Assembly: GCA_903813345.2 (NCBI GenBank) | Contig: CAIIXF020000011.1 | Span: 27,458,166 to 27,522,165 of the forward strand | DNA length: 64,000 nt | Direction of reading: 5' to 3' | Source: Owenia fusiformis | Taxonomy: Eukaryota > Annelida > Polychaeta > Sabellida > Oweniidae | In this document: positions 1 to 64,000 of the stretch, piece after piece | Position numbering within the stretch: the stretch's first letter is position 1 | Layout of the letters: each line of letters starts with the position of its first letter | The notes under the pieces: model-generated | The model's database searches: none | What the model was told of the DNA's origin: nothing | The model's input: the letters and a program-made list of their open reading frames with translations, nothing else | Position numbers and translations under genes: made by a program

Positions 1-436
1 TAGCGCATAGTCATTAATCCTGATAGCGGATAGTCATTTATCATTAACGTGTTCATATTTAATTTCATTATTTCAATTCAATTTGATACCCTAGTAACAC
101 GTATAATCTAGCGTTCTTTAATGACTAAAATGCATACTAGTATACGACCTGAAAGCCCTGTCTAAATCTACAAAATAATGTTTACTTTATTTGGATTAAA
201 TAACAATTGATGACACTTCAAAGCATCAACAGGCGGCCTTTTTAGCATTATTTTCACTGTTTGTAACGTAAATGTACATGAGATCGGGACATAGTATGTC
301 TGTATAATCAGCTTACTCTCTCGCTCCCTGTACTATTGAGCAAAACGATATTATTTACATTTTTGAGTCGAAATACTCAAAAGCGACGTGGTCGAAAGCC
401 AAAAAATTCGCGCATGCGCTATCGAGGTAGGGTAGT
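1..436. other. Intergenic, no gene seen
   Basis: AT-rich DNA with no open frame resembling a known protein. A GCGCATGCGC-like motif lies near 411-420, just before the 90-bp satellite. Confidence 0.5.
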
Positions 437-1262
437 GTGACTCTGTATAGCCGATTAGTGACGAATGTATGCGTATATGAGCACTTGGCAATTAACATAT
501 CCCTCTTTAAGTTCTTAGTAATGAATTTGTCCCTGTATAGGCGTTTAGTAATGAATGTATACATGTATGACCACTTGGCAATGAACATGTCCATCTGCAA
601 GTTCTTAGTAATGAATTTATCCCTGTATAGACGCTTAGTAATGAATGTATACGTGTATGACCACTTGGCAATGAACATATCCATCTAGAAGTTCTTAGTA
701 ATGAATTTGTCCCTGTATAGACGCTTAGTAATGAATGTATACGTGTATGACCACTTGGCAATGAACATATCCATCTAGAAGTTCTTAGTAATGAATTTGT
801 CCCTGTATAGGCGTTTAGTAATGAATGTATACGTGTATGACCACTTGGCAATGAACATATCCATCTAGAAATTCTTAGTAATGAATTTATCCCTGTATAG
901 ACGCTTAGTAATGAATGTATACGTGTATGACCACTTGGCAATGAACATAACCACCTAGAAGTTCTTAGTAATGAATTTGTCCCTGTATAGACGCTTAGTA
1001 ATGAATGTATACGTGTATGACCACTTGGCAATGAACATATCCATCTAAAAGTTCTTAGTAATGAATTTGTCCCTGTATAGGCGTTTAGTAATGAATGTAT
1101 ACTTGTATGACCACTTGGCAATAACATATCCCTCAATGAATTTGTCCCTGTATAGACGCTTGGTAATAAATGTATACGTGCATAACCACTTGTTAATGAA
1201 CATATCTCCCTTAAAGTGCTGAGTTATGAACATGTCTCTAACGTATCACTGTATAACCGCTT
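437..1262. repeat. 90-bp satellite array
   Basis: A direct tandem array with a 90-bp period: the motif CGCTTAGTAATGAATGTAT (or GCGTTTAGTA variants) recurs at 541, 631, 721, 811, 901, 991 and 1081. Units contain GACCACTTGGCAATGAACAT and CCCTGTATAG. The period is a multiple of three, so long spurious open frames appear on both strands. The same units occur inside intron 14 of the STRA6-like gene (31861-31970 and 33690-33780), which ties this array to the segmental duplication. Confidence 0.92.
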
Positions 1263-2960
1263 TTTTAAATAATATATATATTTATTATCATTATTTTTTA
1301 TTTACAATCTACAATACATCACAATTCACACACATAAACACAATTTTGGGTACTTTGAGAAGTTGAAAGAGCTACCTCGTAATAGCAGAACTATAAAAAT
1401 ACAATAATTGGAACATGTTTGTAGAACATAATCATAGCATACAGGTACATAAAAATGTAAAAATACAATACGGTAATATAATACAAGTAGGTACAATACA
1501 GTTTTTTGTTAAAATCGTATCTCTAATTTGCTAAGAATAGAATTCCATTTTCTAATAAAGAGTGGCCTAGTCTGATTTTCTGTTGATATTCTTAATTCGT
1601 TTTTTATTTTGTTTTTTTATGATATTTTTAAAACCGATTATGTTGATAATCGAGTTACCCACTTTAGAGGAGTGAATGTAATTTTTGCGTAGAGTAGGCA
1701 ATAGTTTAGTACAGATTTATTGTCATTTTCTGGATTATTTGTGATGCCTAGTAGTATTTCTCTATTGTTTAAATGAATGTTATTGACAAACATTGACATG
1801 TCATTCTAGAAGTTCACAACAGTTGGGCAATCTATGTAAGAATGAAGAGTATCGTCAATTTGGCCAAGGTTTCCTTTATCGCATAAGTTTGATGCAGATA
1901 TTTTTTTATTAAACAAAAATAGATTGCATGGTGTGAGGTTTAATAGGAGTTTATATTGAAAGCTTTGTATTTTTGGCTCACGGACTCCTTCAAAGCGTAA
2001 TCTAAAAGTTGATTTCCATTCCTGTTCGGAGAGATTGTATTTTTCGTTGAAATATTGTTTGTATTGTCTGTTTGTTCTTTCAAAGGGTCTTTTATTATAT
2101 ACCAGTATATTTGTTTTGTGGTGGTGTGTTTTATATTTATTGTTTTTTTACTTGAATGTCATTTGCTTCTAGAATTTTAATATTTTCCTTTTCATTTCGC
2201 AAAAGCGTTTTCCAATTTGTTGGGATTGCATGAATTATGCCATAATACGTTACGAAAGGCGTAGTGATATTGTACTTATGAATGAAATCTTCGTATCCTA
2301 TTAGTTCTCCATTTTATTTTATAAGGTTTTTAATTTTATACGCCTCGGGTTTTCCAATTAGTGTAATTTACTGTTTTGTTATTTATTGGTAACTATTTAT
2401 TGTTCCAAATGGTTTCATTGCTTATTGTAGTTTTATCATAGGGTCCATCATTGTGAACTTTGCTCCAGGTTTTCATAATTGAGAGATAAAAAGGTGGAAA
2501 ATTATTAATGGCGTCATTTTTAAATTTTGCTTGAAATATTTCTTTCGAGTCGAGATTAGGCAATAATTTCCATTGGGCCCCGTCGTTATTATATAATCGC
2601 TTCACCCATTATACTGTAACTCTTTTGTCTATCTGTGAATCAAAATGATGGTTTTGATTCCTCCATTTTCTATTTCTCCTATTGTCGTATAATTGCTGAT
2701 CAGGGGTGGTTTTCCATTTCACATAAAAGAATTAATAAGGTTTTACACTTGTTCAATGATATTGTTTGGAACGAGAATAGTTGATGCAAGGTATGTTAGT
2801 TTTGATATTGCAAGGGCTTAAGATTATTGTATTTTTTCCAATCAGCAGGCTTAAGTTTCTCCAGTTCCAGTTCTCTATTTTTTTAACTTTCTTTCAGATG
2901 CATAATATTAACAAGGTTATCCAACATAGCAATATAATAAGTTGCAAACTCATTTAGGTG
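1263..2960 (-). mobile_element. L1/Tx1-like LINE fragment (ORF2 3' part, decayed)
   Basis: Reading the minus strand in pieces gives typical LINE ORF2 C-terminal blocks. One at about 2700-2800 has KLTYLASTILVPNN followed by FMWNGK. One at 2640-2690 has IGEIENGGIK. The 2393-2605 block contains AQWKLLPN and ETIWNNK. At 1800-2030 there is FQYKLLLNLTPCN, then CDKGN, TLHSYIDCP and VNF. The order is that of the region after the RT domain in L1/Tx1-type elements. Frameshifts and stops separate the blocks, so it is dead. The T-run at 1261-1266 would be the A-tail of a minus-strand insertion. The 11-bp repeat TATAACCGCTT occurs at 1252-1262 and 5912-5922 and could be a target-site duplication for the whole 1263-5911 block, although the satellite context also contains similar words. 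Confidence 0.75.
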
Positions 2961-3150
2961 CATAGACATGTAAAATGCTTAGTATTAACTTAAGTACACT
3001 TATTACACATATAAAAATATCGTTCTTACTCTGAAAGACATGAACAAACAAAGTATTAACAAGGCTACCTCTGTCACCAAACATAACAATTTAATAAGTT
3101 GCAAACTCATTCAGGTGCATAGACATGTAAATGCTTAGTATTAACTCAGG
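2880..3150. repeat. Short tandem units (about 110 bp)
   Basis: Two to three imperfect copies carry AATAAGTTGCAAACTCATT and GGTGCATAGACATGTAAA followed by TGCTTAGTATTAAC. Related units recur at 5650-5910, so they bracket the GC-skewed repeat block between them. Confidence 0.7.
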
Positions 3151-3159
3151 GTAATCCTG

Positions 3160-5645
3160 TTGCACTGGGAGTAGTAATTATAAGTTCAGGCCCGTAAGAC
3201 ACTTTTCTCCAAGGGGGGTGCGGTTTTTTGCTTAAGAGAATATATAATTGTCATTTTTTTGCCGCGTAAATCAAATCGCGTAAGACAGAGGGGGGGTCAG
3301 TTACTCCCTGTATTGGTTTGGAATTAACAAATGCATGCAACTTCCAAACGTTCCACTTGTTTTGTGGGGGTGTGAGGAGTTGTCCACTCCCCTTAGAAAA
3401 TGTTATAGTTTAAAGATGCTATTTGGTGCTTTCTGGGCACTTTCAAAGTGTAAGTTTCTAAGAAGTACGCCACCACCACGGGAATAAGAGTTGAGTGAAT
3501 AAAAAACTGAGCATTCAGGGGGGTCTGGGGGTTGTCCCCCAAGAAAATTTTGAAATTTGGTTGTATTTGGAGCGAATTTGCAACCATCTGGTACGCCTGT
3601 GCGTTATGAGTCAATAAGAAAAATGTGAATTTTTTTCAAATTCTTTTGGGGGTGTCAAAGAGGATGAGAGCGTAGCTAGCCCATTTTGCGAGTGTACGCC
3701 CGTATGATCGATTTCCCGGTTTTATCAAAATTAACAAAACGATGGTTCCATAAAATAGGAAGATCCCGGGTGTTCAGAAGATAGAGGACACACTAAACAC
3801 TCTTAATTCAATGAAGGAAATATGTATTGTTTGGTCATTTTGACATAGCTTTTTAAAGGGATTGAATTAACTGTATTAACAGATAATGAAATATTATTAT
3901 TTTTTCTGTGTTTGTTTTTATCTAGCTCACAAGATGATTAACAATAAAAGAACAGTTACAAGACCGTCTCAACTCCATTTCGGATCTTAACAACCTGTAT
4001 GTGATTCTATAGAATAAATTCTATCTTTCTGTTTTTTTGCATTTGCCAACATGTCAATAACAGTATCAATGTTTATATCCTGTTCCCTATGGATATGTAT
4101 CATGGCCAAGGAAGAAAGTCTTTCCTCGTTCATTGTGGAACGCAAGTATGACTTAATGCGTTTCAAACTGCTAAAAACTCAACTGAAACGAAATAAAATT
4201 CTCTAAATATCAGTAGCTAACTGATTCAAAACAAAGAAAATGAAATAATCGAGAACTTTTTATTTATTAACACGAGTCTTCATAGATCTCCTATCGATTT
4301 CTATCTCTTGGTAAAACATTTATTTTTCATCACAATTAATCAGGTAAATTTCATTTTCCCTTAAAATTTGAGAGTACGCCTGGGCGTACTTGGCGTACAC
4401 GTAGCTACGCCACTACTTCAGAAGTGGGGTGGGGTGCCAGTAGGGGAGTGAGGGGTTGTCCCCTAGAAACATTGACCATATCAAGGTGCTATTTGATGAT
4501 GTCTGGGCACTTAAAAAATATCTGAGACAATACATGAAATTCAGAATATTTTCTTTTGTTTTGTGGGGGATGTGAGGGGTGGCTAACTCTCCTAGAAAAT
4601 TTTACAATTTAAAGATGATATTTGGTGCTTCTGGGCACTTTTAAAGTGTATTAGTCAATAAAAACATTGAAAAACAATCACAATTTTTTTCAAATTTTGG
4701 GGTTGTCAAAGGGGGGAGGGGTGCCAGAGGGGGAGGTGGGACTGGGGTGCCAGAGGGGGAGCAAGTGTTTGTCCCCCATATCAAAATTTACAATATCAAG
4801 GTGCTATTCGATGAAGTTTGGGCACTTAAAAAGTGTCTGTGCCTAAAAGTTCCTATTTCCCAAGAAAATTTTACAATTTTAAGATGCTATTTGGTGCTTT
4901 CTGGGCACTTTCAAAGGGTATGAGCCTCTGCCAGAGGGGGAGGTGGAGTGGGGATGCCAGAGGGCGAGTAAGTGTTAGTCTTCCAGAATCATTAACTTTA
5001 TCAAGGAGCTATTTGAAGATGTCTGGGCAATTTAAAAGTGTCTGAGACAATACATAAAACAAATTCAAAACGTTTCCATTGTTTTGTTTGGGTTGTGAGG
5101 GGTGAACCACTCCCACTAGAAAATTTTACAATTTTACGACGCTATTTGGTGCTTTCTGGGCACTTTCAAAGTGTATGTGTCAATTAAAGAATTTGAGAAA
5201 ATCACAATTTTTTTTGGGGGGGGGATCAAGGGGGGGGGGGGGCGCCATGCGGCCAGAGGGGGGGGTTATGCAAGTGCAAGATGCAAGAGGGGGAGTAAGT
5301 CCCCCAGAAACACTAACTATATCAAGGAGCTATTTGATGATATCTGGGCACTTTAAAAGTGTCTGAGACAAAACTCTAAAATAAATTTAGAACTTTTCCA
5401 TTGTTTTATGGGGGGGTGTGAGGGGTGGCCAATACCCCTAGAAAATTTTACAATTTTAAGATGCTATTTGGTGCTTTCTGGGTACTTTCAAAGTGCATGA
5501 GTCAATGAAAAAAAATTACAAAAAAAATATTTTTCAAAAAAAAAAAAATTCAAATTTTTTTTTTTTTGAAAAATATTTCAAATTTATTTTGGGGGGTGAC
5601 AAAGGGGGGTGCGGTCGCACCCATCGCACCCCCCCCCCATCTGAC
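3160..5645. repeat. GC-skewed imperfect tandem repeats (about 250-320 bp)
   Basis: The word GTGCTTTCTGGGCACTTTC recurs (with changes) near 3426, 4627, 4894, 5148 and 5469. Each copy is preceded by AAATTTTACAATTT and followed by G-rich stretches such as GGTGCCAGAGGGGGAG. The G tracts create glycine-rich spurious frames. About 3700-4400 is a non-repeated spacer with no recognisable gene. A 26-bp A/T foldback occurs near 5525-5580. Confidence 0.75.
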
Positions 5646-5930
5646 GGCCCTGAAGTTGCTTACATTTCTCAGATGCATGGACATCTAAAGTGCATGGTAT
5701 TAACAAGGGACAGTTTATAGCTAACTCAATAAAATATACAGTATTAAAAAACAAAGGGATCCTCTATCACACAAAGAGCAGTATACTAAATTGTTAACTC
5801 GTTCAGATGCACGGACATGAAAATGCATGTTATTAACAAGGATACTACTGGGTACGGGCAACGCAAAGAGTAATATAATACGTTGCAAATTCATTCAGAT
5901 GCACGAGAAATTATAACCGCTTAGTAATGT
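5646..5930. repeat. Short tandem units related to 2880-3150
   Basis: Copies of CAGATGCATGGACAT, GTATTAACAAG and ATAATACGTTGCAAATTCATT, related to the units at 2880-3150. It ends where satellite sequence resumes (TTATAACCGCTTAGTAATG at 5911). Confidence 0.65.
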
Positions 5931-6063
5931 GACGAAACACATTGATGATGTTCATATATTGTTATATAAATACGCTTTTATCTAGAAATCAAATATTACT
6001 TATATAATGATGTATTTATTTATACTTCCATTATTATTTACACATGTTTTATATTTCTTTCAG

Positions 6064-7848
6064 ACGCTGGTTGTTCATCTTCACATATTACATGTTTTTC
6101 TACAACGTCTTCTTGGGATTGTTTTCTGCTCTGAAGCGGATATTGTTTTCAGTATTGTTCGGGACCCTCTTCATGAGTAGAATGGACATAGCTTCATTGT
6201 CTCGATTCTTTGAAAGAAAGGATCCGGGTGTGTTTACCATTTCGTTTTTGTTCAACTTTTTAAGGTTTGGCTTTAAGAGTCGCCTTTTTCGAGACATTTA
6301 ACATTACGAACCCCTGGGTAGATCCTTACGTTACTAGCCTCCCTAATTTATGACTACTAACAGATGTTGCATCACGGTCTATTTCGCCAAATAAATGAGT
6401 AATTTAAACATATGCAATAATGAACTGAGACTAAAAAAGAAGTAAATTGTCGTTCTTTCGTGATACGAATATATAGTCTGATAATATAACCTTATATGGG
6501 GTTGCTGAACAAGCCAAGCTAGGCACTGTGTCGATTAACCATGATCGAGGTCGTGAGTTCGAGACACATGGGCATCCTGCGATTATTCATTTAACTTTTC
6601 TGATATGTTTAGGTTTCTCGTCCTACCTTGGGCTCCTGTACGTTGAACATTGCCACAACCACCCCATTTTGGTGACATTCTGTAACATCCTCATCGACGA
6701 TCACAACCGGAAGTACCATAAAGGGAGATACGCCTCGAAAGCCATTAGAGGTATAAGCCAATTTCTGACATATTTAAAGGAATATTCCTTGCCAAACCAT
6801 CTCTCTCCTCATATGGTAGCTATAACCATATATATGCTTGCCATGTTTAGCAAAACAAGCAAAAATGTTTTGATATGGTCTTTGATCACTTAGAAATGTG
6901 ATGCTCAATTCCAGTAAGCTGCCATCTTTTAAAATTTCACACAGGAAGTGATGTCATCGACTCTCAACTTTGCATATAGCATTAGGTGAGGAGCTATTAA
7001 GAATACCAAAACCAGCTAAATATTCTTTTTCAACTTTGTATCTTATTTAATCCTTCTGAAAATCTCTTCTTTTATTCTAAGTTGACAAGCCCTGAAAATA
7101 TTTTTGCACAGAAAGTAATGATCACTTGTCTAGAAGTGATTTTGTGCTACTTTCCTATACTGTTATGGGCAAGGTTATAGAAGTTGAGAGTTGATGACAT
7201 CACTTCCTTCAAGAAATCTTAAAAGATGGCAGCTCACTGGAAATAAGCACTAGAATTCTAAATGATCAATATTGACCATATTCAAACATTTTCCCATGTT
7301 TTGCTAAATATGGAAACTGTATGATTATGGCTACCATATCAAGAGAGATAGGGTCTGGCAAGGAATATTCCTTTAAAGCGCTAGATACACTCAACAGTTT
7401 TTAACACAATGCCTGAAACAAGTGTGTACGGGAATTCTCTTACCTTTCTTGATAAACAGGCTAAGCCTGGGTTAACTTTTTTAATTTTCTTCCAGACGAG
7501 GACACTATTGATGTAAAGATAAAATGCCAACATGGTAAATACCGAGATTTCAAAGACCAGAAGTCATGGCGATCTTTCAAACGCGCTCAAATGCGCTGGC
7601 AATTAGTACTTACACTGATGCGTGCGCCGATTCTTCAATACAATCGGGAACAAGCGATAATTGCCGAAGCAGAATCCGAGAGAAGGCGCGAGATTGCAGA
7701 AAAAAGTGAATTAAACTTACAAAATGGAAGACAACATGGGTTCAATGATATGAAATACCAGCCAACGACAATTGCCAACCATCACACTATCTTGAATGTA
7801 GGGGACTTGGACAACGTTGATTCTCACAAAATGAACGTCTATATCTAA
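6064..7848 (+). pseudogene. STRA6-like 3' partial copy (three exons)
   Basis: Exons 6064-6227, 6613-6750 and 7496-7848 correspond one to one to exons 15-17 of the complete gene at 18498-35813, with identical lengths for the first two and conserved AG/GT borders and phases. The protein is nearly identical: two changes in the first exon and none seen in the second. The first exon holds RWLFIFTYYMFFYNVFLGLF and ends in the DPG motif typical of STRA6. No exons 1-14 are present upstream in the window; that space is satellite and LINE. A one-base deletion relative to copy B near 7841 gives a stop at 7846-7848, about 15 residues early. The second intron carries a 595-bp MITE. I read it as a 5'-truncated duplicate that is probably non-functional. 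An alternative is a terminal part of a gene beginning outside the window. Confidence 0.85.
6778..7372 (+). mobile_element. TTAA-flanked MITE, copy 1
   Basis: Terminal inverted repeat AGGAATATTCCTTGCCA on the left and its complement TGGCAAGGAATATTCCT on the right. TTAA lies on each side (6774-6777 and 7373-7376). Copy B has the uninterrupted site ACATATTTAAAGCGC at about 35290. The interior also folds back: GTGATGTCATCGACTCTCAA near 6948 against TTGAGAGTTGATGACATCAC near 7185. There is no coding frame. The TTAA duplication suggests mobilisation by a piggyBac-type transposase (family knowledge). Confidence 0.9.
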
Positions 7849-8224
7849 CCCACATGATACTCAAAAGGAACAAATTACATTCCTCTAAACTTACCTCAAA
7901 GGAATGTATTTTGTATTTTTATATGATGTTTTAATCGGAATTTAGTTAATGCTCATTATATATAATATGATTCAACCATCGTTTGTTATGCAACGTATAT
8001 TTTAAAAACGAGGATAAGATACAGGGTAATATGGACATAAAGAATTACGTAGTATGTTTTCAAAGAAATTTTAAAATTGTACTTATTTGACGTACTATTT
8101 TAGTACTCGGCATATCTACTTGTATAATAAGGAACTTTCTTCTCGGAGTAAAACCGAAACATTCCGTTGATATCTCTACGAAGGAAGAAGTCTCTAAATA
8201 GTACACCTTAGAAGGGAAGAGTAA

Positions 8225-9310
8225 ATTGTGAGGTTTTAGGCTTTTTGATTGATAACATTTATGTTTGGAAATACTGTTTTACGTCAAAATATAGGAATAC
8301 CAATGGGGACAGATTGTGGTCCTCTCTTGGCAGACCTTTTTCTATTCTCGTATGAATATAAGTTTTTGCAAAAGATGATGAAAGATAAGACAAAATTCCA
8401 CATAGCTAAACTTTTTAATAAAACATATAGGTATATAAATGACCTGTTGAGTTCGGGCAACCCTGGATTTGAAGATTTTGTAAATGAGATATACCCTTCC
8501 GAGTTAAATAAGACCAATGAATCGAACATGAATGCGCCTTATCTTGACCTTCTCATTAACACTGAACAAGACAACAGTATATATTTTAAGTTGTATGATA
8601 AACGAGATGATTTCAACTTTGATATTGTGAATTTTCCCCATTTAGACAGTGATATTCCATTAATCCCAGCATATGGGGTCTATGTATCCCAGCTTATTAG
8701 GTATGGCAGGGCATGCTCAATATAATGTAGGAATTGTTTAAGACATTAGCGCTGAACTCACAATCTTTTCACTTGGCACCTTTTGAGGTGGATCCCGGCT
8801 ATGGCATTAATGGTTGAGAAATAGGGATTGAAACCAGCCATAGTTTTCTCCTGATGACCATTGTGAATTATTGTGTTTCATGGATTATGGCGTCGGCTTT
8901 TGTGAATGGATGTTGACCCTTTGAAACGCCTATGGACTTGGAGACTGGATTTTATCTATCCCACATCATTTGAGACTGAATGCTCTCTCTTGTATGAGTA
9001 CTTGTATCTACAACTATTTTTGATGTTATGAGTATTGGCTATCAATTTCTAATTTTTTCTTCAACATGTATTGTAATGACTGCAGTATTAATGAAATGGC
9101 CCTTGGTGTTCTGGTCTTGGATCGTCACATCGGCTCTTGAATGGTGGGGGGAAGGGGGTATTAGACATTGTTTCTTTTCACGTTACATCATGGTTTTGGG
9201 ATATATGGGGTTTGTTTTTCTTGACTGGTATGCACTTAGAGTTTGCTTTTTCTTCCTAAGTTCCATTACAACTTTTGGTCCTTTCCCTTTGGCACATGTG
9301 CTTAGATATT
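8225..9310 (+). mobile_element. Retroelement fragment inserted in copy A
   Basis: The stretch has no counterpart in copy B, whose homology resumes at about 9312/36930. It carries an open frame at 8249-8725 similar to a reverse transcriptase, followed by about 580 bp with a hydrophobic open frame (9028-9342) that I do not recognise. Confidence 0.65.
8249..8725 (+). pseudogene. Reverse-transcriptase fragment, catalytic box altered
   Basis: A 158-residue open frame. Residues 17-33 read IGIPMGTDCGPLLADLF, the RT block before the catalytic box in a widespread metazoan retroelement group, possibly Penelope-like. Residues 62-65 read YIND where YIDD is expected, so one of the two catalytic aspartates is Asn. 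Further on come YLDLLI, KLYDKRDDFNFDIVNFPHLD and PAYGVYVSQLIRYGRACS, all typical of this group. The fingers and first palm aspartate block upstream, and any endonuclease downstream, are missing. It is a truncated, inactive copy. The exact family is uncertain. Confidence 0.75.
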
Positions 9311-9771
9311 GCAATACAACAAATACTTACAATGTACATTAACAAATAATAATTGTCATTTTATTTTAACATTTCTTATAGCGTCTGTATAATATTGGTG
9401 TCTACATGATATATCCGCATCTGTATTATTTAAACATGTGATAATTAAATGTCTATATGTTCTTGACTAAAATAAATATATATTAAAAAAATTTAGTCTG
9501 TATAGTAATGTCTTTATAACAAACATTTACAAGTACTTATCTTTCTTTTTTCAATGTCTTATCTATTAAATACACTATCGTATCCACATGAACTAATAAC
9601 CGTTTATGTATCAACAATCTATCGTCTTCTAATCAATAAACTGAATCAATCAATTCAAGTCACATCGGCAACAAGGATGTACTTATTTCTCTCTGCTAGA
9701 TACACTAACGTCAGTACACTCGTTGTCTGTGCTCCATTAACACTCAGTAAAAATTCATGTACAATAAAATG

Positions 9772-10428
9772 TTATATTTTAGTAAATTTTTGACGATTCT
9801 CTGGTGGAACTTCTCTGCCCTTTGTTCTATCAAGATAGCCAGAAATTGTGTTAACATCAATTTTCGAGCCCTGTATTCTGCTCACCTTTGTTTTTGGAGT
9901 TTGTTTCGCTTTGACTCACTACAAAGCTTTGTGTGTTCGTTTGTCTTCTGTATGCTGTTTTCTTTTTACAAAATAACTCTAGCAGCGAATCACGAAATTT
10001 TTTTCCACTCAGGCAGCACATGACGAACAAAGTAATGAAGGGGATGAATGAAGCGACGGTCGCATCAACCCAAGGCCAAAAGGTTCGATAAAATTCCTCA
10101 AATCCCTTCAAGTAGGCGTAATTGAATTGGATTTCCTAAAAGAGGCTAGTGAAATTTTGCTGTCTCACTGTAAAGAACCAATGATAGCCCATGAGATCAA
10201 CCCAACGATGAAAAATGTAACAAGGCATATAACAATCATAGTTTCCCTCTTGGTACAGATCGACTTTGCTCTCAGGGGCAAGTAGACGAAGATGATTCTA
10301 TCAATTGTAACACAGACCAACATCCAGGCAGATAGGTCAATAAACATATAGGTGGAAAACACATGGATTTTGCATGTCCATTCATGTGTGGCCCTGATAT
10401 CATAAGTGAACATGTTACGAGACCAGGC
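9772..10428 (-). pseudogene. GPCR pseudogene (deleted, truncated)
   Basis: It matches the C-terminal two thirds of the intact receptor at 37454-38800. The block 10165-10413 encodes the TM3-TM4 region with DRI in place of DRV. The block 9857-10111 joins the start of TM5 (IPFITLFV) directly to the tail after TM7 (CLSGKKFRDS). That join is a 285-bp in-frame deletion whose ends in copy B are two GACGAA words (37703 and 37988). A frameshift near 10112-10165 separates the blocks, and TM1, TM2 and the N-terminus are absent because the duplication stops at about 10428. It cannot make a seven-helix receptor. Confidence 0.93.
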
Positions 10429-11304
10429 AAAGCATTTTCACTAAGAGTTCTTACTTCAGACATTTAACTGAAACTGTGGACCCCTGACCGCCATTGGATT
10501 CAACAGTTCCTTTGGTTTGGAAAAATTGTTTGATTTGGATTTCATAACAGAAAGCTCAATGCAACCATTTATTAAAGTTTCAACAATTAGTACTGGGGGC
10601 CATTCAACGATCATCGACCAGTGTCAAAATATATTTAAGTTTGGATATTTCATCAAGACTAACATATATTTTTATTATCTACAAAGAAACCCCCTGGATG
10701 AACATTATTTTAGCTGATATTCCCCTTGAAACGTGATGGATCTTAAAAATCTATAGGTGGGACTCCCTTTATAGAAGCATTGAACTGAATTTACACTTCT
10801 CAATGCTGAAATTGATAGTTTTTCCATACATTTTAAGAAAATAGGTATGTCAAAGAAGATGTTAACCCAAATATTGACCTGATAGCTCAGAAAAAAAAAT
10901 TGAATATTCTCTCTTCAGTCCTTGTTGTTCCTTTAACGCACATTCCCTAAAAGCAACGTAATTCAGTGCAATGTCTACTGAGAAAGATATTAGTGCCATG
11001 GCACTAATAATCTTGTTTTTCTCACTAGTATCAGATTCAGCTGACACAAGCTGTACATTAACAGTTAAATGTGAAGTATTGCATTTGTGAAATTTCAAGA
11101 CATAGGCTATAATACATTCATACAGGCTGATTTTGTCTTACATTCTTATGATCATAGTGGAATACATGTATAATAGTGCGATTAAACCGAATAACCAAAC
11201 CGAAAACTGAACCGAGGGATTCAAAACCAAACCAAATTGAAAATTTTGAAACAGTATGACCCCTATTTGTACTACATGCAATTTAATGAATATGTCTTGG
11301 TTAA
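10429..11304. other. Intergenic, no gene recognised
   Basis: AT-rich unique-looking DNA. A 78-residue minus-strand frame (10862-11098) resembles nothing I know and lacks splice or start context. Confidence 0.5.
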
Positions 11305-11904
11305 AGGAGTATTCCTTGCCAAACCATCTCTCTCCTCATATGGTAGCTATAACCATATATATGCTTGCCATGTTTAGCAAAACACGCAAAAATGTTTTGA
11401 TATGGTCAAATTTGATCACTTAGAAATGTGATGCTCAATTCCAGTAAGCTGTCATCTTTTAAAATTTCACCCAGGAAGTGATGTCATCGACTCTCAACTT
11501 TGCATATAGCATTAGGTGAGGAGCTATTAAGAATAACAAAACCAGCTAAATATTCTTTTTCAACTTTGTATCTTATTTAATCCTTCTGAAAATCTCTTCT
11601 TTTATTTTAAGTTGACAAGCCCTGAAAATATTTTTGCACAGAAAGTAATGATCACTTGTCTAGAAGTGATTTTGTGCTACTTTCCTATACTGTTATGGGC
11701 AAGGTTATAGAAGTTGAGAGTTGATGACATCACTTCCTGCATGAAATCTTAAAAGATGGCAGCTCACTGGAAATAAGCACTAGATTTTTAAATGATCAAT
11801 ATTGACCATATTAAAACATTTTCCCATGTTTTGCTAAATATGGAAACTATATATGATTATAGCTACCATATCAAGAGAGAAAGGGTCTGGCAGGGAATAT
11901 TCCT
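11305..11904 (+). mobile_element. TTAA-flanked MITE, copy 2
   Basis: About 95% similar by eye to the element at 6778-7372, in the same orientation, with ends AGGAGTATTCCTTGCCA and TGGCAGGGAATATTCCT. It is flanked by TTAA at 11301-11304 and 11905-11908. 600 bp, no coding frame. Confidence 0.9.
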
Positions 11905-12327
11905 TTAATAATGTGGAAGTAATTGCATTCTGGAGATTTTAAGTTTTTTTTTATCATTTGTGCATATCATTTTTTTACCTTGATAGTCTTAGATTTCATC
12001 TGTAAGTAGGCTTCTAATGTATATTCAGTGAAAATGGTTTAAAAGTTTTTTAGGTTCGCTTTAGGTAGCTCTAGATATTTTTGGGTTCGCTTTAGGTAAG
12101 TCTAAACATTTTAAAAGATTTTTTAGGTTCACATTAGGTTCGAACCTATAGTGAACCTAGAATTTCACATTTTTTTAACAGTGTTATAGGTAGTGTTAGG
12201 TTCGAACCTGAAGTGGACCTACTTTTTGTAGGTTCATTTAGGTGGCTGACAAACTATTATAATGACCCCAGAGTCGGGGCTGAATATTATAATAACTAGA
12301 CTGGGGAAATTGAATAAGTTCAATTTC
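11905..12327. repeat. TTAGGTTCG-rich degenerate repeat
   Basis: Several GGTTCGCTTTAGGTA units at 12050-12110, then GTTCGAACCT palindromic words near 12138-12150 and 12190-12205. A related cluster lies at 15055-15095. No coding potential. Confidence 0.6.
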
Positions 12328-12429
12328 AGACTCCAGATGACAGATTTGTTTTTAGTTATAGATAGATAGAGATAAGATTAGATAGATAGGTAAGGAACAT
12401 CAATTATCGAATTGATAAATAGATAAATA

Positions 12430-14260
12430 GATCAATTTTCAATATTTTTTTCAGTACTCTTAACTTTCTAGAAGGATACCATCAGATCGATCTTTCTCGG
12501 ATTTTCAAAACGTCACAACTTCCGCACCGGAGTCGTATCGCAATTTTGTTTGCAGATTCTGATTCTTGAGAAAATTCTACCCTTATTTCATATCTCACAC
12601 ATTAGATTTGGAGAATTTTTTATTTTGACCTACTTTCCGGACACCATATCTCAGAAACGGGTCAAAATTCTTTCTGAGGGCAAAGGCAATCACTATAAAC
12701 CTAATTTAAGCTATCAATATACCAAATTTTGAAGAATGTTTTGAAAATATAGTGTCAGAATTGCAAAAATAAGAAAAAACTATGAATTTGAAATAGATTT
12801 TGACCTAGGCATTTTGGTGACCTAATTTTAAATCTAGGTGGCTTTTGGGGTTCCCTTGTTTGAAGGGTTTCATTATATTAATCTATTAAATTATCTATAT
12901 CTCTGTTTTTACAATTCATAAAAATCTTTTTTTCCCATTGAGTTAACATGGGGCACCAAATTTAGCGATTTTTGAGCTTTCAAAACGCAATTACTTCTGA
13001 ACCGGAGGTGAAATCAAAATTTGGTTTGCAGATTTGGATTCCTGGGAAAATTCTACCCTTAATTCATAACTCATAGGTTAAATTTATAGACTTATTTATT
13101 TTGACCTACTTTTGGACACCATATCTCAAAAGTGGATCGAAATACTTTCTGACGGCAAAAAGCTAGCACTATAAGCACACTATTTGCTACCTGTATACAA
13201 ATTTTTGAAGCAAATCATTTAAATGTAGTGTCGGAATTGCAAAAATGAGAATAAACTATGAATTTGACCTAGATTTTGATCAAGGGATTTTGGTGTCCAA
13301 ATTTTGAAGTTAAGTAGCCTTCGAGGTCCCCTTCTTTCATAGGCTTTCATTATTTTAAGCTGTACTCAGTCTATATCTCGTATTTTACACTTCAAAAAAA
13401 TCTTTTTTCCCATTGACATAACATGGGGCACCAAATTTAGCGATTTTTAAGCTTTCAAAATGTCATAATTTCCGAACCGGAAGTGGGATCGAAATTTGGT
13501 TTGCAGATTCGGATTTCTGAGAAAATTCTATACTTAATTCATAACTCAAATGTTAAATTTGGAGAATTTTTTATTTTGACCTACTTTTCGGACACCATAT
13601 CTCAAAAGTGGGGCAAAATACTTTCTGACGGCAAAAGGCTAACCCTATTAACACATTATTGGCTACATGTATACAAAATTTCGAAGAATATAATTAAAGT
13701 GTTGTGTCAGAATTGCAAAAATAATGAAAAACTTTGAATTTGACCTAGATTTTGACCTAGGCCCTGGACTGGATTTAGACCTAGACTTGACATGGACCTG
13801 GACCAACACTGGACTTGGACCTGGACTGGACCTTGACTTGGACCTTGAAATGGACTGGACTGGTACTTTTTCAATTTTTTCACTTTTCTTGACTTTCTAT
13901 ACCTTGACTTTTTCTATAAGGGTACCATCAGATCGATTTTTCTCCAACTTTCAAAACGTCATAACTCTTGAACCGGAAGTCGGATTTTAATTCGGTTTTC
14001 ATATTCGGAATCCTGAGAAAATTTCCTATAAGGCTCATACCCTGGACATTGAATTTTGGACCTCGTTTTCGGACACTGATATCTCGAAATCGGTTCGAAA
14101 TATCAAAAATCTAAATCGTTCTGACGTTTTTTACTTTTTTATGAGGAACACAATGAAAAAAAACCGGATCAAAAATATTGAAGGACGACCGAGATAATGG
14201 GAAAAAGTGACAAAGTACTGGATTTGACCTAGTTCTTGACCTTTGACCTAGATAAAAATT
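12430..14260 (+). repeat. About 475-bp tandem repeat, four units
   Basis: Each unit contains CATTGAGTTAACATGGGGCA or its variant, a CTTTCAAAACGTCATAACTTC-like phrase, then TTTTGACCTACTTTTCGGAC and ACCATATCTCA. Units 1 and 3 keep a similar open frame by chance; unit 2 breaks it. Between units 3 and 4, 13735-13865 is a GACCTGGACTTG-type hexamer-like minisatellite. Confidence 0.85.
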
Positions 14261-14351
14261 TGACCCCATTTCTTACCAACTAGACATAGTACCTTGATTA
14301 ACCATATAATAGTCTTCATTGAATACTTTATAGTTGTTGAGAAATCATCCA

Positions 14352-14360
14352 GAGTATAAT

Positions 14361-14412
<52 letters not shown>
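14352..14412 (+). repeat. (GAAA)n microsatellite
   Basis: About fourteen AGAA units in a row, immediately before the hairpin at 14443-14468. Confidence 0.97.
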
Positions 14413-14468
14413 ATAAGAATAAAGAAAAGAGGCAAAAACAATAGACTCCAGATTTTCATCTGGAGTCT

Positions 14469-16019
14469 AATAATAAAAATGATTGTTCATGTGCTTTTGC
14501 TGTAAGATGGGATCAGAAGCAGCTTAATGTGTGCAGAATAAAAAAAGAAACACAATGTTTTAGTATCAAAAATCTATTTGAAGATCAAACTTAGGTGAAA
14601 TTTCAGTTTACAAATGTTAAGATATAATGTGGGGAGAATTAAGTCCAATAAATCAATCTTACCAATCCTTCATTCATGCTGTTTCAAGATTTTCTCTAGC
14701 AAGGTATTTTCTGGCTCCAGTTCCAGTAGCATGTGCTTCTTAAATTGATAAAACATGGGCCACTCGTTAGGCTATATCATTGGTCAGAATTTGGTCACAT
14801 GACCAGATCTGAGCCAATGAGAAAATAGTAAAATGAAATATGAAACTAAACCGGAAGTGAATAATCCAGCAGAGTTGGAAAAAGTAAGAAATTCATGAAA
14901 AGTAAAATATGTTTTAAAAGACTCAAATCTCCCTCTATACACTTAAATAACATGATTAAACATCAATAAAGCATCAGGATCAAGTTCAGTAAGTACTAAA
15001 AACAATATTTAAACAAAGGAATGACCGGAGGTCATTACACTATGTAACTCACTTATAGGTTCGCTTTAGAGCTCTTTAGGTTCGAACCTACATTCCCTAC
15101 TGAAAGGCTTTGATGGCTTCTATTAAATCTCGTGTATCCCTTGCTTCTTCATCTCTTTTACAATTATGTGTAGATTTTGGCATTTCCTGAGTCGATTTAA
15201 CACCCCCATTGGGCCACTCGCGCCGTGCAGTTTTTACTGTCGATTAAGAGTTCCTCCCCATTTTCTGTAATTGATTGAGGAATGACGCCTATATCTATTT
15301 TGTTAAATTCGAAATGTCCCGATTTTTTATTCAACCCCTATGATTCGCCTACCACCAGTGATTTGTCTGCATGTTTTACGATATTGTGATTTATTACATC
15401 TTCGAAATTATAAAGTGTGAATATTTGGATTCTGACATCGCCTGACACAAGTAAAATGCCCTTGTTTCTATCTACTCTTAGGTATATGTCATGTTATCAC
15501 TATCACTTTGTTACGTCGAAGTAAAATAATTTGACAGAATGAATGATCTATTCCAACAAATTTTCCAAATATACTATCTGACCAATGTTCTATTTAAATA
15601 AAAGCCGTATTGTCAAAATGGAGGTGTAAATCAATATAACTTACCTTAAATTCCACTTTAAAGTTGCTCATAGGATGGAAATACATGGCGTCTGCTGAAA
15701 ATCTTACAATATGCAAAGTTACTCACTCACCGATCAACGTGTATGCTTAATTTATAGCCATTTTATTGAATCATCGGTATACTGATTAAAGCCATATTAC
15801 TTGTGCTTGAAAAAAATACACCAAAGTAGGTATATAAAGGATTTATTAAAACCCCATAGAGAGTTTTGTGCTACTAGGCATGATGGTTAAACGCCTGCTG
15901 TGTTATATAACCAACCTTCAGTACACCTTAGCAATATTGATCGCTCAAAACCTGGTTTAACGATGGTCATCTTTCACCTTACATGAACAAATGGAAATTA
16001 CTCAGTAACCAGTGTTTAA
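14469..16019. other. Intergenic, upstream of the STRA6-like gene
   Basis: No protein-like frame seen. It contains the TAGGTTCG cluster at 15055-15095 and a TATATAA word at 15904-15910. Confidence 0.5.
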
Positions 16020-16146
16020 AGAACAGCCAGCTGTTTTCTTCAGTATAAGACACCGAGAGGAAAGGAGCCTCACTACCCGAAGGAGAGGCTGCTTCTACAT
16101 ATTTTGATACAAAAGAGTATTTGATCGTCATTCAAATTTAATTCAG
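16020..16146 (+). promoter_or_regulatory. Candidate 5' untranslated exon of the STRA6-like gene
   Basis: A purine-rich, less AT-rich stretch ending in ATTCAG|GTATGT, a good donor. A TATATAA word lies about 110 bp upstream. The acceptor for the coding exon's leader at 18416-18417 needs an upstream non-coding exon, and this is the best candidate I see. No direct evidence of transcription. Confidence 0.25.
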
Positions 16147-16562
16147 GTATGTACATATAGGCTGTTTTGTAATGTGAAAATAGGCATTAAGGTTTTGTGT
16201 ATTTTAGGTTAAACACGTTGAAGGTGTAGTCCAACGACATTAAACCTAGCATGGGGCCTCGCTTCTTATCTGATATGTCTTATGGCCCCGACTAGACCAA
16301 GAAAATTTCTAATAGTAAAGAAAGCCGTTATTGAGTTTAACGACGTTGAACTATGGAAAATGTTGAATATCTAGCTAGGCGAAGTATGAAGCTGGTTAAC
16401 AAGCCATTCATCCCGAGGTCTAATAAGTACACATACTTTACATAATTCAATTTGTTCTTTTTCATTTGTTACATACTGGAGACTGAATCGAAAGTATGTA
16501 TGTATTTTGATGTTATTTAGATTATGATTTACATTGATTTGCTTCGTGTACATTTACTTCTT

Positions 16563-16616
16563 GTTTAATACTTGGTTTTGGTATGCAAGCTTGCATTCCA
16601 AAATCAAGTATTAAAC
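16563..16616. repeat. 54-bp near-perfect palindrome
   Basis: GTTTAATACTTGGTTTTGG and its complement meet at a central GCAAGCTTGC. Two mismatches in 27 paired positions, no loop. Confidence 0.93.
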
Positions 16617-18417
16617 ATAATAATTTGGCAGTCCTTTGACACGCGGAACAAATTGGGCAAATGGGCTATTCATTGCAAACAATTTAACTCTAAGTTGCCT
16701 GTACCCTTTGCATTCGTTCGACGTCACTTCTTAAAAGGGAGCTTCGTCATATAACTAGACTCTGCGCAATTGATATCCAAACCATTATTAGTACTGTATG
16801 TAATATTGATCAATGAGTGATGTATGAATAGATTATGTCTCACTATACGATACCTATATATTAAGGCAAGCTTTTCATTATTGCATATTGCATAATCAAT
16901 AGGTATATGACCATGTATACTACTACTCTTTGCATTCGTTCGACTTCACTTTTCAAAAGAGCTTCGTTTTCCTGACTAGAGTCTGCAGTCTGCGCGCAGG
17001 GTAGTATACCACTGTAATGATGTCGCCTTTCTCTTCCGAAAGATGTCATAGTAGCATGGCTCAGGTTTGAATATTGGAGAATTTGAAGTGGATCGTTAAC
17101 TCTCAAAATTGAACTGAATTAATATTTAGTTGCTTGACCACAGGCCATCTTCATCCATCAAGGTATCATTACTGAATGAATACACTGGTTTAACAGTATG
17201 CCACAAGGGGGTTGATATGACAATGGAAGGTGCTGCCTCCTTTAAATGACATAAAGAACTAACAAATCAGGGGACAACTTGTATACAGGAATCCAACACA
17301 GTAATTAGTCCAGAGAACCTCCTGTTACATGAAATGAATACACAGAATACGCGACGAATAGAAAATAGTGACAAATATACGTAGGCCTTTTTTCATCATA
17401 TTTGGTAGAAGGATGTTTTGTATTTCATTTCATGTAACACATCAATTCGAATTATTTCTAGCACAATTGAAAGAAAGTTTTATTTTAGACCTTAATTTTC
17501 GAACTCATTTTGATCCGTTTAGATCATTGTCAATCTCTATTTCATTTCATCACTTGATTAAACATTTGTCACGTCTATGCAATTCATATATGTTTGTCTG
17601 TTCAGTCAATTCTTATCACGCAAAAAAACTTTTGAGTTAATTCTGTATTCTTATTACAATAAGTTCTACCATGCAAACTAGGCGTAGCCAGGGGGGTCTA
17701 ATCTCCATGATCAGCATAAAAAACAACCAGAAGAGAGAAGAAGAAAAGAGCTCTGAAATGTTTTTTATTTAAAGCCTCTAGCTCAAATTTGAAGGAAGTT
17801 GCATCAAATATTTATAAATTCAAAACAATTTTTGCCTCGCAACCCTTGACTGAAAACCGAAAAATAAATTGGCGATTGCATCCCCCCCCGACTGTTAACC
17901 GAAAAAAATAGGCGATCGACTCTCCCCCCCCCCCCAGAATTTATTAAATATGATCATTAATTTTGCAAGTCGTATCACTAAGACCCTTCGGGGCATTTTG
18001 AAAGTCAATAAAAAGTCAGTTATAAAATTAAAGGACATACATCCAATTCCTTGTAGCTTGAAGATGATTTTGAAAAAATTTTGAATTTAAAACAAACGAA
18101 TAGTCGAATATTGCAAGTGTAACAGTTGAACGACAAAACAGATGATGCCAGAATCATTACATTAACATCAATTACCTTTTTGGTATAGTTAAGTTAGACG
18201 TGTGTGACACGTAAATGTGACAGAATAACTTTGTGGCCCATATCTATCGGGAACTGGTTTAACTGTCTAATTATTGAAATCAGTCCTTCCTGAGCCTTGT
18301 CATCCAAGTCGATATAAACAGTAAATACACGTGGTGCGCTAGGAACTTACTATAGCAACGTTAGAGTCCTTCGAGATGAAATAACTGTCCAATTGAATGT
18401 TTTTTTCATAATTCTAG
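16617..18417. other. Upstream intergenic or 5' intron, no gene recognised
   Basis: Contains a repeated phrase CTTTGCATTCGTTCGAC (16704 and 16927) and C-runs at 17880-17935. Open frames here are short and have no recognised homology. Confidence 0.5.
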
Positions 18418-18497
18418 GTGATGGATACGGATTGACTCGAAAACATTCGATTTGGAAAATATTTGTGGATTTCATGCAAAGATTGATCTGAAGCAAT
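18418..18497 (+). promoter_or_regulatory. 5' leader with a short upstream ORF
   Basis: A T-rich tract and ATTCTAG precede 18418, so the leader probably begins at a splice acceptor. An upstream ATG at 18421 opens a four-codon frame ending in TGA at 18433-18435, before the chosen start at 18498. Confidence 0.45.
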
Positions 18498-18571
18498 ATG
18501 ACATCCCAAAGCCCAGCAGAGACGACTACATCAGTGTACATGGCCAATGACTCTGCCAACGCTACCACCCC
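18498..18571 (+). CDS. STRA6: STRA6-like exon 1
   Basis: Residues 1-24, extracellular N-terminus with two N-glycosylation sequons (NDS, NAT). Donor GTGAGT, phase 2 out. Confidence 0.8.
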
Positions 18572-21500
18572 GTGAGTAGAATAATTCAGAAGATTGCTGA
18601 TTTATGGGGCTTTTATGGTTTATTGTTTAAAGTCTAGCTACAAGCCCATGTGAGCCCCCTCACCCACCAAATACAATGATTTTGTGTTGTGGTGGTGAGG
18701 TAGATAATGAGTTAAGTCTACCATCTTGAAGCAAGACAATTGTTTTTAGGGGTTTTATCTACTCACTGCTTTTTTACATCTGTCATAAGTGAGCGAATAG
18801 AACAACACTTAAATCATTTAAAACACATAAGATTATCTAATATGTCTAATCAGCAAATGCTTTTAATTTTAAAAAGAACAATTTATTGAAATTGTAAAAA
18901 TACCAGTTTTCCTTACAAACTTTATCATACTTTTTTTTGTTTCAGGGAATGTGTTTCTTACTTGGACATCAACGCTTATTTTTTATTCAACCTAATACCA
19001 GCCGTAAGAATTTATTACAACTTTAACAGGAGTTACAACTAAAAATAGTAGTAATCATTATATACAACGATTATAAAAACAGTAATTATTCGGACATCTT
19101 TCTTTAATCGGTATACATGGTGATCCAAAAAAGATAAACCAAACAAATCTTAATAACTCAATCTTAATAAGTCATATTTGGCATATCATTTGACCCAACT
19201 TCATGTCCCTTCATTCTACTAAGTATCATTGGTCTCTCTCCAATGGTTGAACGATTTTATGGCCATTTTACAAAACCTGCTTCAATTGTCAAAACATAGC
19301 GAAACCACCCAATATGAACCAAAGAATTTTAACTTTTGGGACTATTTCAAAGATATTGTGCATATTTATAACCCGATTAGCATCGGAGAGTTGAAACAAG
19401 ATATAAGAATGGAAATTAGAGCCTTTACACAAGCTATATGTGACTGTTTATTCGGAAAACTTTATTAAATGCGTTCAAGTTTGCCTCCAAAGAAAAGACC
19501 GACATTTTGAGTATGTTTTGTTAATGGTTATGAAATTGTTAACATTTGAAAAGAGACCAATAAAAATTGATAGAATGAAATTTGACTTTAAACCCATACT
19601 GGGTGACTGAGTTATTAAGATTTTTGTTTTGGTTATCTTTTTGGCTCACCCTGTAATACAAGTTATTACGTATTCTTTGAAATTCTTTGCATTGATATTA
19701 TTTGATAACTATTGACATTATAAGATAAGGCAATCCAACTTCCGTCTTCGGACTCGCATCAATCCACGTTGGAACATCATTCTATTTCATTTCATTTGCG
19801 ATAACCGGATACAAAATATATATGTTCTCCTCAAGCTGAAATCAAATACTGTTTTTCAGAGCTGCGTTATCATTGTTCTAGCGTTCCTACAACGACGACA
19901 GGCACTATGTCGGGGTTGTTTAGACGGCCGTCCGGGTCTATTGAGGTACACTCCACTCCATAAGTTTGGCAGATCCCCTTTGGATCATCCTCAAAGTCTG
20001 TTTATGTTAAGGGATTAAAAATTCATGAAATTGAAATTAAGCACCAAAAATTAATATTCAGAAATTGACAGGCTTTGATATGCTACCCAGTGAAAACTTC
20101 CTGTTGTCAAATTTATGGAGGGTAACATGCACAACTATTCAATTGGTATTTTGCAAAACCTTCAACACTACATGCTATTAAGATTACATTTCTCAATTTC
20201 AAAAGTGCAGAATTGTTTTAAATTATAAACTTTATATGTATGTATGTATGTATGTATTAGCTATGTACAGTATGTATGTATGCATGTCTAGCCCGCATTC
20301 CCAACTTGGATATTATCAACGCCATAACTTTTCTACTGTACTTTAGTGAGCTTAAATTCTGGAATTGTGTTTTCCAGTCCGATAGACTTCATACAGGGTC
20401 GTTCCCGACGTTTCTCCTACGCGGCAGCATTTGGCTTGACGGCAGGTCTCTGTATTACAATGATACTTAGGGAATTACCTGTGAAACCAACGCCAACCAC
20501 GCCAAGTTATCTCACTAGTAAGTTCCCTAAACAGTCCGTCGCCAAAGCTCAAACATAACTTAATTAAACGTAAACCCAATCGGTTGTGTTTGGGGCATTA
20601 TGACACAGCCTAAAAGTGTATATACACTACATTTTTTAAATTGATTTTTCTTTTTTAATTTTGCTGTGATGTCACCACTACACGTGTCGACATATTGTTA
20701 TAGTCTCCAAATTTTTTTATGGACGGTTTTCGTTGTTTGGTGTTCGGCGTGTGTAAGAAAGGCAGGTGGTAACATTTTGCATGCTAATGTCTTGTTCATT
20801 TATTTATGATTAACACCAAAAATAATAATGCAATTTCAGCATTTTACTACGTGTTGACTGTGATAATATATGGTACCAATTTCTACCCTGTGTTTGCTGC
20901 ATTGACTATGGACACCATATTTAGTTATATCATTGGAACGCTCTACGTTTGGTCATATAGCATCATTTTCTTCCTCTCGCTATGGAAACTCTGCAGGGAG
21001 GATGTTGATGATGATGTAAGTGACTTTTTGCATTCTCCAAATCGATCAATTTCTCTCTCAGCACAATGACTTAATGATTAAAGAGAGAATCAGATCTAGC
21101 GAGCAGGTCAACAAAAAATTGTTTCAATTTTAAAAAAAATGGTTACCATTCTTATTATTGGAAGAATATACATAATTTTCACCCATTTTTGAACTTTGAA
21201 TTCATAATAACTTCACCAATTAATAACGTATCATGAATCTTTCTGGAGATATTGTATTTGAGATTGTAAAGCATAGATTAATAGGTCAATTGTACATGTT
21301 GTTTGTAATTTTTTCACCCCCTATAGATCTGATTCTGCCTTTAAGACTTGCCCATTTTCTTGAAAATTCTGTAATTTGTTCTTCAACATCAGATTTAGCG
21401 CCAGGTGGTTTTGCTTATGTTGATGTAATTTTGATTGTTGCATGTTTTGGGCTTTATTTGTTAATGTCCAACTTGCATTAATTAATAATTACTATTATGT

Positions 21501-24500
21501 AAACAATTATGCTGTTATGTAACATTACGTAACGTAATTGTGATTACGCACTCTAATGTGCAAATAAACTAATGGCAAGCAAATATTTTATTTTGTTTAA
21601 TAATAATGTAATGCAAGCAGCGAACACAAACACAGTTATTTCTGTTTTATCGAATTTATTATTATAACTTAACATTTTTATACAATTTTATTGTGTTTAG
21701 TGACTAAATCAATTTTTGATTTAAGAACTCGCCAAATCTCTCAAGTGACTTGAATATATCCTTAAACGTTTATCGAATACGAGTATTGAGGATTTAACAC
21801 TGCCAGATTATAACGTTGTAGCCACGCCCCTACCGATGACGTACGTTAAATGATGAAGTTGACGAATGGAATCACAAAGACATAAAATCACTTATTTACA
21901 ATAAGTTGAATATTTCTTTGTAGATGATAATAATGGGAGAAATGGTATATAATGCCCCTACTATTCTGTGCTGTGGCTATCTCATGTTCAGTTTTCCAAT
22001 ACGCCTGATTATAAGTATCCGAAATAGGAATAGGGATAGGGTATGTAAAGATAGAACCATAGTTAGTCAAGATACACATCATATTTGAAAAACAAATCCA
22101 AACATGTATGAAAATTATAGTAAACAATCAATATATCTGAGACATGAATGAAAGCTTAAAATGTAGGCCTCAATTTATTTGTAATTTGAGTCCAAAAATG
22201 TTCATAATTGTGCAATTTTTTCCAGAGTATGGAATGGACACACCATTTCCAGGCAAAATACGTCAGGCGATTATTTGATCCAATTCCAGAAGAGAAGTAA
22301 GAATAGAATAAAATCACGATGTGCCATTCTGTTGAGGGTCGGTGCGCATGCGTACACGTAACGAATATACAGGGTGGTCCAAAAAATATTGGAACATTTG
22401 GTAATTGAACGCAAAACCTTTATTTTTCTTCTAAAATGTACCAAACTTTTACTGAGCATAGTTCAATCACTTATTTATCTGATGTAAAGTTTATAGGTGA
22501 AAACCACAAAGTTAATGCATTAAACTAGTCAATGTTTGATAGGACCCCCTTTTCCGAAATATACACTTGTCAATTCCGCGGCTACTTTTTCAAGTATTAT
22601 TTATTTCAAAGCTTTAATGCACATGTTAATTTAAATATTTTATAAAATCATATTCAGTTGACAAAGAGTATTTACATCTGGGGTTTGCCAGAAAAATATT
22701 GTGTTAACTTAAACTTAAACAATACCCAAAATGATCATTTTCATTTAAGAGTAGGGAAAAGGGAACATGTCAGAGGTGAACGATTGCATAACCCTCACAG
22801 CTACTCAAGTGACGAATTGTTCCCACTTTTCAGTAAAGGCAAAACTGACCATGGCCAGTTATTCACATTAAAAACCAATGCTAAGCACACATACAGTGTA
22901 TAATATATATATAATATACCATTTGTGTTCTCTCTATGATATTGATAGACAAATTGATATATCCAATGGATATCATTCATATCAGAACAATTAAGGGGAG
23001 GGGGCTTCATTTACCAGTCAAATCAGACTGCCCTGGCCTCTTTCTGGAGAACATTGAATCAGTAATACACCCAACAATAGCCATCAAAATATGCTTGATA
23101 CTCATGATTTTGGGTAAAAAAAAGTGTTAAATATGTTACTAGATTTGATCTTCCGAGGCAAACAAAAAGTAAGTTTGATCAAGCTGAAGTTTTTAATTGA
23201 GATGGCTTGGACAAAACAAACGAACAGCAAACTAATTGAATATTTACAAATCTGAGCCCCAGGCTTCAACTTGTAAGTCAGGAGAAGAGGGGTCATATCA
23301 AATATCGACTAGTTTAATGCATTAACTTTGAGGTTTTCACCTATAAACTTTACATCAGATAAATAACTGTGACTGAACTATGCTCAGTAAAAGTTTGGCA
23401 CATTTTAGAAGAAAAATAAAGGTTTTGCGTTCAATTAACAAATGTTCCAATTTTTTTGGACCACCCTGTAGATATGAAATTATGTGGAGACCACAATTAT
23501 GTCATCTATGAAGAATCATATAAAGGTTGAATATGAAATGTCGTGTTTACCCCACGTTAGTTTTATATAACTATGAATAATATTTCATAATTGTCAAGAA
23601 TTAAAAATGGGAAAACAAGTTAAACGTGAAACTACCAAAGCAGCATTGATCAAAACCATTATTTTTAGGCCTCCACCTGGCATGAAGCAGAAGATAATCG
23701 GAACTATAAAATCTGGGATGTACAATAGGGTTTCTGGTAAGTTTATCGAAATAGCATTTTACGCATGCGCATGTGAAATAACAATGTACGCATGCGCTTG
23801 GGAACACAAGAAAATAATCTAATCTCGGGATACTTAAAATAAAGATGATAAATAGTAAAAAAAGGTACTATTCAACTACACTTTCATTTCTTACAAGACA
23901 AAGCGCTAGTACAATCAGGATCTAGGTAAAAAAAAAAAAAAAAAACGTGCCTCTTCAGCTTTTCACATTCGTTAATGGAATTTATGATTTTATGGTTCTA
24001 GGGTACAGGTACTCAACACGTGTGATATGTACTACAGTAGTGACCATCATTGTCATATATATGGTAAGCTTAAACCATAAACGCTTCATGAACATCATAA
24101 TCATGCTGTATTTTATTTATTGTAAGTTATAAATTGTGAAGTGTCGCAATGTAAAGTAAAAAGACAGGGCAAACAATAAAAATCCATAGTCAATGCTCCC
24201 GGGTCAATGCTTCGTATACATCTAATAATAGTACAATAACGTCATTTCGAAGCCATGCCCGCAGAAATGACGTTATTAGTAATATTACCACCGTTAACGA
24301 CCAGGACTGAAACAGCAAGAAAATCTTACGCACTGAACGATATTTAATTTCCCGGGGAAAATTGCCGGTCGTTAAATGCATTCTCGACCGGTGTAAAAGG
24401 GTAGGAGGTCCTATCAAATTATGGTCCTACTCTCCATTGATTTATATGGTGACCTAAATACAATGCTTTCCCTCATTACCTTATACGCAATCGGGGCCAG

Positions 24501-27500
24501 TAAGGGCCGTTAACAAAGGGGACCATAATCCCTGGGGGACCATCATTTCTTTCACACCTGTCTGAAATGCTATATTGACCGCCACTTTGACGTTACATAT
24601 TGCTCAGGTCGATATAGTAAAATGAATGCCTTCTAAACTAGCACTAAAAGCCCTAGTACTGGCCCGGCAAGGTGGTAATAATACATATAAAAAAGAAATA
24701 TTAAAATTTAAGCATTTCATTTCAGTTGTTTTCCCTGTATATGCTGATGCTATACCCATATTTGGACTATGCCTATCTGTCAATCACAGCCATTATTGAA
24801 ACTGGCACCACCCCTTTAGTCAAGCTCCTCATAGAGGCAATCATGGAGAACGAAATTGAAATCACACAAGTGTTTGACATTCTACTAACCTATAGTAACA
24901 ATTAAAGGTAAAATGTGTTATATTTAAATTGAAACGATGACAATTGTAAGTATCAACAAGCATTGTATGCAGTATATATGTCAAAATAGTGGGTCGTCAG
25001 AAATCACCTTCAAATGGTTCATCATAGTGCGTATCAAAACTAGCAAATAAATTGTAAAACCAAAAAACCAGCGCTGTTTTGTATTCCCTTTTTGTTTGGT
25101 TGCAAGTTTTTGGGACATCTAGTTATCAAAAATGCTAACATTCTCCAACTTTGAAACCACATCAATCTTGCTTAAAGTTGTAGTTGATACATGATATCAA
25201 CTTTTCCTTAATTTAATGTAGCGTGAAATGTTTTTTAGTTAGTTTTGTTGTTGCTGCTGCTGTTGCCTTCATTCTCGTGCTCTACAACATACTCCGGAGT
25301 TTGGCCTGCTACAGGTACATGTAGTCGTTTTAGTTAGTTTGAAATTTGTTATGTTTCTTATTAACGACGTTATATGTAGGTATGTATGCTAAAAGATGTG
25401 CAAACACGTCTTATGGTCTTTCCAATTTACCCACACCTTCCAAATATCTGCTTTATAAATCAATATACAAAGTAAAGTAAGTCTCCGTAACATATCGACC
25501 TTGTTGTTATTTTAGATCGATTTATTTGAGTGCTTTTATTAGTTTTTAAGTAGTTTAGCAAATTGACACAGAAAACGTCCTCGTTATTATATGACGTCAT
25601 GAGCATAAAGGTTTAAAAGCTGCAACATTTAAATCACATATACATAAATTGATAGTCAAAATCTATTCAAAAAATCTGATTTTCTAGTGCTTACAATTAT
25701 GAGGATTATGTATTTATATATATGCATATTCCATTTGTATTTTGTAGATATGATCAGTTGACATTATACCGTGGAGCCCACCCGAACCTTCCACCAATGA
25801 AGGACCTTGGGCACTCAGGACTTATGGTAATTATAAGATTAACGGCAATGGAGTAAGGCATTTATAAAATGTACAATTGGAATAAATAATTGTATTGACT
25901 AAAATATAGATATATTTATAAAAAAAGAAAGAAAGAATTAATTAAATTAATGAATAAATAAATAAATAAATAAATATAAAGTAAATAAAGAAAATAAATA
26001 AATACATAAATAAGAGATCCATTTTATGTTTACATATCAGATGATTTTTTCTGTTACTAATTACTTTTTACAAATGTTTGCTCTTGCACCTGGGCTGAAT
26101 TTCAAGTGTTTAAAATGAATGATATTTCACTTTTCGCATTTTTCTAAATCTTTGTAATACTTTCAGACGGGGTTCATACGATTTGCTGGATATCAGGTGG
26201 CATATTGCGCATGGAGTGAGTGTTAATTTATTACTAATTACAGTATAATAGTTATCCCCTCTACAGCTATTTCGAAAAAATTGATATAATTGCTCGTCTT
26301 GCTCTGACTTTGGCTATGTCAACTCTCTAGTAGAAGCACATCCTGAAAAACTATAGTCATTTATAGACAGCATCTTACGATGCATTTGGATAAAGCTTTC
26401 ATGTTAAATTACCTTAATCAATTTGGGCACTTAACAATTAAATATAAAACTTTAAAGTATTGGATTTAAGTCCTGTGCTTTGCTGGCCCTGGTCTGATTT
26501 GATTTTGTATTTCACCGTGATCGGCAATTAACACACTGGTATGTTGAATGGTTATCCTACGAACTAGTGTTACGTAACTATGTGATTTCCAGTCGATAAA
26601 TGACCTTAACTACACATTAAAATCGTATCAGTCTGATAATTTTTTAAATAATGAGCAATTTATGAAATGAATCTTTATAAGTAGGAATTATGGATTTTAT
26701 GATACAGTTGCCAAATTGCAATTGCATCCAACCGCATTTTTATTATTTCCAGGTTTTATCATTACACAACTTCTACTGTTCCTGGTGATATTTGTAGTAT
26801 CCTGTGTTTTAATAATTCCCCTTACACTTGGTTACGGTAGATGGTTTCTCAATGTACTCTTAAATGCATGGTACGTAATACTAGATATAACATTTTTATG
26901 ATAATTACTATAGCATCTCCACAGTAGTATATGGCGTCCATTTCGACCTGCAACCGGCACCGGTACTTGTGCACCATGGTGCACCGGAAGTGACGTCATG
27001 GGTCACGTGCACCGGAAGTGACGTCATAGGTCACATGTTATAACTGCACAACAATTTCGACCAATCACATGGCTGTAATATATCAATTTGACCAATTATA
27101 TTTGACACATACTTCATAGGTTGTATAAGCTGTAGAACCATCATGCCACTTTATATCACTGGTCAAAGGTTACTGATAATTGGTGCAAGATCAAGGATTT
27201 CTGATAACTGATAAGATATTCAAACAAACACTGTTAAGGTAACCTGGTGACTATGTGATAAGCTATCTTGTCTACTTCATGGATGTTTCATTGTTATAGG
27301 TCAAAGGTGAATAACAAACTGATAAAACAGTAAAAAAGATAACTGCAGAACCATTTCAACCAAACAGGTTTAAACTTACAGAATTATGTTAACCAATCAG
27401 AGTACAGAATGTTTTAACCAATCAGGTTTCGAGATGCAGAATTATAACAACCAATCAGGGATAGTATGTTTGTATTATCTGATCCAATCGATGTACAGGA

Positions 27501-28672
27501 TATTTTCATCCATTATTTTAACCAATCGGGTTGCAGTATATTTTCATCTAATCAGAAAGCAGCAAATTCAACCAATCAGAGATAAGTTCCACCAGTAAAC
27601 CAGTGCAAACATTCTGGTATTATGCAACACAAATATTTACTGAGAGATTGACATTGCTAAGGTCCGGTCAAAGGTTACTGATAATTGATTAAGAGAGAAG
27701 TCTACTGATAAGATAACCAAACCAACACTGTTAAAATAACTTGGTGTCTAAGTTATTCAAGCTCTTAAGTAATCTGTAGAACAAACCTTTGACATATGAT
27801 ATCACTGGTTAATGATAACTGATAAGAGAAAAGTAGAGAGTGTAAGTGTACATCATTAATATTATTGAGAACAACAACACAATAAATATATTAAAATAAA
27901 CATTTAGAAGGCTGATCTGGGGATCAAACCCAGGACCTTTTGCTCCTAAAACAAGCATCATACCACTAGAACAATCAACCATAGATATGGAGAGAATATT
28001 TTAATATACTTCATGGCAATCATAAAAAGTATAGCATGTTTTGAATCAGATATTATGTTATGGTCAGGAAAACAATAACTGCAGAACTATTTTAAACAAT
28101 CGGGGTACAGTATGTTTTCATCCAGTCAGATATAAGAAAATCACCCAGTAGAAGAATTTTGCAACATTACAAGTTCCGGCTGGTATTGAAGTTTTATAAC
28201 CAACAAGCCTCCTGAGTCATTTTAGAATAATTTTTAAAGTGTCACGTTTGAGCGATTTCAGTCACTGTTGGTCGATTTCTGCTAATTTTTGGAGTTTGAA
28301 TCTTTTGTTGTTCGATGTATGTAAATAATTCCTCTCAGTTGAATTTGCAAACAGAACCTAGGTCATTGCTACATGCTGCTACAAAGGTAGATTAACCATT
28401 TATTTTGGACAGCGACCAAGTGTGAAGCGAAAACTGGCAGCAAACTGGAAGCCCGGCGGGTACTATTTATGTTTACATGAGTTTTCCCTCCAATTGTAAT
28501 CAACCCCTCAAATGTCTAAAAACCATGTAAGTGTACTTTTTTAGAATCTTTTTTTGGAATATTTTCGACCAATCAAAGTGTATATGCAAATGAGCTGCAG
28601 AACAATTTCAATCAATCAGATCAGATTATTGCACTCTTTGACCCCGCCGCCGCCGCCGCCGCCGCCACCGCC

Positions 28673-28724
<52 letters not shown>

Positions 28725-28810
28725 CCATCTTTACTTTTTACTGGGTTTGATTGCAATTTGATAGAAAACTTATTTAAATATGAATATCACCTGCCATTAA
28801 AGGCACAACG

Positions 28811-28857
<47 letters not shown>

Positions 28858-31800
28858 CGGCGGTGGCGGCGGCGGTGGCGGCGGCGGCGGCGGTGGCGGC
28901 GGCGGCGGCGGGGTCAGAGTGCAATAATCTGATCTGATTGATTGAAATTGTTCTGCAGCTCATTTGCATATACACTTTGATTGGTCGAAAATATTCCAAA
29001 AAAAGATTCTAAAAAAGTACACTTACATGGTTTTTAGACATTTGAGGGGTTGATTACAATTGGAGGGAAAACTCATGTAAACATAAATAGTACCCGCCGG
29101 GCTTCCAGTTTGCTGCCAGTTTTCGCTTCACACTTGGTCGCTGTCCAAAATAAATGGTTAATCTACCTTTGTAGCAGCATGTAGCAATGACCTAGGTTCT
29201 GTTTGCAAATTCAACTGAGAGGAATTATTTACATACATCGAACAACAAAAGATTCAAACTCCAAAAATTAGCAGAAATCGACCAACAGTGACTGAAATCG
29301 CTCAAACGTGACACTTTAAAAATTATTCTAAAATGACTCAGGAGGCTTGTTGGTTATAAAACTTCAATACCAGCCGGAACTTGTAATGTTGCAAAAATTC
29401 TTCTACTGGGTGATTTTCTTATATCTGACTGGATGAAAACATACTGTACCCCGATTGTTTAAAATAGTTCTGCAGTTATTGTTTTCCTGACCATAACATA
29501 ATATCTGATTCAAAACATGCTATACTTTTTATGATTGCCATGAAGTATATTAAAATATTCTCTCCATATCTATGGTTGATTGTTCTAGTGGTATGATGCT
29601 TGTTTTAGGAGCAAAAGGTCCTGGGTTTGATCCCCAGATCAGCCTTCTAAATGTTTATTTTAATATATTTATTGTGTTGTTGTTCTCAATAATATTAATG
29701 ATGTACACTTACACTCTCTACTTTTCTCTTATCAGTTATCATTAACCAGTGATATCATATGTCAAAGGTTTGTTCTACAGATTACTTAAGAGCTTGAATA
29801 ACTTAGACACCAAGTTATTTTAACAGTGTTGGTTTGGTTATCTTATCAGTAGACTTCTCTCTTAATCAATTATCAGTAACCTTTGACCGGACCTTAGCAA
29901 TGTCAATCTCTCAGTAAATATTTGTGTTGCATAATACCAGAATGTTTGCACTGGTTTACTGCTGGAACTTATCTCTGATTGGTTGAATTTGCTGCTTTCT
30001 GATTAGATGAAAATATACTGCAACCCGATTGGTTAAAATAATGGATGAAAATATCCTGTACATCGATTGGATCAGATAATACAAACATACTATCCCTGAT
30101 TGGTTGTTATAATTCTGCATCTCGAAACCTGATTGGTTAAAACATTCTGTACTCTGATTGGTTAACATAATTCTGTAAGTTTAAACCTGTTTGGTTGAAA
30201 TGGTTCTGCAGTTATCTTTTTTACTGTTTTATCAGTTTGTTATTCACCTTTGACCTATAACAATGAAATATCCATGAAGTAGACAAGATAGCTTATCACA
30301 TAGTCACCAGGTTACCTTAACAGTGTTTGTTTGAATATCTTATCAGTTATCAGAAACCCTTGATCTTGCACCAATTATCAGTAACCTTTGACCAGTGATA
30401 TAAAGTGGCATGATGGTTCTACAGCTTATACAACCTATGAAGTATGTGTCAAATATAATTGGTCAAATTGATATATTACAGCCATGTGATTGGTCGAAAT
30501 TGTTGTGCAGTTATAACATGTGACCTATGACGTCACTTCCGGTGCACGTGACCCATGACGTCACTTCCGGTGCACCATGGTGCACAAGTACCGGTGCCGG
30601 TTGCAGGTCGAAATGGACGCCATATACTACTCTCCACGTGAGCGCTTGGGGCATTTTATCTATTTTAAGATACATTAATATAGTAGTTAGGCACAAAGGG
30701 CATTTGATTGCTATGTTCGGAGATGAATAAGTAAGCATATTTTTATCATTTGAATTTTCTTATTTACTACATTCGCAACCTAAATGTTATCCTATTTATG
30801 CATATAGGCCTGCAGTGCTAGTTGCCATGGTGCTAATGATTGGACAAATGTTGCTGTCCAGATTCGCATTCCTGCAAGAGAAAGGGGGTGTTCTCGCTGC
30901 TAATAATAGGCATGTATTCCCGATTAAATAAATAGCAATAAACGTAGCCCTCTGCAACCATGTAGTAACGAAAGTATCCTAGTATAACCGCTTTGAACGT
31001 ATTCATTATATAAACTTATACTGTTTAACTGTTTTAGTTATGAATGTATCCCTAACCCACCTATCACACCAAACTAGTTCTTACCCGTTCTTGCCAGTCC
31101 TACGAAAACGTCGTAAAACGGGCTCAATCTGGCTGTGGTCGGGAAATATGTCTGAAATAATTAGCTTCTTCGTTCTTAAACAGTCTTCAATACGTCCATC
31201 TCGTTCGCAGTTCGTTCAGGTCGCACCACGTCGGTGTGCAACGTCGTAGAACGCGTCTCTTAGTCTAGAAGGTCAACATGACCTGATAACAAAACGGTAT
31301 GGTCGCCATCGAATTTTGAATCGATTCAAAATTCTAAAATCACATTCCCGTCTGAGAACGTTCATAAAGTTCGTAAATAGACCTTAGAAAGTTGCAGCTA
31401 CGTTCAATCCGTTCGCTCCCAGTTTAAAACCAGTTTTGAAGAACGCAGTGGCAACTTGTTTGGTGTGATAGCTATATTTTTGCTAACTCGTTCATAAGCA
31501 GTGTTAAATACGTTCTTAATTAGTTTAAACCCGTTTGCAATTAGTTCTACCTCGTTCTCAACACGTCCTCAGACAGTTCAACTCGTTGTTAAAACGTCCC
31601 TAGTAGGATTGAAGTGCGATGGTTCCGTTCGTAGTACGTCCAGCTCGTCGTTAGTACGTTGTCACTCGTTCTAATTGTAGAACGTGACGACCACGAGAAA
31701 ATTTTGAGCATTGTCTAAGTTCTAGAGGACCCACCCGTTCGAGTACGTTCGATGAAGTTTGTAAATAGATCCCAAACGGTTCTTAGTAGGTCCAGTCCGT

Positions 31801-34800
31801 TCGTATACAGTTGAAGCCCGTTTTCGAGAACGCAGTGAGAACTAGTTTGGTGTGATAGTAGGGTTAATAACCTCTTAGTAATGAATGTATTCATGTATAC
31901 CCACTTCGTTAGCAATGAGCTTATCCCTGTATAGCCGATTAGTGATGAATGTATACGTGTATTACCACTAACCCCCCTATCACACCAAACTAGTTCTTAC
32001 CCGTTTCTTGCCAGTCCTACGAAAACGTCGTAAAACGGGCTCAATTTGGCTGTGGTCGGGAAATATGTCTAAGATAATTAGCTACTTCGTTCATAAACAG
32101 TCTTCAATATGTCCATCTCATTCGCAGTTCCTTCAGGTCGCACCACGTCGGTGTGCACGCGTCCCTTAGTCTAGACGGTCATCATGACCTGATTACAGAA
32201 CGGTATGGTCGCCATCGAATTTTGAATCATTTCAAAATTCTTAAATCCCCGTCCTGTCTGAGAACGTTCATGAAGTTCGAAAATAGTCCTTCGAAAGTTG
32301 CCACTACGTTCATCCCGTTCGCACACAGTTTAAAACCAGTTTTGAAGAACGCAGTGGCAACTTGTTTGTGTGATAGCTATATTTTTGCTAACTCGTTCAT
32401 AAGCAGTCTTTAATACGTTCTTAATTCGTTTAAACCCGTTTACAATTAGTTCTACCTCGTTCTCAATACGTCCTCAGACAGTTCAACTCGTTGTAAAAAC
32501 GTCCCTAGTAGAATTGAAGTACGACGGTTCCGTTGGTAGTACGTTCAGCTCGTCGTTAGTACGTTGTCACTCGTTCTAATTGTAGATATGACGTGCACGG
32601 ACCTGGGGACAATTCGGGAAATACGGGCTAATCTCAGCTTTAATCGTTAATATCTGCCTTATTTAAAAAGCTAACTATATGCATTATATATCATTTTGAA
32701 GTATTTTTTATTCGCATTTCACTGAAATTATTTTTCCTTGAAAAGTGTGATGGGATCTACCATATTTTTTAAGTTAAATGTACTCCGACATCGTCAAATA
32801 CGCTGTAAGGCGTAACATTTCACGCTTACACGGTTCGTTGAAATCAGGATAACTTTTGAAATACTGATCAGAATTTTACTAAAATTTCATATTTTATTCA
32901 TTGAAACATGTGCTTTTATGACGTCACAATTGCCTAGCGGCTACAGTTCAAATCGTCTTATATGAACGCTTTTAAGATTTTCAAAATTGTGTAAGGTTTT
33001 GAAGGCGAGGGAGACAAGCAATAAGTTCACCTTTATTTAACCTTCTAATTTAGGTCTGATTTCAAAAAAAATTTAACTGCACAATATTGTCATGGCGAAA
33101 TTTACAAAACAATAACCGATTTCTTTATTTTTCAAATAATAAGAGAATAAGAGTTGCTTTTAGAGACTTGAAAAAATGTAACGCATCGATTTTTTACCAC
33201 AAATACCATACATATCAATTTTTATAACGCCCCGAGTGGATTTCCTGACCGTTTTTCAAAAATCAAAAACATTTTAGAAATATTGTCCTCGAGATCTTCT
33301 TGCTCTGTGAATTTCACCAGGATTGAATAAGAATAAAGCATCTTATTTTTAGGTAGACTAAACTTGACAAAATGTAACGCTTGTCGTTTTTGACGTTATA
33401 ATGCTGATTGCGCCCTATACTGGCCATTGTATTGTTTTGGTATTTTGACGCCATAATGTTACTCTAATTGTCCCCAGTTTCGTGCGACGTGTAAGAACGT
33501 GACGACCACGAGAGCATTTTGAGCATGTTCTAAGTTCTAGAGGACCTACCCGTTCAAGTACCATCGATGAAGTTTGTAAATAGACCCCAAACGGTTCTTA
33601 GAAGGTCCAGTCCGTTCGTTCACAGTTGAAGCCCGTTTTCCAGAACGTAGTGAGAACTAGTTTGGTGTGATAGTAGGGTAACGAATGAGTTTGAAATGAA
33701 AATATCCATACGTATGAATTCATACGTGCATAACCACTTGTAAATGAACATATCTCCTTAAAAGTGCTTATTAATGAAACACATTGATGATGTTCATATA
33801 ATGTTATATAAATTTTATCTAAATATAATATTACTTATAATGTAATGTAATGTATGTATTTATACTTTTATCATTATTTACGCATGTTTTTCTTTCAGAC
33901 GCTGGTTGTTCATCTTTACATATTACATGTTTTTCTACAACGTCTTCTTGGGATTGTTTTCCACTCTGAAGCGGATATTGTTCTCAGTATTGTTCGGGAC
34001 CCTCTTCTTGAGCAGAATGGACATAGCATCATTGTCTCGCTTCTTTGAAAGAAAGGATCCAGGTATGTTACCACTTCGTTTTTGTTCAATTTTTTAAGGT
34101 TCGGCTTTAAATGAGTTGCCTTTTTAAAGACATTTAACTTTACGAAGAACTAGGTAGATCCTGACGTCACTAGCCTCCCTAATTTACGACTTTTTAGCTA
34201 GCGTATTGCACGGTCTATTTTTATTAATGATTTTATTCCACTTGTTGAAAACAATATAAACAATTACATATAAAAGGATACCAATCGCCATTACAGGTTG
34301 CTTTGATTAAATTAAACATAGTTTTCATGTTGCTTTAGATATCACAAACAGAAAGTAAGTAAAATATTGTAAATAAAATAAATAAATATTGAAAGTATTT
34401 GGGTCCAGGAGGTTGGAAGACGCTATATGGGTCAAAGTTTTAAATTCTAGTTGGGTGAAGATAACATTTTCCAACAAAGTCAGTTACTATGTTAAGGAGG
34501 ATATTTTGAGAATCTCGACAGAGGGTGTTTTCAAAAATAAGATATTCTTATTGGTCATTTTGGTTTGTACATGTATTTGTATCATAAAGTAGGTTGTTTT
34601 GTCTCAGTGCAGCGATCATATAAATTCTTCCGTTTATATTGCGTGGGCAACACAGGAGTAAGTGTTTTGTACTTTCAGGGGATCGACATGGACACTTATT
34701 ATCATTTACTCCTGTAAAATTGTGAGAGAAAAAGTGATCTTTTAACATAAAATCGACCCGTAGTCTATTGATGATTTTCTCCTTATTCCTTATAAGTTTG

Positions 34801-35813
34801 AGCTTGGTTGTTGGGATAAAATTCATATGAAGAAATATTAATGAACGAACAGCATTTTTGAAATTAGATATGGTTTGTAAATCTCGCACGGTCTATTTCG
34901 CCAAATAAATGAGTAATTTAAACATATGTAATAATGAACTGAGACTAAATAAGAAGTTATGTTGTACTTTCGTACGAGTGATACAAATTTAAAATATCTT
35001 TGATAATTAAACCTTTTATTGGGTTGCTGAACAAGGCAAGTTAGGCACAGTGTCGACTAACAATGATCGAAACTGTGAGTTTGATACACATAGCCTCCCT
35101 GCTTTTATTCATTTAATTTTTCTGATATTTTTAGGTTTCTCGTCCTACCTTGGGCTCCTGTACGTTGAACATTGTCACAACCACCCCATTTTGGTGACAT
35201 TCTGTAACATCCTCATTGACGATCACAACCGGAAGTACCATAAAGGGAGATACGCCTCGAAAGCCATTAGAGGTATAAGCCAATTTGTGACATATTTAAA
35301 GCGCTAGATACACTAAACAGTTTTTAACACAATGCCTTAAACAAGGGTGTACGAGAATTATCTTACCTTTCTTGATATACAGACTAAGCCTGCGTTAACT
35401 TTTTTAATTTTCTTCCAGACGAGGACACTATTGATGTAAAGATAAAATCCCAACATGGTAAATACCGGGATTTCAAAGACCAGAAGTCATGGCGATCTTA
35501 CAAACGCGCTCAAATGCGCTGGCAATTAGTACTCACACTGATGCGTGCGCCGATTCTTCAATACAATCGGAAACAAGCGATTATTGCCGAAGCAGAAGCC
35601 GAGAGAAAGCGCGAGATTTCAGAACAAAATGAATTAAACTTACAAAATGGAAGACAACATGGGCTCAATGATATGAAATACCAGCCAACGACAATTGCCA
35701 ACCACCACACTATCTTGAATGTAGGGGACTTGGACAACGTTGATTCTAACAAAATGAACGTGTATTTATCTAACCCACATGACACTCAAAAGGAACAAAC
35801 TACATTCCTCTAA
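18498..35813 (+). CDS. STRA6: STRA6-like receptor/transporter (retinol uptake family), complete, 17 exons
   Basis: Seventeen exons join in frame: 18498-18571, 18946-19003, 19860-19945, 20378-20517, 20840-21015, 22226-22296, 23669-23736, 24002-24063, 24726-24894, 25239-25314, 25748-25826, 26167-26215, 26753-26870, 30808-30909, 33899-34062, 35135-35272, 35419-35813. They total 2025 nt and 674 residues, close to human STRA6 (667). Family features seen include NAWPAVLVAMVLMIG, FLQEKGGVLAANNRRW (vertebrate: W...FLE..DG...TNRR), FFYNVFLGLF, the DPG motif with SSYLGLLYVEHCHNHPILVT, and a basic C-terminal helix WQLVLTLMRAPILQYNRKQA. In vertebrates STRA6 is a plasma-membrane receptor for retinol-binding protein that moves retinol into cells and binds calmodulin. 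The ligand in this animal is unknown. N-glycosylation sites lie near N18 and N22. All introns are GT-AG except intron 14 (GC-AG). Start chosen as the first ATG after the leader that opens the frame; no earlier in-frame ATG in the exon. Confidence 0.92.
18946..19003 (+). CDS. STRA6: STRA6-like exon 2
   Basis: Residues 25-44, start of the first membrane helix (AYFLFNLIPA). Acceptor TTTCAG, donor GTAAGA. Confidence 0.85.
19116..19653 (+). mobile_element. Mariner-like remnant in STRA6-like intron 2
   Basis: The ends form an inverted repeat: CATGGTGATCCAAAAA and AATCTTAATAACTCA on the left match the complement of the right end ...TTTTTGGCTCACCCTG, with TA on each side. A 79-residue open frame (19229-19468) has NFNFWDYFKD and GELKQDIRMEIRA, resembling the C-terminal part of mariner transposases (D-F-x-L-W-G-Y-L-K-D then LK..I..EI). 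The D,D catalytic region is missing, so it is dead. Confidence 0.75.
19860..19945 (+). CDS. STRA6: STRA6-like exon 3
   Basis: Residues 45-72: end of the first helix, then the basic loop LQRRQALCRG and GRPGLLR, as in vertebrate STRA6. Acceptor TTTCAG, donor GTACAC. Confidence 0.88.
20226..20285 (+). repeat. (TATG)n microsatellite
   Basis: Interrupted TATG/TATGTA repeats in intron 3. Confidence 0.9.
20378..20517 (+). CDS. STRA6: STRA6-like exon 4
   Basis: Residues 73-119: PIDFIQGRSRRFSYAAAFGL parallels the DF..G...R.SY.FAFG block of vertebrate STRA6. Acceptor TTCCAG, donor GTAAGT. Confidence 0.9.
20840..21015 (+). CDS. STRA6: STRA6-like exon 5
   Basis: Residues 120-178, two membrane helices, ending in an acidic DVDDD loop. 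Acceptor TTTCAG, donor GTAAGT. Confidence 0.9.
21082..21340 (+). mobile_element. TTAA-flanked MITE, second family, copy 1
   Basis: Ends AGAGAGAATCAGATCTA and TAGATCTGATTCTGCCT, flanked by TTAA at 21078-21081 and 21341-21344, in intron 5. A longer relative lies at 51869-52239. Confidence 0.85.
22226..22296 (+). CDS. STRA6: STRA6-like exon 6
   Basis: Residues 179-201: KYVRRLFDPIPEEK, a cytoplasmic loop. Acceptor TTCCAG, donor GTAAGA. Confidence 0.85.
22370..23468. mobile_element. Mariner-type element with about 165-bp inverted repeats (intron 6)
   Basis: CAGGGTGGTCCAAAAAATAT at the left and its complement at the right, within inverted repeats that run to ACTAGTCA (22535) and from ACTAGTTTAATG (23308). 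Flanked by TA at 22368-22369 and 23469-23470. The middle has no transposase that I can recognise. Confidence 0.88.
23669..23736 (+). CDS. STRA6: STRA6-like exon 7
   Basis: Residues 202-224: PPPGMKQKIIGTIKSGMY. Acceptor TTTTAG, donor GTAAGT. Confidence 0.8.
24002..24063 (+). CDS. STRA6: STRA6-like exon 8
   Basis: Residues 225-245: YRYSTRVICTTVVTII, matching the F.PSRM.ST.V start of a vertebrate helix. Acceptor TTCTAG, donor GTAAGC. An alternative AG six bases on would shift the frame. Confidence 0.82.
24726..24894 (+). CDS. STRA6: STRA6-like exon 9
   Basis: Residues 246-301: helix plus the amphipathic segment IMENEIEITQVFDILLTY. The donor GTAACA at 24895 is chosen because reading on meets TAA at 24904, and only this end keeps phase with exon 10. 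Confidence 0.82.
25239..25314 (+). CDS. STRA6: STRA6-like exon 10
   Basis: Residues 302-326: helix SFVVAAAVAFILVLYNILRS. Acceptor TTTTAG, donor GTACAT. Confidence 0.85.
25748..25826 (+). CDS. STRA6: STRA6-like exon 11
   Basis: Residues 327-353: LTLYRGAHPNLPPM parallels the LHRGA block of vertebrate STRA6. Acceptor TTGTAG, donor GTAATT. Confidence 0.9.
25920..26012. repeat. A-rich (AATA)n microsatellite
   Basis: AATAAATAAATAAATAAA and related A-rich repeats in intron 11. Confidence 0.9.
26167..26215 (+). CDS. STRA6: STRA6-like exon 12
   Basis: Residues 354-369: TGFIRFAGYQVAYCAW. Acceptor TTTCAG, donor GTGAGT. Confidence 0.85.
26753..26870 (+). CDS. STRA6: STRA6-like exon 13
   Basis: Residues 370-408: helix with LLLFLVIFVVSCVLIIPLTL, then WFLNVLLNA and a Trp codon completed by exon 14. 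Acceptor TTCCAG, donor GTACGT. Confidence 0.9.
26980..27036 (+). promoter_or_regulatory. ETS/CRE-like doublet at the left palindrome end
   Basis: GCACCGGAAGTGACGTCAT occurs twice in a row with a GGTCACGTG E-box word between. CCGGAAGT is an ETS motif and TGACGTCA a CRE motif; their direct fusion is known from vertebrate promoters. The mirror copy is at 30518-30574. Function is inferred only. Confidence 0.5.
27060..27600 (+). repeat. CCAATCAG-rich degenerate minisatellite (left arm)
   Basis: AACCAATCAG or close variants recur every 30-45 bp from 27060 to 27590, usually followed by a CAGAAT or CAGTAT word. The mirror copy is at 29955-30490. Confidence 0.75.
27910..27980 (-). pseudogene. tRNA-like sequence (left arm), tRNA-Pro-like
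   Basis: 71 nt, read on the minus strand. A perfect 7-bp acceptor stem (GGTTGAT with ATCAGCC, one GU) and a T arm CTGGG-TTTGATC-CCCAG. The order and spacing match tRNA-Pro. The anticodon loop reads TTTAGGA, so positions 34-36 are TAG rather than a Pro anticodon, and the outer anticodon-stem pair is a C-A mismatch. Probably a pseudo-tRNA carried by the element. Confidence 0.55.
28643..28726 (+). repeat. (CCG)n tract, left of the palindrome tip
   Basis: CCG repeats with CCA interruptions, 84 bp, facing the mirror CGG tract at 28813-28912. Confidence 0.97.
28813..28912 (+). repeat. (CGG)n tract, right of the palindrome tip
   Basis: CGG repeats with TGG interruptions. At about 100 bp it is longer than the left tract, so the two have changed length independently. 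Confidence 0.97.
29574..29644 (+). pseudogene. tRNA-like sequence (right arm), tRNA-Pro-like
   Basis: Exact inverted copy of 27910-27980. Contains A-box-like TGTTCTAGTGG and B-box-like GGGTTTGATCC. Confidence 0.55.
30808..30909 (+). CDS. STRA6: STRA6-like exon 14 (GC donor)
   Basis: Residues 409-442, helix and the FLQEKGGVLAANNR motif. Acceptor ATATAG. The donor is GCATGT: ending at AATAATAG keeps phase and gives NNRRW across the junction, as in vertebrate TNRR. The next GT (30914) would shift the frame and meet a stop in exon 15. Confidence 0.9.
31056..31863. mobile_element. Harbinger-like MITE, copy 1 (intron 14)
   Basis: Ends CCCACCTATCACACCAAACT and AGTTTGGTGTGATAGTAGGG, with TAA and TTA at the flanks. 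Interior is rich in CGTTC/GTTCG words with no coding frame. A satellite unit follows at 31867. Confidence 0.85.
31972..33678. mobile_element. Harbinger-like MITE, copy 2, with a nested insertion
   Basis: Same termini as copy 1, flanked by TAA on both sides (31969-31971 and 33679-33681). A 907-bp element is inserted at 32587-33493. Confidence 0.88.
32587..33493 (+). mobile_element. 907-bp DNA element with 3-bp target duplication, copy 1
   Basis: Begins TATGACGTGCACGGACC then TGGGGACAATT; ends AATTGTCCCCAG then GTGCGACGTGTA. AGA is duplicated on each side, and the other Harbinger-like copies show the uninterrupted site TGTAGAACGTGACG. The second copy is at 58846-59753. No coding frame. Confidence 0.88.
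33690..33780 (+). repeat. 90-bp satellite remnant in intron 14
   Basis: CGTGCATAACCACTTG...AATGAACATATCTCC matches 1178-1210. Another unit lies at 31867-31968. Confidence 0.8.
33899..34062 (+). CDS. STRA6: STRA6-like exon 15
   Basis: Residues 443-497: FFYNVFLGLFSTLKRILFSV and the DPG end. Acceptor TTTCAG, donor GTATGT. Confidence 0.93.
34221..34885 (-). mobile_element. 5'-truncated LINE fragment with 13-bp target duplication
   Basis: GCACGGTCTATTT lies at 34208-34220 and 34886-34898, and copy A has it once (CACGGTCTATTTCGCC at 6373). The minus strand (34548-34889) encodes a LINE C-terminal block with INRLRVDFMLKDHFFSHN, CPCRSPESTKHLLLCCPR. Only the 3' part is present. It sits in intron 15, antisense to the gene. 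Confidence 0.9.
35135..35272 (+). CDS. STRA6: STRA6-like exon 16
   Basis: Residues 498-543: SSYLGLLYVEHCHNHPILVT, then a basic segment. Acceptor TTTTAG, donor GTATAA. Confidence 0.93.
35419..35813 (+). CDS. STRA6: STRA6-like exon 17
   Basis: Residues 544-674, cytoplasmic tail. WQLVLTLMRAPILQYNRK corresponds to the vertebrate W.LAYTLL.NP.LQ..RK helix; a charged coiled-coil-like stretch AIIAEAEAERKREI follows. Stop TAA at 35811-35813. Confidence 0.93.
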
Positions 35814-35916
35814 ACTTACCTCAAACGATGTATTTTGTATTTTTATATGATGTTTTAATTGGTATTTAGTTAATATAATGCTCATTATATATGATAGGAT
35901 GCAACCACTCGCTTGT

Positions 35917-36085
35917 TATGCATCGTATATTTTAAATACGAGGATAAGATACAGGGTAATATGGACATAAAGACTTACGTAGTATGTTTTCATAGAAATG
36001 TTATGCATCGTATATTTTAAATACGAGGATAAGATACAAGGTAATATGGACATAAAGACTTACGTAGTATGTTTTCATAGAAGTT
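35917..36085 (+). repeat. About 84-bp tandem duplication, 3' of the STRA6-like gene
   Basis: TTATGCATCGTATATTTTAA through CATAGAA occurs twice in copy B. Copy A has it once near 7986-8068. Confidence 0.85.
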
Positions 36086-36196
36086 TTAAAATTGTACTAA
36101 TTTGACGTACTATTTTAGTACGCGGCATATCTTCCTTTGTTGATATCTCTACGAAGGAAGAAGCGTCTAAACAGTACAGAGAAGAGTAAAGGATGA

Positions 36197-36908
36197 GTAT
36201 CGATATGGCGAATTTTTTGAACACACGTTTCTCCTAAACCAGTCATCAAAAAATTCTGAAAATTTTACACATTGTCAATTTAATAGTCATCTTTTGAATG
36301 GTAACAATATAATTTGAAATAGATATATATACTTTTCTCTATATTGTTTTAGAAATCGCATCGGACACTTCTTTTATTGTTCTTGGTATCATATGTTCGG
36401 AATGAAATGAAACATCTATCCGAACCTCATTGGAACAAAATGTTGTAATTAAGAGATCATCAATATTGTAATAATACAAAGGAAAGTTTGGTTGATTTAA
36501 AAAGTATCTTGTTAATGAAATTAAAGGTTATCTTAGTTTTTATCTATTTAGGGGGGTTTTTGTTTTAATTTTTTAAATACTTTTTGTTAAATCAACCAAA
36601 ATTTCCTTTGTACAACTATAATATTGGGAAGTCTAAGAAAATGTTTTATATGCTATTTTGTTCAAACAAGCTTCGGAAAGATGTTTTATTTCATTCTCAA
36701 GAAATGGTAAAAAGGGACAAAAAACAATTGCACTATAAAACAAAAAATGTTAACAAAAACAGTTATATAAAATATGTATAAATTATTTTCGCGTTAAATT
36801 GTTGTCAATCAGTCAACATTACATAAAGGACTTTGTTTTTTTACAGAATGTTTTCAATAATTTGGTTAAGAGAAAAATATTATTGAATTCAGTTCTCCAT
36901 ATCGATAC
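36197..36908. mobile_element. Putative foldback insertion in copy B
   Basis: GTATCGATATGG at 36197-36208 and its exact complement at 36897-36908, with a second inner inverted repeat (36476-36510 and 36583-36617, GGTTGATTTAA/TTAAATCAACC). The stretch is absent from copy A at the matching place. No target duplication was identified. Confidence 0.5.
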
Positions 36909-37453
36909 CAATCCTTTGATAAATATATCACAATAAAACAAATACTGACAATGTAAATAAACAAATAATAATTGTCATTTTAACCATTCTTATAGCGTCT
37001 GTATAACATTGGTGTCCACATGATATATCCACATCTGTATAATATTTAAGTCTGCGTTTTTCAGCATTATTGACTTTACAACATTGTATTTATCTATTTC
37101 GATATATTTAAACAGTAAACATGCGTTAAATGTCTAGCTGTCCTTGACTGAAATAAATATATATTAAAAAATTAAGTCTTTATAATAATGTTTAATAATG
37201 TCTTTATAACAATCGATGGTAATCTTTCTTTTTTCAATGTCTTATTTATTAGATACACAGTCGTAACCATATGAACATAACCGTTTATGTATCAATAAAC
37301 TATCGTCTTCTAAGCAATAAATCAACCAATCAATTCAAGTCGCATCGGCAACAAGGATGTACTTATTTCTCTCTTTACTAGATACACTCACGCCAGGATA
37401 CTCGTTGTCTGTGCTTCATTAACACTCAGTAATTATTCATGTACAATGAAAAG

Positions 37454-38800
37454 TTATATTTTAGTAAATTTTTGACGATTCTCTGTTGGATCTTCCCTGC
37501 CCTCTATTCCATCAAGAGAGCCAGAAACTGTGTTAACATCAATTTTCGAGCCCTGTATTCTGCTCACCTTTGTTTTGAAGTTTGTTTCGCTTTGACTCAC
37601 TAACGAACTTTGTGTGTTCGTTTGTCTTCTGTATGCTGTTTTCTTCTTACAAAATAACTCTCGCAGCGAATCACGAAATTTCTTTCCGCTCAGGCAGTAC
37701 ATGACGAAGTTCAAAGCGCTATTGAGATACATTAACAGGTTCACAATGGCTACAGTTAGTTTCTCGCTTGCCTTTTCAGCTGTCGTTGGGGCACGTGTAA
37801 TATCTGGTTGTATTACAACGTCTAGTAATACGACTGGGGAGGTAAAGCAGAGGAACAAAAAGGATATCATCACGAGCATAATTGTCATGGAGCGTGTTGT
37901 GTCGTCCTGTTTTGAACTTGTCACGTTCATTTGGTTCTTCCGGCGAGCGGCTGCTTTGACCAACTGGGTGACAATTAAAATGTTACAGACGAACAAAGTG
38001 ATGAAGGGGATGAATGAAGCGACGGACGCATCAATCCAAGGCCAAAAGGTTCGATGAAATTCTTCAAATCCCTCCAAGTAGGCGCAATTGAACTGAATTT
38101 CTTCAATCAGTCGGATGAAATTTCGCTGTCCAACTGTAAAGAACCAATGAAAGTTCACCCCAACGATGAAGAATGTAATAAGGCATATAACAGTCATGGT
38201 TTTCCTCTTGGTACAGATCGACTTTGCTCTCAGGGGCAAGTAGACGAGGATGACTCTATCAATTGTAACACAGACCAACATCCAGGCAGATAGGTCAATA
38301 AACATATAGGTGAAGAACACATGGATTTTGCATGCCCATTCATGTGCGGCCCTGATATCATAAGTGAACATGTTACGAGACCACTGTCGTCCTAGACCAA
38401 CGAGGAGAACCCCAGTGTCGAATATAGCCAAAGCAGCAAGATAAATTGACGAGGCAGCTTTATTCATACTTGTAAATTTCATCACAAGAAATGACAGAAT
38501 ATTGCCGATCAATCCAAGTATAATCACAACTAGTGTCATATATTTCCATAGAGCGACGCCGATATGGTATTCTATAAAGTCCTCAATAGATGGCGCTTTC
38601 ACGGTAGTTACAAAGGCTGTTGAATTTAGATATTGTTGAACTGAAGTGTTTCCGGCAATTTCTAGAGTAGTCGAATCCATCGCGATGCTTGAAATCGCAT
38701 AACCGGCGTTTGATGTGGCTTCAGAAGCATTTGGAAATTGAGTCGTTCCATTATTCTCCATTTTAGGTATTGAGCTCTCGGACCCACAACCTCCGTACAA
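37454..38800 (-). CDS. Class A (rhodopsin-like) GPCR, probably a neuropeptide receptor
   Basis: 448 residues in one exon. The N-terminus (1-85) has four N-glycosylation sequons (N17, N24, N51, N59). TM1 is at about 88-108 with G-N100. TM2 has the LAALAIFD block with D128. C157 precedes TM3, which ends in D181-R182-V183. C239 in loop 2 is the likely disulphide partner. TM5 is at about 256-280, TM6 at about 303-330 with CFTSP in place of CWxP, and TM7 with N364-F-V-M-Y368 in place of NPxxY. A cysteine at 384 could be palmitoylated. The short basic tail follows an amphipathic helix 8 (SGKKFRDSLRELFC). The pattern fits peptide-receptor relatives such as FMRFamide- or somatostatin-like groups; ligand unknown. 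It converges with the STRA6-like gene. Met14 is an alternative start. Confidence 0.93.
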   Translation of the reverse strand: MYGGCGSESSIPKMENNGTTQFPNASEATSNAGYAISSIAMDSTTLEIAGNTSVQQYLNSTAFVTTVKAPSIEDFIEYHIGVALWKYMTLVVIILGLIGNILSFLVMKFTSMNKAASSIYLAALAIFDTGVLLVGLGRQWSRNMFTYDIRAAHEWACKIHVFFTYMFIDLSAWMLVCVTIDRVILVYLPLRAKSICTKRKTMTVICLITFFIVGVNFHWFFTVGQRNFIRLIEEIQFNCAYLEGFEEFHRTFWPWIDASVASFIPFITLFVCNILIVTQLVKAAARRKNQMNVTSSKQDDTTRSMTIMLVMISFLFLCFTSPVVLLDVVIQPDITRAPTTAEKASEKLTVAIVNLLMYLNSALNFVMYCLSGKKFRDSLRELFCKKKTAYRRQTNTQSSLVSQSETNFKTKVSRIQGSKIDVNTVSGSLDGIEGREDPTENRQKFTKI

Positions 38801-39204
38801 ACTCTGGTAGGATACTAATAATGTAATGATAATATCTCATTTCCTGTCAAAGAAATACAGTGCCGCATTCATATCAGTCAATTAAACGAAGTGGCCGAAG
38901 ACAATGCATACCAATTGAGACATCAGGAGATGAGAAAACAGCAATCAACATTAAGTGATGAGTTCAAAACAAGCCATTAGATAATTACAGTGGCGTGGAG
39001 ACCAATTGAATACCTTTAATAAGACATGATAATCGTTTAGCAAGATTAAATCATATTTCTATCAATTCAAATTAATTTATTAATCCAATGAGAAAGCAAT
39101 TCTATTCTTCTCCATAGTATTATCTGAATTTATCTCGCTTTCCGAGCTAATTGGCCCAGGTGTCGACTGTCGATTTATAGCATCGATGAGAAGTTATAAA
39201 ATTA
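38801..39204. other. GPCR upstream region, nothing recognised
   Basis: AT-rich, with no recognised repeat or gene. The receptor's promoter should lie here or further right. Confidence 0.4.
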
Positions 39205-39714
39205 CCCTACTATCACATTAAACTAGTTTTCACTACGTTCTCGAAAAGTGGCTTAAACTATGTACGAACGTACTGGACGTACTAGGAACCGTCTACGAAC
39301 AATTTACAAACTTATTTATTTACAAATTTTCACACTTAAGTTGTGTTGCCACGGCAACCACTTAACCAATCATGATCAAACTTGCAATTGCAACTAATTA
39401 CACATAAATACATAATCCATAGAAATAAAAAGTTGATTGGAAGTATATAACATAATTTATTTATGCTTTTCATAGTACCCCTTCATAAAAATAGCTAGGG
39501 GGTATAAATGGCAATAATTCCAAGAGGCTGAAAAATTAGACCCTGTTTTTTTCAAAATCAATGAGAAATGATATACTTCACACGAATGAGATGGACGTAT
39601 TGAAGCTATAATTATTTTAGACATATTTCCCGAGCACAGCCAGACTTAGCCCGATTTATAGCTTTTGTAGGACTGGAAAGAACGGATGAGAACTAGTTTG
39701 GTGTGATACGGGGG
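39205..39714. mobile_element. Harbinger-like MITE, copy 3
   Basis: Ends CCCTACTATCACATTAAACT and AGTTTGGTGTGATACGGGGG, flanked by TTA on both sides (39202-39204 and 39715-39717). Its middle (39320-39590) is replaced by a repeat found inverted at 58500-58790. Confidence 0.82.
39320..39590. repeat. Dispersed repeat, inverted partner at 58500-58790
   Basis: Shared words: AACCAATCATGATCAAACTT here and its complement-like AAGTTTGATCATGATTGGTC there; also GTACCCCTTCATAAAA and its complement. Confidence 0.8.
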
Positions 39715-39717
39715 TTA

Positions 39718-41642
39718 CCCTGGCCTACTATACTAAAACAATTAAATTAAGTCTCACTTTTGATCTTCATAGTATTTCCAATGGATTAATAAGTACCTTA
39801 TATTTTATTTGACACCAAAAACAACTCAAACAGACCACATCAGAGTTGACACTAGATCATGAAAAAATATTTTTGATGTATCGGTTTATAGATGTCAAAA
39901 TTTTAGCAATCCCATACAGTCGAAATGTTGAGGCATGCGCAGACCTCTATTTAGTGATATTTTCATTTCAAATATGGCGGCCAATCCGATGTCTGACGAC
40001 CCTTACAAAGAATCTAGGCAGTTTGCATTTTTACCTCCTGTGAAATAACAAGTGGAAGTTAGTAGTTTTATTATCATTCTGCATCGTACTTCTATGTGAT
40101 GTGGTGTTGAAATGTCAGCAGAAATGCATATCCATACGATAATCGAGTGAATCAGATAACAGATTTTTCGAAAACCCGTCTCGTGCTAAGCGTGTAAAAA
40201 CTTGTATTAACATGCTCAAAAGTGCCAATGTGCACATCAATGTCAAGCTAAATCAATGTTGTGTCTAAAACAGGTAGCCGATCTACTCAAAACAGCTTGT
40301 CATTCACGTATACACGCTTAGCAAACACGGCGAAATGACCTGAATCTTGGAATTTCGTTCAAGAGCTAGTAATGTTTGCTCCGGTCTTCGTCATAATTGT
40401 TCAACAGACTTCACGCATGCGCAGGAGAAAAACCATCAACCAATAAGGTTTATAAATTAATTTTGCGCATGCGCCTTACAACGGTAAAGAAATTGGTATT
40501 TATAAACGAACCAGTTTGAGATAACCCGATATCAGTCGGAGAAATCTGACGATCTACGAAACTCACTTCAAAAAATCAAATGCGGACTGACGGCGTATTC
40601 TACTATGTTTGGATCTAAGATTTTCAGTATTGATAAAGTCTTTTATGATCTTTCGAATGAGGTAAGTCTCTAGTTCGAAAGACAATCGTATCAACTTGAA
40701 CAAAAGTTGAGTTTTGACGAAAAATTTTAACATGCGCAGAAGTCCCATTTTCGTTGTACCATATTGACTGCATAGAAAGATGGCATTGTTGTTTGCATTA
40801 ATTGTCCATTCATTTTTGATATGATTTTCAACCATACGCCATTTTTTATTTCAAGATTTATTTAAAAACATACACTTTGTGAAAAGTGGTAATTCACTTC
40901 TTTTGATCTCTGAACTTCAAATGCTGTTTTCTATGCGAGTGATTTCTTTTCACTTTAGTATTGACCCAAATTAAAGTTTTTATCGTATTTGATTGACTGT
41001 GTGAGTGACATGTCTCAAATATTATTTTGTCCTTTTTCCTTCAGAAATAAGCGCATTGCCTGTTTAATATCCCAATAGGTAACAATCTATAGTTCATTTT
41101 GTCTTAGTGGATCAAGTAACGATCGATTAAAAATGATAAACTTTAATCGATTCAAAATGTTAATTACATGTACATGCGAGGGTTGTTACAAGACGCTAGG
41201 CAAAAAAGATTGGTAAATATGTGTTGCTTTGAATATAACTGCTTGTAAGCTGAGTATGAGGTCACATGATTTAGAGAAATTCATTTAAACTCCGCCTCCA
41301 TCTCCTTTTAAATCCTATTTATGTGAGCCAGATGACTTGTATAACTGTTCTTGGCCGGTAATGACAATGCAGGTGCAAAGTCTTCTAATCTAGACCACCG
41401 CTATTGATTTAATGTAGAAGAATCAATATTCGTTGATTTTTAGGTTATATGCATGTAATCGATCAGTCTTTACTTTTTTAATGTACACCTGTAGCAGAGT
41501 CTTAATGTAGCAGATAGCACGCGTGATCATTAATTAATTTTCTAACCGATACGTGTTTGTTACAATTAACGGTGCCAGTAGCTTCATATTTAATTCAAAG
41601 GTGTCTGCAGTTGCAGCTGACAATAGCATAAGCGTCCGTGCA
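39718..41642. other. Upstream region of the first MFS gene
   Basis: No gene recognised. A 90-residue minus-strand frame at 40563-40835 has no known relatives. Two GCGCATGCGC-type (NRF1-like) words lie at 40413-40424 and 40465-40474. The stretch 41360-41480 is related to 50540-50670 upstream of the second MFS gene. Confidence 0.45.
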
Positions 41643-41903
41643 ATGTCACGTGAAATTAAAGCGAAGACTTTCGAGGCAAAGTATATTAATGTTGCTGATG
41701 CTGATAACGTTAAAGAGGACGATGATAGACATATTAATAATGATTATATTAATGGATGTTTAGTTCCACTGACTGATCATGCCAGTCCAATAGATAAAAC
41801 TAAATGTGAAGATGATCGATTCAGTAAGGCATCTTCAGTGAAGAAAGTGTTTCGATATAAACTTTTGAAGACGATCCTCTTAATAGTGACATGGATCGTC
41901 AAC
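41643..41903 (+). CDS. MFS copy 1 exon 1
   Basis: Residues 1-87, phase 0 out, donor GTGAGT. Tail plus first half of TM1. Confidence 0.9.
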
Positions 41904-44900
41904 GTGAGTATTTCTTTATTTTCGTAATCTTATCATAAAACAAATAATAACCCATGACGGAGACTTGTTAAGGTCAGGCTAACCAGATAGGTCAAAATCT
42001 AAGATATCATTTTGCCAGAGTACGCGCACCCTCCGTAACGGCTTTTAGAACTATTTGCTAGTTGAATGTACTCTTTTTCGGCATCTCGACATCTGTATGC
42101 AAAAATAAAACAGAGTGGTACACAATAAATTCGATTTGAAATTTTACAGCCGATGAAACTTTTATGAAAATACAGAACTTTGGACTTTTAACATTGGATA
42201 ATTTGTCAACTTTAATGTCAATGTTGATGTCCTGTTCTCTGTGAATGTAAATCATCGCCAATGATGCACAGGGTGTAAAATAAATATGTTCTCTCCCCTC
42301 AACTATAACATTCACAAAATGTTGCATAACTTTTTGTCATATGATTTCTGAATTGTTCTTTAGCAACTATAGGCTTCATGGAGCAACTCTACAAGAAGTT
42401 TTAAATGACTAGTACTAGCTCAACTTTGTGCACTTTTATGCACAAAAGTTCATACTCTTGAAATCAAGGGGAGAACATATTTATTTGATACCCTGTACTG
42501 TAGATACTTACTCGTTCAAGACTGAACAAATGTATGTTTTCTTGTATTTCAACTTGTTTAAATATGGCGAGCCATTGCGTTTCGGGCACTTTTTAGTCCT
42601 CCAATTATGTATATTTGACAGGGTTTGGTATTAACGATTAAATATCCGACATTTCCTGATCTTTGCGAGAGGACAGGCAGTAGTGTCGAAGAGATGACCA
42701 GAGCTACAGCGGTGAGGAATATTGGATATATAATCGGGTGTTTAGTAGGAGGTGAGTCAAAGTATAATTATGGATATTGGATATATAATTGGTTGTTTAG
42801 TAGGAGGTGAGTCAAGGTACGACATGCAGAAACTTGAACACCGAACATGCCCGTTTATACTTGTCCAGCTAGCGAGTGTTGAAGACCAATTTCATTATTT
42901 TAGGCGTGAAATGTTCTATAATACTTTACCGAAAACCATCGTTTTACAAAATATAGCTTCATAAGTATTTAGTTAATCTGACGCGTACCTGAACTGTCGA
43001 GAGCCTTTTTATACTAGTTATAGTCAATCTTCAAAAGGCACAGTGCGGACCGAAGAAGATTGGGGTAACAAAAAACAAGGAAACACGTCACTAACACAGT
43101 CAATTAATCCTAATGGCTGCAGAGGGGTCAAATTGACCACCTCCCACACTCGTTTTTTTCAATCGTACTTTTCTTGGCCTCTGCTATTTTCCTAGCATGA
43201 GTTGACACCTTTTGGCGTTCCATTTCAAATACTAAAACGATAGAAAGTAATTTAGCTCATAAACGCTGTTAAAGTTTCTCCATCATGTAATTAAACATTC
43301 ATATACGTTTTCGGTTTTTCTACAGGTATTCTATTCGACCGATTTCGGAAAACTTGGGATCTTCAGTTATCTTCGGGATTTTTGCTGTTGGCAGTTTCTG
43401 TTGCTTTCAAGCCCTGGTGTAGAGGTATCGTATCGTTAGCAGTTCTTTACTGGCTGGAAGGTGTATCCCATGGCATTTTTGGAATAGGTAAATATTGTCA
43501 TAAAGTTCTCATAATATATCTCTAACTTTTTCAATGTGATTTAATAAGATTTTCATAGAATGTGCAGCATGAAATGTCTTATTGATCTAGCTAAAATATT
43601 TAGCATAAAAATATTAGATAAACAATATATGCCATACTACCGGAAATCAACACCAATTTAGACACCTTTTGTGTGGTCTATTCAAACATTTAAAGACAAA
43701 CTGAAGGGGCATACTAGGGTGTTTCATTTTTCAAGAATGTTCTCAGATCATAACGGCCCTTTAACATGGGGTTACAAATAGTGCCGGTAGTTCAGTGATT
43801 TTTTTTCAACAAAATCGGATAATATTAAAACTGGTCCGTCGGCCATTATTTCCGTCCCATTGGAATACATTGTGGTCGACGCCCACTTTTCAATGGAAAA
43901 CATTATTTTGCTTATCATTTGCCGGAAATGATTGGAAAATGTTTTCCTGTTATAAGCATTTGGATGTACATCAAAACACTTTCAATTGATGCAAACTAGC
44001 TTGTTCTAGCACTTTTTGTCGCCGAGGTATTGTCAGTCTGGGGGAGGGGGTCAAAAATAAAAATTGATTTCAGCCACTTTTATTCTTAAAACATGTTTTA
44101 TTTGCAAGGGCATATTCGACTTTCCAAAGGATATTTAACAAAACAGTCGTAGAGTTCAACATCACTTCTAATGAAGCATTACAATCACACAATCCACATG
44201 ACCATTATAATACTAGTAGTTCGAAAAGGTGATGTATGTATTGGTTAATGAGGACTATTTTTTATTTTGTTATACCAGTAACAATTTTTGCTGGATTTAA
44301 ATACAACATTATATGCTGCACATTTTGCGAAAATTCCATTAGAATATATTGAAAAATAAAAACATTAAGGAGATATTAGGAGAATCTATCAACCTATCAA
44401 TGATAATGGTTATTGAAAATTAGCACCGATTATACAGATCAGTCACTAATAAACACGTATTGCTGATGCACTTGTTTTCCAGCTGGCAATGGGATGATGA
44501 TAGCCATATGGGGAGGAAATACACCAGCCCCACTACAGGCCATGCACTTTGGGAGTAGGATCGGGTCGTTAGTAGCGCCTGCTCTGGCGTATCCTTTCCT
44601 CAGCGCTACCCGTGGGGAAGCTCTCTACGCAAATGCAACCATACCTAACAACACCGAGACGACTGAATTCACATTTACATCCAACATCGAGGTACCATAT
44701 GTGATATGTGGAGGATTAGGCGTATTTGCATCACTTGGGTATTTGGTGGTGTATTTAGCACCACGGCCCCAAGGACTGGTATTCACCAATGTACCTAAAG
44801 GAAGGAATTTAAAGGAATTGTTACATCCGGGTTCTTTCACCAATGGGAATGCGAGATACGGTGTAATCTTGATGACGTGTATATTCTTGTACTTCTCAGT

Positions 44901-45456
44901 TAACGGGGCATGTAGTTCACATTTTCAATTACTACAAGCTTCAATAGCCACCGAGACCTTAAATGCGACAAAACAGGAGGCTTCACTCATGCAGTTTGCC
45001 GCAAGAGGATCTGCGATTTTAGGAAATTTCATAATAATTCCAGTCTCAAAGTTTGCTCCAATGCCGTTTATCGTGTTCGTACAATGCCATGCTATCGCCA
45101 TAATCAACATAACAGCGGTTGCACTGGCTTTAAAGAGTCGTATGAATTTTGCGGTTCTCGGCTGCGTCTTTGATTTCTTCTTTGCCTCAATATGGGCGTC
45201 TGGGATGGCATGGCCGGAGATGTATATTGATGTGACTGGTTCAGCCATTATGATATGGAACATTGGGTGTGGCCTGGGAAACGCTATAATGGAATGGGGT
45301 AGTGGTTACATATTGCAGTATCATGGGGCGCAGTCAGTGATGTGGCTCTGCGCAGCGTTTGCTATTTCCTTGTGTTTGCTGATATACGTCACACAATGTG
45401 TGATGTCTTACCATGGACCAAAGAAAAGACATCTTGTCCCTACAAACATTAATTAA
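41643..45456 (+). CDS. NaGLT1/MFSD4B-like sugar transporter (MFS), copy 1, complete
   Basis: Four exons: 41643-41903, 42622-42751, 43326-43487, 44483-45456; 1527 nt, 508 residues, the usual length for this family. Residues 1-68 are a hydrophilic N-terminus. TM1 is TILLIVTWIVNGLVLTI, followed by PTFPDLCERTGSSVEEM, as in MFSD4/NaGLT1 proteins. TM2 ends in GYIIGCLVGGILFDRFR, the MFS signature loop (G-GxLFDR). TM4-5 hold GNGMMIAIWGGN and PLQAMHFGSRIGSLVAPAL, matching the family's IWG....P..QA.HF...G.F.AP. The middle loop has an N-glycosylation site (NATIPNNTE). Vertebrate NaGLT1 is a sodium-dependent glucose transporter; substrate here is unproven. Start: first ATG conserved with copy 2 (M-S-x-E-I-K); an ATG 30 codons upstream is not conserved. 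Confidence 0.92.
42622..42751 (+). CDS. MFS copy 1 exon 2
   Basis: Residues 88-130, phase 1 out. Acceptor TGACAG. The donor at 42752 keeps phase with exon 3. A duplicated donor at 42807 would not. Confidence 0.9.
42721..42815 (+). repeat. 55-bp tandem duplication across an exon-intron border
   Basis: ATTGGATATATAAT...GGAGGTGAGTCAA occurs at 42721 and again at 42776 with few changes. The second paralogue (62876-62915) has it once. Confidence 0.95.
43326..43487 (+). CDS. MFS copy 1 exon 3
   Basis: Residues 131-184: GILFDRFR, two helices, then YWLEGVSHGIFGI. Acceptor CTACAG, donor GTAAAT. Confidence 0.92.
44483..45456 (+). CDS. MFS copy 1 exon 4
   Basis: Residues 185-508, remaining helices; stop TAA at 45454-45456. 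Confidence 0.95.
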
Positions 45457-45570
45457 TAATGAATCAATGTTTTGGTATACAAATAATAATGTACAAAAAT
45501 TAAAATATATGATTTATTTATTTTAATCTGTGACATGGTTTCAATATGTATCTAAGATACCGCGATAAAC

Positions 45571-46921
45571 ACGCCTAACCATCGATAACGTACAATGCCA
45601 ACATATACCGTCGGACACATTAGATGTACGGTGTCACTGTTAACTGATTTGAAGCAAAAACTATGATGTAGGTTTGATGTAGATTTTAAAAAAATAATCT
45701 GAGGAATACATAAAGGATTTCATGTTTGATTTCGTGTGTATTCGCTTCGAAAGACTTTCTGATTATGTTAAAAGATTTTCGAGCAGTGCTCGATTTCTTT
45801 CGTAGTAAATCTACCCACAAAAATTGGTCGGTTGAAAAATGTTGTTTTTTCACATTTCCTTTGATCATTTTTTCCCCTGTCGCCTAAGCGTGTCGATTAT
45901 TTTGATGAGAATATGTTTCGCTAAACTACACAATTTAGGATGAGTGAAGATTTGATAAACATTATGTATTGGGTATAATTTTTTAAATTCAGATATGTAC
46001 GTTGTCAGCTCCGGTGTACGGTGTCCGTGTAATTGAAATTCAAGAGATGTAATATTGAACAATGCAGTAATTCTATTTCAAAATCAATTCAGGATTGTAA
46101 TGAGTACAGGTTATGTTCAACGAACATGTTCAAGTATCCCTAATACAGATGTTGCTAAAGATAAGGTAAATGTGATTTTTAAATCTTGTTGAATGCTATT
46201 TTATTTTATGAAACTGTTGGTATGGTGATTAATATGTGAACATTAGGTGTTTGCTTCCAATCTCATTTGGCGTCTATACGTTACTGTTATCATCATTATG
46301 GTAATAAGATACCCTTTTATGGATTTTGATAATCTGAATAAGTTCATAGAGAGCTAGTCGAAGACGACTTTTTAAATTCCTGTTTATGCTATAAAAAGTG
46401 GAAAGTGCAGAGGTTCAATAGTTCAATCAAGTTGAAGTAATACTATAATTGTCCAATTTCATTTTTAAATACATCTGATCCCCCTGCCCGTTAGTGTTAT
46501 GAAAAATATGTTGTCTTCATCAGGGTTTACTGTGGATTGAGACATGTAAGTTCAATGGGACAACGTACATCGAATTGACAACTTACGCTTGTGATTTTTT
46601 TAAATTGTAGCCAATTCTCATGAAAATAATCGACATTCTTAGGCGACAGGGGGAAAAATTATCAAAGGAAATGCGAAAAAACAACATTTTCCAACCGATC
46701 AATTTTGTGGGTAGATTTACTCCGAAAAAACACTGCTCAAAAATCTTTTAACATAATCAGAAAGCTAAAAGTCTTCCCAGGCAAATACACACGGAAATAA
46801 ACATGAAACCCTTTAAAACCTACATCATAGTTTTCGCTTCAAATCAGTTAATAATGACACTTTACATCTAAAGTGTACGACATTATATTTTGTCACTGTA
46901 CTTTGTCGATGGTTAGGCGTG
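45571..46921. mobile_element. Foldback element with about 320-bp inverted repeats
   Basis: ACGCCTAACCATCGA at 45571 and its complement at 46906-46920. The inverted repeats run to about 45910 and from about 46616, sharing phrases such as CGCCTAAG/CTTAGGCG, ATCTACCCACAAAA/TTTTGTGGGTAGAT and CAAATCAGTTAA/TTAACTGATTTG. Divergence is visible, so it is old. No transposase. Confidence 0.85.
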
Positions 46922-47507
46922 ACAAAACAATAAACCCAGGTCGTCATTGTCCTATTAGAAGATTATACCCAAATATATAAACCTAAACGTTATACAGGGC
47001 CCTGACAGGGTCTGGTGTTATAGATGGGAACCCAAATTTGACGTGGATAAATATGTCGACGTTATCTCCGCTGAACTAAACGCCCTTCAAATTCTTTTGT
47101 CATTTATTGCCTAAATTACCCGGAACTTCAATTCAAGTATTATGAATCTATGGTGAGTCCTGATTCATGATTCAGAAAACTAATCCAAACATGGAAATGT
47201 AATTGGCATTAATAGTCTGACATATAATATTGTTATAATTTATTTACTGTGCAAAACAATTACAAAAAAAGTAAAAAACAAATAAAACAATAATAGAGCG
47301 TTCAATGAGTCCAATGATTATTCATTTGAATTTTCATCTCCATAATCTGAAATGGGAAATATTTTAAAGGTTGTAGAGATAAAAATGATTTCATATTTGA
47401 GACATTCAATTTTTCTAGATTTTCTTCATTAGTAAACATCAAATAGGCAGACACTATGAACCAGGAAAACTGTTCTCCTATTATGTTTCCAAATTTCAAG
47501 AACAATA
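46922..47507. other. Intergenic, nothing recognised
   Basis: AT-rich DNA without gene or repeat signature. Confidence 0.45.
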
Positions 47508-48055
47508 AAACAAGATGGCCGCCCAAAAGTTAATCAGCTCTAGTACTTGATATCCTCTATCATTTGTGTAAATTTGAAGGAAATCCGATGAACGGTTTTC
47601 CTGAAATGGCGATGACAAGATTTCTCAAAAAACCTTCAAAATGGCCACCAGAAAACAAGATGGCCGCCCAAAAGTTAATCAGCTCTAGTACTTGATATCC
47701 TCAATCCTGTGTGTAAATTGAAAGAAATCCGATGAGCGGATTTTCTGAAATGGCGATGACAAGATTTTTCGAAAAATCTTCAAAATGGCTGCCAGAAAAC
47801 AAGATGGCCGCCCAAAAGTTATTCAGCTCTAGTACTTGATATCCTCTTTCATTTGTGTAAATTTGAAGGAAATCAAATGGGCGGTTTTCCTGAAATGGCG
47901 ATGACAAGATTTTTCGAAAAACCTTCAAAATGGCCGCCAGAAAACAAGATGGCCACCCAAAAGTTGATCAGCTCTAGTACTTTATATGCTCTATCATCTC
48001 TGCGAATTTGGAGAAAATCTGATGAGCAGTTTTCCTTAAACGGCGATGACAAAAA
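47508..48055 (+). repeat. About 145-bp tandem repeat, four units
   Basis: AACAAGATGGCCGCCCAAAAG recurs near 47508, 47655, 47799 and 47942, each followed by TCAGCTCTAGTACTTGATAT and AAATGGCGATGACAAGATTT. Open frames through it are by-products. Confidence 0.93.
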
Positions 48056-48058
48056 GCG

Positions 48059-48121
48059 GGACGATCACGATCACGATCACGACCACGATCACGATCACGA
48101 CCACGATCACGACCACGACCA
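48059..48121 (+). repeat. (GATCAC/GACCAC)n microsatellite
   Basis: Ten or so hexamer units; encodes His-Asp repeats on one strand and Arg-Asp on the other by chance. Confidence 0.97.
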
Positions 48122-48609
48122 GTATGACGACTATATCCCACCGACGGTGTGATAAAAAGTTCATTATTGCTATTGAAAATCAATCCCATGTAAACCAATG
48201 CATCTTTGTGGATTTTCGAGCTCAAATAAGAACATGTTCATTCCAGCTTGTGCAATTAAAACTCTTATTTATAGATTTTGATAGGTAACATATGGGAATT
48301 GGCCATTCGCTCTTAAAATGCAAGTAAATATCTATTAATTCTGTACGTCTCTTGAATTAACAATATGTAGATATATCAAAATATATTGTGTATTAACCCC
48401 ATTATCCCTGCCCCATAGCCAGGAGGAGGGGGTTGGGGTTCAAACCAACCTCTTCCTGTGGCCAAAAGTTCTTTCAAAATCATACAGTCTTTCACCATTT
48501 TGAGCACTTTTCGAGAGATTTTTGGTCAAAGTTGTGAAATGTGCCCCCCCCCCCGACGACCCATTCATGAGTCATAACAAGGGACAAGTCTGTTTTACCT
48601 TCAATGTAA
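48122..48609. other. Intergenic, nothing recognised
   Basis: Contains a C-run at 48544-48554 and no protein-like frame. Confidence 0.45.
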
Positions 48610-49405
48610 CCCCCCTATCACACCAAACTCGTTCTTACCGGTTCTTGCCAGTCCTACGAAAACGTCGTAAAACGGGCTCAATCTAGCTGTGGTCGGGAAA
48701 TATGTCTGAAATAATAAGCTTCTTCAATTCGTTCTTAAACAGTCTTTAATACGTCGTTCGCAGTTCGTTCAGGTCGCACCACGTCGGTGTGCAACGTAGT
48801 AGAACGCGTCCCTTGGTCTAGAAGGTCAACATGACCTGATTACAGAACGTTATGGTCGCCATCGAATTTTGAATCGATTCAAAATTCTAAAATCACATTC
48901 CCGTCTGAGAACGATCATAAAGTTCGTAAATAGACCTTAGAAAGTTGCAACTACGTTCATTCCGTTCGCACACAGTTTTGAAGAACGCAGTGGCAACTTG
49001 TTTGGTGTGATAGCTATATTTTTGCTAACTCGTTCATAAGCAGTGTTAAATACGTTCTCAATCAGTTTAAACCCGTTTGCAATTAGTTCTACCTCGTTCT
49101 CAACACGTCCTCAGACAATTCAACTCGTTGTTAAAACGTCCTTAGTAGGATTGAAGTACGACTGTTCCGTTCGTAGTACGTCCAGCTCGTCGTTAGTACG
49201 TTGTCACTCGTTCTAATTGTAGAACGTGACGACCACGAGAACATTTTGAGCATTGTCTAAGTTCTAGAGGACCTACCCGTTCGAGTATGTTTGATGAAGT
49301 TTGTTAATAGATCCCAAACGGTTCTTAGTAGGTCCAGTCCGTTCGTACACAGTTGAAGCCCGTTTTTGAGAACGTAGTGAGAACTAGTTTGGTGTGATAG
49401 TAGGG
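48610..49405. mobile_element. Harbinger-like MITE, copy 4 (uninterrupted)
   Basis: Begins CCCCCCTATCACACCAAACT, ends AGTTTGGTGTGATAGTAGGG, flanked by TAA (48607-48609 and 49406-49408). 796 bp, close to copy 1 in sequence, and shows the empty site for the nested element (TTGTAGAACGTGACG near 49217). Confidence 0.9.
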
Positions 49406-51868
49406 TAAAGGGCGTTTTGTGTTATACATTTTACATTGTGTAATATAAGGTCAAGATTATGCGAAGGTCAGGCTCCTTTAACGGAGCCTTTATTTTTTGT
49501 TTTTCATCTCAATCGTGCAATTATTGGCTCAACATAAGAGTAAATAATTCGATTTTGAAAGCCAGGGTTTCATCTTTATCTACAAAATCGTATTTCGCGG
49601 TAAATTGTTTCAACCACACACGTCATGAAAACAGTTTTGCCACGAAAAAAGACTAGTGCTGACTTTATATCCCCGATATCATGATAAAATGAATTTTTGG
49701 AATTATTGATGGTTCACCATCGTAAAGTGTGGCTTCATACGATAGGATAGCATTAATATCTCTAAATCGAGTAAAATGGTTTGAGTACAACTTTGAATTG
49801 GCTTTCTGACTTTAATACCCTTCACTAAATGGCTTAGTGTCTCGGGGACATTTTTGGTCACGTTGTCATTCCCGGATGCCCAAACATCTCAGAAACACAA
49901 AGGTACTCGAATGATCTTGATTAGACATCACATGGTGCAGAGAAATAGTAATTTTACTAAGTGGCTCTGAAAATAAAAATACAAGTTTGTCATAATACAC
50001 TGTATATACATAAACAAATGACCTTTCATGTTATATATTCAATGGACACATGGTTTTGCAAGTGTATGTTTGTTACTTAACATAAAAACGTACATGGCGT
50101 CGTGTATATGAAACATCGTGTCAGCTCCTTACATTAGTACTAAATGTCAAATTCGATGTTGTCCAAACCTGTATGGGAGTCGACATCTTTACACAACATT
50201 TTCTCAAGAACGTTCTTGGGTCAGGATAACCAGAAAGGTCAAAACCAAATATATCATTTTGCCAATATACTCCTGCTGAATAGACTACTTGACTTTATAT
50301 TTAATAAGGGAATACTTGAGATAAAAGAATTGTTTTAGCGTCTTCATTTGCACTATTTTAACCTACTATCTAGTAGGTCTCGTGTACAAATGTTATATCG
50401 AGCAGTTAATTTACAGTACACGTGTCGTTGTACACGTGACAAGATGGTTATCCTCGTATTTGGAGGGTAAGTAGGGTTGTAGAATGGCCCCATATTGACA
50501 TGACGTCATTCATCCTTCTACCAATTGCTACTTGTTTGAAATAGATTTATTATTCTCGGCCTGGAGTTTGAAAGACAATTCAATTGCAGAATCTTCTAAC
50601 CTTCAAGACTTCTACTATTGATTTAATTTATCGGAATCTGTTTTCGTTGCTTTTAAGGTCATATGCATGTAATCGATCTGTTTGCACGAGCTTGTTTTTA
50701 AAGGTCCCATGTAAAGTTTTAATCACTTTGCTCTGTAGTGCCTTTTGGTTTTTGGCATGCATTAATGATCCGATTATAGAGCGGCAAAGCTGTAACTGCT
50801 GCTTAAGCATTAATGGTCTTTATAGTCCCATTACATCGTTCTCGACAAAACACAGACTATACGACACTTTCTAATGAAAATAATGTTAAAAGACAGTGAT
50901 TGTTTTACATTAGGCAACAAAACGATCCCCGGGGTAAACTAGGTTCAGAACCCAGATTTAAATAAACGTAATGATACAGTGAAAATGGCCATTTGGATGC
51001 TAAGATAATGTTTAACTCATTATGTAAGGATAAGACCCGGATGATTGAATCCTCTGCCATGCATGCGTCATCTGGAATAAAAGTCATTCAACCATCAGTG
51101 CTTTATAGATGCGAGATGTGCAATTTGGATAGGACACAAATATTGGAAATTTGAAAAATGAGAAAGTTCTACATTTGGGCTAATTACAATGGAAAACTGT
51201 CAATAGAAAACTGTCTAGAGAATGAGATTTTTGTTTTTGAATAGAGTGGTGAATGTACTACATAAATTATCTTCAAAAACAAATAGCTACTTTGCAGAAT
51301 TAGTAGTTATGTTGTCAGAAAAATTGCTTATGCAGAACTCGATCAAATGGTTGATCTATTCAGTGGAATAAGGAAAATGATGTGTTTAACAGTGTTAAGC
51401 GTTGTATTTGACGATCTAAAACCCGTTTTAAAATGGCTGGAAATTCAAATATTTAGACATCATTAGATGAATAACGTTTTTTTCAATAGTCATATCTTTT
51501 AAAAACTGTCTCAAATGACTTTATAAGTCATGAAAGGTAATGTCACTGGGTCAAATAATGTTAAATATACATAAGATTAATGTAAGATCTATCTATGATG
51601 CATTTATAATAAGCCACCAAAAATCTCCATAAATGCTTAACTCCGATTTAGATAAGTGCATACAATTCCTTCTTACGTATTTATCTCATATACCATTAGC
51701 AAATGCTAGTGCACATTTGATAGTACATTTACATCATATCCAGAAAACATGATGTATTACGTATTTATCATTTATTAATATGGGTTTATAAATATATCGA
51801 ATGCATTTGTGACGCATTAATACCGATCATATAACACGTGTTTTTACTTTGAATAGTTATGTAATTAA
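49406..51868. other. Intergenic, part of the tandem MFS duplication
   Basis: The 50540-50670 part resembles 41360-41480 (shared TCATATGCATGTAATCGATC and AGACTTCTACTATTGATTTAA-like words). 50219-50275 resembles 41965-42015. No gene recognised. Confidence 0.55.
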
Positions 51869-52239
51869 AGAGAGAATCAGATCTAGCGAGCAACCTAACA
51901 AAAAATTGTTTCAATTTTAGAATATTTCTGGCCCATGTCATTCCTTTTCATGTCTATTTTCTAAAAATACCCGAAGTGCACACTTTATTTCAGGAAAACT
52001 CGAGATTTTTACAATAATGTATTACTTTTCTATAAGAATGGTTACCATTCTTATTATTTGGGAGAATTTAAACATTTTTCACTCATCTTTTGCACTTTGA
52101 ATCCCTTATAACGTCACCGATTTATAACATATCGTGAATCTTTTGGAGATATTGTATTTGATGTTGTAAGGAATAGATTGGTAGATCAATTGTTCATGTT
52201 GCTTGTAATTTTGTCGACCCCATAGATCTGATTCTGCCT
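51869..52239 (+). mobile_element. TTAA-flanked MITE, second family, copy 2
   Basis: Same ends as 21082-21340, flanked by TTAA at 51865-51868 and 52240-52243. About 110 bp longer in the middle. Confidence 0.85.
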
Positions 52240-52243
52240 TTAA

Positions 52244-53792
52244 AGCTGCTCCGCAAGCTCGCCCGCCATTTTTAGGACAAACCTGTCAATATCTTACCTT
52301 TCTAGAATGGCAGACTATGACCCTGAACACAACAGAATAACAGAGATTTCTCGTTTGAACTGGACACTTCAATTTTCCTAAATTTGCAGCGAATTTTATG
52401 TCGTCTATGGTGCTCGATATTTGGTGACGTCATTCATTTATGCACAGAATACAAACATCCAACTAGGAGGCTGACAGCACAAAAGCGGTGATTATTAAAA
52501 AAGTAAGTGGTCTTCCGCGGGATTATATTCTATGACGGCATTCTCAAGAAAAAAAATCAGTGTATAGGGCATGAGACAAGAATACCTTATTTGTAAGATT
52601 ATAATGGCGTATGTGTTGGCGTATTAATATTATCATTTATATAATGGCCATTATCATATTTTCCCTCAAAATAAAATTCAGATTGCGTTCCTCCTATCAA
52701 ATTACCTATGTATATATAAATCACACAAATACATTTTTAAATGCTACTTGGAGAAGTATTAGAACTCATTATAGAATTTCTGATCTAATTGTGCCACCTT
52801 CACTTTCTCATATTTCAACAAAGCCATATTAAAAATACAAAATTGTACTCAATCATTACATTACTTATATCAAAATGTCACACATAGCCTGGAAATGATT
52901 TTTGATTACAACTTGGAGCACTATTACTGACTATTTATTCTCTGAAGCTGCAAAAATAAGATTGGTGAAACTAAAAAATAACGAAAATATGCTTTTATTT
53001 CGATAAATTATAATTTCTCCCAAACCAATCAACATATCTCTCTATAATTTCAGGATACACTGATCATCTTTACTGGTGACATATTATGTAGAAATCAGTA
53101 CTATGGCAAATATTTAATTGATTTTATAGAATGATAATCTAATACCCCCCCCCCCTCAAATATTATTCTAGGGGGGTAAAAAGGCTCAGAATCCTTCGTC
53201 CACAAACTAATACGACCCAGACATATGTGAATTGATGCTGAAAAAAGTTAACTTTCAGAAAAATTATATCTAGCAAAAGTGGCCCTCTGACTTCCCAAAA
53301 CGCTTGCTGTAGACTGGCCTATTGTGTATTTACATAAATATAATAAATGCAACTGTTTGTTACATGCGTTCAGTCGATGATATAACTTATTTACTTTCAC
53401 CACAAATACGCCAACACATAAGCCACATTAATCTTAGTTAAATTAATTCCCATTGATGCACAATTCATTTATGTGTAAATGCCATTTTGTATATTTAAAT
53501 GCATTTACCTCATTTTATGGTTACACAAGAAAGCATTTTCAGGATTTGGACAGATTTATCCTATTTTACCCAGTGTATATTTAAACGATTAAACTATATT
53601 TTCAAACTTCACACAAAGCCTTTAATGTACAATACTGGCAGATGGTCTTCGCGCAGCAAAAATCATTAGTTAATTTTTAACACATACGTGTATGTTACAG
53701 AAACGATGCCAATAGCTTCATACTAAGCAAGGAGTCTTGACACAATTTAAAACTGCTGAAAATACAGCCTAAGCGCCGGTAATAATATTACA
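52244..53792. other. Upstream region of the second MFS gene
   Basis: No gene recognised. 53660-53790 resembles 41525-41642 just upstream of the first MFS gene's start (ACGTGT.TGTTACA..., GCCA.TAGCTTCATA). Confidence 0.5.
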
Positions 53793-54053
53793 ATGTCATG
53801 CGAAATTAAACCAAAAACATTCGACGCAAAGTATATCAATATTGCTGATGTTGATAGCCCTAAAGAGGAAGGTGATAGAGATATTAACGATGGTGACATT
53901 AATGGATGTGTTACTCCGTTGACTGATCATGCCAGTCAAATAGATGAAATTAAAGGTGTAGATGACCAGGTCAGTAAGGCATCTTCAGAGAAGAAAGTGT
54001 TTCGATATAAACTTATGAAGACGATCCTCTTAATAGTGACATATATCGTCAAC
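53793..54053 (+). CDS. MFS copy 2 exon 1
   Basis: Residues 1-87, donor GTGAGT as in copy 1. Confidence 0.88.
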
Positions 54054-57000
54054 GTGAGTATTTCTTTATTTTCGTAATCTTATCATTTATTTAAAGTGGA
54101 TAGAGACTCTCTTATTACCCAATGTATGCACTGCAATGTATGAAATGCAATGTATTTCCCGATGAAAACCGAGAAATCAAAAGATATTAGAGGTTCTGTT
54201 ATGTTCACTTAAAATTATATGTAAGAAATAAGTAGCGAAATCAACCAATGATAACACAGGAGTCATCCTTCGTATGAAATAAATCAAACGTTATATGATA
54301 CTCCTTTTGTAAGCAATTGCGGTGTCCTTGATTGTGACATGTTTTGTTAATAATTTATGATAAATAAATAACATATCCTTTGAAATATTTACCAAGACCG
54401 CCTCCTTTGCAATTTTCATCAATAAAAAGATACTGTGTTTGGCTCACTATGTAGCATCATTACTTCTTGTATGTTAATTGAATATACACTGTATTTTCCT
54501 GATACTAAAGTGCATAAAGGGAGGCTTGAAAACAATAGAGTGGATCTTAACCCATGGTCCAAATGAGAATTCGCGAATTTTAATTAATGTTTGTTACTAA
54601 AAATAGCAGTATATTTGTACGTTTAAAATGTCGGATAAAAAATAAAGCAGCCTCGGACAGCCATCACAAAACTAAATGTATTCAGTTTCCTATCGGACAT
54701 ATTCAGGGGATAGAAACGCGTCCAGTATTTTCGTCTGGTATAACTGGAAATACTGGACGCAGACCTCCTAAGGTTGGCCCAAAAAAAAAAGTTGGGCCCA
54801 AAAAAGATGTTAGGCCAAAAAGGCCTTAAAGCCCCAAAAAGTGGGCCTTTTGCTCATTATTGGGCCTTCTAAGGCCTTATTTTTTAATTTTAGGCCAAAT
54901 TTTGAAGAAAATGGGCCTCAAATTTTCAAAATTTGGGATTTGGGCCCACTTTTCGGTTTTAGAGGCCCGAAATTTTTTCCGCGTAAGCACGGAGGTTTTT
55001 TCTCTGACCTCAAATTTGGGCCCCCTGTTGGTTCCTGGATCCGCCACTGAGGGGGTGTAATTTTACTCGGTAGCCTGTGATCGTTTTACACTGTGTCCTA
55101 AAAACAGGCTCATCAAATTCCCATGATATTGTACATTTGAAGTCACCCCTAAGTCATGAATGGGGTCAAGAGAATACTTAACAGATCTCGATGCATTGGA
55201 TTTATCTTTAAAACGAGTCTTGAGTGGATCTATATAATGTTTCAAGCATTTTTACTAATTTTTATCAAATAATACTTGATAATTGATGAACTGGTGACAC
55301 TTTAACGTGGATATTAACAGCTTATGGTAGAATACACTAACAAATATAAAAATACTACCTGCTTCAATAATTATCGGGTATTATAATCATCGACATTAGT
55401 AAAAATATCTAGACATATGGATCGATCTTAAAAGAAAGCAAGTATTGAGGGGAAAATGTGGCAAATGAAGGTTTTCAATATCTTATTTTGTGATTTGCTC
55501 AAGTGCGTAGCTCCGCCCTAATGTTCATTTAAGCGAATATTTAAGTTTATATATTATTTATTTCTAATGACACGCAAAAACTGGTAACAATAATAGCAAA
55601 TATATTTTTCCAAAATAATGTTTAGTTTACAATAAAAGTTGTGTGCCGTGAACCTGTTAAGTGCAGTTGATGACCTCCCTATGCTTTCAACTATGTATAA
55701 TATACAGGGTGTCCGGAAAGTAAAGATACAAATACTCTAATTTTAAGAGTTTTAGTTTTTGTGTAATGAAATTGCTACAGATTGTAGAGGAACTTTATTA
55801 CAATACATCTGCCAACTTTTATAACATACAGTCTAAACTTGTTAAAGTTACGGTTGTCATGGTTATGGTGGTGAGGGGTATGCGGAGCAGTTCCAGGATA
55901 TCACTAAATTGTGATAAATTGCTAAAATACAACCATTTGAAACATTGTTTATTTTGGTATTTCCTATCAATGTTTTGTTTTGTTCAATATGGTATTCTTG
56001 CTGCCATAGTATTCTCTTTAGTTTAATGATATCATTGATACATATCAGAGCTATGTAATGTCATCAGGATAATCAAAGAAAATGTATATTAGTGCTTAGA
56101 AAAAGGGTCCTTGGATTAATAGAAAAGTCAATAGTGCACCTCCACAGTCAATGCACCAATTCACAAAGCAAAGAAAACAAATCTCACAATTGAATGTCTT
56201 GACATTAAACCTTTTTGTACAATGGCCAATATTTGCCTGATGATGTCCTGTTGGACTTCTACATTGATGAATATCTTAAAGCAGTATTTGTTAGAAGTTC
56301 AACATGAAAATTAGATTCGGCTGGAAGCCAATGTTAGCAGCAATCTTAGAAATGGGCAGCGGCGGTTTTGTCAGGTCTTGGAGTCTCCAGTCAAAATGCA
56401 CCAAGAATGTTAAGATAATGGTGGGGAATACATAATACCGGATAACAGAAGTAATGCCAAATGACTAAATAATGTGACAGTACTAATCCTTTTGCTGCTG
56501 TGGTACATAATTTGATATATAATAGCAACAGATGACAAAGTGTCAAGATGATATGAACTTGAGAAAAGATTTATAAAACATAATTGTGACGCTGCTCCAC
56601 ATACCCGCGACTCCTGTAACCATAACAACCATAACTTTTTTATTTTGAAACAATTTGTCATGATATTTGCAGGATAAATTGTTACAATGACATTCTACAA
56701 TCTGTAGCAATTTCATCTCACAACGGGTAAATCTTTTGAAATTAGAGCATTTGTATCTTTACTTTCCGGACACCCTGTATAGTGTAAATGTTGACTTGTC
56801 ATATTTGGATTTAGACCAAATGAACAAGTTATACAAGGGGCGATCCATATATTCTGATAAAAATGCTCTCATTTTGTGATTTTTTCACATATCCCTTTCA
56901 TTTTTTCAGAACATGTAGATTATGTAATTACACATACGATGCTAAAATATTTTAGCTGTATCTTAAATTAATTTTGAAATAAGGTTGCCATGGTAACCTG

Positions 57001-60000
57001 TATTTAGGGTAGGCAGGTCAGTTAAATTATAACATCTAAAATAGATAAATATGTTAATTTAATCATTCCTCGGTACCTATTTTAAGCAGATCAAACGCAT
57101 CTTCCAGTCATTGTCAACTATTCATTTATCTGTTCCATACCCCTGTTGCCCTTGTTTGATAATTTATACAGTGGGATAGCTATCTTTTCATAAGTAACAT
57201 CTCAATTTATCGTATTCTGTCCGCAAGCTCTTCTTGCAATCATATTGCGGATGATCTTCAACAGTGACCATGCTTTCCTCTTTACGATACTACCTATATA
57301 TTCTTTATGCAGATATAACACCTTGCCCATGCACTTTATGAGTCCATGTATGTCTCTGACAGTGTCCTGTTACTTATTCTTGAAAGAAAATCAAATCTAA
57401 TGGTATTCCTAATGTATCCGTTATGTGACACTCTGCATCAGCCACATTAACCTAATCTGACAATTTGATTTTTGGTGTGTCTCATAACATGTAATGTCAA
57501 TTGGCCCATTCTGTCCTACAATGCTATTGTGATTTGTTTTGATGTTATAGTGAGCACATATAAACATTTGTTTAGCAACAAACAACGAGTAACAATACCA
57601 AACTTTTTTAGAAAAAATGCATGATTTCCGCATGCTTTAAAATAATTACAATAACAAGTTATTTTGATATTTATATGTTATGATTAAATTGACCTGCCTA
57701 CCCTTAATACAGGTTACCATGGCAGCCTTATCTCATTGATAATTTAAGATATAGCTATAATATTTTAGCATTGTATGTGTAATTACATAATCTACATTTT
57801 CTGAAAAAATGAGAGGGATATGTGAGAAAAACACAAAATGAGAGCATTTTTACCAGAATATATGGATCGCCCCTTGTACATGCATACTAAGTGGGACGTT
57901 TTTAAAATTGAACAGACAAGCGGGTACAAAGCAGGCCACAAAGTAGATGGAGGTTTTTTCTTCATTTATGGAGGAAATAAAGATAATACATACATACATA
58001 CGTACATACGTGCATACGTGCATACGTGCATACGTGCATACGTACATACGTACACACGTACATACGTACATACGTACACACGCACACACGCTGCACGCAC
58101 ACACGCAAACATATATACATATCGTCCCATTATTTCCACATTGTTACAATTGCATTTTCGCTGATATTAAGAAATCAGAGGTTGAAGTTTAGGTCTTCAT
58201 AACTTTTGAGTAGTAATTTTTAAAAACTTATTTTTTCGTATAGGTAATCATGTGTATATGTAGGCCTTACAGAGCAAAACTCACTGATTAACGATCAATA
58301 AAACACATCTTTTTTGGTTTCTTTATTTTGAAATATCAAAATAACCCTGAAAACTGAATTTTTTTTCACTTCCATTTTATTATTGTCTCGAATACCATTA
58401 TTCTGCCCATCTAATTATAAAGAATATGACTCGTGTTCCATTTTGACTGATAAGGTACTGGATGAGCTTGGTCCATGTTTTTGCTAACAGGATTGCATTT
58501 TTTCTAATTAGGTTGATTATGTGAAATATATCATTTCTCGTTGATTTTGAAAATAATAGGGTCTAGTTTTTCAGCATCTGTGAATTATTGCCATTTATAC
58601 CCCCTGGCTACTTTTATGAAGGGGTACTATGACAATCATCAAAAATTTCTGTTATATACCTTCAAACACATTTATATTTCTAGGGATTGTGTATCTATAT
58701 ATAATTAGTTGCTATGTTAAGTTTGATCATGATTGGTCAAGTAGTTGCCATAACAACATAACTTAAGTGCGAAAATTGTTAATATTTTGGATAAATCCAC
58801 CAGATCTTTAAAAGGTACAGTACATGACAAAGGTAAAAAGGCTATTATGACGTGCACGGACCTGGGGACAATTCGGGAAATACGGGCTGATTTCAGCTTT
58901 GAGCGTTAATCTCTGCCTTATTTAAAAAGCTAGCTATGTGGTTTATATATCATTTTGCAGTATTTTTTATTCGCATTTCAGTGAAATTTTTTTTCTTCAA
59001 AATTTTGATGGGATCCAACATATTTTTAAAGTTAAACATATCCCAAAATCGTCAAATACGCTGTAAGACGTAACACTTTACACTTACAGGGCTCGTTGAA
59101 ATTGGGATAACTTTTGAAATAATGATCAAAATCCCACTATAATTTCACAATTTATTCAATGGAACATGTTCATTTATGAGGTCACAATTGCTTAACGGCT
59201 ACAGTTCAAATTATCATGTATGAACGCTTTTAAAATATTAAAATTTGTGTAAGGTTTTGAAGGAGAATGGGACGAGCAATAAGTTTACCTTCATTTAACC
59301 TTCTAATTCAAGTCTGATTTGAAAGAAAAATTAACTGCAAAATATTGTTATAGCGAAATTTACAAAACAATAACCAGTTTGTTTATTTTGCAAATAATAT
59401 TAAAATAAGAGCTGGTTTTCGAAATTTGAAAAAAATGTGACGCATCGATTTTCTACCACAAATTCCATACATATCAATTTTACCAACGCCCTAAGTGGAT
59501 TTCTTGACCGTTTTCCAAAATTCAAAAACATTTTAGAAATATTGTCCTCGAGATCTTGCTACCCTGTAAATTTTGTCATGATTAGATAAGGATAAAGTAT
59601 TTTATTTTTAGGTTGACTAAACTTGACAAAAATGTGACGCATGTCGTTTTTGACGTTGTAAGGCTGTTTGCGCCCTATGCTGCTCATTGTTTTGTCTTTT
59701 TTTTTTTTGACGCCATAATGTTACGCTAATTGTCCCCAGTTGTGCGACGTGTATATATATTTACTTATAACTATATGTATTACATACCTAGCGAAGCATT
59801 TGTATGGAAGTCAATGGGAAAGTTAGCGAGCTATATCCACCGATATTGCCCGATTACCCCGATATAGCCCGCTTACCTCGTTTTGATATTAGATTTCTTT
59901 AATAACCATGATAATATCATGACGTCACGTCATTGATACAAAGTAACCATGGGAACAAAGGCATGTAATACATCAGTTATGTCACTATGACGTGAAATAT

Positions 60001-63000
60001 GCCTTCGTTCTTGCCCAAATATAGAGCCTCCCAAGGTCGGCCTATATTGGGAGAACTCAGGCATATTTCACGTCATAGTGACATAACCTCTAAATATATA
60101 CCAGGGTCAGTAATTGATTGAGTTCATTGTATTCACTTTTTTGTTTCAAATAATGTCAAATCTGCTTTCTTTTGTTTGTACTACATGTATGGTGTCATGA
60201 TTTATGATCTCCTTTGTAAATTACCTGCAAATTATACTATTAAGAGATTATCCCATTATTTCGACATTATTATAACTATTAGTCATATGATCAAAATTAT
60301 GTATCTGATTGGCTCTGCTGCGTACCCAAATGGATATGACAAGGTGGGTCTAAATTTTTTTCCTCATTTTGCACTTATAACAATGTGGTACTGAAGGAGA
60401 TGAGATCCATTGAAATGGACTTCAGAATTGAATTCCTCGTGAAGAATTTAGAAAGATACCGTACTCATCTCAAAACCTGTAAAAAGTGAGTTATAACATG
60501 ATGTGGAAATAATGGGACAATATCTGTATTTGATTTGTTGAGATACTGAGCAATATATTAAGCGCAGATATATTCTTATTTAAATGATATGAAACAACAA
60601 AAAGTGTTTGGAGCTGTAGAAAGTAAATTGTATCATTACACGTAATGTTACATAACATTACATAACCTAGAGTAACATACGATTACACAACAAAAGTAAT
60701 CAGAAAACAAAACTTCCATACAAAGGAATCCTTTCCAACACTAAACTAATCTACCCTACCCTAAAGAACAAAACTACCCTCAAATGCACGTAAATTAAAG
60801 CAAATGGAAAAGGAGGGTGGGAAGCTTTGCACAAATTGCCATCATAAAACTTAGCTTTATATTTGCTCTGGTTGCAAGAACCTCTTGGACTGAACTGAGA
60901 ACAGACAGCCAGAATTGAAGCATATGGTCTGTAATAAATCTGTCATCATTGGTCATTGGGTTATCAGAAGTCAGGCACCTGTTTCAATTATTTCAAAAGA
61001 GATACTGGCATGTCTCAGTATTAAAATAGAATACACAGGAGAAAGGGTGGGGGATACTGAGTAAAAAACAAAATATCAATTGAATTAACACGTTTCCAAA
61101 AATAAAAGACCACGTGCAATATGGCAAGTGAATTTAGACGGTCATATCTTTCACCATGAGTACTTTCTGGGTATAAATACATTGTTTTTTATTAAAACAA
61201 TATGTTTTCTTTCAAGTGAAGTACCCATGATGATAAAAATAGCAATCAAACAATTCGAAAAATTATGAATAGGGACCCTATGTCAACATTTTTTCAAAAT
61301 ATTGAACCTATTTACTCAAAAGAGGATCTCCCTTTTCTGATTTTTATTGCATGAAGAGATTATTAGTTATAATATTATAATATTATATTATTAGAAAATG
61401 TTAATTTTTAAAATGGCCAGGTTTAGATTAGCAAACCATAATTTAAGAATTGAAACAGGGAGACACGAGAAAAAGAAAAAAGATGGCACTAAACAGCATC
61501 GACTTGAATTAAATGAAAGAATTTGTCAGATTTGCAATAAGGGGGAAGTAGAGGATGAAAAGCATTTTCTTCTTGTGTGTGATGGCTATAAAAAATGTAG
61601 ATTTGAATTTTTTAATAAACTAAGTTTTATTGACACATTTGATAATATGTCGGATAAAGAAAAATATAACTTTTTGATGACTTCTGATGATTTTGAAATT
61701 GTTAACGAATTGATACATTTTATAAATAAACTTTTTAATCAGCGTCGGGAGCTATTTGAAAAAGGAAAGATTGTATGATGGTATTTGTGAAACAATGCAT
61801 GTCGTTTTTTTAACTGTATAATTATATGTAAATGTCTTGTAATTGATTTTGTGAGGAAACCAAGTGTTTGGTTTGAAACACAATAAAATCTTGAATCTTG
61901 AATCTTATTAGGGGTCTAATACGCATCCTTCTTTCAGAAATTGTTAATATAGCGTAGAAAAAACTTTTGATATGTTTAAATTGAGAAAAGCAAGATCGTT
62001 TTTTAGAAAATAAACCTGACATTTTTATAAAGTGCCAGGGTGGGCCCCTTATCCATAATTTTTCAGAGAATTGGATTGATATTTTTCTATCATGGGGACT
62101 TCACTTGAAAGAAAACATATTGTTTTAATAAAAACCATGATTGTTTTCAGGGCCAGAAAGTACTCATGGTGAAAGATATGACTGTCTAAAATCACTTGCC
62201 ATACTGCACATGGACCTTTCTAGTTCTTTTTTAAATACAGTATATAAACATTATGAATGCTTTCAATTTGTTATTTAATAACTTTCATGTGATGCGTTCC
62301 AATGCTCGGGTACTGAAGATAATCGGATAAATGGTAATCGGACGACTCATCCCTAGACAACTGATCCCCTAGATAACGATCCCTCGACAACTACAATATA
62401 AATGTCAATCCCTGTGAACATCCAATTATCTTCTATATGGTGTAATAAATTTAACAACTATTATGATGTAAGATTGCGATTTTATTCTAAAGACCACTAT
62501 AATTAGTGCTAGCTATTTCTGATTTTATCTCTTGGAGCTGATGGCTACATCAAAATAAATTAATTAGCCTATGTACAATTCCGATGATTTTTTCAGAATA
62601 CATTTGTTATATCTCTAGCTCCACCTATGGAGAATGTGAACATCCTACTAGATGCCTTTAGAAATGTTTCAAAGAACTTAAATGTGGAGACCTCTTGTAC
62701 CCCCCCCCCCTCAGGCATTCCAGGGTTAATCCTCCATTTACATAGTACATGTACATATTACTTATATATTTGACAGGGTTTGGTATTAACGATTAATTAT
62801 CCGACATTTCCTGATCTTTGCGAGAGGATTGGCAGTAGCGTCGAAGAGTTGACTAGAGCTACAGCGGTGAGGCATATTGGATATATAATTGGGTGTTTAC
62901 TTGGAGGTGAGTCAAGGTACCACATGTTTATAGAACCTTCAATGAATATCCGTGTCTATGTTTGTCAAGCTAGCTTTTTAAGACCTATCCTTACATTGTT

Positions 63001-64000
63001 TCATACATTAAATTGAAAATTGTCCCTTTACAAATGTAGTTTAAAGAACATTTAGTTAAATCTGAATCTGAACTGTCGGGCGAATGTTTGGCATATATTC
63101 AATCTTAATTGACACATATCGTATTTGAAGTGTATCCATCGTAAATTTTTGATTTTTCTATAGGTATCCTGTTCGATCGATTCCGGAAATTTTGGGATCT
63201 TCAGTTATCTTCGGGATTTTTGCTGTTGGCAATTTCTGTTGCTTTCAAGCCCTGGTGTAGAGGTATCGTATCCCTCGCATTTCTTTACTGGCTTGAAGGT
63301 TTCTCCCATGGTCTATTTGCAATAGGTAATTGATAAGTCAACATATCAACGGTTATTACCTGGAACCGCCACCTAAAAAGGGGCCGGGGTAAGAGGAAGG
63401 AAACCTCCAGAGTTCAAAGATGACCAAAACTACAATGGAAATAAAAATCATCGTCGATTGGTAAAATGATCAGAACAAATTGGCGGATTCAATATTTTGT
63501 AAAATCTCTCCAAAGAATGAAATGTTAATTTCTGGCGTAATTACCAATATTAAAGCTTGATATTTCACGTGCATTTGTTTTCCAGCTGGCAATGGGATGA
63601 TGATAGCCATATGGGGAGGAAATACACCGGCCCCACTACAGGCCATGCACTTTGGGAGTAGGATCGGGTCGTTGGCAGCGCCTGCTCTGGCGTATCCTTT
63701 CCTCAGCGCTACCCGTGGGGAAGCTCTCTACGCCAATGCAACCGTACCTAACAACAACGGGACTGAACTCACGTTTGCATCCAACATCGAGGTACCATAT
63801 GTGATAATTGGAGGATTAGGCGCATTAGCATCACTTGGGTTTTTGGTGGTGTATTTAGCACCACGGCCCCGAGGACTGGTATTCACGAATATACCTAAAG
63901 GAAGGAATTTAAAGGAATTATTACATCCGGGTTCTTTTACCAATGGAAATTCGAGATACGGTGTAATCTTGATGACGTGTATGTTCCTGTACTTCTCAAT
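53793..64000 (+). CDS. NaGLT1/MFSD4B-like sugar transporter, copy 2, partial at the window edge
   Basis: Exons 53793-54053, 62777-62906, 63164-63325 and 63586 to beyond 64000 have exactly the lengths and phases of copy 1. The proteins are about 85-90% identical by eye over the conserved part: GLVLTINYPTFPDLCERIGS, GYIIGCLLGGILFDRFRKFW, GNGMMIAIWGGN, PLQAMHFGSRIGSLAAPAL. The N-terminal tail is less conserved. No stop or frameshift is seen in the 968 coding bases visible, so it looks intact. It is a tandem paralogue in the same orientation, with the same predicted role. Its first intron is 8.7 kb against 718 bp in copy 1. A stop precedes the first ATG in frame, supporting the start. Confidence 0.9.
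54054..55704. other. First part of copy 2 intron 1
   Basis: No gene. 54745-55050 is a GGCC-rich degenerate repeat (TTGGGCC, AAGGCC) of unknown class. Confidence 0.45.
55705..56777. mobile_element. Mariner-type element, CAGGGTGTCCGG ends
   Basis: CAGGGTGTCCGGAAAGTAAA at the left and its complement at the right, flanked by TA (55703-55704 and 56778-56779). 1073 bp. No transposase domain recognised. Confidence 0.9.
56834..57876. mobile_element. Mariner-type foldback, CAAGGGGCGATCC ends
   Basis: CAAGGGGCGATCCATATATT and its complement, inverted repeats of about 190 bp reaching GGTAGGCAGGTCA and its complement, flanked by TA (56832-56833 and 57877-57878). 1043 bp. Confidence 0.9.
57985..58112 (+). 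repeat. (CATA/CGTA)n microsatellite
   Basis: ACATACATACATACGTACA followed by repeated GTGCATAC and ACACGCACAC units. Confidence 0.95.
58500..58790. repeat. Dispersed repeat, inverted relative of 39320-39590
   Basis: AGTTTGATCATGATTGGTCA, GCCATTTATACCCCCTGGCT and GGGGTACTATGA match the complement of the other copy. Confidence 0.8.
58846..59753 (+). mobile_element. 908-bp DNA element with 3-bp target duplication, copy 2
   Basis: Same start and end as 32587-33493; TAT on both sides (58843-58845 and 59754-59756). Confidence 0.88.
59978..60085. repeat. Hairpin with a perfect 27-bp stem
   Basis: TATGTCACTATGACGTGAAA...TGCCT at 59978-60004 and its exact complement at 60059-60085. The 54-nt interior pairs further (CCCAAATATA with TATATTGGG). 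Confidence 0.93.
60086..61103. other. Intron DNA, nothing recognised
   Basis: AT-rich with no known repeat or gene. The 72-residue frame at 60176-60394 has no recognisable domain. Confidence 0.4.
61104..62218. mobile_element. Foldback element interrupted by a LINE tail
   Basis: Left arm from GACCACGTGCAATATGGCAA at about 61109; right arm ends with TTGCCATACTGCACATGGAC. They share AAAACAATATGTTTTCTTTC and TTCACTTGAAAGAAAACATA, and TACTTTCTGG.../CCAGAAAGTA. A LINE 3' end (61398-61910) splits it. Confidence 0.82.
61398..61910 (+). mobile_element. LINE 3' end (CR1/L2-like, TTGAATC tail)
   Basis: The open frame 61398-61778 ends an ORF2 with the zinc-like motif ICQICNKGEVEDEKHFLLVC, after RFRLANHNLRIETGRHE. 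This C-terminal pattern is common in invertebrate LINEs of the CR1/L2/Jockey supergroup. The sequence ends in AATAAAATCTTGAATCTTGAATCTTA, whose short tandem repeat replaces a poly-A tail as known in CR1-type elements. Strongly 5' truncated. Confidence 0.85.
62219..62776. other. End of copy 2 intron 1
   Basis: No gene or clear repeat; a C-run at 62701-62711. Confidence 0.4.
62777..62906 (+). CDS. MFS copy 2 exon 2
   Basis: Residues 88-130, 130 bp as in copy 1. Acceptor TGACAG, donor GTGAGT. Confidence 0.92.
63164..63325 (+). CDS. MFS copy 2 exon 3
   Basis: Residues 131-184, 162 bp as in copy 1. Acceptor CTATAG, donor GTAATT. Confidence 0.92.
   Translation, partial: VSCSIDSGNFGIFSYLRDFCCWQFLLLSSPGVEVSYPSHFFTGLKVSPMVYLQ
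63586..64000 (+). CDS. MFS copy 2 exon 4 (cut by the window)
   Basis: Residues 185-322 visible. Acceptor TTCCAG. Runs off the right edge in frame. Confidence 0.92.

Follow-up and report, generated by a model that had tools for sequence, protein, structure and literature searches.

A 3.7-kb palindrome in the annelid Owenia fusiformis is very probably a gene-less member of the Polinton/Maverick elements

A near-perfect palindrome in Owenia fusiformis (contig CAIIXF020000011.1), 3709 bp long with arms that are 99.7% identical, occupies positions 26923-30631 of the 64-kb stretch of DNA analyzed here (the window; Table 1), corresponding to 27485088-27488796 of the contig. Sequence comparison indicates that it is very probably a gene-less, non-autonomous member of the Polinton/Maverick elements that is copied and inserted in trans and derives from a two-gene satellite. 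The reading as a gene-less Polinton derivative follows from the combination of Polinton ends, a 6-bp target duplication, and a Polinton terminal repeat within the arms. An earlier note on this DNA had recognized the 3.7-kb palindrome and the flanking CTCCAC duplication, both of which are borne out, and had proposed insertion of a mobile foldback, for which the duplication and related copies elsewhere in the genome now provide support.

Outside the CCG/GGC tracts (1714 nt per arm), the arms differ by three substitutions (27197, 27285, and 27592) and in length by an extra T at 28157 and by 2 nt near 28636; an alignment that takes in the tracts has 1783 matches over 1788 positions and 3 gaps. A chance origin is excluded by two gapless inverted repeats, 1238 and 481 nt long, both printed as 100% complementary even though the three arm substitutions fall within the longer one. 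Most one-strand CCAATC boxes fall within the arm segment related to the Polinton terminal repeat. Placement of the palindrome in an intron of a STRA6-like gene, as the earlier note had it, finds no support in the exons located: STRA6-like (PF14752) exons of the downstream gene (33891-34064 and 35134-35301) were found only 3′ of the palindrome, and an exon search upstream of it returned none apart from a second copy of the gene in the window (6053-6232 and 6612-6776). The effects through double-stranded RNA, ADAR editing, and small RNAs that had also been envisaged are unnecessary to account for the structure.

Table 1. Features of the palindrome and its flanks (positions in the window)
Feature	Positions	Strand	Remark
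Target site duplication CTCCAC, left copy	26917-26922	.	Flanks palindrome
Target site duplication CTCCAC, right copy	30632-30637	.	Flanks palindrome
Left arm, including CCG tract	26923-28727	+	
Right arm, including GGC tract	28811-30631	-	
Left terminus AGTAGTATA, Polinton (AGT)2 end motif	26923-26931	+	Motif as in PMC8097293
Right terminus TATACTACT, Polinton (ACT)2 end motif	30623-30631	-	
Two 28-bp repeats with GGAAGTGACGTCA, motif common to Polinton ends	26979-27034	+	
Mirror of both 28-bp repeats	30520-30575	-	
Arm positions 118-590, 94% identical to terminal repeat of L009/L010 (15-kb Polinton)	27040-27512	+	
Mirror of Polinton terminal-repeat segment	30042-30514	-	
tRNA-like sequence, left arm	27909-27980	-	RF00005, 47.5 bits
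tRNA-like sequence, right arm	29574-29645	+	
Arm segment recurring in arms of two-gene elements	28082-28297	+	
Arm segment adjoining CCG tract, recurring in two-gene elements	28557-28640	+	
(CCG)n tract	28644-28727	+	
Loop, ~83-87 bp, between (CCG)n and (GGC)n tracts	28728-28810	.	
(GGC)n tract	28811-28909	+	

A genome search for further copies, as suggested in the earlier note, retrieved ten other paired elements carrying all (7) or part (3) of the loop, so that 11 of the 31 paired elements in the genome, the palindrome included, share it wholly or in part. Over an 87-bp stretch covering the loop (28727-28813), eight other full-length copies show 97-98% identity. The end motif has 75 copies in the genome, compared with 0 for a backwards control. 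Perfect 6-bp duplications were found at 18 of 19 related sites tested, the exception being L022, which has no matching 6-bp duplication. This count leaves out L014, L023, and the second of the C5 tandem copies, as well as a pair spanning 26923-40604 of the window whose right end is a chance match. Long inverted repeats are a familiar product of chimeras; however, the arms of this one differ at several sites, and several other contigs hold copies that have the loop conserved but are flanked by different 6-bp duplications, in agreement with the earlier view that no chimeric read produced it. Given the ten paired loop-sharing elements and the 18 perfect duplications, an assembly or library artefact in the form of an inverted chimera is ruled out for practical purposes, its probability being close to nil.

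Arm-to-arm identity is 99.6-100% in the eight loop-bearing palindromes measured. Matches between the palindrome arm and long arms of other elements reach 93.8-98.4%, below the arm-to-arm values. The same arm-to-arm identity would be expected of an ancient, inert insertion in which gene conversion within the hairpin, not recent copying, keeps the arms alike, but the perfect target duplications and the level of between-element identity point to fairly recent spread and make this explanation unlikely. One element, L021, shows 0 mismatches in 2864 bp arm-to-arm, which is compatible with conversion and recent copying alike. For elements beyond L024, arm identity was measured by BLAST, giving only 97.5% for L026 and 99.3% for L027.

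The earlier note knew of no described element with these contents; Polintons/Mavericks in fact share its ends, its target duplication, and its terminal repeat. An (AGT)2...(ACT)2 end motif and a 6-bp duplication are reported for Mavericks in PMC8097293, and the palindrome matches this pattern with AGTAGT...ACTACT ends and its 6-bp duplication. Elements of 13-15 kb in the same genome carry genes for an integrase of retroviral type and for an A32-like ATPase, and their terminal repeat recurs in the palindrome arms: beyond the L009/L010 match (Table 1), arm positions 231-590 and 287-590 are 87% and 91% identical to the terminal repeats of L011/L012. An alignment of 19 element ends includes 4 from Polintons, and the exact 26-nt end of the palindrome also occurs on contig C138, whose integrase and capsid-like protein are 97% and 99% identical to those of L009. 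The latter element encodes an integrase with rve and chromodomain above the Pfam cut-off and a Pox_A32-like ATPase 0.1 bit below it, and L011/L012 encode relatives of all 11 L009/L010 proteins searched. Among the candidate helpers L009/L010 and L011/L012, the only protease match is to Peptidase_C5 (E 0.019, under the Pfam cut-off), and Pfam named no protein-primed polymerase among the scanned pieces of Polinton-type elements. The 447-aa capsid-like protein, labeled as such from length and position alone, matches 0 Pfam families and 0 PHROGs.

The window gave 0 matches to the 11 L009/L010 proteins (tblastn, E 1e-3), and the palindrome can therefore be only a non-autonomous derivative. Compared with Polintons/Mavericks (polintoviruses, adintoviruses), it shares the (AGT)2//(ACT)2 ends, the 6-bp duplication, and terminal-repeat sequence, whereas it measures 3.7 kb rather than ~13-17 kb, does not carry the autonomous gene set (pPolB, integrase, capsid, protease, and ATPase), and consists of inverted repeat everywhere except the loop. 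Polinton enzymes acting in trans probably move it, judging from these shared features.

Foldback elements of Drosophila create target duplications of 9 bp and Galileo elements of 7 bp. The palindrome has their shape, with very long, internally repetitive inverted repeats around a short loop and little or no unique middle, and long internally repetitive inverted repeats are described for Galileo in PMC3573991. Its duplication is nevertheless 6 bp and its ends are AGTAGT, and ends, duplication length, and arm sequence, including the terminal repeat, match those of gene-bearing Polintons in the same genome, so an origin as a separate Foldback- or Galileo-type transposon that has its own kind of transposase and no relation to Polintons is highly improbable.

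Each arm also contains a tRNA-like sequence and pieces of dispersed repeats, absent from the Polintons and two-gene elements examined. The former exceeds the Rfam gathering score of 29 (Table 1), but the idea that the arms hold functional tRNA genes was rejected: ARAGORN, run with the bacterial code, detects none, the fold does not outperform shuffled sequences (z -1.0), and other copies have one or two changes, one of which breaks a T-stem pair (by eye). The sequence is called tRNA-like and assigned no role.

The ends of the palindrome recur on 17 two-gene elements, a class measuring 4-8 kb, with one gene for a zinc-finger ATPase and one for a small basic protein; two further families resemble them. 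No capsid, polymerase, or integrase gene was found in the two-gene elements, and neither an integrase nor a capsid-like gene was detected near the zinc-finger-type ATPase genes; second pieces of listed genes (22 among 111 ATPase rows, 20 among 133 integrase rows) were dropped from this neighborhood count. Changes in both the ATPase and the basic-protein genes bear the mark of purifying selection. A scan of viral_contigs with the basic-protein alignment recovered no relative, and a PDB search with the 516-aa ATPase returned nothing below E 0.06. A tree of 14 rows, bearing on a common origin of the three satellite ATPases, has an unresolved base and would fit one old lineage as well as several origins. 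Palindrome segments common to the two-gene elements sit in both arms of those elements too. In the sister palindrome L030, the basic gene is present in both arms and single in the parent, indicating that L030 arose by inverted duplication. Together, these observations suggest that the two-gene elements and palindromes are Polinton satellites and their palindromic derivatives.

For the palindrome, the ancestor would be a two-gene satellite with ATPase and basic protein. Loss of the interior could have brought its two 1.8-kb terminal repeats together, opposed to each other across the CCG tracts; alternatively, fold-back (snapback) copying may have occurred near these tracts. Acting in trans, the polymerase and integrase of Polintons would then copy the palindrome from its AGTAGT ends and insert it, every new copy starting with matching arms that drift afterwards.

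Several known systems offer partial parallels. Snapback defective genomes of linear viruses (adenovirus, parvovirus) are inverted duplications of one end; L030 likewise duplicates one end of a linear genome in inverted orientation, its arms carrying single-copy sequence of the parent, whereas the palindromes are integrated, multi-copy, and flanked by target duplications. MITEs are short, under about 1 kb, and, like the palindrome, are gene-less and retain nothing of an autonomous partner but its cis-acting ends; at 3709 bp the palindrome exceeds their size, is fully palindromic, and has a virus-like element as partner. Virophages and phage satellites (PICI, P4) are small and helper-dependent and carry a packaging-type gene. 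The two-gene elements are similarly small, probably rely on a larger virus-like helper, and keep a packaging-type gene under selection, but they reside in an animal host and no particle is known for them. The available descriptions of gene-losing Polintons and Tlr elements give neither a palindrome nor reduction to an ATPase and one small protein.

More tentatively, with the balance leaning slightly against it, these elements may form a guild of helper-dependent satellites that steer packaging with their own ATPase and shed palindromic snapbacks, the present palindrome included. At least three families with Polinton-type ends and 6-bp duplications would have retained only a zinc-finger/packaging-type ATPase and a small basic protein, the latter related to one encoded directly before the Polinton capsid-like gene. 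A helper Polinton would supply polymerase, integrase, and capsid, as the missing genes and shared ends imply; the satellites' ATPase would direct packaging to satellite DNA; and palindromic derivatives would arise repeatedly and still spread.

PMC8097293 describes Mavericks/Polintons as suspected viruses of which no particles have been observed. A packaging-type ATPase and a basic protein, retained under purifying selection in small elements that have little else, are hard to explain unless packaging occurs, which makes the question testable in an animal. The palindromes show that a linear virus-like element is able to spread almost entirely as inverted repeat, and one route to this shape is seen in the sister family; annotators would otherwise class such elements as unknown foldback repeats. 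If the satellites do form such a guild, they would represent an animal equivalent of phage satellites and would argue indirectly that Polintons form particles.

The earlier note described a palindrome bordered by a CTCCAC duplication, and the palindrome was recovered exactly where it had been placed, with CTCCAC on its left and right and a loop of about 85 bp in place of the 86 bp given (see the table). Its centre is ordered as arm, (CCG)n, loop, (GGC)n, arm. Each arm spans 1714 nt without the CCG/GGC tracts, and the arms differ as little as claimed: by three substitutions, a single additional T, and one stretch that is 2 nt longer in one arm than in the other, with 1783 of 1788 positions matching across the entire alignable arm. 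Each arm carries eight CCAATC boxes on one strand and none on the other, compared with 0.47 expected per arm by chance (at most 3 in 2000 shuffles), although the boxes are not independent of one another because the arm is internally repetitive. The arm motifs may be CCAAT, ETS, and CRE-type sites.

Features of the window and of related elements in the same genome
Feature	Location	Size or copies	6-bp duplication	Remarks
Palindrome	window 26923-30631	3709 bp	CTCCAC	lies upstream of the second STRA6-like copy, its end 3.3 kb from the first exon detected there
Loop	window 28727-28813			core related to a short repeat dispersed elsewhere in the genome
Arm segment	window 28334-28506			also related to such a repeat
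tRNA-like sequence	each palindrome arm	one per arm
28-bp repeats containing GGAAGTGACGTCA	each palindrome arm	two per arm
STRA6-like (PF14752) gene	window 6053-6776; 33891-35301	two tandem copies		~28 kb separation
90-bp tandem array	window 443-1131	7.7 copies		93% matches; translated pieces similar to 31875-31968
145-bp tandem repeat	window 47507-48052	3.8 copies		adjoins the His-Asp run
Run coding for repeated His-Asp pairs	window 48061-48121
Fragments without stops	window 8249-8725; 61395-61778			reverse-transcriptase-related in appearance, by eye
L015 and L016, loop-sharing palindromes	C5:23701973-23710971	two in tandem		5450 bp apart; equal match scores
L029, two-gene element		3933 bp	TACATT	terminal repeats 257 bp
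L030, sister palindrome	C1:21997982-22003895	5914 bp	ATTGAC
L031 continued into L043	1292-8502		CACTTG

Facing matches to the arm lie 13-15 kb apart in two pairs, L009/L010 and L011/L012, both probable gene-bearing Polintons. Besides a zinc-finger protein, L009/L010 encodes an integrase (Pfam rve, E 1.2e-9; chromodomain, E 8.5e-8) and an ATPase resembling Pox_A32 (E 8e-5), whose 22.7 bits fall just short of the 22.8-bit cut-off; no polymerase was identified among the element's proteins with Pfam. Its 447-aa and 149-aa ORFs follow the Polinton gene order for capsid protein and protease and are candidates for these two; the capsid-like ORF matches no Pfam family, and the 149-aa ORF matches only Peptidase_C5, below the cut-off (E 0.019). 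Each of the 11 L009/L010 proteins used as queries has a relative encoded in L011/L012 (88-98% identity by piece). The terminal repeats of the two elements align over 940 and 612 bp, respectively, window arm positions within 118-590 are common to both, and the ends of both align to the palindrome ends. Contig C138 holds the window's own end variant together with an integrase 97% and a capsid-like gene 99% identical to those of L009. For intact vertebrate Mavericks, PMC8097293 gives (AGT)2//(ACT)2 as the commonest end motif, with 6-bp duplications, and ties the end repeats to jumping-back during protein-primed replication. Since the palindrome shares Polinton-type ends, a 6-bp duplication, and terminal-repeat sequence with L009-L012, and its end variant with C138, it is very probably a gene-less Polinton derivative. 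The earlier note knew of no described element with this combination of contents; in these three features the palindrome matches Polintons. The titles and abstracts listed in the searches, a scope outside which most subscription journals and Repbase-type databases fall, describe no palindromic or two-gene Polinton derivative. Non-autonomous Polintons/Mavericks or their MITEs were absent under such names from the literature searched, and a term search within PMC11071308 gave no match.

The genome search that the earlier note proposed did reveal further copies. Across 498 Mb, with all counts being lower bounds, the left arm gave at least 307 matches, many in facing pairs, and the loop at least eight other full-length copies (97-98% identity), its core also being a short dispersed repeat at no fewer than about 28 further places. 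Twenty matching stretches were taken for reading. A perfect 6-bp duplication flanks 13 of the 14 elements with readable paired ends, the window's included (the exception is L022), and 18 of 19 once L011/L012, L009/L010 (judged by eye from its end sequences), L029, L030, and L031/L043 are added. The end motif AGTAGTATA-N9-TTTCGACC occurs at least 75 times genome-wide versus 0 for its backwards reading; pairing yields at least 31 elements, of which 28 measure 3.3-7.8 kb, and leaves 13 ends without a partner. Eleven of the 31 bear the window's loop, whole or partial, 17 have ATPase matches (with a basic-protein match in 17/17), two have basic-protein sequence only, and one has neither. Palindromic shape was measured in eight of the loop-bearing elements. 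L019, L020, and L021 are longer palindromes (arms of 2.5-2.9 kb) with extra internally repetitive arrays in each arm. The L015/L016 tandem looks as if a larger segment had been duplicated after insertion.

Window-type ends and CCG/GGC tracts (on one side only in L022) also enclose the two-gene elements L022, L024, L025, and L028, whose genes specify a basic protein (131-146 aa) and a zinc-finger ATPase (~478 aa). L022 and L028 have an interrupted ATPase gene, and further copies contain stops or are partial. No Pfam match of the 478-aa ATPase reaches its cut-off (Adeno_IVa2 comes closest, with E 2.5e-4 to 3.4e-4; C2H2 fingers also match); the related 516-aa protein of L029 exceeds the cut-off for Pox_A32 (E 1.4e-9). 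Over 87 residues, the basic protein is 78% identical to the protein encoded directly before the L009 capsid-like gene. Between L024 and L025, dS and dN are 0.198 and 0.035 for the ATPase (~38 of 89 changes nonsynonymous; binomial P 2.4e-14) and 0.220 and 0.038 for the basic protein (~12 of 27; P 7e-5); dN/dS is 0.175-0.458 over six ATPase pairs and 0.141-0.344 over 15 basic-protein pairs, every pair compared. This pattern of codon changes shows selection on both genes in the source lineage and says nothing on the function of each copy.

Gene neighbourhoods were counted for 89 of 111 ATPase rows and 113 of 133 integrase rows, leaving aside rows that only add a second piece to a gene already listed. 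The ATPase has an integrase within 15 kb in 0/21 rows (19 genes) of the 478-aa type, 0/9 of a 519-aa type (36-37% identical, leaving out three further rows at 37% whose frames are shorter and which have integrases), and 40/59 remaining rows; for a third type (15 rows at 52-55% identity and one at 48% whose frame is 567 aa) the count is 0/16. Capsid-like genes within 20 kb number 0/21, 0/9, and 0/16 for the three types and 23/43 for the others; because a single query served for integrase genes and another for capsid-like genes, and scoring covered 108 of the 355 integrase candidates, divergent genes could be missed. All rows of the three types (21/21, 9/9, and 16/16, the last taken from reported distances) have a match to the basic protein no more than 4 kb away. 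One member each of the other ATPase types was read: L029 has two ORFs of at least 90 aa (basic, 124 aa; ATPase, 516 aa), and L031/L043, up to position 7501, encodes a 124-aa basic protein, with a 115-aa ORF antisense to its gene, and a 561-aa ATPase.

L030 bears on how the palindromic shape arose. Both of its arms match the left part of L029, from the element end to about position 1935, and each holds an identical intact copy of the basic gene that is single in L029, which excludes interior loss alone as its origin. A half-element copied back on itself, or head-to-head recombination of two elements, can explain this shape. The match list contains at least six further facing basic-gene pairs of this kind, on C2, C6, C7, C9, C10, and C12. 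In the L027 loop, all that is left of the basic gene is its last 43 codons, and the L026 loop is different again, so palindromes arose more than once. For the window palindrome, interior loss and inverted copying or recombination are both possible routes. The tRNA-like sequence is present in both arms of the window palindrome, L013, L014, L015, and L017-L020, whereas a look for it in L009-L012 and L021-L028 found none, so later additions were copied from one arm to the other.

The mechanism we propose builds on the observed ends, duplications, shared terminal repeats, copies, and selection on the relatives' two genes. A helper polymerase would begin replication at the AGTAGT ends, a helper integrase would perform insertion with a 6-bp stagger, and the arms would become identical during copying and diverge afterwards. 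Packaging of the putative satellites is disfavoured by size, since Mavericks are reported to vary by about 10% around 17 kb (PMC8097293) and most of these elements are below 8 kb; the satellites' own ATPase may bias packaging toward satellite DNA.
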